Assembly (NCBI GenBank): GCA_003157075.1
Contig: PMIL01000298.1
Span: forward strand, 1-37,996
From: Bacteroidales bacterium
GTDB taxonomy: Bacteria; Bacteroidota; Bacteroidia; Bacteroidales; VadinHA17
Reading direction: 5' to 3'
DNA: 37,996 bases
Made by a program: the position numbers and the translations under genes. Under the pieces are notes generated by a model that was not told the origin of the DNA, made no database searches, and saw nothing but the letters and a program-made list of their open reading frames with translations. Position 1 is the first letter of the stretch. Each line of letters opens with the position of its first letter. Below, in pieces: positions 1 through 37,996 of the stretch.

Positions 1-144
1 ATCGCCGCTATAACAACACTTATCAGTATTCTTTACCAGAAAATCCATAATAAAAACTCTTACAGGATGTCCCAATGCCTTTGAGTATCGGGCAATCTTT
101 TCCTGATTATCAGTGTACACATTTACCTTTTCTTTTATCTCCAT
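1..144 (-). CDS. ArsR-family transcriptional regulator, N-terminal part (cut by window edge)
   Basis: Only the first 48 codons are inside the window; the gene reads off the left edge. The translation starts MEIKEKVNVY and contains ARYSKALGHPVRVFIMDFL followed by CCYSGD. The ALGHPxR.xI...L segment is the first helices of the ArsR/SmtB winged-helix domain, and a CCY.GD motif after it is typical of Bacteroidota ArsR proteins. The adjacent cysteines at residues 43 and 44 could contribute to sensing a thiophilic ligand such as arsenite, but this is inference. The start was chosen at the ATG at 144, because the ATG five bases upstream is followed by an early stop. A perfect inverted repeat lies 11 bases upstream, so autoregulation is likely. 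Metal or oxyanion specificity cannot be judged without the C-terminus and downstream genes. Confidence 0.8.
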   Translation of the reverse strand, partial: MEIKEKVNVYTDNQEKIARYSKALGHPVRVFIMDFLVKNTDKCCYSGD

Positions 145-154
145 TTCATTTAGT

Positions 155-174
155 GTTTCGTCTAATTACGAAAC
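155..174 (-). promoter_or_regulatory. Palindromic operator of the ArsR-family gene
   Basis: GTTTCGT (155-161) and ACGAAAC (168-174) form a perfect 7-base inverted repeat with a 6-base AT-rich spacer. It sits 11 bases upstream of the ArsR start codon, where a repressor would cover the transcription start. The size and symmetry suit a dimeric winged-helix repressor. Confidence 0.6.
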
Positions 175-181
175 GAAGATA
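174..181 (-). promoter_or_regulatory. Possible -7 box for the ArsR-family gene
   Basis: On the minus strand this reads TATCTTCG, one base away from the Bacteroidota -7 consensus TAnnTTTG. It directly abuts the palindromic operator, which would place the operator over the start of transcription. A TTG about 17 bases further upstream is a weak -33 candidate. Confidence 0.35.
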
Positions 182-492
182 TAATAAATTTTTATGTGCA
201 ATGGTTTTATTTTCTTTTTATTAAAAATAATGGAAATCACCTTAGCTCTACTGCAGTAATTTTTTAGCTTGATAATTCTTACGATACCCAAAAAAGTAAC
301 TGGTTTTTTGGTGGTAAAACTTAGGAGGGAGTCTTTGATTATAATTAATTAAATATCAGACATTAAAAAAATTATAATTATTTTGGGGAAGATATTGTGA
401 TATTCCTTCATAAATCTATTCTTTTTTATCTTTCTAGATAACCGGTGTTTATTTATTTCTTTTTATCAGAGCTGTCTCCAGGTTTACTTTTT

Positions 493-530
493 AAAACGCA
501 ACTTAGCACATTATCAGCGGATTGCGTTTT
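493..530 (-). terminator. Stem-loop terminator candidate downstream of the DUF1080 gene
   Basis: AAAACGCAA (493-501) and TTGCGTTTT (522-530) form a perfect 9-base stem with a 20-base loop. T-rich sequence follows the stem on the plus strand, and the stem itself ends in TTTT on either strand. It lies 27 bases past the stop codon of the minus-strand DUF1080 gene, the expected terminator position. The loop is long, so efficiency is uncertain. Confidence 0.45.
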
Positions 531-556
531 TTCTTATGTGTACTGAAATTCCCTTA

Positions 557-1600
557 TTATTTTATAATGGGTGTCAACACAATATTTTTATATTCAACTT
601 TCCCATGGTCACCCTGTAGGTATATTGGTCCTGCAGCAAAAACATCGGAGAGTAATGCCCCTCCTGTTGGTCCATAAACCGGCTGATTATCAATTATTTT
701 AGTCCCGTTCAGAATAACTGTTATATGACGGTCACAAAGTGTAATATCGAAAGTCTGCCAGGTACCGGCAGGTTTTTCTGCGTTTACTGTTGGTTTGATC
801 CTGCTATAAACTGCTCCCATATTATGAGAATCCAACTCTTTCTTATAAGAATCAAAAACCTGTATTTCGTACATGCCACGAAGATAAATACCACTATTAC
901 TTTCTGCGGGTACATTAACTTCGATCTTCAGGTTAAAATCTTCAAATACCTGCTCCGTTCTTAAGTTTCCATAACTGATATGTGGTTTCCCTTCGTTCTG
1001 AACAGGATTATTTACTAAAATACCATCTACAACCGAAAAGCCATTCACCTGCTTCTCGTTAGTCAATTTCCAACCTTTCAGGTCCTTTGAGTTAAATAAT
1101 GTTACAGGCGCTCCGAATTTAACTTTGGAGAGATCAGGCGCTGGAGGTGGAGGTGGCAATTTTGTACCACTGAATTCTGTAGTATCAATACCTGATCCAT
1201 TACTACGTGGGTTCAACAGAATACCAGTAATTTTTTCACCATTTTTTGTAATTTCAAGCCAGTCAGTAATAATCTGTGTCTTAAGAGGATTACCATTGTC
1301 ATCTTTTTTACGGACTACATTATTCGATCGTGTAACCATCAGGATATTGCCTTTTGCCATAAAAATATCTGAAACCGGTAAAACACTTCCTCCGCCCCAA
1401 AGTATATCACCATCGAGATAGTTTTCTTCCTGTCTTACTTCAAGCCAGCCTACTGAGCCTCCCTTAATATCGATTGTCCATTGTCCCAGAAATTCAGAAA
1501 TATCTGTTTTTTTAACCGGATTAGTTTTGGTTTCAACTTTACAAGATGTAATTGATAATGAAGCCAATAATGATGCAAACAAAATACAAGTGGTTTTCAT
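557..1600 (-). CDS. DUF1080 (3-keto-disaccharide hydrolase) domain lipoprotein
   Basis: A 347-residue lipoprotein with a lipobox ending at Cys20 (SITSC). Residues about 36-146 form a small beta-rich domain (GQWTID... WLEV... GDILWGGGSVLPV) resembling lipocalin-like N-terminal domains. A proline-rich linker at 149-155 joins it to a DUF1080 domain at about 163-345, recognisable by VTLFNSKDLKGWK, FNLKIEVNVPAESNSGIYLRG, YEIQVFDS and the C-terminal IYLQGDHGKVEYKNI. DUF1080 proteins have a concanavalin-like fold, and characterised members cleave 3-keto-glycosides made by Gfo/Idh/MocA-type oxidoreductases. One such oxidoreductase is at 25215-26567, so the two could act in the same pathway; this is inference. 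The protein is probably periplasm- or outer-membrane-anchored. A terminator candidate follows the gene. Confidence 0.85.
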   Translation of the reverse strand: MKTTCILFASLLASLSITSCKVETKTNPVKKTDISEFLGQWTIDIKGGSVGWLEVRQEENYLDGDILWGGGSVLPVSDIFMAKGNILMVTRSNNVVRKKDDNGNPLKTQIITDWLEITKNGEKITGILLNPRSNGSGIDTTEFSGTKLPPPPPAPDLSKVKFGAPVTLFNSKDLKGWKLTNEKQVNGFSVVDGILVNNPVQNEGKPHISYGNLRTEQVFEDFNLKIEVNVPAESNSGIYLRGMYEIQVFDSYKKELDSHNMGAVYSRIKPTVNAEKPAGTWQTFDITLCDRHITVILNGTKIIDNQPVYGPTGGALLSDVFAAGPIYLQGDHGKVEYKNIVLTPIIK

Positions 1601-1645
1601 AATGCTGATTATTAGGTAGATAATTGGATTGAAATATAGAGCATA

Positions 1646-1800
1646 TTAAAAATCCCAGTCATTCTGGTATGGTTCCATGATTGACTTATAAGAGTTTTCG
1701 TCATTGGTGAGTTTCATGTTTATACCAGCCTTCTCGATCTATTTTCGAGCTCTGACGGTAATATTCCCTGCATGGGATCCAATTGTTAAATCATTATAAG
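1646..1800 (-). pseudogene. Decayed 3' end of an exported enzyme gene (possibly glycoside hydrolase, GH2-type C-terminal domain)
   Basis: On the minus strand one frame reads YNDLTIGSHAGNITVRARK, then a TAG stop at 1739-1741, then IEKAGINMKLTNDENSYK and on to PYQNDWDF before a natural TAA at 1646-1648. The SHAGNITVRAR stretch looks like the last strands of the Ig-like domain that closes many Bacteroidota GH2 beta-galactosidase-like enzymes (pattern H.G.I.V.A....L). No start codon or upstream domain remains. The protein-like composition on both sides of the stop and the natural end argue for a remnant rather than chance. The family assignment is a guess from a short segment. Confidence 0.5.
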
Positions 1801-1888
1801 ATTTGCTAATGCAATGTAAAATAAAAACTTGAAAATTGATAGTATTTGAATCAATAATCAGTTCCTCTTTAAAGTTAATCCAAAAGTC

Positions 1889-1930
1889 CGGCTGTCGAAT
1901 GCATTATCTGTTTAAAAATCGGCTGTCCGA
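1889..1930 (+). repeat. Direct repeat CGGCTGTC upstream of the DUF5107 gene
   Basis: CGGCTGTC occurs at 1889-1896 and 1920-1927, exactly 31 bases apart, about three helical turns. The second copy is embedded in an inverted repeat, TCGG (1919-1922) and CCGA (1927-1930). It lies 77-118 bases upstream of the start at 2007, a plausible place for an activator or repressor site. Function is unproven. Confidence 0.3.
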
Positions 1931-2006
1931 CTAATTTTATTTCTGTAATTTTACCCATGTTGTACTTGTTTTTCGCAATTATTAGCTTAAAAAATCAATC
2001 CTGATT

Positions 2007-5000
2007 ATGAAACTAACTACCTTTTTGCTTCTAATATGTTTTACAGCCTATGCCGAAGACGGGTATTCCCAGGCAGAAAAGCCAGGAGTCAGTGGTCTTG
2101 TGAAAGGAAGCGTGATAAGGGAAGTTGAGCGCCCGATGACAACTTATCCCTATTCCGATCCCGATCCGGTGGCACGGCCGGGCAGAGTATATCCCTATTT
2201 CAGGTTCGATGGCTTTACAAACAAGTCTGAAATGAGAAACTGGAAGATGGTTGAGCTTGAGAATAACTATATAAAGCTCGCGGTAATGCCAGAAATGGGC
2301 GGGAAGGTATGGGAGGCTATTGAAAAGTCGAGGCAGTATCCATTTGTCTTTTCCACTCATGTGGTTAAGTTCAGGGATATTTCATTAAGAGGAGCATGGA
2401 CCACAGGAGGGCTGGAATTCAATTTTGGCGATATAGGACATGCTACAACAACTGCAACTCCAGTTGATTACTTTACGAGAACCAATGCCGACGGCAGTGT
2501 CAGCTGTTTTATCGGAGCTACTGAATGGGCATCACGGACTACATGGAGGGTGGAGATAAGGCTTGATTCCGGTAAAGCCTATTTTACCACACGTTCATGG
2601 TGGTATAACGACACCCCGGTTGAACAGGAGTTCTACCATTGGATTAATGCAGGATTTAAAGCGGATGGCAATCTAGAGTTTATCTTTCCTGGGACTCACC
2701 ATGTTGGACATGGTGGGGAATATGATACCTGGCCTTTAGACTCGGTGGGCAGGGAAATCTCGTTTTACGGGAAGAATAATTTCGGGAGCTATAAATCCTA
2801 CCATATTGTAGGACGTCCTTCGAATTTTTACGGAGGGTACTGGCACAATGATGAAATGGGATTCGGACGATACTCTCCCTATTTTGAAAAGCTCGGCAAG
2901 AAAGTATGGATCCTTGGCCTATCGCAGGAAGGAACTAGATGGGAAAATCTTCTGGGAGACAAAGACGGACTGAATGTTGAGCTACAGTCTGGTCGTCTAT
3001 TCACTCAGGCTTCGCGAGGAAGTGAGCTTACTCCGTTCAAGCATGTAGGCTTTGCTCCATATACTGCTGATGCATGGAATGATTCCTGGTTTCCGGTTAA
3101 GCAGACACGAGGCATGACGAATGCATCCCTCAGGGGAGCTCTGAATATAAGGGTTGAAGGTAAATGGCTAAAGATTGACTGGATGTCGCTTGAAAATCAA
3201 TCCGATACTCTTGATGTCCTGTACTCCGGTACTTCTTTGCTTAGAAGACATCTCGCACTGCGGCCAATGCAGCTTTTCAGGGATTCAATAAAATGGACTG
3301 TTAATATTGATAAGGTTGCTGTAAAGCTTGGCCATGATCTGTTGACTGATGATCCAGGAGATTCACTCAACCGTCCACTCCGGGCTCCCGAGAATTTTGA
3401 CTGGCGGTCGGAGTATGGGTTACTTTTGAAGGGCACCGACCTTAGCAGGCAGAAGGATTATAATGAGGCTGAAGAGTACTTCATGAAGTCTCTCGCTAAA
3501 GATCCAAATTTTGTGCCTGCACTTGGCCAGATGGCGCAGATTAAATACAGAGAGGGACTCTATGAAATGGCCCGGTCATTTGCCGGAAAGGCCCTTGCTG
3601 TCGACACATATGATCCACTGGCCAATTACTTTTGGGGCCTTTCTAGTGAGAAGACCGGGAGTGACGCTGACGCACTCGACGGTTTTTCTGTAGCAACTCT
3701 CTCTCCGGAATTCAGAAAGGCTGCCTGGCTTCGCATTGCCTACCTTAATATCAGGAAAAAGAACTGGAAAGAGGCTGAGAATTTAATAAGCAAATGTGTT
3801 GACGGCTATCCGATGGATGAGAATGCCATTGTTGTAAAGGCATTAATAGACCGAAAGCATGGAAAGAGTGCATCTGCAATTAACTCTCTGAACGAGCTTC
3901 TGGCAGTTGATCCCCTGAACCATTTTGCACAGTTTGAGAAGTACATGATTACTGGAGCTGGAGCTGATAAAGATGATTTCGTAAAATATATCCGGCAGGA
4001 AATGCCGCACGAAACCTTCATAGAGATGGCTATCCGGTATTATGAATGGAATATGGAGGAGGAGTCATTAAGGATCCTTAACCTTGCACCGGTTCATCCG
4101 ATGGTGCAATTATGGCAGGCCTGGCTTCTCGACAGGGCAGGAAAGAAATCAGAATCGGATAATAAACTGATGCTGGCAATGGCTGCCTCACCTGAACTTG
4201 TTTTTCCCTTCCGGCCTGAAATGACAGAGTTATTTTCATGGGCTTCCAGGCAGAAGCCAGACTGGAAATGGAGCTATTATAAAGCATTGATTCTCTGGCA
4301 GAACAACCAGGTTGAAGCTGCAAAATCTATCTTTGATTCTTGCGGTACTCAGCCAGATTTTGTTCCCTTTTATCTTGCTAAGGCAGAACTTTTCAGGAGT
4401 GATTCTCTGGCAGCCAGAGCTGCACTTGAAAAGGCATATCAGCTTGACCCTCAGCAATGGCGGACAGGCTACAGGCTTGCGCAGTATTATATTTCAAATA
4501 ATCGGCTTTCTGATGCAAGAGTGGTCACCGCTAAGAATTATAAGGTTCATCCATCAAGCTTTATAACAGGATTGCAGTATGCCCAGGTCCTGAAGCTTGG
4601 GGGTCTGTATTCCGATGCCCTTGACGTGCTGGCCCGGCTTCAGATGCTTCCTTCTGAGGGAGATGTAAATGCCCATTCATTATTCAGGGAAACAAATATC
4701 CTCATGGCTCTTGAATATATGAAGACGGGGAAATGGAAGAAAGCGGTTGTTTCACTTAACCAGGCAGAGACCTGGCCTGAAAACCTGTTTTCAGGCGAAC
4801 CCTATCTCGCTGATAACAGGACAACAAAGTTCTTACGAGCCTATTGTTTCAGCAGGCTTAAGATTCAGCCCGAGGTTGATAAGGCCTTTGCCGATATAAG
4901 TTCTTATAAAAATCCCGATGGATGGACAAGTAATTTTGGTAACCGTCTTACTGAAATTATTGCCGGAGGGAGCCGTGACTATAAAAAAATCGCAGAAACG

Positions 5001-5066
5001 CTTTTGAATCAAAATGCTAAGGACAGGGACAATGAGATCCTCTCTGTCTTCATGACAATTCTGTAA
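2007..5066 (+). CDS. Exported DUF5107 domain protein with TPR repeats
   Basis: A 1019-residue protein with a signal peptide (about 1-22, ending GYSQ). Residues about 80-390 match the DUF5107 family: ELENNYIKLAVMPEMGGKV, then FSTHVVKFRDISLRGAW, TTGGLEFNFGDIGH and TRGMTNASLRGALN. The N-terminal part resembles the galactose-mutarotase-like beta-sandwich found in carbohydrate-active enzymes (N..I.L.V.P..GG.V). From about residue 470 to the end there are repeated helical units (QKDYNEAEEYFMKSLAKDPN, EGLYEMARSFAGKALAVDTY), typical tetratricopeptide repeats. The biochemical role of the family is not known to me; glycan recognition or hydrolysis is likely. By eye the gene is richer in GC than those at 13-20 kb. 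It converges on the amidohydrolase pair with 42 bases between stops. Confidence 0.8.
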   Translation: MKLTTFLLLICFTAYAEDGYSQAEKPGVSGLVKGSVIREVERPMTTYPYSDPDPVARPGRVYPYFRFDGFTNKSEMRNWKMVELENNYIKLAVMPEMGGKVWEAIEKSRQYPFVFSTHVVKFRDISLRGAWTTGGLEFNFGDIGHATTTATPVDYFTRTNADGSVSCFIGATEWASRTTWRVEIRLDSGKAYFTTRSWWYNDTPVEQEFYHWINAGFKADGNLEFIFPGTHHVGHGGEYDTWPLDSVGREISFYGKNNFGSYKSYHIVGRPSNFYGGYWHNDEMGFGRYSPYFEKLGKKVWILGLSQEGTRWENLLGDKDGLNVELQSGRLFTQASRGSELTPFKHVGFAPYTADAWNDSWFPVKQTRGMTNASLRGALNIRVEGKWLKIDWMSLENQSDTLDVLYSGTSLLRRHLALRPMQLFRDSIKWTVNIDKVAVKLGHDLLTDDPGDSLNRPLRAPENFDWRSEYGLLLKGTDLSRQKDYNEAEEYFMKSLAKDPNFVPALGQMAQIKYREGLYEMARSFAGKALAVDTYDPLANYFWGLSSEKTGSDADALDGFSVATLSPEFRKAAWLRIAYLNIRKKNWKEAENLISKCVDGYPMDENAIVVKALIDRKHGKSASAINSLNELLAVDPLNHFAQFEKYMITGAGADKDDFVKYIRQEMPHETFIEMAIRYYEWNMEEESLRILNLAPVHPMVQLWQAWLLDRAGKKSESDNKLMLAMAASPELVFPFRPEMTELFSWASRQKPDWKWSYYKALILWQNNQVEAAKSIFDSCGTQPDFVPFYLAKAELFRSDSLAARAALEKAYQLDPQQWRTGYRLAQYYISNNRLSDARVVTAKNYKVHPSSFITGLQYAQVLKLGGLYSDALDVLARLQMLPSEGDVNAHSLFRETNILMALEYMKTGKWKKAVVSLNQAETWPENLFSGEPYLADNRTTKFLRAYCFSRLKIQPEVDKAFADISSYKNPDGWTSNFGNRLTEIIAGGSRDYKKIAETLLNQNAKDRDNEILSVFMTIL

Positions 5067-5108
5067 AATCTTACGTATATAGCTATTCTCTGAAATCTCC
5101 TGCATAGA

Positions 5109-6272
5109 TCAGGCTACTCCGAAACGATCGAGCTTATAGAATTTGTACGCATTATCCCAATAGATCTTTTTAAGAACAGCTGGATCCAGGCCTATGCCAT
5201 CAATTTTCCACTTTCCCTGAATTGGCGTTGGATGATCAAATTGCTTATCAACTGTCTGAAAATACTTCCAGTGAATTTCATAAAACTTATGGTCCTCCTC
5301 AAGAGTGAAATTTTTGCATGGCCCCGCGCCCTGTACATCACAACCATTCCAGTAGGCCATATCAGTTCCGAACATAATCCGATCCTGGTATTTTGTGAAA
5401 AAATCGTGTCCTTCGCTGGCCGGATGTTTGCCAAGCTCGCCTATCCTTGCTGCGGTATCGAGTGAAAGGTTAGGGATCTCATCGAGCCATTTGCCTACCT
5501 CCTTAAGGTTCTCGGAATAGCCGCCAACATGGACAGCCACAAATTGTATATTGCTGAATTTCCTGTAAACGTTATTAACCTGATTAAAAAGAGTATCCAG
5601 AGGAGGGTATTTATTCTTGTCAGCAAACGACCATTCTGGGTGAAGCTTCAGTTCATCCCAGCGTTCATTTTCTGAATTCCATGGTTCGAAAAAGGCTACG
5701 GGATCGCCTGTATGAAATGCAACCGGGATACCCAATTTCTCAGCCCTTTCCCAGATGGGGAATAACCGGGGATCGTCTATGGTTATTAGTTTGCCCTCAT
5801 GATCCTTCGCTTCGAGTCCCAGCTGTTTAAGATTCTTAAGGGCGATAGCCCCTGCATTTACAGCTTTTTTGAGCATGTCGGGGGCATTTCTGAAGAAATC
5901 AGGATCAGTTTCAGCCAGCGACCAGTCAAATGTATAGTGAAGGCCAAGCCTGTTTTTGTAAGGTTTTATTGAATCTATTATTTCATAGAATGCCTTGTCG
6001 CCTACATATTGGTTGGGATCATCACCTGAGATGGATGCGATAATTACTCCATACTTTATGCAGTTATCATCCATTACCTCAAGCGCTTTTTTCACCTTGG
6101 CGGGTGTGACATGAATATGGGCATCGATAACTCTGCCACCTGCTATTCTTGAGTTCTGTTTAGCCTGACCAGGACTGCAGTCGGTCAGGCTTGCCAATGA
6201 AATCGCTGCTGCTCCCATACTGCCGACACTAGTGTAAGCCTTTACTCCACAAGGATGGATTAGTGCAGTCAT
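5109..6272 (-). CDS. Exported amidohydrolase_2-family protein (metal-dependent hydrolase)
   Basis: A 387-residue TIM-barrel amidohydrolase of the Amidohydrolase_2 (PF04909) type. Metal-binding motifs are visible: DAHIH at 50-54, FHTGDP with His187, AVHVGG with His248, and FGTDMAYW with Asp304. Related enzymes include lactonases and ACMSD-like decarboxylases, so the substrate cannot be named. The N-terminus is odd: SMGAAAISLASLTDC resembles the hydrophobic core and lipobox of a Tat-type lipoprotein signal ending at Cys32, but the preceding residues (MTALIHPCGVKAYTSVG) lack the RR motif and positive charge expected. The start may be mis-set or the signal eroded. It lies 12 bases downstream of the neighbouring amidohydrolase gene and is probably co-transcribed with it. 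Confidence 0.8.
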   Translation of the reverse strand: MTALIHPCGVKAYTSVGSMGAAAISLASLTDCSPGQAKQNSRIAGGRVIDAHIHVTPAKVKKALEVMDDNCIKYGVIIASISGDDPNQYVGDKAFYEIIDSIKPYKNRLGLHYTFDWSLAETDPDFFRNAPDMLKKAVNAGAIALKNLKQLGLEAKDHEGKLITIDDPRLFPIWERAEKLGIPVAFHTGDPVAFFEPWNSENERWDELKLHPEWSFADKNKYPPLDTLFNQVNNVYRKFSNIQFVAVHVGGYSENLKEVGKWLDEIPNLSLDTAARIGELGKHPASEGHDFFTKYQDRIMFGTDMAYWNGCDVQGAGPCKNFTLEEDHKFYEIHWKYFQTVDKQFDHPTPIQGKWKIDGIGLDPAVLKKIYWDNAYKFYKLDRFGVA

Positions 6273-6284
6273 GTCAATACTATC

Positions 6285-7388
6285 TCATTTAATGATACCG
6301 ACTGCATTATCATGATAAAGTTTTTTCAATACTTGTTTTGAAAGCCCGAATCCATTCAGTGCCCAATGATATCCAAAGAGCTCTGTTTCATAAAAATGTT
6401 CATCATTCGATTCAAGTATACGGAATGTGATTTTATACATAGAAGTATTATAACTCATATCTGTACCATATACAAGCCTGTCCTGGTATTTATCATAAAA
6501 AGTTTTCATGTAACGCGGAATGGTTGCTGATTCAGCATAGCGTGCTGAAATATCTGAATAAAGGTTAGGGTATTTATCCAAAAGCCTTCCCAGTCTGTCA
6601 ATATCATGATTAAGATTCGCGAAATGGCAGGCAATAAATATGGTTTTTGGATTATTTTTCACGGCATTTTCAAGCGACTGAATTAAAGCATCAAAACCTA
6701 TGATTCCTGTTACGGTCATATCTACCTTCCATGTCTCTGCATTCATCAGTCCATCATTTGTTGAATCCAATTTTTCATACATCCAGATAGGATCAGCAAC
6801 ATGAATATTAACAGGCATATGAAGTTCAGCACATTTCTCAAACAGCGATTTCATACGCGGATCATCAAAATGCATCCCGAATGCCTTTACCGGTTCAGAA
6901 TAAAATAAACCCAATCCTTTATCCCCTTCTTCTCCAACTCCCCTAGCTCCCATCCTATAACATCTTTCCAGTTCTTTTACAGCGGCGGGACCAAACCCTG
7001 GTTTGTCATATCCAGTATAGTCAAAACCGCACCAGATCTCAAATCGGTGCTTATATCTGGCATATTTATGAACTATTGAATCAAATTTAGATCCTGTAGC
7101 ACATGACAAAACAATAGTCTTTTCAATACCGCAGAGATCCATGTTTTTAACCCATTGGTCGACATCCGCATCAGTGGCGGCATAATCATGCGAATGCATA
7201 TCAATAACCGGAAATGCTGCCCTGGCAACGTGCGTTACTGGAATTTTATAAATTGATACAGGTCTGTAATTCTTAAGCAACAGGTTATCTGCATTCTGTG
7301 CTAAAACCGGGTGGCTAATTATTGAAATGCAGTATAAAATGAAAATTAGTGACATTCCCCTTTTTGATTGAATTATTATCTTCCTCAT
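6285..7388 (-). CDS. Exported amidohydrolase_2-family protein
   Basis: A 367-residue member of the metal-dependent amidohydrolase superfamily. It has a signal peptide ending HPVLAQ at about residue 31. The metal ligands are in place: DMHSH at 63-67, His196 in NIHVADP, His255 in IACHFANLN, and Asp310 in VYGTDMSY. The segment ALNGFGLSKQVLKKLYHDNA near the end matches the family's usual C-terminal helix, and the downstream gene has the equivalent DGIGLDPAVLKKIYWDNA. The two are paralogs in tandem, likely one operon. The substrate is unknown; lactone hydrolysis or decarboxylation are the common chemistries. The gene is read divergently from the sialidase-like gene at 7654. Confidence 0.82.
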   Translation of the reverse strand: MRKIIIQSKRGMSLIFILYCISIISHPVLAQNADNLLLKNYRPVSIYKIPVTHVARAAFPVIDMHSHDYAATDADVDQWVKNMDLCGIEKTIVLSCATGSKFDSIVHKYARYKHRFEIWCGFDYTGYDKPGFGPAAVKELERCYRMGARGVGEEGDKGLGLFYSEPVKAFGMHFDDPRMKSLFEKCAELHMPVNIHVADPIWMYEKLDSTNDGLMNAETWKVDMTVTGIIGFDALIQSLENAVKNNPKTIFIACHFANLNHDIDRLGRLLDKYPNLYSDISARYAESATIPRYMKTFYDKYQDRLVYGTDMSYNTSMYKITFRILESNDEHFYETELFGYHWALNGFGLSKQVLKKLYHDNAVGIIK

Positions 7389-7520
7389 AATTTTGTAGCA
7401 TTTAGAGTATTTGAATCTGGCATTGTTCAGAACATAATGAATTAACTAAATCGTAATGTGACATACTGAATATTATTATTAAAAGCTATTATTAACTTGC
7501 AATTAAACATCAAAAGCTTT

Positions 7521-7528
7521 CAAATGTA
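7521..7528 (-). promoter_or_regulatory. Candidate -7 box for the amidohydrolase pair
   Basis: Minus-strand TACATTTG is an exact match to the Bacteroidota -7 consensus TAnnTTTG. It lies about 130 bases upstream of the start codon at 7388. No TTTG -33 element is visible at the usual spacing, so confidence is low. Confidence 0.3.
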
Positions 7529-7564
7529 AATATATTTCTTTTATTACATTGCTTAATGATTTAT

Positions 7565-7572
7565 TATATTTG
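7565..7572 (+). promoter_or_regulatory. Candidate -7 box for the sialidase-like gene
   Basis: TATATTTG matches TAnnTTTG exactly and lies about 80 bases upstream of the start at 7654. Together with the minus-strand box at 7521-7528 it would make a divergent promoter region. No good -33 element is seen. Confidence 0.35.
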
Positions 7573-7653
7573 AGTTTGTATTTGCCTGAGCTCATATTAG
7601 TACTAATTTATAAAATTGAGTCAGAATTTTAGAATAATAAACAGGTATAAATA

Positions 7654-8814
7654 ATGAAAGTCCAATCTGCAAAAATCATGTCGTATTGCGCTGGTTTGTT
7701 GTTTGTGGTATCAATCATTCTTTTCTTTCTTTCAAACAGGAAGTATAGTGATTCAAAACAACATGTAAAATCATCCATTGCAGGTATAAGTGAAATAAAA
7801 AGTATGAACAACGATACCAAGTGGACCCGTTGTTTTCGAACTGTCGATGGAACCATCTACTTCAAGGATCATAAAATGAGTCGTGATAGAGGCAAGACAG
7901 TATCGGAACAGAATCGTATTGATGTGGAGGAGCTAAATCGTGTTGCAGAACGTGCGGTTCTGGCAACCGGAAAAGTGTTTTATGCCCTGAACGGTCGAAC
8001 TGAATATGAAGGTCCGGGGATTTATAAAGGAAAAGCTTGGAGATCTGATGAAAAGTTAACAGCATTGAAAGAGGAAGAACCGATATTTAATATCCCTGAA
8101 GGAATTAAACCGCGTAAAGGCGTGGACAGATGGTTCGGAATATTTGTTTACCGGACAATTCTAACTCTGCCTGACGGGTCATGGCTAATGACGATGTACG
8201 GAAATTTTGAGCCCGATACTATAGTGCCAAATGATAAGGATGCTTTCCTGGAAACTCAATTCATGTCGAGAACTATAATTATGAATTCCAGCGATGAAGG
8301 CCATTCCTGGAAATATCTTTCAACAGTTGCAGCACCTCTAACTGGGGAACCTGTTGGTGAAGGATTTGTCGAACCGGCAATAACCCTGTTAAAGGATGGT
8401 AGACTTTTATGTATCATGCGGGCCGGACATCATTTTCCCCTATATGCTTCATGGAGCAGTGACAATGGTAAAACCTGGACACCTCCGGTTTATACCGGCT
8501 TGGACCGGGGGTGTGACCCATGTCTTATCACCCTTTCAGATGGCAGGGTAGCACTAAGCTGGGGACGGCGTTACTGTGAAGGTTGGTCCATAATATCGAC
8601 TGTTGGAGACCAGGAAAGATTTAAATACCCTGGAGAAGGTTATACAAATCTTGCAATTAGCAGTGATGGTGGCTCAACCTGGGATAATAATAAAATAATA
8701 CGTCAATCAGGATCATGTTATTCAACAATTTTTGAAGTGGAGCCAAATGTTATTTTTATGCAGGTCGATCAATGGTTTTGCAGAATAAAGTTAAATAAAG
8801 CACTGAATAACTGA
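7654..8814 (+). CDS. Membrane-anchored sialidase-like (BNR/Asp-box) propeller protein
   Basis: A 386-residue protein with an N-terminal membrane segment at about 9-27 and a six-bladed-propeller body. Three Asp-boxes are clear: SSDEGHSW (202-209), SSDNGKTW (248-255) and SSDGGSTW (316-323). Compared with the true GH33 enzyme at 16405, several active-site landmarks have counterparts: YRT with Arg157 in place of YRIP, VEP with Glu220, MRAG with Arg237, GRR at 285-286, and CYST with Tyr336. The first arginine motif is altered and the N-terminal blade is unusual, so it is a divergent exo-sialidase-family protein whose substrate may not be sialic acid. A likely partner gene follows after 88 bases. 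Confidence 0.75.
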   Translation: MKVQSAKIMSYCAGLLFVVSIILFFLSNRKYSDSKQHVKSSIAGISEIKSMNNDTKWTRCFRTVDGTIYFKDHKMSRDRGKTVSEQNRIDVEELNRVAERAVLATGKVFYALNGRTEYEGPGIYKGKAWRSDEKLTALKEEEPIFNIPEGIKPRKGVDRWFGIFVYRTILTLPDGSWLMTMYGNFEPDTIVPNDKDAFLETQFMSRTIIMNSSDEGHSWKYLSTVAAPLTGEPVGEGFVEPAITLLKDGRLLCIMRAGHHFPLYASWSSDNGKTWTPPVYTGLDRGCDPCLITLSDGRVALSWGRRYCEGWSIISTVGDQERFKYPGEGYTNLAISSDGGSTWDNNKIIRQSGSCYSTIFEVEPNVIFMQVDQWFCRIKLNKALNN

Positions 8815-8902
8815 ACAAAACCTGTTTTAACAACTTAAATAAGTATTATAGGTGGTAATTAAAAATGACAATTAGTAATAAGACCTTAGAAATCCATTCA
8901 TT

Positions 8903-10591
8903 ATGAAAAAGATACTCTTCTTTCAGATCATTCTGCTTTTGATAAGCTGCACTAACAAAAGCAAATATGAGGTGATAATCCGAAATGGACTGGTCTGCGA
9001 TGGTTCAGGTTCTGCATCATATAAAGGTGACCTGGCAATAAACGGAGATACCATTGCTGCTGTTGGCAATCTGAGAAATGCCCACGGAATTACTGAGATA
9101 GATGCCGGAGGAAAAGCAGTAGCTCCCGGATTTATAAATATGCTGAGCTGGGCTGATAAGTCGCTTATTGAGGATGGCCGATCACAAAGTGATATCAGAC
9201 AAGGCGTTACACTTGAGGTAATGGGAGAAGGTTGGTCGGACGGACCTTTGAATGAGGCGATGAAAAAAGATGAAATTGAAAAACAGGGGGACATAAAATA
9301 TGATATTACCTGGAATACTTTGGGCGGCTATCTCGATTTTCTGGAGAAGAAAGGTGTTTCTACAAATATTGCTTCATTCGTGGGAGCCACCACTTTGAGA
9401 ATACATGCTATAGGTTATGATAACCGGCCACCTGCGCCGGAAGAAATGACGACGATGAAAAGGCTGGCTGCACAGGCTATGGAAGAAGGTGCAATTGGAA
9501 TCAGTTCTGCCTTGATCTATGCTCCGGCATCATTTTCAAAAACTGACGAACTTGTTGAACTCTGCAAAGAGGTATCAAAATATAATGGAATGTACATTTC
9601 GCACATAAGAAGCGAAGGAGATAATCTTCTTGCCTCCCTTGATGAGCTGATTAAAATTTCAAAAAATGCTCACATAAAGGCAGAAATTTATCATTTAAAG
9701 GCTGCCGGAACAGAAAACTGGTATAAGATGGATATGGCAATAAAAAAGATTGATTCAGCACGTATTGCGGGTATGGATATTACTGCCAATATGTATAATT
9801 ATACTGCGGCAGGAACAGGGCTATATGCAACTATGCCTCAGTGGGTACAGGAAGGTGGACAGGATGCATGGCTGGCAAGATTGAAAGATCCTGCCATCAA
9901 AGCCAGGGTAATAAAAGAGATGAAGGCTCCCGGAAAAGATTGGGAAAATTTCTTTTATATGGTAGGTTCTCCGGAGAATATAATTCTTGGTGTATTTAAA
10001 ACCGATTCTTTAAAATACTTAACCGGAAAAACGCTTAAAGAAGTTGCGGAATTGAAGAGACTTTCCCCTGCAGAAACTATCATCTACCTGGTAGTTAATG
10101 ATAATAGTCCTGTCGAATCAATGTTTTTCCTGATGACAGAGGATAATATAAAGAAACAAATTGCATTGCCATGGGTAAGCTTTGGATCAGACGAACAATC
10201 CCTGGCTCCTGAAGGTGTTTTTCTGAAATCAAATCCTCATCCCCGGGCTTATGGAAATGTAAGCAGATTACTGGGAAAATATACAAGAGAGGAAAAAATC
10301 ATTCCGCTGGTGGAAGCTGTAAGAAAGTTGACATCTCTTCCGGCATTGAACATGAAAATAAACAAAAGAGGGTTACTGAAACCGGGATACTTTGCTGATG
10401 TTGTAGTATTTGATCCGAATACAATAATTGATCGTGCTACTTATGTTAATCCGCACCAGTATTCAACCGGGGTATCGGATGTATTTGTAAACGGCAAACA
10501 GGTATTAAAAAACGGGGAACATACCGGAGCCAAACCTGGCAGGGTCGTAAGAGGTCCGGGATACAAAACTGGAAACGTAACTCGAAATTGA
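8903..10591 (+). CDS. D-aminoacylase-like amidohydrolase lipoprotein
   Basis: A 562-residue lipoprotein (lipobox LLISC, Cys16) of the N-acyl-D-amino-acid deacylase branch of the amidohydrolase superfamily. The family opening (VIIRNGLVCDGSGS ... GDTIAAVG ... APGF) is intact. The usual D.H.H metal motif after APGF is replaced by INMLSW (78-83). Later ligands remain: His234 in YISHIRSEGD, His264 in YHLKAAG, and Asp430 in FGSDEQS. The C-terminal strands (GYFADVVVFDPNTI, VFVNGKQVLKNGEHTGAKPG) are standard. It could hydrolyse N-acyl amino acids or amino sugars with a single-metal site; this is inference. It sits 88 bases after the sialidase-like gene and converges on the UroD-like gene with 13 bases between stops. 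Confidence 0.82.
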   Translation: MKKILFFQIILLLISCTNKSKYEVIIRNGLVCDGSGSASYKGDLAINGDTIAAVGNLRNAHGITEIDAGGKAVAPGFINMLSWADKSLIEDGRSQSDIRQGVTLEVMGEGWSDGPLNEAMKKDEIEKQGDIKYDITWNTLGGYLDFLEKKGVSTNIASFVGATTLRIHAIGYDNRPPAPEEMTTMKRLAAQAMEEGAIGISSALIYAPASFSKTDELVELCKEVSKYNGMYISHIRSEGDNLLASLDELIKISKNAHIKAEIYHLKAAGTENWYKMDMAIKKIDSARIAGMDITANMYNYTAAGTGLYATMPQWVQEGGQDAWLARLKDPAIKARVIKEMKAPGKDWENFFYMVGSPENIILGVFKTDSLKYLTGKTLKEVAELKRLSPAETIIYLVVNDNSPVESMFFLMTEDNIKKQIALPWVSFGSDEQSLAPEGVFLKSNPHPRAYGNVSRLLGKYTREEKIIPLVEAVRKLTSLPALNMKINKRGLLKPGYFADVVVFDPNTIIDRATYVNPHQYSTGVSDVFVNGKQVLKNGEHTGAKPGRVVRGPGYKTGNVTRN

Positions 10592-10604
10592 CTTCCTGAC
10601 ACTC

Positions 10605-11684
10605 CTAGGGATTCAACGCTGCATCAAAAAATGCCATTATATTTTCAATTGGGGTATCAGGCTGAATATTATGGGCAGGAGCTACTATATATCCACCACC
10701 TTTTCCCAATATATCTATCCTTCGTCTTACTTCATCTCTGATCATATTTGGTGTTCCGAAAGGAAGAAGTTGCTGCACATCGATACCCCCAAAAAAAACC
10801 AGATCCCTCCCATATGTTTTTTTCAAATAAACCGGATCCATTCCTTGAGCCATTGGCTGTATTGGATTTAGTATATCAAGCCCAACTTCAATAAAATCAG
10901 GAATGATCGGTAATATGGAACCGCAACTATGCCAGGCAATTTTGATACCTGGTTTGAGCTTGCGGAACTCTTCAAACATATATTTTATCCTGGGTTTGAA
11001 AATACGTCTGAAAGTATCAGGATCAATAAGCATCCCGCTTTGAGTACCGAAATCATCCCCGCACCATAGAATATCAACACCCATCTCAATCAGTTTCTTG
11101 CCTGCAGTAATAATATAATGCATTATTTTATCCATCAGGTGTGACTGGTATTCCGGTTCAAGCAGAAGGTCCATAAGAAATTTTTCCATCCCCGTAAGGT
11201 ACCAGGACATTTCAAAAAACATTGTTTCCACATCACCAATCACTCCAAATCTTTCAGAATAGGTTGCCATCATTTTCTTAGCCAGGTCAAACCTTCCGGG
11301 TGCGTTCGGATCGGGAAAGGGATAATCAAGTATGTCTTGTGCTGTAACGGCATTTGCCAGAGGATATCCGGCGAATTCAGTATATATTCCTACATTCCGG
11401 AACAGCATACCCCATTCGTTTTTTATTCTGCCGTCGGGAAGTGTTATTGTTGCTCCGTTAACCGGAACAGTTGGAGCTATGGCGACAATATCCACTCCAA
11501 TTTCCGTAAGCAATCCCATGTGAGAAATCCGAGCCGATTCCATGGCATCAAATGGCTCTTCATATGGAACATTAAGCACTCTGCTTAATTTCTCCGCAAC
11601 CTGTGGAGTGAGAGAAACATATACCGGAGGCCTGTCGGGCTGACGATGATTTATAGCATGTAAGGTTCGTTCTATTGGTAACAT
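10605..11684 (-). CDS. Uroporphyrinogen-decarboxylase-fold methyltransferase (MtaA/CmuA-like)
   Basis: A 359-residue cytoplasmic protein with no signal peptide and a UroD-type barrel. It begins LPIERTLHAINHRQPDRPPVY, the usual opening of UroD-like methyltransferases of the MtaA/MtbA/CmuA group. WHSCGS (His252, Cys254) matches the zinc-binding HxC motif of these methyltransferases, and a GGID motif follows in FFGGIDVQQLLPFG. True heme-pathway HemE has different active-site residues, so a corrinoid-dependent or other methyl-transfer or demethylation role is more likely. No corrinoid protein gene lies nearby. It is the last gene of a probable three-gene operon, 8 bases after the MORN-repeat gene. 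Confidence 0.78.
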   Translation of the reverse strand: MLPIERTLHAINHRQPDRPPVYVSLTPQVAEKLSRVLNVPYEEPFDAMESARISHMGLLTEIGVDIVAIAPTVPVNGATITLPDGRIKNEWGMLFRNVGIYTEFAGYPLANAVTAQDILDYPFPDPNAPGRFDLAKKMMATYSERFGVIGDVETMFFEMSWYLTGMEKFLMDLLLEPEYQSHLMDKIMHYIITAGKKLIEMGVDILWCGDDFGTQSGMLIDPDTFRRIFKPRIKYMFEEFRKLKPGIKIAWHSCGSILPIIPDFIEVGLDILNPIQPMAQGMDPVYLKKTYGRDLVFFGGIDVQQLLPFGTPNMIRDEVRRRIDILGKGGGYIVAPAHNIQPDTPIENIMAFFDAALNP

Positions 11685-11692
11685 AAAGATTC

Positions 11693-12388
11693 TTAATTAA
11701 CAAGGGTTAGCTCCCACTTCCCGGGTTCGGAGAGCTCAAATTCGAATGTAATATCTGATTGACTTGAATGAAACTGATTCCATGTCCGATATGTGATTTT
11801 AACACTTAAAGGAAACCGGATATTCTGAATACCATATGACGAGCCCCGCTCGTATTGATCGCCACTGTCATAAGCCATGGAAAAGTCCTCAATATTCGTA
11901 TTTAGCTCACCGCCAAGAAAGATTTTAATGACCATATCATTCCCATTATCATTAATTTTACGAAACGAGTATCGTACAACACCCAGATTTCTGGTTATTT
12001 TATTGGATGCTATAATCTTTTTTCCCTTGTAATTGTCTTTCTCCCAGTATCCTGTCACTAGGGAATCTCCTGCCAAGGTCCTGTAAACCATTTTCCCTAT
12101 ACCGTTTTTAAGTCCCTTGACCCACTCCCCCTGAAAATATGAGCCATTTGGCCAGGTATAAGTTCCCTGCCCGTCTGGCAGTCCTTTGGAGAAATGTCCT
12201 TCGTAATGATCAGTTCCCTGAGCTGCTCCATTCCCATTTGCAAGACCTTTTTTACATTCACCTGAATATTTTCCTGAAATGGCAGGCATTAGCACCTTAC
12301 AATCGGACTGTTGCCCCATCGTCAAATTCGCAATCAGGAGAACCGAAATGAATTGCAATATCATTAAAGAATGTCGTTTTAGTTTCAT
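11693..12388 (-). CDS. Exported MORN-repeat protein
   Basis: A 231-residue protein with a signal peptide ending NLTMGQ at about residue 26. Residues about 38-115 contain MORN-type repeats, recognisable as GKYSGECKKGLANGNG, HYEGHFSKGLPDGQGTY and YFQGEWVKGLKNGIGKM. The remaining 115 residues are beta-rich without a motif I recognise. MORN repeats are usually structural or binding modules. In this place it may be a periplasmic partner of the neighbouring propeller lipoprotein; this is inference. It lies 49 bases downstream of that gene. Confidence 0.75.
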   Translation of the reverse strand: MKLKRHSLMILQFISVLLIANLTMGQQSDCKVLMPAISGKYSGECKKGLANGNGAAQGTDHYEGHFSKGLPDGQGTYTWPNGSYFQGEWVKGLKNGIGKMVYRTLAGDSLVTGYWEKDNYKGKKIIASNKITRNLGVVRYSFRKINDNGNDMVIKIFLGGELNTNIEDFSMAYDSGDQYERGSSYGIQNIRFPLSVKITYRTWNQFHSSQSDITFEFELSEPGKWELTLVN

Positions 12389-12437
12389 ACATACGTTTTG
12401 ATCAAAGTTGATATTTAGTTAATTGATGGAAAATTCC

Positions 12438-13379
12438 TCATCGCGGGAGATATAGCCACACCTTATCATGCATTGTGTACAAGAGATATTTATTACCATC
12501 CCAGACTAAAATCGGGCTGGAATGATCACCTTCAACGATGGGGTTCTTTGGGAATTTTGTCCAATGTATCAAATCTGTTGACATTGCAACATTAGATGTC
12601 CAGATTGAAGTTGCTCCCGGAGTTGCCCATCCTGCGTCCGTTGAACCATGATAATACATATAGTACTTACCTTTGAATTTGACGACTTGATTGGATGCCA
12701 CTGCTCCGGAATCATAATGTTCAGGCCCTCTTTTCAATACGGGTTCATCCTGAACATTTGTCCAGATTTTCTGGTCATCTGAAGTGGCAAGCCAGACGGC
12801 TTCGTCATTTCGTTCATAGAACAAATACCATTTACCATTTTCAATCAGAACAGAAGGTGTTCCATATGGGCCATGAATTGTGTCTCCCATTACTGTACGG
12901 ATCTGCAGGTCACCCTGCTCCTCCCAGTTTATTCCGTCAGATGATGTCAGCATATGCGCTACATCATTCTTCCCTTCAGCAAACATATAATATTTGCTTT
13001 CATGCTTAATCACAAACATATCTTCAGTCCATTTTTCACCAAAGATCGGGTTTTGCTGATAACGGGTCCAGCTGATCCCATCAGCTGAAGTTGCATACCC
13101 AAGCGATTTAGGATCATTATCTCCGCCTATATAACCCGTATACCACATCTTATAAATGCCATCTTCTACCATAATAAAACCTCTTTCCCTGATATGCTTG
13201 TCCCAGGATTCATTATTTGTTCCGCTGAATATTGGATTATGTTTATAAGGTACAAAATCAACCATTTCTTTTGGGAAATCAATACTATTGACTGATTTTG
13301 TTTCATGTTGCTGTTTTTGTCTGCATGCCGGCAAAACTAAAAATACAAGGGATGCTAAGACGTAAGATAATTTACTCAT
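12438..13379 (-). CDS. Five-bladed beta-propeller lipoprotein, GH43/GH32/GH130-like
   Basis: A 313-residue lipoprotein (lipobox VLPAC, Cys19). Repeated blades are visible: NPIFSG, YKMWYTGYIGG, LGYATSADGISWTRY, KYYMFAEGK, LTSSDGINWEE, WYLFYERND, KYYMYYHGSTD and DLIHWTKFPKNPI. This is the pattern of the furanosidase/glycoside-phosphorylase propeller superfamily (GH43, GH32, GH117, GH130). Candidate acidic residues occur in SWDKHIRERG, EDMF and YDSG, but I cannot assign the catalytic triad or the family, so the substrate is open. It is the first gene of a minus-strand run with the MORN and UroD-like genes and is divergent from the seven-gene plus-strand run. Confidence 0.75.
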   Translation of the reverse strand: MSKLSYVLASLVFLVLPACRQKQQHETKSVNSIDFPKEMVDFVPYKHNPIFSGTNNESWDKHIRERGFIMVEDGIYKMWYTGYIGGDNDPKSLGYATSADGISWTRYQQNPIFGEKWTEDMFVIKHESKYYMFAEGKNDVAHMLTSSDGINWEEQGDLQIRTVMGDTIHGPYGTPSVLIENGKWYLFYERNDEAVWLATSDDQKIWTNVQDEPVLKRGPEHYDSGAVASNQVVKFKGKYYMYYHGSTDAGWATPGATSIWTSNVAMSTDLIHWTKFPKNPIVEGDHSSPILVWDGNKYLLYTMHDKVWLYLPR

Positions 13380-13584
13380 CGTAATTGATTTTAATTTTCA
13401 TGAGAACTATACCAATTTTTAATCACAAAGTAAAGTTTATTGACGCATATTTTAACAAAGAGAAATAGAAATATGCAACAATTCAATAAAAGTTAATGAA
13501 AAATATTTCAAATTTATAATAATTTAATGAAAGATTAATATTAAATTATATATATTATTTCCTTATGAACTTCAGAATTTTGCT

Positions 13585-13592
13585 TATTTTTG
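13585..13592 (+). promoter_or_regulatory. Candidate -7 box for the seven-gene glycan run
   Basis: TATTTTTG fits TAnnTTTG exactly and lies about 50 bases upstream of the start codon at 13643. No convincing -33 element is present, but it is the best promoter candidate in the 263-base divergent region, which is otherwise AT-rich and featureless. Confidence 0.35.
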
Positions 13593-13642
13593 AATTTACT
13601 TTATAAGTAAGCGTTCCGGAATATTAATCAATATATGTCCTC

Positions 13643-15553
13643 ATGAAAAAGTTAAGCATAAAGTTTCTTCCAGGTGTCCTCTTTATATTACTCTTGATTG
13701 GAAGTAGCCGGGAATCTGCAGCACAGACAATACCACCCAACAGATTGAATCAAAAGGATCAAAAACAAACATTCATTATTAATAACTGTATATCTGATTT
13801 GAATGATTTCAGAAAATTAGTTGATGCAGCTGGTCCTCTAAAAAAATTCGGAACTGTCCAGATTAACATTGGTACCCTTGCAGACAAGTCTTTTTATGAG
13901 ATACCAGAAGGTGGCAATCCCTGGAATGAATATGCATCCAATAATGCAACACTATTTAAATTTTTTCCCGATCCAAAGATAGCACCGTTTTTACCCGCCG
14001 GATTTGTTGCCAAAAACAGGCAATTACTACTCGACAAAGCAAAAATTCTCCGTGAGAATGGCATGGAAGCAGCTTTTTTTGCAAATGAACCAGGATTTCT
14101 TCCTTCAGCTTTTTTTGAAAAGTATCCACAATTACGGGGTCCTCGAGTAGATCATCCACGGAGAAGCAATGTAGCCTGCTTTTCTCCCTGTATGAGCGTT
14201 AAAGAAATGCAGGATATCTATGCGAGTATGATGTCTGAATTATTAAAAAATGCTCCTGAGATAAAATCATTTTATTTCAAGACAAACGATGCAGGATCAG
14301 GTAATTGCTGGTCAGATTGGCTATACAGCGGACCTAATGGACCCGGCTCATGTAAAGGAGAAACAACAGGACAAAGAATACAGGAATTGTTCAGTTCTAT
14401 ACAAAAAGGGGTAACAATGGCAAATAGCAAATTAGATATATATCTTTCATTTCCGCAGGGTTCTTCAAATTTCTCTGATTCAGAAAGAAACGATATACAA
14501 AAACGGTTGCCTGAAAACTGTTATTTCAAAAGCACTCCAGCTCATGAAATAAAATCAATTGGGACAGCCTTCAGTTCGATGTATCCTGTGACCGGTATTT
14601 GCGATGTTCTTTCATTACTTGATGATTTAAACAGAATAGATAATCAAAAACAACAGACAATATTTATAAGTTTCAATGCATATTACAACAGGGGAAATGA
14701 GGGTTCTGAAATAGAAGAATTATTGCTGGGTTTGCTTGAAGATCATCTGCTCGACAAACCTTCGAATGTTGTACCGGTTTCACAAAAGCTTCATGAATAC
14801 TGTCTTGCCTGGGCAGGTAAGAAGGATGCTGACAATTTATATGATGCATTCCTATTATTGAATGAGGCTTTTAAGTTCAGAAATTCTAACCTCGGAAACA
14901 TATCGGGAATAAACTGGAATGTAGCTGCACGAATGATAAATCGTCCACTTGTTGCTGTACCTCAAAGGCTCTCAAAAGAAGAAGAGGCTTATTTTCTTCC
15001 GTATATTTTCAACGTTTCTACTGAGGAAGCCAGGATGGATTATATTGATATCCAGGGGGGCCGTTGGACTACTTCCCCTGATTCAATAAAAAGCTATTTA
15101 AAAAAATTAAAACAAATCTGTTCAAAACTTGAATCCATAATACCTTCTGCACGGAACAAGGACTTCATACAGAACCTGCCGGTTGCATTAAAGGTGCATT
15201 CAAGTTTGGTTCGAAGTTGTGGAAATTTTGCAGAGGCGCAGCGAATACGCGATAATAATAAGGAGAAACTCAATGGCACTATTCACCGACCTGATAAAGA
15301 AGGTAGCTGGACAGGCGACACTGATTTGTTAAAGTTTAATACAGTCATGAGGGATGAATTGGACAATACTGCAGAACTGGCAGAAGTTTTACAGCAGGGA
15401 GGTATTAATCTGTTATGTCTGGCAAAAGATAATGCTCATGAAGACTGCTTTTTACTTGGTTCCGGCATCATAGCACAGTTAAAGAACAAACAAAAAATCA
15501 TGCTCGATCATTGGCGTGATATAGAAGGTTATATGACTACCCCATTCAAATAA
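13643..15553 (+). CDS. Exported protein of unknown function, possible TIM-barrel glycosidase
   Basis: A 636-residue protein with a signal peptide ending RESAAQ at about residue 28. I do not recognise the family. Residues about 45-320 look like a TIM-barrel: alternating strands and helices such as FGTVQINIGTLAD, LLDKAKILRENGMEAAFFAN, NAPEIKSFYFKTNDAGSG and KLDIYLSFPQG. The aromatic and acidic motif NDAGSGNCWSDWLYSGPNGP (about residues 214-233) resembles active-site loops in GH20-like and DUF4838-like enzymes. The C-terminal half (about 380-636) is helical. As the first gene of a run of carbohydrate enzymes it is a good candidate for a new glycoside hydrolase. Candidate catalytic residues are the acidic residues after strand ends, such as Glu in FFANEPG and Asp in KTNDAGSG. 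Confidence 0.6.
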   Translation: MKKLSIKFLPGVLFILLLIGSSRESAAQTIPPNRLNQKDQKQTFIINNCISDLNDFRKLVDAAGPLKKFGTVQINIGTLADKSFYEIPEGGNPWNEYASNNATLFKFFPDPKIAPFLPAGFVAKNRQLLLDKAKILRENGMEAAFFANEPGFLPSAFFEKYPQLRGPRVDHPRRSNVACFSPCMSVKEMQDIYASMMSELLKNAPEIKSFYFKTNDAGSGNCWSDWLYSGPNGPGSCKGETTGQRIQELFSSIQKGVTMANSKLDIYLSFPQGSSNFSDSERNDIQKRLPENCYFKSTPAHEIKSIGTAFSSMYPVTGICDVLSLLDDLNRIDNQKQQTIFISFNAYYNRGNEGSEIEELLLGLLEDHLLDKPSNVVPVSQKLHEYCLAWAGKKDADNLYDAFLLLNEAFKFRNSNLGNISGINWNVAARMINRPLVAVPQRLSKEEEAYFLPYIFNVSTEEARMDYIDIQGGRWTTSPDSIKSYLKKLKQICSKLESIIPSARNKDFIQNLPVALKVHSSLVRSCGNFAEAQRIRDNNKEKLNGTIHRPDKEGSWTGDTDLLKFNTVMRDELDNTAELAEVLQQGGINLLCLAKDNAHEDCFLLGSGIIAQLKNKQKIMLDHWRDIEGYMTTPFK

Positions 15554-15582
15554 TTATATCTTACGTTCAAAAATAATGAAAA

Positions 15583-16392
15583 ATGAAAAAAATCTATAAA
15601 ATTATTTTTCTCATCGCCCTCTTACTTCTTGGAATTAATTTCTATGGATTGTTCAGAACAATGAGGAATCCTGCAATATATTCTGAAGAAAAAACTTTAA
15701 GGAACAGGATCAATGATATCACAATAAAATATCCCGAAATAAAGAAGATGTTGAAAAGAAATGAGAATGAAACAAATAAAGACTTTGGAATCAGAATAAA
15801 TAAGGTGGTTAATGATGGTTTTATTCATTACTGGAAAGCAGAAGGCATTGACAAATATCATTTGAGAGTTCCGGTATGGGAAAACTGGCTGTTATATCTG
15901 GCATCATATATCAGTCCAAAAAAATACAAATTCTATGAATTCAGCAATTATAAAAAGAACCTTGAAAGAGGAGTTGGATTGTGTTCTACTCATTCAACTA
16001 TAGTAAAAGGTGTCCTGCTGGATAACGGGATTAAGGCAGAATTATTGGATGTTGGTGGACATCATGTTGTTGTGAGAGCTGAATTGAATGATACAACAAC
16101 TTATATACTCGATCCGGATTTTGGGGTTGTAGTTCCCTTTGATACATTGGCCATTACAGCAAACCCGGAATTGGTAAGAGCGCCATATTCCAATATGGCT
16201 TCATTGTATTATAGTGATGCGAAAGATCCTTATACTACCGATATAATGGTTAATATTTTTGGTAAAAAGAAATATGTCTATAGTGTAGATAATTGGTTCG
16301 AATCTTTTTCCTACTGGGCTAAATGGATCATTCCGTTCTTACTTGCATTTCCTGTTATAATAAGTCTTTTAAAGAAGAAAAACGCAGTCTAA
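15583..16392 (+). CDS. Membrane transglutaminase-fold (papain-like) protein
   Basis: A 269-residue protein with a membrane segment at about 5-24 and another at about 246-265. The soluble part between them carries a Cys-His-Asp triad in transglutaminase order: Cys134 in GVGLCSTHST, His160/His161 in DVGGHHVVV, and Asp177 in YILDPDFG. Such domains act as cysteine peptidases, amidases or cross-linkers. With an N-in topology the domain would face the periplasm. Its place among glycosidases, 29 bases after one gene and 12 before the next, suggests it works on the same substrate, perhaps a peptide or amide linkage in a glycoconjugate; this is inference. The gene is noticeably AT-rich. Confidence 0.72.
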   Translation: MKKIYKIIFLIALLLLGINFYGLFRTMRNPAIYSEEKTLRNRINDITIKYPEIKKMLKRNENETNKDFGIRINKVVNDGFIHYWKAEGIDKYHLRVPVWENWLLYLASYISPKKYKFYEFSNYKKNLERGVGLCSTHSTIVKGVLLDNGIKAELLDVGGHHVVVRAELNDTTTYILDPDFGVVVPFDTLAITANPELVRAPYSNMASLYYSDAKDPYTTDIMVNIFGKKKYVYSVDNWFESFSYWAKWIIPFLLAFPVIISLLKKKNAV

Positions 16393-16404
16393 ACTTTTAA
16401 AATT

Positions 16405-17625
16405 ATGGGCAGGATTATCACTTCAGAAATTATTTTTCTCCTGACGTTAAATAGTTTTGTTCAATCACAGCCTGTCTCATTCAGGGAAACTCCGGGAAGA
16501 ATATTCGACACCCAAAATGTGAATACCCCGATCTTCAGGGAAACAGATGTATTTGTCGGAGGGCAGGATGATATCAACACATATCGTATTCCTTCTGTGA
16601 TCTGTACAAAAAATGGAACAGTCCTGGTATTCTGTGAAGGAAGACGTGATAATAGTCAGGACGGTTCCCCAACTCACCTGGTCCTGAAACGGAGTTTGTT
16701 AAATACAGATCCGATGATTCCCCCTCAGCACAGTGTCACGGAGAACCGGTCAAGACAACGAAATATGACCTGGCTGCCCATGCAGGTACTCATTCAGAGT
16801 AAAAAGGGTGAAGCTTATATGAATCCGGTACCTTTGATTGATTATAGCGATGGAACTATATTTCTTTTGCTAAACAAATGTTCTGTATGGGGGGATGCAG
16901 AAAACGGAGGAAAAGGAGTAACAGAAGTCTGGTTAATTAAAAGTTCTGACGAAGGCGCAACATGGACGAAACCGGTAAATATCACATATGATGTTGGAAA
17001 AATTGCTCTAGGTCCGGGCATCGGTATCCAGTTGATGGATGGAAGGCTGGCAGTTCCTGTATATGATGGAATAATTTACAGTGACAACCACGGGAAAAAA
17101 TGGAAAGCCGGTAATAAAACTAGTGCTCCTGTAAACGAATGTCAGGTGGTGGAGCTGAATGATGGATCTCTCATGCTTAACACACGGAGTTACCCAAAGC
17201 GTATTATTACAATCAGCAAAGATAAGGGAAACTCGTGGGGAGCGCCATACAAAGATTCCACACTTACAGATTCAAAACTATGGGGAGGTTGCCAGGCGAG
17301 TTTTATCAGGTATACAAGGCAGGGTGAAGGCTCTGATAAGAACCGCCTGCTTTTTGCTAATCCGGCAGATAGTCTGTACCGGTTCGATATAACTGTCAGG
17401 ATAAGTTATGATGAAGGAAAGACATGGCCTGTTGCTAAGATTATAAAGAAAGGGACAGGGGCATATTCATCTTTGACAATCTTGCCTGATGGCTCAATCG
17501 GAATTGTTTATGAGACCGGAAATTACAACAACGATATCACGGAATATAATGCCAGAATATCATTTGCCAGGTTTAATCTTGAGTGGCTGACTGACGGAAA
17601 CGATCATTTTATTCAAGCTCAATGA
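16405..17625 (+). CDS. Exo-alpha-sialidase (GH33 family)
   Basis: A 406-residue secreted protein with a signal peptide (about 1-21, ending FVQSQ). All GH33 landmarks can be placed: Arg61 in YRIPS, acidic residues Asp82 and Asp86 in the EGRRDNSQDG loop, Glu245 in NECQVVEL, Arg261 in NTRSY, Arg314 in RLLFANP, nucleophile Tyr354 in GAYSSL, and Glu370 in IVYE. Asp-boxes occur as SSDEGATW (180-187), SKDKGNSW (271-278) and SYDEGKTW (334-341). This is the classic retaining sialidase site, cleaving terminal sialic acid or a related ulosonate (Kdn, Kdo-like). An insert after residue 95 (KRSLLNTDPMIPPQHS...) is longer than usual and could shape the pocket. It is 12 bases after the transglutaminase-fold gene. 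Confidence 0.88.
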   Translation: MGRIITSEIIFLLTLNSFVQSQPVSFRETPGRIFDTQNVNTPIFRETDVFVGGQDDINTYRIPSVICTKNGTVLVFCEGRRDNSQDGSPTHLVLKRSLLNTDPMIPPQHSVTENRSRQRNMTWLPMQVLIQSKKGEAYMNPVPLIDYSDGTIFLLLNKCSVWGDAENGGKGVTEVWLIKSSDEGATWTKPVNITYDVGKIALGPGIGIQLMDGRLAVPVYDGIIYSDNHGKKWKAGNKTSAPVNECQVVELNDGSLMLNTRSYPKRIITISKDKGNSWGAPYKDSTLTDSKLWGGCQASFIRYTRQGEGSDKNRLLFANPADSLYRFDITVRISYDEGKTWPVAKIIKKGTGAYSSLTILPDGSIGIVYETGNYNNDITEYNARISFARFNLEWLTDGNDHFIQAQ

Positions 17626-17693
17626 ACTAGCAATCTTAATATAAATTAATTAGTAGCGAATCTCAATTGCGGACCATTTTAAATTACTCAATT

Positions 17694-19895
17694 ATGTATA
17701 AATTTATCTTGTTACCAACCCTATTGATACTTTCATCGCAATGCTTTTCACAATATCGTAAGGTTGAACACAGAAAAGTTTTGGTGACTGAAATTGCAGT
17801 AACGACGGCCGGAAATTATGCACAGGCTGGAAAAACTTATGTGCTCACAAATGATATTTCCAGTGTGACAAGCACTGTTTTTCTGGGAAAGGACATTACA
17901 CTTGATCTGAATGGATACTCAATAAAGTACGCAAATGGAAACTATAACCATATTCCTAATTCAGGTTTTGAAGAAGGGCTAAAGGGATGGGATATTTCAA
18001 AGGCCCCAGTGGCAAAAGTGATGAATACTGCAGATGTTCATGTGTTTTTAGGTGAGAAATTATTGAGCATGAAGGCAGGTGATGAGATAATATCTCCTTA
18101 TGTTAATCTTCCCATTGCTAACCGTTCCTATTTTGCTATGTGCGGCGTAACAGGTAGATATTGGCATGATATGAAAAAATACCCTGATGATGAGATGAAA
18201 GTCAGTGTCTACGTGGAAGATGCAAACGGGAAGGAAGTAAAATGCATGACAAAATATGGTGAAAAAACTTTATTGGGTTGCCCTATAGAAAAAAAGTCGC
18301 CACGGCTCGGAGGAGGATTTGTATACGCACATCTTTCGAATCTCCCGGCAGGAAAATATCGGGTACGTATTAAAGCAGACAATGACTGTCTCGTTGATGA
18401 GATCGATATTCGTCCTGCTATGGATGCGGGAATAAGTATCATTGAAAAAACCACACCATTGGCCGATTATGATCATATAATTATGGAATCATATCCGCCC
18501 ATAATTCCGGCTTTTTTTGATTATACAGATAAAGCTTCTACTGACAAACCCCTGCCCTCATTGCCGGAAGTAACTGGTTCAGGAACCATAACTATTAAAA
18601 ACGGAGTAATTGAAAGTGGCGCAACAGGAATTCTTTCATGGGGAATTCAGTCTTCAGCTGCGAATGTAAAAATTATTCTAGATAATGTTCAGATAAAGAC
18701 AAACGGCATCAGTTCAGGTGCAGCAGATATTTCATGGGCAAGCATAAGCAACTGCAGGTTTGATGTGGATATGCCTTTTCTTATTCAGCGCCATGTCGGT
18801 ATCTGTTCGATCATTCTGAGAGGAGATCAGCCTTCGACGGTTGAAAAATCTGAATTCAATGGAGGACAGGGATGTTTGTCAATAAAAGGAAAATATTCGC
18901 TTGTACACGATAATCTTTTCATAAATAATCAGACTGTTACAAATCATTACAGTATTATGGGAACCGGTGATAGCTCCAAAATATTTAATAACAGGTTTGA
19001 ACCAAAAGAAGGATCAGGTATATATGTTTCCAGATACACCGAAGTATTTGATAATATATTCAAAATTGAAACATCACCCCCAACCTGTGAATATGGAAGA
19101 GAAGAGTATAGTACGGCCGCAATAAGACTGGGTGATTACCATGCGGTTCCAGGTTCTCCTAATGCCTCAATAGGCAACCGGATCCATGATAATAAAATTT
19201 ATATTACTGCAAAGAATTATCCTGAACCAAAAGAATTTCTTCCAATGTCGTGGGGAATATTTTATAGCGCCAGCGGAGGCGAAAACTATGTATATAATAA
19301 CGATATAACTGTTAATAAAGTGGATACCTCCTCAAAAGTGATTACAGCTGCCCTATATATTTGCGGTGGACCAAAGTATTTCGGAGGACAGTTTTATGAT
19401 AATCGTATAACGACAAATGTGCCGGCTGCATGGATTGCCTCTATGTATGGAGGTGCTTCAAATTCCAGGTTATATAACAATACTATTACGCCCCTCAAGG
19501 GTGCAAGGTTCAAAACTTTCAGGATAGGAACTACCGGATGCGATGATTGTGTTGCTAAAAATGTTGAATTCAGGTCGAATAAAATTGAAGGTCAAAAATT
19601 TGAATTGCAATCCACGGATCAGGATAACAGCTATTCCGTATATTGGACATTGACGATAAAAATCTATGATTCCAAAGGTGTTTCTGCAAAGAATACCGAA
19701 GTAACGATTCGTGATAGAAACAATTCGATCATAATGCAGTCAAAAACAAATGAAAGCGGAATTTTAAGTGCAGAGCTTCAACAGTATGCAGTGGATGGGA
19801 AAGGAAAAAAGGTTTCATCACCTTACACAATTATTGCAGGTAAATTAAAAAAGGAAATTGATCTTGATAACAATAAGGAAATTACTTTACAATAA
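17694..19895 (+). CDS. Right-handed beta-helix protein with inserted carbohydrate-binding-like domain
   Basis: The ATG at 17694 is used because it begins directly at the signal peptide (MYKFILLPTLLILSSQCFSQ); an in-frame TTG nine codons upstream adds a non-signal stretch. The product has 733 residues. A first helix coil (TYVLTNDISS, ITLDLNGYSIKYANG) is followed by a jelly-roll insert at about 89-241 starting NSGFEEGLKGWDI and ending VDEIDIRP, like a CBM_4_9-type module. The parallel beta-helix resumes at about 295-635 with repeats such as TITIKNGVIESG, LVHDNLFINN, SKIFNNRFE, NRIHDNKIYIT and YVYNNDITV. An Ig-like or carboxypeptidase-regulatory domain ends the protein. Polysaccharide lyases and GH28-type enzymes share this fold. 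Placement beside a GH105 gene favours a lyase, but no catalytic residues can be named. Confidence 0.72.
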   Translation: MYKFILLPTLLILSSQCFSQYRKVEHRKVLVTEIAVTTAGNYAQAGKTYVLTNDISSVTSTVFLGKDITLDLNGYSIKYANGNYNHIPNSGFEEGLKGWDISKAPVAKVMNTADVHVFLGEKLLSMKAGDEIISPYVNLPIANRSYFAMCGVTGRYWHDMKKYPDDEMKVSVYVEDANGKEVKCMTKYGEKTLLGCPIEKKSPRLGGGFVYAHLSNLPAGKYRVRIKADNDCLVDEIDIRPAMDAGISIIEKTTPLADYDHIIMESYPPIIPAFFDYTDKASTDKPLPSLPEVTGSGTITIKNGVIESGATGILSWGIQSSAANVKIILDNVQIKTNGISSGAADISWASISNCRFDVDMPFLIQRHVGICSIILRGDQPSTVEKSEFNGGQGCLSIKGKYSLVHDNLFINNQTVTNHYSIMGTGDSSKIFNNRFEPKEGSGIYVSRYTEVFDNIFKIETSPPTCEYGREEYSTAAIRLGDYHAVPGSPNASIGNRIHDNKIYITAKNYPEPKEFLPMSWGIFYSASGGENYVYNNDITVNKVDTSSKVITAALYICGGPKYFGGQFYDNRITTNVPAAWIASMYGGASNSRLYNNTITPLKGARFKTFRIGTTGCDDCVAKNVEFRSNKIEGQKFELQSTDQDNSYSVYWTLTIKIYDSKGVSAKNTEVTIRDRNNSIIMQSKTNESGILSAELQQYAVDGKGKKVSSPYTIIAGKLKKEIDLDNNKEITLQ

Positions 19896-19911
19896 AAAAC
19901 TTTCTCAAATT

Positions 19912-21126
19912 ATGAAAAAGGGAATATTATCATTTTTTTGCCTTTTTGTTGTCAGACTGCTAACTGCACAAACTGCTCTTGAAATTACTGAAAAAGTAGC
20001 TGATAATGTTTTACAGCATACATCATTCAGATTCATAGATAAGAAATCCGGAGACACATTTTCATCGACAAAAAATATTCCAGTCAGCCAGTCAGTATTG
20101 GTAGAAAGTGATGCAAACGAATGGTATTATATGAATGGAGTGATTAATATCGGAATGCTCAAGCTTGCAGAACTTACTAATGAAAAGAAATATTCAGACT
20201 ATTCTCTCAGAAACTTTGATTTCATTTTCAGCAATCTGGAATTTTTCAGGAAACAATATGAAGAAAAAGTTCCTGAGTCTTCATTCTTCCAGTTTTTCAG
20301 GTTAAACAAACTTGATGATTGCGGTGCGATGAGCGCTGCCCTTGCCGATGTTAATATTCTTGCCCATAAAAAAGAATATAAGGATTATCTGCAAAGGGCT
20401 GCAACATTTATCACTACAAAACAAACTCGCCTGGAAGATGGAACTTTTGTGAGACCGGAGCCCAGAAAGATGACTCTGTGGGCAGATGATCTGTACATGA
20501 GTGTTCCATTTCTTGCTCGTATGGGGAAGATGACGGGAGATCCAATATACTTTGACGATGCTATAAAACAGGTTAAAAATTTTACGCAATATCTCTACGA
20601 TCCTGCTACCGGTTTGTTTTATCACTGCTGGTACAGCGATGTTAAACTCAATGGTGTTGCCCGCTGGGGACGATGCAACGGCTGGATAATGCTTGCCCAG
20701 ACGGAACTTCTGAATAACTTACCAGCTAACCATCCCGAGAAAAAAATGCTGATAAAATTACTTTTGAAACAGATAGAAGGTGTTTCGAAATGGCAGGACA
20801 AAACCGGGTTGTGGCACCAGTTAATTGACAAGCCTGATTCTTACCTCGAAACATCATGCTCTGCGATGTTTGTTTATTCAATTGCGAGAGCCGTAAATGA
20901 AGGATGGATCAATAAGAGTTACTTCTCGATAGCTGAAAACGGATGGAAAGGATTATTGACGAAAATCCAGCCCGACGGAAAGGTTCAGGATATATGTATC
21001 GGTACGGGCATTGAAGACAACATAAAGTTCTATTATGACAGGCCAACTGAACTTAATGACCTCCATGGATTAGGTGCTGTAATTCTTGCCGGAACTGAAA
21101 TGACAAAAGCGGAACAAAAAAAATAG
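19912..21126 (+). CDS. GH105/GH88-type unsaturated glycuronyl hydrolase
   Basis: The ATG at 19912 starts a good signal peptide (MKKGILSFFCLFVVRLLTAQ) and leaves 16 bases after the previous stop; an earlier in-frame start overlaps that gene and adds a charged leader. The product has 404 residues with the (alpha/alpha)6-barrel pattern of unsaturated rhamnogalacturonyl hydrolases. Asp135/136 in KLDDCGAM and Asp192/193 in LWADDLYMSVPFLARMG have the spacing of the two conserved aspartates in YteR-like enzymes. WGRCNGW and LETSCSAMFVYSIARAV are further family signatures. These enzymes remove the 4,5-unsaturated uronic acid left by polysaccharide lyases, so this gene suggests a lyase in the pathway. 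The neighbouring beta-helix protein is the best candidate. Confidence 0.85.
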   Translation: MKKGILSFFCLFVVRLLTAQTALEITEKVADNVLQHTSFRFIDKKSGDTFSSTKNIPVSQSVLVESDANEWYYMNGVINIGMLKLAELTNEKKYSDYSLRNFDFIFSNLEFFRKQYEEKVPESSFFQFFRLNKLDDCGAMSAALADVNILAHKKEYKDYLQRAATFITTKQTRLEDGTFVRPEPRKMTLWADDLYMSVPFLARMGKMTGDPIYFDDAIKQVKNFTQYLYDPATGLFYHCWYSDVKLNGVARWGRCNGWIMLAQTELLNNLPANHPEKKMLIKLLLKQIEGVSKWQDKTGLWHQLIDKPDSYLETSCSAMFVYSIARAVNEGWINKSYFSIAENGWKGLLTKIQPDGKVQDICIGTGIEDNIKFYYDRPTELNDLHGLGAVILAGTEMTKAEQKK

Positions 21127-21150
21127 ACACTTGATAATGACTGTATTTAA

Positions 21151-23550
21151 ATGAAAAACCTGACTTGGATTTTGCTAATGCTTCTGGAATCGGTGCAGAT
21201 TTCTTACTGCCAATATGCTCTTGTCAGTCATTCGGGTGATGCGAGTGTAAGTTATGATAAGAACTCGTCTGAATGGAAACTTGAGACAAAACAGATTACT
21301 CAGGTACTCAAACTGTCTGACGGGATTTTTTTCCTTAAGCAGTTCAAAAATAATTTCACTGGTACTGATTTTGTCGGTAAAGCTATATCCGATGAATTCC
21401 GTTTTGTATTGGATAATAAGCTTTTTACAGGAACAAGAGGCAGTTATAATCTCGTTTCTTATTCCACAGGGATATTGCCTGTTCCCCGTACTGCGCCGGA
21501 AATAAATCCAGGCATCTGGCTTGAAATCATTTTACGAAATGAGTTTTTTACAATCAGGTTCAATTACCAGGTATTCGCCAGTTCTCCTAATACACCAATG
21601 GGTATGGTCAGAAAATATTATACTGTAACCAATACTACCTCTGCAACTGAAGAACTTTCTGACATTTCAATGCATCTGATGGATATTGATTACAGGGTAG
21701 CCGGGAAGCTCAGACTTCATTACTGGCAGGGCGGAGGTGCATTTAAGAATTGCAACCACGAATTTGTAGATTCCCTTTCATGGGCGAGCCATACCTTTCA
21801 TTCTGATGCTGGTGCAAATGATTATCGTGTTGATGATAATTACAGCGGTTCCTCATCATTTCACCCCTATTTTGTGCTGCAACATGATTCCGGAGAAGGA
21901 ATATTCTTCGGGTTTAATTACCTGGGGCCATGGTCAATGAAATTCTGGTCCGACCACAGATTTCCCCCTGAAGATTCTGTTAAGTCGTGGGGTCTGCTCA
22001 TGGAAACCCGTCGATACTATTTTATTAATTCTCAACTGGAACAACACCGGCAGATACTTAAACCAGGGGAGTCATTTGAAACTCCCAACAGTTTCACCGG
22101 GGTTTATAAAGGAGATCCCGATAATGCTAATGAACAGCTTCAATACTGGCAGGCTGCATATAAATGGGACTATACAAGGGAAAAATACCTTTTCGGAGGA
22201 AACATGTGGAATGCTAATTGGAACAACCATTCCGCAATGAATAAAACCGGTCTCCACTTTCAACAGGTGTTTGATATTGTAAATAATGCCCGCAGACTTG
22301 GTTACACTATCGCTCATGAAGATGATTTCTGGTTTGATGAACGTGGCCGCGGAGTCTGGGAAGGCGTGAACTGGAAGCCAATAGTTGACTATGCCGGGAA
22401 ATCAGGGATTAGTTTTAAACTATGGATGCCTCCGAATCATTTTGCAAAGAACACACCTAATGATCTTAATCAAAAAGACTTACACCTCGATCCCAAAACA
22501 TCTCCCGGAATCACACTCTGGTATGGATATGGTTATTGCATGGGTTCCGATTCAGCAATCAACTATCTGAAGACTTTCCTCCTGAACCGACAGAACATGT
22601 ATGGCACTTACATAAACAGGTTTGATGGCTGGTTTGAGGCTCCCTGTTATTCTGCCAGTCATAATCATACTCCCGGTCAGCCATTTGTTGCACAGTACCG
22701 CAATACACTAAGACTATTAAAAGAAGTCAAAGATGCAAATCCTTATATGGGAATTGAGGGATGCAACTCAGGCGGAGAATGGGCAAACTGGGATAAGACC
22801 GAATTTCTTGAATCGCAGCAAACCTCTGATGGCGGCGGTGAAGATGATTTCTACCATTTAAGCTATTTCTGGAGTGTCCCAAAGATGATGCTGATTGATG
22901 CTTCGTCAGATGTTAAAGAGAACGATATTCCCAGGCTCAGAGCAGAGATGCTTATGCAAAAATATCTAACAAAAGAAAAAGTGATTGACAGGTATATGAA
23001 CCTCTATCATCCTAAAGCAGAACATGCTGCAACATTACATTGTTTCATAGAGAAAACAAATGCTGACAGGTCAAAATGTGTATTTTCACAGGATGCCTCA
23101 TCAGGAAATAATGTAATTGTATATCCAAAAGCGTTGCAGCCTGAATTGCAATATTCAGTAAGTTTCAGATATGGGAAGGAGACTTATTTAAAAACGGGCA
23201 AGGAACTGATGCAATCAGGAATTGCCTTTCGTGATACATGTGTAACACAGCTGATTTTTCTTAATCTCGATAATTTTCCGGGATCTGGAACTGACAAAAT
23301 TAAGCCTACGCCTCCCTTGATCACTTCTGTTAAAAATGCCACCTTTTGCAATCATGAAGGAGTTGCAATAGAATGGAAGGAGAGTAAGGACAATAACATA
23401 ATTGCAGGCTATAAGATTTATCGTGACAAACAGATGATTGATTTCGTAGCAACAGGGACATTTTATTTTGATCAGTCGGAAGGCAAATCTTCAAAAGCAC
23501 ATTATAAGATTGTGGCAATTGATGGCGATGGAAATACTTCTGAGAAATAG
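21151..23550 (+). CDS. GH36-like (clan GH-D) alpha-galactosidase-type enzyme with C-terminal FN3 domain
   Basis: A 799-residue exported protein (signal peptide ending SYCQ, about residue 21). An N-terminal beta-sandwich (to about 330) precedes a TIM-barrel. Barrel motifs resemble GH36: NMWNANWNNH, TIAHEDDFWFDERG, FKLWMPPNHFAKNTP, the nucleophile-type strand YINRFDGW (Asp492), IEGCNSGGEWANW in place of the ESCxxGGGR motif, and a possible acid/base Asp560 in SQQTSDGG. A fibronectin type III-like domain fills about 705-799. GH36 and relatives cleave alpha-galactosides or alpha-GalNAc. The replaced motifs mean that specificity could differ, and a neighbouring clan GH-D family is possible. It lies 24 bases after the GH105 gene. 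Confidence 0.75.
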   Translation: MKNLTWILLMLLESVQISYCQYALVSHSGDASVSYDKNSSEWKLETKQITQVLKLSDGIFFLKQFKNNFTGTDFVGKAISDEFRFVLDNKLFTGTRGSYNLVSYSTGILPVPRTAPEINPGIWLEIILRNEFFTIRFNYQVFASSPNTPMGMVRKYYTVTNTTSATEELSDISMHLMDIDYRVAGKLRLHYWQGGGAFKNCNHEFVDSLSWASHTFHSDAGANDYRVDDNYSGSSSFHPYFVLQHDSGEGIFFGFNYLGPWSMKFWSDHRFPPEDSVKSWGLLMETRRYYFINSQLEQHRQILKPGESFETPNSFTGVYKGDPDNANEQLQYWQAAYKWDYTREKYLFGGNMWNANWNNHSAMNKTGLHFQQVFDIVNNARRLGYTIAHEDDFWFDERGRGVWEGVNWKPIVDYAGKSGISFKLWMPPNHFAKNTPNDLNQKDLHLDPKTSPGITLWYGYGYCMGSDSAINYLKTFLLNRQNMYGTYINRFDGWFEAPCYSASHNHTPGQPFVAQYRNTLRLLKEVKDANPYMGIEGCNSGGEWANWDKTEFLESQQTSDGGGEDDFYHLSYFWSVPKMMLIDASSDVKENDIPRLRAEMLMQKYLTKEKVIDRYMNLYHPKAEHAATLHCFIEKTNADRSKCVFSQDASSGNNVIVYPKALQPELQYSVSFRYGKETYLKTGKELMQSGIAFRDTCVTQLIFLNLDNFPGSGTDKIKPTPPLITSVKNATFCNHEGVAIEWKESKDNNIIAGYKIYRDKQMIDFVATGTFYFDQSEGKSSKAHYKIVAIDGDGNTSEK

Positions 23551-23659
23551 CTTGCTCCTTATTATCTATATCAGTTCTAAGTTGTTCATTTTGTGTCATT
23601 TGCATATATCAATTATGAATATCTGATGAAATTATTTCAATATTATATAATCTGACATC

Positions 23660-25213
23660 ATGGTTTTTAAGAAGTTTACTATTTCATTATTGTTACTTTT
23701 TTTAATAACTTATCAGATCCGTGCAGATATCAAGCTTCCCAAAATTATCAGCGATAATATGGTGCTTCAGCGTGGATTAAACATTCCGCTTTGGGGCTGG
23801 GCTGATCCAGGTGAGCATATCAGAGCATCGATGGGAAGCCATTCCTCAGATGCAATCGCAAACGCTGACGGAATCTGGAGATTATTCCTTGGGCCATTGG
23901 ATGCAGGTGGTCCTTTTGAACTAATTTTTCGCGGTAAAAATATTGTTACAGTAAAAAATATTCTAATCGGTGAAGTATGGGTTTGTTCCGGTCAGTCAAA
24001 TATGGAAATGCCTGTTGGAAATGTAGCTACCTGGTATTCCGGCGTTCATAATTACAAAGAAGAAATTGTCAGTGCTAATTATCCCCTGATCCGTTTATTT
24101 AAAGAAGACCGGATAGTTTCTGATAAACCACAGCAAGATTGTCAGGGAATATGGTCGCAATGCTCTCCGGAATCTATAGTGGATTTTTCAGCGGTGGCAT
24201 ATTTTTTTGGCAGAAAATTGCACCATGAGCTTGGAGTTCCTATAGGAATTATAGATGCTTCGAACGGCGGAACAAATATTGAAGCATGGATCAGCGAAGT
24301 GATTCTCCATTCAGATCCTGATTTTAAGCCTGCTCTTGATGAATTCCGTCAACAAATGGATGATTATCCTAAGTTGATGAAAGTATATGAACAAAGGATG
24401 GAACAACACAGGAAAGAAGTAGAGGCAGCAAAAGCTACAGGTAAGCCTGTGCCATGGCGTGAACCGATGCCTCCTGCAGGTCCTGGTGACAAGAATACAC
24501 CGGGAGGATTATACAATGGCATGATAGCCCCGTTAATGCATTGTCGGATTGCGGGAGTAATTTGGTATCAGGGAGAGAATAATACGGGAAATCCTCAAAT
24601 GTATGAAAAGTTATTTCCGGCAATGATCAGTAACTGGAGACACGATTGGGGACAAGGAGAATTCCCGTTCTATTATGTACAACTTGCCGGCTTTAATACC
24701 AATCAGACATGGTGGGGCGGTGGAAGTAAGAATTGGGTATTGCTTCGCGAAGCGCAGTTAAAGACCTTATCAGTACCAAATACTGGCATGGCAGTAGCAT
24801 CTGATATTGGTGATGCAAACGATACTCACATGAAAAACAAACAGGAGGTCGGCAGGCGACTCGCCTTATGGGCCCTTGCAAAAACATACGGTAAAAATTT
24901 AGTCTTCTCTGGTCCTGTATACAACTCAATGGAGATCAAAGGTACCAAGGGCATACTACATTTCAATTATATTGGCAGCGGACTTTCAACAAAAGATGAT
25001 TCAACGCTTACAGGCTTTACTATTTCGGGTGCAGATAAGAAATTTTACGATGCTACAGCATCTATCCACGGTGAAATAATAGAAGTCAGCTCGAATGAAG
25101 TTGCAGAACCAGTTGCAGTCCGGTATAGCTGGAAAGACTACTCAGATGCCAATCTGTGCAATAAGGAAGGGCTGCCCGCTTCTCCCTTCAGGACCGATAA
25201 TTGGGATGAATAA
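23660..25213 (+). CDS. Sialate-O-acetylesterase-like (SASA/DUF303) SGNH esterase
   Basis: A 517-residue secreted esterase with a signal peptide ending QIRAD at about residue 23. The catalytic machinery is clear: Ser113 in VCSGQSNMEMPV, the oxyanion block IWYQGENN (301-308), and the Asp388/His390 pair in DTHMKNKQEVGRRLAL. In most relatives the last motif reads D.HP.NK, so Met replaces Pro here. The N-terminal LPKIISDNMVLQRG is the usual start of the mature domain. Such enzymes remove acetyl groups from sialic acids or from plant polysaccharides. The GH33 gene in the same run makes acetylated sialic acid or a related sugar a plausible substrate. It closes the plus-strand run after a 109-base gap; its stop is one base from the opposing gene's stop. 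Confidence 0.87.
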   Translation: MVFKKFTISLLLLFLITYQIRADIKLPKIISDNMVLQRGLNIPLWGWADPGEHIRASMGSHSSDAIANADGIWRLFLGPLDAGGPFELIFRGKNIVTVKNILIGEVWVCSGQSNMEMPVGNVATWYSGVHNYKEEIVSANYPLIRLFKEDRIVSDKPQQDCQGIWSQCSPESIVDFSAVAYFFGRKLHHELGVPIGIIDASNGGTNIEAWISEVILHSDPDFKPALDEFRQQMDDYPKLMKVYEQRMEQHRKEVEAAKATGKPVPWREPMPPAGPGDKNTPGGLYNGMIAPLMHCRIAGVIWYQGENNTGNPQMYEKLFPAMISNWRHDWGQGEFPFYYVQLAGFNTNQTWWGGGSKNWVLLREAQLKTLSVPNTGMAVASDIGDANDTHMKNKQEVGRRLALWALAKTYGKNLVFSGPVYNSMEIKGTKGILHFNYIGSGLSTKDDSTLTGFTISGADKKFYDATASIHGEIIEVSSNEVAEPVAVRYSWKDYSDANLCNKEGLPASPFRTDNWDE

Positions 25214-25214
25214 T

Positions 25215-26567
25215 TTACAGCACCATACCCCACCCTTTTTCGTATTCACGGCTCCATAAACCCATTGCCTTATTATCATTCAGGATATGTCCGTTTGACG
25301 GATCAATTTCAAGTGAATGACCAACTCTCTGAGCTATATTTCCTAGTTGAACAAGTAAGGTGCTCTTATGACCGGAATCGATATCTGCATTGAGCTTTTC
25401 ACCGGTTCTGATTGCATTCAGGAAATTACTGATATGGGGAATGTCGAGAAGGTCACCCGGACCAACCTTATTCAATGGATTAACGGTGACTGTATCTTTC
25501 ACTTCTTTAGTTACCTTTCCTTTCAGATCATAAACTGTGTATTCATTACCGGATCCAATCATAAGGCTTCCTTTTTCGCCATAGAATACCACTCCTACAG
25601 GTGCACCTTCCACAGGTTTTCCGTTACAGCTTCTTCCTTCCCATGTCAGGCTTGCATCCCCTGGAAAATCCAGACTGATTATTTGTGTATCAGGAGTTTC
25701 CCAATCATCCTTGAATTGATATCTGCCTCCGTTTGAGCTGACTCGTACCGGATAATTTAATCCCATGCCCCAGCGCAACAGATCGACCATATGGGTACCG
25801 TTATTGAGAGCTTCTCCTGTACCCCAGTGCCAGAACCAGTGCCAGTTATAGTGAACCACATTGTCTTTGAAATCCTTCCTGGGCGCAGGTCCCTGCCACA
25901 ATTCCCAGTTTAACCATTCCGGTACAGATGCAACCTTTCCGATACCAATTGACTCTCTTGTATTCGTATACCAGCCCTTACCAAGATATACACGTCCGAT
26001 TGCACCAGCCTTGAGTTCGCCGATCGCCATAATAATGTTAGTCCACGACCTTCTCTGATCCCCCATCTGAACCTTTTTCCCATATTTAATGGCTGCCTGA
26101 GTCAGTATTTCACCTTCATGGGGGTTATGACTGCAGGGTTTTTCGACATACACATTTTTACCTGCTTTTAATGCCATAAGAGCAGCCGGTGCATGCCAAT
26201 GATCCGGAGCTGCAATAACTACAGCATCCAGGTCTTTATCCTCAAGAGATTTACGTATGTCAGAAAATCCCTTTGGTTTGTTATTTCCAATCTCCTGAAC
26301 CTTTGCAACCGTTTTTTCTATTACTCTTGAGTCCACATCGCAGATATGTATCACTGAACAGTTCGGTTGACGGGAAAAATTCTCAGCATGTGCAAATCCC
26401 CTTGAATTTGCTCCCATAACACAAACATTTACTCGATCATTTGAACCTATGATCTTCTTATAACTTTTAGAGCTGAGAACAGGAAACATGCCACTCGCAT
26501 ACAAGGCTGCAGAACCGGTAACAGTTTTTTTTATAAATTCTCTTCTTGAATTTCCTGAACTTTTCAT
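25215..26567 (-). CDS. Tat-exported Gfo/Idh/MocA-family oxidoreductase (GH109-like)
   Basis: A 450-residue protein with a twin-arginine signal (SRREFIKK, RR at 8-9, followed by a hydrophobic stretch to about 31). A Rossmann fold follows: VNVCVMGANSRG (about 47-57), CDVD at 76-79, and the sugar-dehydrogenase motif EKP at 142-144 (VEKPCSHNPH). The C-terminal domain has the HYNWHWFWHWGTGEALNNG block typical of exported Bacteroidota members, some of which are GH109 alpha-N-acetylgalactosaminidases using bound NAD. Others oxidise the C3 hydroxyl of glycosides for later cleavage by DUF1080 proteins. Either role would fit here. The gene is monocistronic by spacing, with 306 bases upstream to the next gene. 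Confidence 0.85.
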   Translation of the reverse strand: MKSSGNSRREFIKKTVTGSAALYASGMFPVLSSKSYKKIIGSNDRVNVCVMGANSRGFAHAENFSRQPNCSVIHICDVDSRVIEKTVAKVQEIGNNKPKGFSDIRKSLEDKDLDAVVIAAPDHWHAPAALMALKAGKNVYVEKPCSHNPHEGEILTQAAIKYGKKVQMGDQRRSWTNIIMAIGELKAGAIGRVYLGKGWYTNTRESIGIGKVASVPEWLNWELWQGPAPRKDFKDNVVHYNWHWFWHWGTGEALNNGTHMVDLLRWGMGLNYPVRVSSNGGRYQFKDDWETPDTQIISLDFPGDASLTWEGRSCNGKPVEGAPVGVVFYGEKGSLMIGSGNEYTVYDLKGKVTKEVKDTVTVNPLNKVGPGDLLDIPHISNFLNAIRTGEKLNADIDSGHKSTLLVQLGNIAQRVGHSLEIDPSNGHILNDNKAMGLWSREYEKGWGMVL

Positions 26568-26873
26568 AATATGTAAATTTTAAGTTTTGTGATTTCTTCG
26601 TCAGTTACTCTTTTTTAATCCTCAAGGCTATATCAATTGAATAAACAGGTGTTGACAATTTAATATTTCTGGATTTTTGATTGATAATTGTTGACTTGAG
26701 AAATACCAAGCAGAATAATTAAACTGATGTATTTATTCATGATCCTTATATTTAGAAATCTACCTTTTTATCAGTTTAAATTTACTGAATTGTTGCCACA
26801 CAGAAGTTAAATATGAAGATCAAACATACAAAATGTAAAACTATAATGAAGATAGCTTTGCTTTTCATCTGTA
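26568..26873. other. Intergenic region upstream of the oxidoreductase gene
   Basis: These 306 AT-rich bases separate two minus-strand units. They contain GTTGAC at 26651-26656 and again at 26690-26695, with the linked inverted hexamers ACAATT (26655-26660) and AATTGT (26686-26691), possibly a protein-binding site for the gene at 25215-26567. No perfect TAnnTTTG box and no strong terminator were found. Confidence 0.3.
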
Positions 26874-28595
26874 TTAATCATCAATATAGATCTCATTTTC
26901 TGCCTGTAATATTTCTCCCTTATCGGATATTCCTACAACTTTAACAATAAATTTGCCTTTAATATCTCCGGTATAAAATTGTACCACAGCTTCTCCGGAT
27001 TTCTCTGCACTTACAGATGGATCCCAGTAAAGAAGATATCTGAAATCGGGAATTCTAATCTGTGAAGCGGGTGTTGAATAATCGGGCGATAAAATTTTCC
27101 ATTCGCTTACGTCAGCCATTGGATAAATGAACCTGTTCATATTCGGGAGAAGAGGTACACTGTTAAAATCCGATTTTTTTGTATGTATATCTATGATTCC
27201 CCCGAAGGTAAAATCCTTACAATAGTAGGTAGCAGGAATGATAGCTATCCGGTCAATTTCCCGGATAGGTATTTTAGCTATCTCAGCAAAACTGTCATAA
27301 AGAATCCCATCAATGAAAATTCCGGGTTTATCCTCAAGATAACTCATTGTGACCGGATCAAAAATCATTATTTCAGCTCCGCCCTTTCTGCCTGAGAATT
27401 TAACCGACGGAACAAGTTCATATAAATATTCCCGGAGGGAGTCAAGGTTTATATAATTTTTTAATTCAAGAAGATCATAAGGTTTTGTATAAAAAACACT
27501 GCTATCCTTTTTGGTTTTGATCTGAGGTTTTTTTATTGAATACGATTTTTTGAATCTGGCCTGAACCTGATAATTAATAAACTTCTCTTTAAGGTATGAA
27601 ACAGCTTGCTGATCAAGACTAAAACGCAGGTTATCAGGCGGATCTCTAAAACCATTCCAGAATGACTCCTCCAGACTTGATTTTGTCTCACTTCCCGGCA
27701 GGATAACTACCATTTCCTGTTCACCTTCACCGGGTTTTAAAAGAAAATTAAAAACGCCTGAATCATCGGTAACACATCCTTTCAGATCTGTGCCCGGTCC
27801 CGGTGTGGAAACTGTAATTGAGGCGTTTGAAACAGCATTCCCCAAAGGATCAACAAGTTTACCTGACATCCTTATTCCTTTATAATCAGGCAGGTATTCT
27901 ATATTTTCAGAGATACTAAGTATTCCTTCCTTATTGTTCTTTCCTAAAGAATAAATCATCTCCGGTTCTTTCCGGCAGACAGAAACTGAAAAATCACCTG
28001 ATAGTTTTTCTCCTGATATACCTTTTAATGAAATTGTTAAAGTTACATGATCGCGTGTTGAATATTTTTTCTTGTCGGGTATTACCTTTAACAGATCTGT
28101 TCCGGCTGCAATATCATGACTATAGATTACTGGTTTTAAAGAATCCCTGATGCTTCCGGGATAAGTATACTTACGATCAGGATTTATAATGGAAATCTCT
28201 TTCCTGAAGAATGATCCTTCTCCAAAATTTTTCATCCAGTTAGTGTAGGAAATGATATAATACAAACCGGTTGGAAGGTTGTCAGGAATTTCAAATTCAC
28301 CGGAACCCGTGCCATGTTTTAACAGAACCTTTTTCCTCAGGATTGAATTATTTTCGCTGCTGACCAGTTCAATAAAAGCAAGAGTGCTGAATTGTTCCCA
28401 GGGGATCATCGAAGAGGTGCAAAAGGTTTTAAACCACAATACTTCGCCTGTGAAACAGCTCTCCTGAGAAAGGTGGACCTCAATTTTTTCCTGAGGGCAT
28501 AGAATGGAAGGTTTTCCCGTATTCTGACCTGAGAGATTACTCTTTAAAAGAATAAGCAGTGAGATGAGAATAATTATTTTGATTTTCAGTAGCAT
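26874..28595 (-). CDS. Exported MG2-like protein with a barrel-less TonB-receptor plug domain
   Basis: A 573-residue protein with a signal peptide ending NLSGQ at about residue 24. Residues about 36-140 look like an alpha-2-macroglobulin MG2 domain (LSQESCFTGEVLWFKTF, IPDNLPTGLYYIISYTNWM). Residues about 241-300 form a carboxypeptidase-regulatory-like domain (MSGKLVDPLGNAVSNASITV, DDSGVFNF). Residues about 385-475 match the TonB-receptor plug (PGIFIDGILYDSF, IPIREIDRIAII, FGGIIDIHTKK). No beta-barrel follows; the last 100 residues are another beta-rich domain. It is the last gene of the minus-strand run, 6 bases after a DUF4249 gene, so it probably works with the receptor at 29780-32518. Function is not known. 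Confidence 0.7.
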   Translation of the reverse strand: MLLKIKIIILISLLILLKSNLSGQNTGKPSILCPQEKIEVHLSQESCFTGEVLWFKTFCTSSMIPWEQFSTLAFIELVSSENNSILRKKVLLKHGTGSGEFEIPDNLPTGLYYIISYTNWMKNFGEGSFFRKEISIINPDRKYTYPGSIRDSLKPVIYSHDIAAGTDLLKVIPDKKKYSTRDHVTLTISLKGISGEKLSGDFSVSVCRKEPEMIYSLGKNNKEGILSISENIEYLPDYKGIRMSGKLVDPLGNAVSNASITVSTPGPGTDLKGCVTDDSGVFNFLLKPGEGEQEMVVILPGSETKSSLEESFWNGFRDPPDNLRFSLDQQAVSYLKEKFINYQVQARFKKSYSIKKPQIKTKKDSSVFYTKPYDLLELKNYINLDSLREYLYELVPSVKFSGRKGGAEIMIFDPVTMSYLEDKPGIFIDGILYDSFAEIAKIPIREIDRIAIIPATYYCKDFTFGGIIDIHTKKSDFNSVPLLPNMNRFIYPMADVSEWKILSPDYSTPASQIRIPDFRYLLYWDPSVSAEKSGEAVVQFYTGDIKGKFIVKVVGISDKGEILQAENEIYIDD

Positions 28596-28601
28596 AACTT
28601 C

Positions 28602-29780
28602 CTATTTCCAAAAAACGGGTTTAACATTTGTACCGTAAGTACGGCAATCTGCACAATAATCAGCGCTACAATAAACTTTTATGTCCGTTCCTTTAATTGT
28701 ACCAAAGTAACTTTTCGGTATCCATGAAGGCAGACCGTAGTCAAAATATGAGCAGCCTTTATAGGCACTTACAGTCTCAACATTATGCTGGGTTCGATCA
28801 ATAAACAGCCTTTTTTCTTTAACCGCTGAGGCTGAGAAATAACCAAGAGCATTGGAAGATCCGTCACAAGATTTAATATTGCCATAAACCTGTGCTGGTA
28901 TTTTACCATAAATGCCGGCAAGATTCTCATTCGCGTCCATCAGCTGTTTCCAGAATGTGTATAGTTCTTTACTGATTGATGATTGTTTAACCAGAATGCT
29001 ATACCTTATGTTAAGTTTGTCCTCACCTGGTCCTAACGAACATATGTTAAACTTTCTGATCTCATCTAATGAATTGTTTGTTGTGCTTGTTACAAGTACT
29101 GAAGTGGAGGGCTTTGTTACCCAGCATATTTTTTTTTCATCATCTATAGTTACATTTTCAAACGTGAAGGAAGGTGGCTCCTGGCTATAAAACACTTTAA
29201 CATGATCGGTTAACATCATCACCTCCCAGGTCTCCTCAAACTCAAAACTCCAATATTGGGTCTTACCGTCCGGGTCATGTGAATTCACCAGAATATTCAA
29301 CCAATTTTGTAAAGAAACCTGTCCTTCTGCAATTTTTGTATTTTCAACCTCTTCAAAATAGAGACTGTCAATATCCGGAACTTCCTGCATCAACACAGGA
29401 GAGGATTCATATTGTATCCCTTCTTTTGTAGTTATAGTCAGGGTATAAGAATTGCCAGGAATTCCCTTTAGATCTTTATCTTCTGTTTCGTACCACCCGC
29501 TGTCATCTCCATTCAAAAGAAATGAGTTTCCTTTATCATCAATGATACGAACATCAGCATCCAATACGGGAACCACATAATACATAACATTTATCGGAAC
29601 TGATGTTGTAAGTTTCACTCTGAAAGGACCAACTTCATTAGTGATCTGACCTGCTACAACCAGAGAAGCTGCAGAGTCAGAATTTTTCAATGCAGGACTG
29701 ATCGGTTCCAGACAGGATTCAACTGGCAGTATTAAACAGGCCAAAAGTATTAATTTACTTATTTTATACTTGCAAGTCAT
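28602..29780 (-). CDS. DUF4249 lipoprotein (copy 1)
   Basis: A 392-residue lipoprotein (lipobox PVESC, Cys23) of the DUF4249 family. Family landmarks are SAASLVVAGQITNEVGPFRVKL near the N-terminus, ESSPVLMQEVPDIDSLYFEEV, the central GEDKLNIRYSILVKQSSISKE, and a C-terminal CADCRTYGTNVKPVFW. Its start ATG overlaps the receptor's stop by one base (TAATG), suggesting translational coupling. DUF4249 lipoproteins commonly sit beside TonB-dependent receptors without a SusD, so a surface-exposed lid or binding partner is a reasonable guess; the function is not established. Two paralogs lie upstream in the same run. Confidence 0.85.
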   Translation of the reverse strand: MTCKYKISKLILLACLILPVESCLEPISPALKNSDSAASLVVAGQITNEVGPFRVKLTTSVPINVMYYVVPVLDADVRIIDDKGNSFLLNGDDSGWYETEDKDLKGIPGNSYTLTITTKEGIQYESSPVLMQEVPDIDSLYFEEVENTKIAEGQVSLQNWLNILVNSHDPDGKTQYWSFEFEETWEVMMLTDHVKVFYSQEPPSFTFENVTIDDEKKICWVTKPSTSVLVTSTTNNSLDEIRKFNICSLGPGEDKLNIRYSILVKQSSISKELYTFWKQLMDANENLAGIYGKIPAQVYGNIKSCDGSSNALGYFSASAVKEKRLFIDRTQHNVETVSAYKGCSYFDYGLPSWIPKSYFGTIKGTDIKVYCSADYCADCRTYGTNVKPVFWK

Positions 29781-32518
29781 TAAAACTTAATATTATATGT
29801 TATGGTCGGTATGACAGCACCAAAAATTGACAACTGGTAGGCATCGAACTTTCCCCCCTCGCTTTTAAAATATACCGAATAAGCATTTTTCCGACCAGTA
29901 ACATTGTAAAGAGAAAAAGTCAATGAACTATGCGTCATCTGATTTTTCTTCAAATTGCCATTAACAGTAACTGAGAGATCGGTCCGAAAATAATCTGGTA
30001 TTCTGTACTGATTATATTCCGAGTATTGAAGGAATACCTGATCACCCAATTGATATTTTGCCACCGGGTAAGTAATTGGTCTGCCGGTAGAATAAATAAC
30101 AGCTGCTGAAATAATTAACCTTCTTGATGCTTTGAGGTTGGCCATAACATTCAAACTATGGGGTTTATCATAATTGGCAGGAAAATATGCACCGTTGTTT
30201 ATCAACTCTTCCGAAAATTTTGAAACTGATTTAATCAAAGTACGCGAATATGTATAATCAATGCGCCCGTAAATACGGCCTCCGGATTTCTCAAAAGATA
30301 ATTCAAGTCCGTATGACCTTCCTTTCCCGTTCACAATTTCGGTTTCAATATGATCATTTAATAGCAGATCTGCTCCTGCTTTATATTCCTTTATATTGCT
30401 TACAAGCTTGTAAAAGACTTCTGCTGAAACCTGGATTTTGTCTTTATTGAGGCTCTGGAAATAACCTGTTGAAAACTGATGCCCGGTTTCAGGAGATAAA
30501 TATCTGTCGCTGAGTTTCCAGGTATCGGTTGGTGAAATAGCAGTTGTATTTGAAAGCATATGGATATATTGAGCAGTTTTATTATAACTGAATTTCAGAG
30601 AACTGTTTGTACCGGTTGAATAGTTGACAGATAGTCGCCATTCTGGGTTCATATATGTTTTTCCAATACTGTTTTTGCTATTGGATACAGTATCTGTTAT
30701 ATTGTCTGTTGAGTATGGCAATGAGCTGGCATAGATATATTGCTTGCCGGTATTATAAGAAATCAATCCTGAAAGTCTTACCCCTCCCTCGATTTTCAGA
30801 TTACCAGAAATATCAAACTGTGTTCCTGCATAAATGCCATATTCTATTGCCCGGTCATTTGGAGAAGATATTGGCACTATGTTCGAATTATCCAGGACTT
30901 TCCTTTCACCCGGATTAACCGAATAAAAGTTCAGATCAGCACCAAAAACATATTTTACCCTGCTGTCGGATGAATATTCAAAATCATTATTCAACGACAG
31001 ATCGTTTAGCTTGTGGGTTAATATGAAGGATTGATTTGTTGAGTTTCGGTTGGCGATTTCATAATTATATAAACTATAGATCAATGATGTGTTTGATTTC
31101 AGGTTTTCACTGTAAAGATGTTTAAGAGTCAGTGACCCGATCAGGTTATTATAATTGTAAGTAGTATCGCTGTGCAACTGAAATTTATCATTGCTGCTGT
31201 AGAAATTAACCAATAAACTGTTTTTTTCGTTGAGCCACAGATCTAGTTTCGCCTGGATATCATCAAATCCGGCTTTACTCTTATACAGGGAAGGAACTTT
31301 GATTTTAGTCAAAAGCCAGTTAGAGTATGTACTCCTAAAGCTTGTAACAAAGGTAGATTTCTCAGAAAACAATGGACCATCGACATTTACCCTGGCGGAA
31401 ATCGGACTAATCCCGGCTGACCCTGTGACTTTTTCATGATTTCCATCAATGGTATTTATTTCAAAAACAGACGAAATACGACCACCGTATTTTATAGGGA
31501 TGCTTCCTTTATAAAGAGTTGCGTTATCAATGATTTCCGAATTGATGGCAGAAAAATTTCCAAAAAAATGAGAGGGATTATAAATAGTTGCCTGGTCTAT
31601 CAGTATCAGGTTCTCATCAGTATTTCCACCCCGTACGTTGAAACCTGAGGTCCCCTCCCCGACTGTTTGAACGCCCGGAAGGGTAAGTACGCTTTTGATT
31701 ATATCCGGTTCTCCCAATAGTGTCGGAATAGATTTGATGTTAGGGATATCAATTTTTTCCATTCCGAGATAGATCTGTCCAATGGTTCCTTTTCCCTGCC
31801 CGACAATTACCGCATCTTTCAGCAGATTCATCCTGACTTCCATATCAACATCCAGCCTCCCGTCGGAATACAGGTTTATATTACGCTTTGCCGGCTCCAT
31901 TCCTATACATGTAAAAGTAACAGCCTGATTCCCGACAGCCAATACTATTTTATAAAATCCGGTAGCATCGGATGATGCTCCTTTCAGAGTCTCATTTACA
32001 AACACATTTCCACCCGCTATCGGTTCACCTGTCTCATAATTCTTCAGATACCCTGATAATACCGCAGTTTTCGCATTATTATTTCCTGGAATCCCAATAT
32101 TAATTATCCGGTACTGGACCTGATCAAGTTTCTCATGGGTAATCTTCTTTTCGGGCGTGACTGTCTTCTTTTTTTCTTCCTGGAGAATACTCCCGGGGAA
32201 AAGTTCTGATACCGGAACCCCAGGGTAAATAACCACCTGATTGTTATCAGATATATTAAAATTTAAGGATTTATTTTTAAAAATAGTTTCAAGACATTGC
32301 TTAAGGGGCGCTTTATTGAATGTTGCTGTAACTGTAATATCGGTTATGTCCTTATCATCATAGAAAAACTTTACATTGTAATTTTTTTCTACCTCGTTTA
32401 TGAATGATTTTAGCGGAATTTGCCGGGAACTTCCTGTTATAAGTACAGGAAGTTCCTGAGCATTCAACCAGAATACTGAAATAATAATGATCAATATTGA
32501 GATTATTCCTTTTTTCAT
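29780..32518 (-). CDS. TonB-dependent outer-membrane receptor with STN and carboxypeptidase-regulatory domains
   Basis: A 912-residue receptor with a signal peptide ending WLNAQ (about residue 21). Residues about 24-99 are a secretin/TonB short N-terminal (STN) domain (IPLKSFINEVEKNYNVKFFY, APLKQCLETIFKNKSLNF). A Lys/Glu-rich linker follows. Residues about 152-230 are a carboxypeptidase-regulatory-like domain (LSGYLKNYETGEPIAGGNVF). The plug is at about 232-356 (LPGVQTVGEGTSGFNVRGGN, NATLYKGSIPIKYGGRISS), and the barrel runs to the terminal Phe (TYNIKF). STN domains usually signal to an anti-sigma factor, but no sigma or FecR-like gene is in the window. The ligand is unknown, and there is no SusD partner. 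Confidence 0.9.
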   Translation of the reverse strand: MKKGIISILIIIISVFWLNAQELPVLITGSSRQIPLKSFINEVEKNYNVKFFYDDKDITDITVTATFNKAPLKQCLETIFKNKSLNFNISDNNQVVIYPGVPVSELFPGSILQEEKKKTVTPEKKITHEKLDQVQYRIINIGIPGNNNAKTAVLSGYLKNYETGEPIAGGNVFVNETLKGASSDATGFYKIVLAVGNQAVTFTCIGMEPAKRNINLYSDGRLDVDMEVRMNLLKDAVIVGQGKGTIGQIYLGMEKIDIPNIKSIPTLLGEPDIIKSVLTLPGVQTVGEGTSGFNVRGGNTDENLILIDQATIYNPSHFFGNFSAINSEIIDNATLYKGSIPIKYGGRISSVFEINTIDGNHEKVTGSAGISPISARVNVDGPLFSEKSTFVTSFRSTYSNWLLTKIKVPSLYKSKAGFDDIQAKLDLWLNEKNSLLVNFYSSNDKFQLHSDTTYNYNNLIGSLTLKHLYSENLKSNTSLIYSLYNYEIANRNSTNQSFILTHKLNDLSLNNDFEYSSDSRVKYVFGADLNFYSVNPGERKVLDNSNIVPISSPNDRAIEYGIYAGTQFDISGNLKIEGGVRLSGLISYNTGKQYIYASSLPYSTDNITDTVSNSKNSIGKTYMNPEWRLSVNYSTGTNSSLKFSYNKTAQYIHMLSNTTAISPTDTWKLSDRYLSPETGHQFSTGYFQSLNKDKIQVSAEVFYKLVSNIKEYKAGADLLLNDHIETEIVNGKGRSYGLELSFEKSGGRIYGRIDYTYSRTLIKSVSKFSEELINNGAYFPANYDKPHSLNVMANLKASRRLIISAAVIYSTGRPITYPVAKYQLGDQVFLQYSEYNQYRIPDYFRTDLSVTVNGNLKKNQMTHSSLTFSLYNVTGRKNAYSVYFKSEGGKFDAYQLSIFGAVIPTITYNIKF

Positions 32519-32562
32519 ATAATTACTTCAGATCATCATTTCAGCAACAACAGACAATAATA

Positions 32563-33306
32563 TTATTTCAGTCCGTCATAATACCTTAGTACTGAAATGA
32601 TATTATCGGGTTGCTGATTATTGATTTTTATTTTATTTTTCCGGATAAATTTGCTTACTTCCGAACTATGATCTGCCAGCAATTTTATAAATTGTTTTTT
32701 TGAACGGAAACTGTCGAACGCGTTGCCGGTATTTATAAAATATTCGTAAGAGTCGGAATATGTTCCCTGTCCATCAGCAGATTTGACCTCGACAGTTTTA
32801 ACCGGTTTTACATAAAATGTGACCTTCCCGACTGAAGCATTTTCATAAAGAGCCTTATCATGTGTGCCGGCCAGTTCAATATATTCATAAATATGTTTCC
32901 TGTTCCAGACCGTATCGATAAATGAAAATCCCGAGAGATTATCAATACTCAGAACGACGTACTTATCTTTGCCATTTTCAGAATGGAAAACGATCAGTTC
33001 ATTTTTCAATACGTCATAATTCAGGATTATTCCTGTATACTTTGACCCGTTATATAAAATGTCGGCTTTGGGCCAATAGTTTTCCATTAATAACGGACTT
33101 CCCAGGTACTTTTTCTCATATACCCATTTTATGCCATTAATAATATCATTTGAACCGGAATATAGACTGTTCTGATTAATTTTATCAAGACAATTCTGTG
33201 AATAGCCTTTTTCGTTACAAACAATACTGAATAAAATACAAAGACGTAAGAATAAATTTTTCAAATGATCAGATTTTGAAAGTTTAACTACAAATATAGA
33301 TTTCAT
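32563..33306 (-). CDS. Exported protein of unknown function linked to the TonB receptor
   Basis: A 247-residue protein. The N-terminus has a hydrophobic stretch after a charged leader (LKNLFLRLCILFSIVC ... GYSQ), compatible with a long signal peptide ending at about residue 37. The mature part is beta-rich, with PKADILYNGSKYTGIILNYD, then NELIVFHSENGKDKYVVL, and a helical C-terminus (KKQFIKLLADHSSEVSKFIRKNKIKIN ending ISVLRYYDGLK, of which each half is short). I know similar proteins only as hypothetical in Bacteroidota. It sits 44 bases upstream of the receptor and 80 downstream of a DUF4249 gene, so it is likely part of the same functional unit. Confidence 0.65.
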   Translation of the reverse strand: MKSIFVVKLSKSDHLKNLFLRLCILFSIVCNEKGYSQNCLDKINQNSLYSGSNDIINGIKWVYEKKYLGSPLLMENYWPKADILYNGSKYTGIILNYDVLKNELIVFHSENGKDKYVVLSIDNLSGFSFIDTVWNRKHIYEYIELAGTHDKALYENASVGKVTFYVKPVKTVEVKSADGQGTYSDSYEYFINTGNAFDSFRSKKQFIKLLADHSSEVSKFIRKNKIKINNQQPDNIISVLRYYDGLK

Positions 33307-33386
33307 AACGTTATTAACCTAGCAAACAGAACAATTTAACATAATTAAAAACAGTGTAACATTAGATTTTTTGGTTTAAATCTTAA

Positions 33387-34607
33387 TTACCAAAAATCAG
33401 GTTTTACTTTTGTTCCCCTGACCCTGCAATCGGTGCAATAATCCTTATCACTATATACTACCATTATGTTCCCATCCTTATCTATATAGGTACCGTAAAT
33501 GGGGAATACAACTCCAGGTGGCGGAGGGGCTGTTGTCCATCCACAGTTTGGATATCCGTTGCCTCTTTCAAGCTTTGTATCATTATGGTTAATGAAAATC
33601 CGTTTTGAACTGACTGATGAAGCAAAAAAATATCCCAGGGCTTTCTCCCCGTTATTGAGACAGGTTATATTACCTGTTACTTTTCCCGGGATTTTTGAAT
33701 AAATTCCACCTGTCGCTTCTTTGACATCATTCAATATTTTAAAATAATTATTCAATTCCTTGTTTATTGAATACTGTTTTACAAGGATGCTGTATCTGAT
33801 ATTTAGCTTGTCGCCGTCGGGACCAATTGACTGAAGCAGAAAATGGCGGATTTTATTGTCCTGTTTACCGATTGTCGATTCTACAAGGATGTTTTTTGAA
33901 GGTTCGGTGACCCAGCAATGTCTCCTTTCGTCATCAATATTGACCGTCTCTATTGATGGAGGAATTGCCCCTTCACCTCCTCCGTGGTTCACTACAATAT
34001 AGGAAGGCATCTCAAATTCCCAGGTTTCTTCAAATTCCCATTTGAAATAGTGTAGTCCATCACTTGGAGCCTGTGAATTGAGGAGAATATTGAGCCAATT
34101 CTCCATATAGACATTTTCCTCCTCAATATGGGTCTGTTTCACTTCTTCATAAAATACAGAGTCAATAGGTGGCACATCAGGCATCAATTGAAGAGATGAC
34201 TCATATTGATTACCATCTTCAGTTGTTATATGCAGAGTATATATATAGCCAGGTATACCATACAAACATTTGTCTGAAGTTTCGTACCAGCCTTTTTCAA
34301 CATAGTATAGTGGAAAAATATTCCCTTTATCATCGGAGATATGAACAAATGCATTTGTTATCGGATCAAATTTAAGCGTATCCAGACCGGTATAGACAGA
34401 ACCTGATTTTGTAAGTCTGACTTTAAACGGACCGGGTTCGTCGGTTATAGTGCTTTCAACAACAAGCTGGCTCTCCTGATCATGTTTCGAAAGCTCAGGT
34501 CTGAAAGGTTCGATACAGGTGCCAAACGCTAGCATTAAAATAAAAAGTAAAATCAGTAGACAGAATTTGTTTTCCTCACTTTTCACTATCTCTGAAAGGT
34601 TCCTCAT
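33387..34607 (-). CDS. DUF4249 lipoprotein (copy 2)
   Basis: A 406-residue DUF4249 protein. The lipobox is AFGTC (Cys31), preceded by an unusually long polar leader (MRNLSEIVKSEENKF) before the hydrophobic core. Shared family stretches are SQLVVESTITDEPGPFKVRL, DVPPIDSVFYEEV, WEFEETWEFEMP, GDKLNIRYSILVKQYSINKE and a C-terminal CTDCRVRGTKVKPDFW. It differs from the other copies by a Gly/Pro-rich insert (TTAPPPPGVVFP) near the end. It lies 34 bases downstream of copy 3 and 80 upstream of the unknown small exported protein. Confidence 0.83.
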   Translation of the reverse strand: MRNLSEIVKSEENKFCLLILLFILMLAFGTCIEPFRPELSKHDQESQLVVESTITDEPGPFKVRLTKSGSVYTGLDTLKFDPITNAFVHISDDKGNIFPLYYVEKGWYETSDKCLYGIPGYIYTLHITTEDGNQYESSLQLMPDVPPIDSVFYEEVKQTHIEEENVYMENWLNILLNSQAPSDGLHYFKWEFEETWEFEMPSYIVVNHGGGEGAIPPSIETVNIDDERRHCWVTEPSKNILVESTIGKQDNKIRHFLLQSIGPDGDKLNIRYSILVKQYSINKELNNYFKILNDVKEATGGIYSKIPGKVTGNITCLNNGEKALGYFFASSVSSKRIFINHNDTKLERGNGYPNCGWTTAPPPPGVVFPIYGTYIDKDGNIMVVYSDKDYCTDCRVRGTKVKPDFW

Positions 34608-34641
34608 ATCGTTTGATGTTTACAGGTCAGAACCATTTTAA

Positions 34642-35835
34642 TTACCAGAAATCAGGTTTTATATTTGTACCATAAGCACGGCAGTCGACACAATAGTTAT
34701 CATAAATCACCCATAATTTAATATCTGTGTTTAAAATATTCGCAAAATAAATCCAGAATTGAACAATATGCCCGTCAGGATCGGTCAGATAAGTACATAT
34801 ATCATAAGGGCTGACTGTATCAATATGATGATCTGTTGAATTAATAAATATCCTCCTTGTCTTTACCGATGAAGCCAGGAAATATCCCAGCGCTTTTTTA
34901 CTTCCTGAAACAGATTGAATATTTCCATAAACCGGTCCAGGGATAGTACTGTAAATTCCTGGTGCGTCTTCATTAACCTTCTCTAATTGCTTCCAGTAAT
35001 TGTACGATTCCTTATTAAGAGAATATTGCTTTACTAAAATACTATAACGGATATGTAATTTATCCTCTCCCGGCCCTAATGATTGTACAACAAACTTATT
35101 TATTGAATCAACATCAGTATTTACAGTTGAGTGCAGGAGTACCGATGATGATGGTCTGCTCACCCAACAGACTTCTTTCTCAGGGTCAATTACTACATTT
35201 TCTGTGCTATAATATATTTCAGCTGCATTTATATCGGGATTGCCATGTTTAACCCTTACTGTGGTCAACATTTTTATCTCCCAGGTCTCCTCAAATTTCC
35301 AAAACCAGTAATTTGTTTTACCAGCCTGATCATGAGTATCGAGTAAGATATTCAACCAGTTATCCTCATAGGTCAGACCGTTCTCAAACCTTACCTTTTT
35401 CACTTCTGTATAATAAACGCTGTCAATATCAGGCACATCCTGCATTAATTCAGGAGTTGATTCAAAACTGTTACCTTCGGCATCCCTAATCTTTAAAGTA
35501 TAGATGGTTTCAGGATCCCCTTTAAGATTTTTATCTATAGTCTCATACCATCCATTTTGATTATCAACAAGTTGATAACTATTCCCTTTGTTCTCACTTA
35601 TTGTAACTTCTGCACCTTTATAGGGCACCGGGGAGTACAATTTATCTATAGGACCTGATTGTGTCAGATGTACTTTGAACGGGCCAATCTCATCGGTGAT
35701 CATCCCTTCCACAACCAATGAACTCAGGGAATCATTTTTATCAAGCGCAGGAGTGAATTGTTTAATGCATGAAGAAAGAATAAGTATTAAGAAAAATATT
35801 CCCGCAAACCTAAAATATTTAAGCGAAGAGGCCAT
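34642..35835 (-). CDS. DUF4249 lipoprotein (copy 3)
   Basis: A 397-residue lipoprotein (lipobox LILSSC, Cys23). It shares with the other two copies the N-terminal SSLVVEGMITDEIGPFKVHL, the middle DVPDIDSVYYTEV and WKFEETWEIKM, the GEDKLHIRYSILVKQYSLNKE block, and the C-terminal CVDCRAYGTNIKPDFW. By eye copy 1 and copy 3 are closer to each other in the first 120 residues than either is to copy 2. It starts 15 bases after the esterase gene ends and is probably co-transcribed with it. Function is unknown; see copy 1 for the receptor link. Confidence 0.85.
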   Translation of the reverse strand: MASSLKYFRFAGIFFLILILSSCIKQFTPALDKNDSLSSLVVEGMITDEIGPFKVHLTQSGPIDKLYSPVPYKGAEVTISENKGNSYQLVDNQNGWYETIDKNLKGDPETIYTLKIRDAEGNSFESTPELMQDVPDIDSVYYTEVKKVRFENGLTYEDNWLNILLDTHDQAGKTNYWFWKFEETWEIKMLTTVRVKHGNPDINAAEIYYSTENVVIDPEKEVCWVSRPSSSVLLHSTVNTDVDSINKFVVQSLGPGEDKLHIRYSILVKQYSLNKESYNYWKQLEKVNEDAPGIYSTIPGPVYGNIQSVSGSKKALGYFLASSVKTRRIFINSTDHHIDTVSPYDICTYLTDPDGHIVQFWIYFANILNTDIKLWVIYDNYCVDCRAYGTNIKPDFW

Positions 35836-35850
35836 TTCGACCGGTTTATT

Positions 35851-37719
35851 TTATTCTTTTGATGGATCTCCGATAGTGATGGTAAAAGTTCCCCAGGTAA
35901 CATCGCGTCTGATCGCCTGCCAGTCTTTCACTTCATAGCTGGCAAGAAATTTAATTTTGTGACCAGGAGGACAGTCTTTGGAAATGTGGATCAGCGAGGA
36001 GAGAGAATAACCGTCACCCCATTTGTCGGGTTGGATCTCATCATATAACCTTTCGCTGTCAATGTATGGATCGTCATAATATAAATGCAGCCTGTGACTA
36101 CCGTTTGATATCTCATAGATCATTACTGTTTCACCTGGTTCGGCTATATTATTCCCATTGCCGCTTCCGAAAATCTCACTGTCACCGTCGTCTATGCCTA
36201 TTTGTGCAAATTCAGGTACATTATAGTAAACAGGAGCATCAAACTCATCTTTCCAGGTATTTTTTTTGTTATCTGTTATTGAAAGGTTGAATCTTATGCG
36301 GAACGGCGATCCGTCTTTTGTTGGCTTATTCAGAGCAGTCACTCTGAATTCGACTGGTAGCCAAATTAGTTCACCCGAAGCCAGTTTTTCAAGTTCAATT
36401 GTCGGATTGGCTATAGTCACTCCCTCTGTTTGTGTACTGAGTGTTACCTTTATATTTTTGGCATCGGAGCCGCCTCTGTTCAATAGACGAATACCAAGTT
36501 TGCATTCATTTGGCTGTTCGAGGAAAATTCCTTTGTCATTCACTCTGTGTGCAACATAAGTAATTTCATCCGGATCATTTTTTCGAAAAATGCCAATCTG
36601 GTGATACTCGTGATTTACTTTGAAGTTTATTTTTCCTTTATCGTCGCTGGTAACATTCGAAGAGTTTTTTTTGTCCTTTGTTACATTGTAATCAAGCAGG
36701 GTGTAACCAGTTTTTGGACTATAGATCGCAGGCGTTGTCACATTGATCTGCACTCCTGGAATAAGTATGCCGTCGGGCTCCCAGGCTTTTGTACCGATGC
36801 CCATGCCACCCTTTGTAACACCTTTCATATCGATAAAGCCGCGTTTATCGAGGTTGCTTCTTATCTGATATCCCCAAACATCGAAATTCGCATACAGGTC
36901 AGCGTGATGCCATCGCTGTGGATCAGGAAGCGGGTTTTTAAATGATTCTATTACAAAATTAAAGGCATCCCTGAACTGTTCGGGGTTGATCGCATGCCCT
37001 CCTTCATAGGTGTGATAAGTAAAATCCAGTCCGGCTTCACCAAGTGCTCCTTGTATTACTTCCTTATTCAGGTTATGCAGCTCTCCGTTTGTACTATTTG
37101 CAAATGCCAGTTTTACTCCATAGAGGTTTTTAAACATATAACGAACGTGATAGAGGGAATGGTTTGAAGGATAACCGATAAAAAACTCCGGTGATCCCTT
37201 TGAATTATAGGCTGCACCGATCATCTGGGGGTATTTCCCGGCCAGGAAAAACGACATGATACCACCCATGCTGTGACCGATCACCGCCCGGTGTGAACGA
37301 TCGTTCATCGTTCGATATGTACTGTCGATATGACTCACAAGTTCAGGAAAATAATCCTTGAATTGTACCTGGTAATTAATATTGGAATGGTTACCGATGT
37401 TATATGGCCTGAGATCGGAATCCACGGAACGACCGTTCCAGGCAACCAGTATAACTCCGTTATCCTTCACAAGCTGTTCAACGCCAGCAATATCCAGCTG
37501 GTGACTACCAGTATTTCCATGAAAATAATAGATTACCGGATATCGTTTCTGAGTAGTATAGTAATCAGCAGGTAAGAATATCCTGTACGGTTTCTCGTGG
37601 TTGAATACTTTACTGAAATGGATTTTGTCCTCCTGGGAAAATGAAATTGTTGAAATCATGGAAAGAACTAATCCGGCAAATAAAACAAGCTGCAGATTTT
37701 TGCTATGAAGAAAGCTCAT
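35851..37719 (-). CDS. Exported alpha/beta-hydrolase esterase with C-terminal beta-rich domains
   Basis: A 622-residue protein with a signal peptide ending TISFSQ at about residue 29. Residues about 35-275 are an esterase-D-type (PF00756) alpha/beta hydrolase: KRYPVIYYFHG, the nucleophile elbow GHSMGG (Ser150), and a catalytic His candidate His242 in EGGHAINPEQF. The remaining 345 residues are beta-rich and look like Ig- or CARDB-like modules (LGIRLLNRGGSDAKNIKVTL, NNIAEPGETVMIYEISNGS). Relatives include feruloyl and acetyl xylan esterases and siderophore esterases. Being first in the run that holds a TonB receptor, it could process the imported ligand; this is inference. Confidence 0.8.
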   Translation of the reverse strand: MSFLHSKNLQLVLFAGLVLSMISTISFSQEDKIHFSKVFNHEKPYRIFLPADYYTTQKRYPVIYYFHGNTGSHQLDIAGVEQLVKDNGVILVAWNGRSVDSDLRPYNIGNHSNINYQVQFKDYFPELVSHIDSTYRTMNDRSHRAVIGHSMGGIMSFFLAGKYPQMIGAAYNSKGSPEFFIGYPSNHSLYHVRYMFKNLYGVKLAFANSTNGELHNLNKEVIQGALGEAGLDFTYHTYEGGHAINPEQFRDAFNFVIESFKNPLPDPQRWHHADLYANFDVWGYQIRSNLDKRGFIDMKGVTKGGMGIGTKAWEPDGILIPGVQINVTTPAIYSPKTGYTLLDYNVTKDKKNSSNVTSDDKGKINFKVNHEYHQIGIFRKNDPDEITYVAHRVNDKGIFLEQPNECKLGIRLLNRGGSDAKNIKVTLSTQTEGVTIANPTIELEKLASGELIWLPVEFRVTALNKPTKDGSPFRIRFNLSITDNKKNTWKDEFDAPVYYNVPEFAQIGIDDGDSEIFGSGNGNNIAEPGETVMIYEISNGSHRLHLYYDDPYIDSERLYDEIQPDKWGDGYSLSSLIHISKDCPPGHKIKFLASYEVKDWQAIRRDVTWGTFTITIGDPSKE

Positions 37720-37750
37720 AATATATTTGAATTTTAATTTAGCAACATTA

Positions 37751-37758
37751 CAAAATTA
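37751..37758 (-). promoter_or_regulatory. Candidate -7 box for the esterase/DUF4249/receptor run
   Basis: Minus-strand TAATTTTG matches TAnnTTTG exactly and lies about 30 bases upstream of the start at 37719, inside a very AT-rich 124-base gap. It could drive all seven minus-strand genes down to 26874. No clear -33 element is seen. Confidence 0.4.
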
Positions 37759-37843
37759 AATAAATTTACATAACCTTTTCATATTTTCAATTAAACTAAA
37801 ATAAATAAGCATATGAAAGAATAGGTTTTATTTGAATAAGCAA

Positions 37844-37996
37844 TCAACCACCCCGGCCGGTATCAGCATTTGTATCATAATTTAAAAGTGGTCCGGTCAC
37901 CCATTCTTCAAAACTTTTCTTTATTCACATCTTTATTGGAAATAATACTTTCGAGAATTTGTTCAGACCTGAGAGATCCCTCATTTTTCCACAGAT
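37844..37996 (-). pseudogene. 3' end of a gene with an apparent frameshift (cut by window edge)
   Basis: From the right edge one minus-strand frame reads SLRSEQILESIISNKDVNKE and stops at KF* (TGA, 37908-37910). Another frame then continues FEEWVTGPLLNYDTNADTG and ends RGG* at 37844. Removing one T from the TTTT run at 37910-37913 joins the two halves as KEKFEEWVTG. Both halves have protein-like composition, so a one-base insertion or a sequencing error in a homopolymer is likely. Alternatively the gene simply ends at the first stop. I do not recognise the protein. Confidence 0.4.

Follow-up and report, generated by a model that had tools for sequence, protein, structure and literature searches.

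A conserved Bacteroidota operon joining an STN-type TonB receptor, DUF4249 lipoproteins and a macroglobulin-like protein with an inserted plug

An operon with a four-gene core is widespread in Bacteroidota, occurring in many lineages. It encodes, in order, a small exported protein (SP), a TonB-dependent receptor with an STN domain, one or more DUF4249 lipoproteins (lids) and a macroglobulin-like protein with an inserted CarboxypepD-plug pair (MGP). We found it in a window of 37,996 nucleotides from a Bacteroidales bacterium (assembly GCA_003157075.1, contig PMIL01000298.1), whose genome holds three copies. With evenly balanced confidence, we read the core as an importer that is driven by TonB and closed by exchangeable lids; MGP, in the periplasm, would take over from an anti-sigma factor as the partner of the STN domain.

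Layout of the locus

Seven minus-strand open reading frames had been described in an earlier note, and their positions and gaps (15, 34, 80, 44, -1 and 6 bases) were reproduced (Table 1). The identities given there to the esterase, the three DUF4249 proteins (all above the PF14054 cut-off of 28.5 bits) and the STN-type receptor were borne out by Pfam, and the small exported unknown matched no Pfam family. The barrel family PF00593 was unmatched in the window receptor and matched in a relative of the same class (L277).

Table 1. Features of the operon (positions in the window)
Feature	Position	Strand	Evidence
Exported esterase, 622 aa; apparent passenger outside the conserved module	35851..37719	-	PF00756, 59.3 bits (cut-off 22)
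Additional DUF4249 lid lipoprotein 1, 397 aa	34642..35835	-	PF14054, 127.5 bits
Additional DUF4249 lid lipoprotein 2, 406 aa	33387..34607	-	PF14054, 122.2 bits
SP, small exported protein, 247 aa	32563..33306	-	No Pfam match; PDB fold searches gave nothing convincing
TonB-dependent receptor, 912 aa (STN, CarboxypepD_reg, plug, presumed barrel)	29780..32518	-	PF07660, PF13715, PF07715
Receptor STN domain, residues 33-99	32222..32422	-	PF07660, 29.4 bits (cut-off 28.4); FecR_C, 36.4 bits
Receptor CarboxypepD_reg domain, residues 154-231	31826..32059	-	PF13715, 44.4 bits
Receptor plug domain, residues 275-347	31478..31696	-	PF07715, 34.4 bits (cut-off 23.9)
DUF4249 lipoprotein (lid), 392 aa, in the conserved position that separates receptor and MGP	28602..29780	-	PF14054, 130.1 bits
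MGP, 573 aa, macroglobulin-like with a CarboxypepD-plug insertion	26874..28595	-	
MGP MG2-like domain, about residues 34-137	28185..28496	-	Family profile vs complement C3, E 1e-4; model and VIA-align
MGP split MG6-like domain, first half, residues 169-208	27972..28091	-	Model strands; C5 alignment; weak A2M profile match
CarboxypepD_reg inserted in MGP, about residues 241-313	27657..27875	-	CarboxypepD_reg in Pfam (below cut-off); hhalign to receptor
MGP insertion, barrel-less plug, about residues 374-492	27120..27476	-	Family profile vs SusC plug; hhalign to receptor
MGP split MG6-like domain, second half, residues 521-572	26880..27035	-	Profile match to Bacteroidota A2M

The statement that SusD, sigma and anti-sigma genes were missing held inside the window: no module protein matched SusD (Pfam, E 1), and no sigma or anti-sigma gene lay within the module. 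It failed upstream on the same contig and strand, outside the window, where a cluster of genes for SusD, SusC, FecR, DUF5009 and an ECF-sigma-like protein (names read from translations) begins 712 bases beyond the esterase start. The translation of this SusC seemingly has an STN-like N-terminus of its own. Predicted promoters (44, against 44.7 in shuffles) and terminators (11, against 8.5 in shuffles, sd 3.0) were uninformative. A short run of Ns adjoins the window end.

Conservation of the four-gene core

Gene order was compared in three sets of MGP loci (named, order and own-genus), picked by similarity to MGP or SP and overlapping in organisms. MGP genes were scored only with at least 5.5 kb of upstream sequence, which dropped 21 of 82 and 16 of 40 as too short. 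SP, receptor and DUF4249 genes all lay within 7.5 kb of MGP in 58 of the 61 genes of the named set, 22 of 24 in the order set and 24 of 25 in the own-genus set. SP alone was within this distance in 60/61 of the named set. The exact order SP-receptor-lid(s)-MGP, with no further member of the four families nearby, was found in 46/61. Median gaps within the core were 2-10 bases, with start codons assigned mechanically. In addition, pairwise distances in 37 single-lid loci correlated most tightly, among all six pairs, between receptor and MGP (0.955); the values were 0.915 for receptor and lid and 0.86 for receptor and SP. As judged from these neighbourhoods, the four genes travel together.

The earlier note had named conservation of gene order in relatives as a refuting test, and the core order was kept. 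Its seven-gene unit was not supported: the conserved unit is four genes, no esterase relative turned up next to the other MGP modules sampled, and the three DUF4249 genes arose from one another by local duplication.

Architecture of MGP

The last gene had been described as an MG2-plug protein. This was upheld at the family level, by profiles and hhalign; the window's own protein has neither Pfam MG2 nor Plug, and only CarboxypepD_reg was found in it, below cut-off. The profile of 36 relatives matched complement C3 (E 1e-4) and the SusC plug (E 2.4e-6). At E 0.01, Pfam called MG2 in 28 and Plug in 4 of these 36. Moreover, hhalign of MGP with the operon's own receptor gave a probability of 96.8 (E 2.5e-10). 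The SusC match and the alignment to the receptor agree with the earlier claim that this gene adds a second, barrel-less plug.

Structurally, the MGP model came closest to complement proteins and alpha-2-macroglobulin (A2M), with Z values of up to 16.6 (rmsd 2.7, 205 aligned residues); Foldseek TM-scores for the whole model were low (0.14-0.24). C5 chains of about 640 residues aligned to MGP residues 33-213 only. Against Bacteroidota A2M, of which 15 of 18 matches were used (L248, L249 and L252 were not), the second MG6 half gave a probability of 90.3 (E 1.5e-6, 58 columns, 33% identity). The first half matched weakly (probability 19, E 0.0012), and profile support for MG2 against A2M fragments was weak (probability 2). 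Four control comparisons in this analysis all stayed below 1% probability. The split MG6 was placed by reference to the domain borders of C3, C5 and A2M.

By profile and model, then, MGP is built on a macroglobulin-like frame, MG2 followed by a split MG6, and the place that macroglobulins give to their bait region is occupied by a CarboxypepD-plug pair. This architecture appears to be new; in the literature searched we found no publication on macroglobulin together with a TonB-dependent receptor plug, and none that combined three of TonB, plug domain, A2M and bait region. The A2M feature of MG domains with a split MG6 is present. The window MGP stops at its second MG6 half and so lacks the thioester domain that follows MG7. 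MG-plug proteins without DUF4249 were found in 16 of 18 further regions and in L067 and L094, indicating that the plug needs no neighbouring receptor gene. MGP was also tried as a FecR relative and showed no similarity (probability 0.3).

STN domain of the receptor and its partner genes

The receptor STN domain is related to the FecR C-terminus (probability 95.2, E 2.7e-8). Receptors were collected in two DUF4249-anchored samples, a first sample and a holdout, taken from among the matches listed with the own genome excluded and with weaker DUF4249 hits unsampled. Both were drawn from one list and share genomes. The 64 distinct receptors comprised 18 with STN and MGP, 5 with STN and FecR, and 41 with neither STN nor partner. 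The rule linking STN to a partner was written down ahead of the holdout, which supported it. The first count took in neighbours on both strands, the holdout count those on the same strand. Receptors outside 700-1000 aa were left out (for example L300 and L301, cut-off STN receptors of 521 and 653 aa beside FecR, and the broken L226), as were loci without a receptor (L199, L211 and L227 in the first sample; L272, L273, L282, L288 and L303 in the holdout).

On the tree the pattern required 6 changes, compared with at least 15 in 500 shuffles, with weak support at some of the nodes behind it (0.015 for the group of L232, and 0.59-0.60 inside the group with L274). Fisher tests gave 1.1e-7 and 5e-7. 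Phylogenetic independence was checked and not given, and these values overstate the link, since about six tree changes, some at weakly supported nodes, underlie the pattern. Two first-pass exceptions, L232 and L298, in which Pfam did not call STN, were resolved by a more sensitive STN search after they had been seen. The long N-termini of L214, L296 and L302 were considered as hidden STN domains and rejected by eye, since they look like over-extended start codons. The association of STN with a partner appears to be new.

STN and MGP occurred without a detected SP in L209, L277, L283 and L298, which makes MGP a better candidate STN partner than SP. In the two samples, none of the 18 distinct receptors of the MGP class had FecR beside it. 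In the MGP-anchored sets FecR was found within three genes of a receptor only in L081, which has a second receptor, of the FecR type, next to that gene; it was farther off in L065, L128 and L171.

DUF4249 lipoproteins

DUF4249 lipoproteins had been suggested to take the place of SusD. Consistent with this, 33 of the 36 sampled DUF4249 genes stood in one run of co-oriented genes with a TonB receptor. The lipobox cysteine was invariant in 31 aligned sequences. Tandem lids, with two to five copies per single receptor, were present in at least 11 loci, including the window with its three, and in these the copies of an array grouped as their own clade. The three window copies form one clade and are local duplicates of each other. 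This tandem multiplication beside a single receptor appears to be new. In seven recent lid pairs from four loci, selected for high identity, dN was 0.06-0.18 and dS 0.28-0.87; dS was saturated for the window's own lids.

An acidic surface-export signal (at least two D/E at +2 to +5) was present in 12 of 117 MGP-class lids (those with a recognisable lipobox, out of 183) and in 11 of 20 lids from loci without MGP. A sequence search found no solved structure related to DUF4249. We infer that DUF4249 proteins sit outside the cell as the receptor lid, and that several lids of one receptor are probably exchangeable ligand-capturing caps.

Proposed mechanism and alternatives

On this reading, the SP-receptor-DUF4249-MGP core would be a lidded ("pedal-bin") importer of the outer membrane, driven by TonB. 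DUF4249 would lie outside as the lid, with several lids per receptor serving as exchangeable ligand-capturing caps. The receptor STN, which elsewhere binds FecR, may here contact and work with periplasmic MGP. MGP would sense or gate the TonB-driven movement of the receptor plug with no sigma pathway, and SP may be a further periplasmic helper. A bolder version is tentative and, in our view, less likely than this general reading: a third STN receptor system, in which MGP is a mechanical plug partner (sense, swap or gate) and one receptor draws on an array of DUF4249 lids that are interchangeable and take different ligands.

Three other readings were weighed. MGP could be a periplasmic protease trap or envelope guard derived from bacterial alpha-2-macroglobulin and tied to the receptor by shared regulation alone. 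Its structural resemblance to A2M and complement (Z up to 16.6) and the MG-plug genes without an adjoining DUF4249 module fit a trap. However, the window MGP ends after MG6 and has no thioester domain, the bait-region position is filled by a CarboxypepD-plug pair akin to that of the receptor, and receptor and MGP distances show the highest correlation of all pairs. We consider a trap unlikely. Slightly less probable still is classical cell-surface signalling, with STN binding a FecR encoded elsewhere, such as in the upstream SusCD cluster, and with MGP and SP as accessories. STN domains of receptors are known to act in such signalling, according to the accessible part of PMC11637429, and the upstream genes read as FecR-like, ECF-sigma-like and SusCD lie on the same strand. 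Yet nearly all MGP-class receptors retain STN without an adjoining FecR, the single nearby FecR (L081) flanks another receptor, and the upstream SusC seems, from its translation, to have an STN-like N-terminus for itself.

The lids themselves could be independent surface or periplasmic binding proteins, with redundant arrays and a module for assembly or export rather than import. The rarity of the acidic signal in MGP-class copies, the lack of a solved DUF4249 relative by sequence and the lack of a catabolic gene recurring across the phylum among sampled neighbours are in line with this. Against it stand the same-strand runs with a receptor, a joint function with a transporter that was proposed independently (accessible text of PMC11003636), and dN well below dS for recent copies in four loci. 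We regard this reading as improbable, on a par with FecR signalling.

If the lidded importer with STN and MGP as partners is correct, STN domains gain a role outside sigma-factor signalling and the function of barrel-less plugs becomes directly testable. In addition, one-receptor, many-lid loci would separate the role of the lid (ligand choice) from that of the barrel (transport).

Comparison with known systems

The claim that no characterised system has this layout has to be narrowed. In the accessible text of PMC11003636, DUF4249 is proposed to function with a TonB transporter (BT2172/BT2173); a preprint cited there (Price et al.) has "lids" in its title. This was the one paper naming DUF4249 in the literature searched and, as far as that text goes, it treats the receptor-DUF4249 pair only. 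The type described there likewise has receptor and DUF4249 genes side by side, whereas the module adds STN, SP, MGP and up to five lids. Among the sampled DUF4249 genes, 25/36 accompanied a receptor in loci lacking MGP, usually as a two-gene pair. The DUF4249 proteins of these loci were mostly 265-351 aa, shorter than the module's lids, and their receptors, FecR-linked ones aside, were without STN.

In the SusCD pedal-bin, too, the TonB receptor bears an N-terminal CarboxypepD-like domain and is paired with a presumed lid lipoprotein (accessible text of PMC7782687), but the module operon has no SusD-family match and has SP and MGP as extras. Receptors of the FoxA/FecA type, which signal through a FecR-like anti-sigma factor, share the STN domain; in the module, MGP and SP stand in place of sigma and anti-sigma genes. 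Finally, MGP resembles alpha-2-macroglobulin and complement C3/C5 in its MG2-like and split MG6-like domains, but it is much shorter, ends after MG6 and carries the CarboxypepD-plug pair where these have a bait region or an anaphylatoxin domain.

SP, the esterase and neighbouring genes

Fold searches with SP gave nothing convincing, the top hits reaching E 0.14 in Foldseek and Z 2.9 in VIA-align; this is no proof of a new fold. SP was rejected as a FecR relative (hhalign probability 0.2). The esterase looks like a passenger. Its two weak matches (L215 and L231) are not MGP loci, and in the loci covered no other MGP module had an esterase relative for a neighbour.

Of 23 loci from the own genus, 9 had a gene resembling 3-keto-disaccharide hydrolase, xylose isomerase or Gfo/Idh. 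Such genes were rarer in the other sets (1/40 and 10/78) and other neighbours were unrelated (DNA polymerase I, UvrD helicase); therefore, we claim no substrate. One neighbour gene that was tested is an alpha-L-fucosidase.

Conservation of a four-gene unit

All seven minus-strand ORFs described in the earlier note, and the gaps between them, were recovered at exactly the positions given there. The seven-gene set was not supported as a unit. Gene maps were drawn for own-genome loci, for 40 regions at order level and 20 from the own genus, and for 78 named loci; they showed that the conserved unit is four genes: the small exported protein (SP, 247 aa), the receptor, a DUF4249 lipoprotein (a putative lid, called lid below) and the 573-aa macroglobulin-plug protein (MGP). 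Among the loci examined, the search for esterase relatives beside other MGP modules found none. The absence of SusD, sigma and anti-sigma genes was true inside the window but not of the contig, where a SusD, SusC, FecR, DUF5009 and ECF-sigma-like cluster starts 712 bases upstream of the esterase on the same strand, across a spacer of about 0.7 kb that includes a short run of Ns.

Gene loci considered in this analysis (L, loci or regions examined; C, own-genome contigs)
Feature	Location	Strand	Remarks
Esterase	window	minus	Pfam match
Lid 1	34642..35835	minus	Pfam DUF4249
Lid 2	33387..34607	minus	Pfam DUF4249
SP	32563..33306	minus	no Pfam family
Receptor	29780..32518	minus	Pfam STN, CarboxypepD_reg, plug
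Lid 3	28602..29780	minus	Pfam DUF4249
MGP	26874..28595	minus	sole Pfam match CarboxypepD_reg, sub-threshold
SusD, SusC, FecR, DUF5009, ECF-sigma-like genes	L015:7939-15974 (C189, beyond the window's end at 37996)	same as module	names read from translations
Three long ORFs	13643-15553, 17667-19895, 21151-23550	plus	no Pfam match at E 1e-5; adjoin the next feature
SASA-type carbohydrate esterase	23660-25213
Own-genome module 1	window	minus
Own-genome module 2	C349	one strand	SP, receptor, DUF4249, MGP
Own-genome module 3	C264	divergent	SP-receptor against DUF4249-MGP
Fourth own-genome DUF4249 locus			plain receptor-DUF4249 pair
Clade-forming lid arrays (copies)	L104 (5), L120 (3), L125 (5), L171 (3), L174 (2), L180 (3), L185 (2), L190 (2), L194 (2), L208 (2)

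Six DUF4249 genes, spread over four loci, are present in the own genome, and three of these loci carry all four members. The unit was also present in Bacteroidales MAGs, Draconibacterium, Hymenobacter, Pontibacter, Pedobacter, Mucilaginibacter, Niastella, Spirosoma, Flagellimonas and others. Counting only MGP genes that have 5.5 kb or more of upstream sequence, SP, receptor and DUF4249 all lay within 7.5 kb of MGP in 58/61 named, 22/24 order-level and 24/25 own-genus cases; 46/61 named and 16/24 order-level cases were scored with the genes in plain SP-receptor-lid(s)-MGP order. Deviating loci had tandem modules, divergent arrangements, SP behind MGP (one named, four order-level) or missing members. 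Similarity to MGP or SP was the basis on which the sets were chosen, and their organisms overlap, so these counts describe the operon-linked subfamily rather than MG-plug proteins in general. Median gaps inside the module were 2 to 10 bases, with start codons set mechanically. Across 37 single-lid loci, pairwise distances correlated at 0.955 for receptor-MGP, 0.915 for receptor-lid and 0.86 for receptor-SP. Long MG-type matches supplied 18 more regions, picked by hand; 16 had MG-plug genes without DUF4249 and two had the module. Long MG-plug proteins (770-956 aa) with no DUF4249 in the region (L253-L264, L267-L270) form a large barrel-less plug family.

DUF4249 was found in 130 of 198 genomes of a phylum sample, 125 of them above the cut-off. 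Every fourth of the matches listed, own genome excluded, gave 36 regions chosen regardless of MGP. A receptor shared a same-strand run with DUF4249 in 33 of these regions, eight of them with MGP, and was lacking from three. In this sample of the matches listed, the DUF4249 anchor measured 365-408 aa in the eight regions with MGP and 265-351 aa in the 25 with a receptor and no MGP, but for two of 389 and 408 aa.

Architecture of MGP and SP

At E 2.4e-6, a profile of 36 MGP relatives matched a SusC plug; its match to complement C3 had E 1e-4. By hhalign, the inserted segment of MGP aligned in the same order with the CarboxypepD-plug of its own-operon receptor (204 columns, prob 96.8, E 2.5e-10). 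The AlphaFold2 model of MGP (mean pLDDT 79.7) had A2M and complement proteins as its best PDB matches (Foldseek E 1.2e-11), with whole-chain TM-scores of only 0.14-0.24; VIA-align of residues 34-573 with these proteins gave Z 16.6 and rmsd 2.7 over 205 aligned residues. C5 chains about 640 residues long, taken here for the beta chain, aligned to MGP 33-213 only, ending at C5 residue 611; longer C5 chains aligned to about 28-573, most ending at 821. By the domain borders in the C3/C5 literature, MGP 169-208 and 521-572 would be the two MG6 halves. The A2M bait region and the complement anaphylatoxin domain occupy the same slot, between the MG6 halves. This would place the CarboxypepD-plug segment of MGP at this slot, with partial agreement from sequence. 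Against a Bacteroidota A2M profile (15 of 18 matches), the C-terminal segment was recovered (prob 90.3, E 1.5e-6, 33% identity, 58 columns), the match of the first MG6 half was weak though correctly ordered (prob 19, E 0.0012), and MG2 was not recovered against the Bacteroidota A2M fragments (prob 2). Four control comparisons with the DUF4249 and SP families all stayed below 1%. Unlike A2M and complement, MGP ends after the second MG6 half, so no thioester domain follows it.

The SP model was confident (mean pLDDT 87.4) and had no convincing match in the PDB. The SP family corresponded to no Pfam family, with a single weak match in one of 33 members.

The STN domain and its neighbours

The first sample, from regions among the matches listed, held 34 receptors of 700-1000 aa, 13 with a detected STN. 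Each of the 13 had MGP/SP (10) or FecR (3) within three genes. Neither partner lay that close to 19 of the 21 receptors without STN; of the other two, L217 has an MG gene on the opposite strand and L232 has FecR. The rule that a receptor STN goes with an MGP/SP or FecR neighbour was fixed in writing before a holdout of a second set of 36 regions from the same matches listed, with the same models and same-strand neighbours only. Of its 31 receptors, nine had STN (eight with MGP, one with FecR); 21 of the other 22 had neither partner, the one exception being L298, with MGP. A more sensitive scan found STN-like sequence in L232 (E 0.014) and L298 (E 0.0081), where Pfam gave a weak FecR_C match in L298 and none in L232. 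With these two calls revised after both were seen as exceptions, and one duplicate removed, the 64 distinct receptors among the matches listed comprised 18 with STN and MGP, five with STN and FecR, and 41 that lacked STN and both partners.

The first-pass calls gave Fisher values of 1.1e-7 and 5e-7, for receptors that are related and not independent. A midpoint-rooted FastTree tree of the final 640 receptor residues put the MGP class within one group of 19 (support 0.863) and FecR-linked receptors at four separate places. Support was weak at some nodes, such as 0.015 for the group of L232 and 0.59 to 0.60 within the group that includes L274. Parsimony required 6 changes, and none of 500 shuffles of the labels needed fewer than 15; because the receptors are related, the rule is supported by about six changes, not 64 independent cases. 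L274 is the sole other member of the MGP group; STN, SP and MGP were sought in its region and none was found, and its receptor (L274:4549-6948) may reflect a joint loss.

SP was not found, even by a relaxed search, in L209, L277, L283 and L298, where MGP is present, which favours MGP over SP as the STN partner, though copies of SP, a fast-evolving protein (mean identity 25.5%), may have been missed. FecR adjoins an STN receptor in L207, L228, L230, L232 and L299, which represent a second kind of DUF4249 system; in L081 the FecR and MGP types lie side by side, a natural comparison pair.

Proposed working of the module

Most likely, and by analogy with the pedal-bin model for SusCD outlined in PMC7782687, one of the DUF4249 lids would capture a ligand and hand it to the receptor for TonB-powered uptake. 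The receptor-DUF4249 pair is already known as a proposal; PMC11003636 proposes, for BT2172/BT2173, that transporter and DUF4249 protein function jointly. FecR-type anti-sigma factors are described as bound by STN domains in passages of PMC11637429 and PMC7782687, and the STN of the module is a relative of the FecR C-terminus. In the periplasm this domain, freed from sigma-factor signalling, may work with MGP, whose own CarboxypepD-plug pair is related to that of the receptor; we infer this step only from co-occurrence and architecture. In the open-licence PMC literature searched, mostly at listing level, neither the four-gene module nor a macroglobulin that bears a plug nor the rule on STN partners was found described.

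Many putative lids for one receptor

The three window lids are 47-53% identical, form one clade (support 0.875) and share at most 42% identity with any sequence outside it. By gene maps and tree, at least 11 one-receptor lid arrays, the window included, form their own clades (supports 0.824-1.0); other multi-lid loci, e.g. L176, L183, L195, L196 and L200, do not. At least two lids lie directly upstream of MGP in 12 of 61 MGP genes of the named set. Seven recent lid pairs (L104, L120, L190, L196), picked for high identity, gave dN of 0.06-0.18 versus dS of 0.28-0.87, which argues that these copies were kept under constraint; dS among the window lids was saturated. At least two D/E residues at +2 to +5 occurred in 12 of 117 MGP-class lids with a recognisable lipobox versus 11 of 20 where the locus has no MGP. 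This scarcity of acidic surface-export signals weakens a surface location, which may still apply.

Glycoside-type genes sometimes lie beside the module, mainly in the own genus (L061, L101, L107, L136, L156 and window 25215-26567). Their kinds are alpha-L-fucosidase, 3-keto-disaccharide hydrolase, xylose-isomerase-like and Gfo/Idh/MocA.
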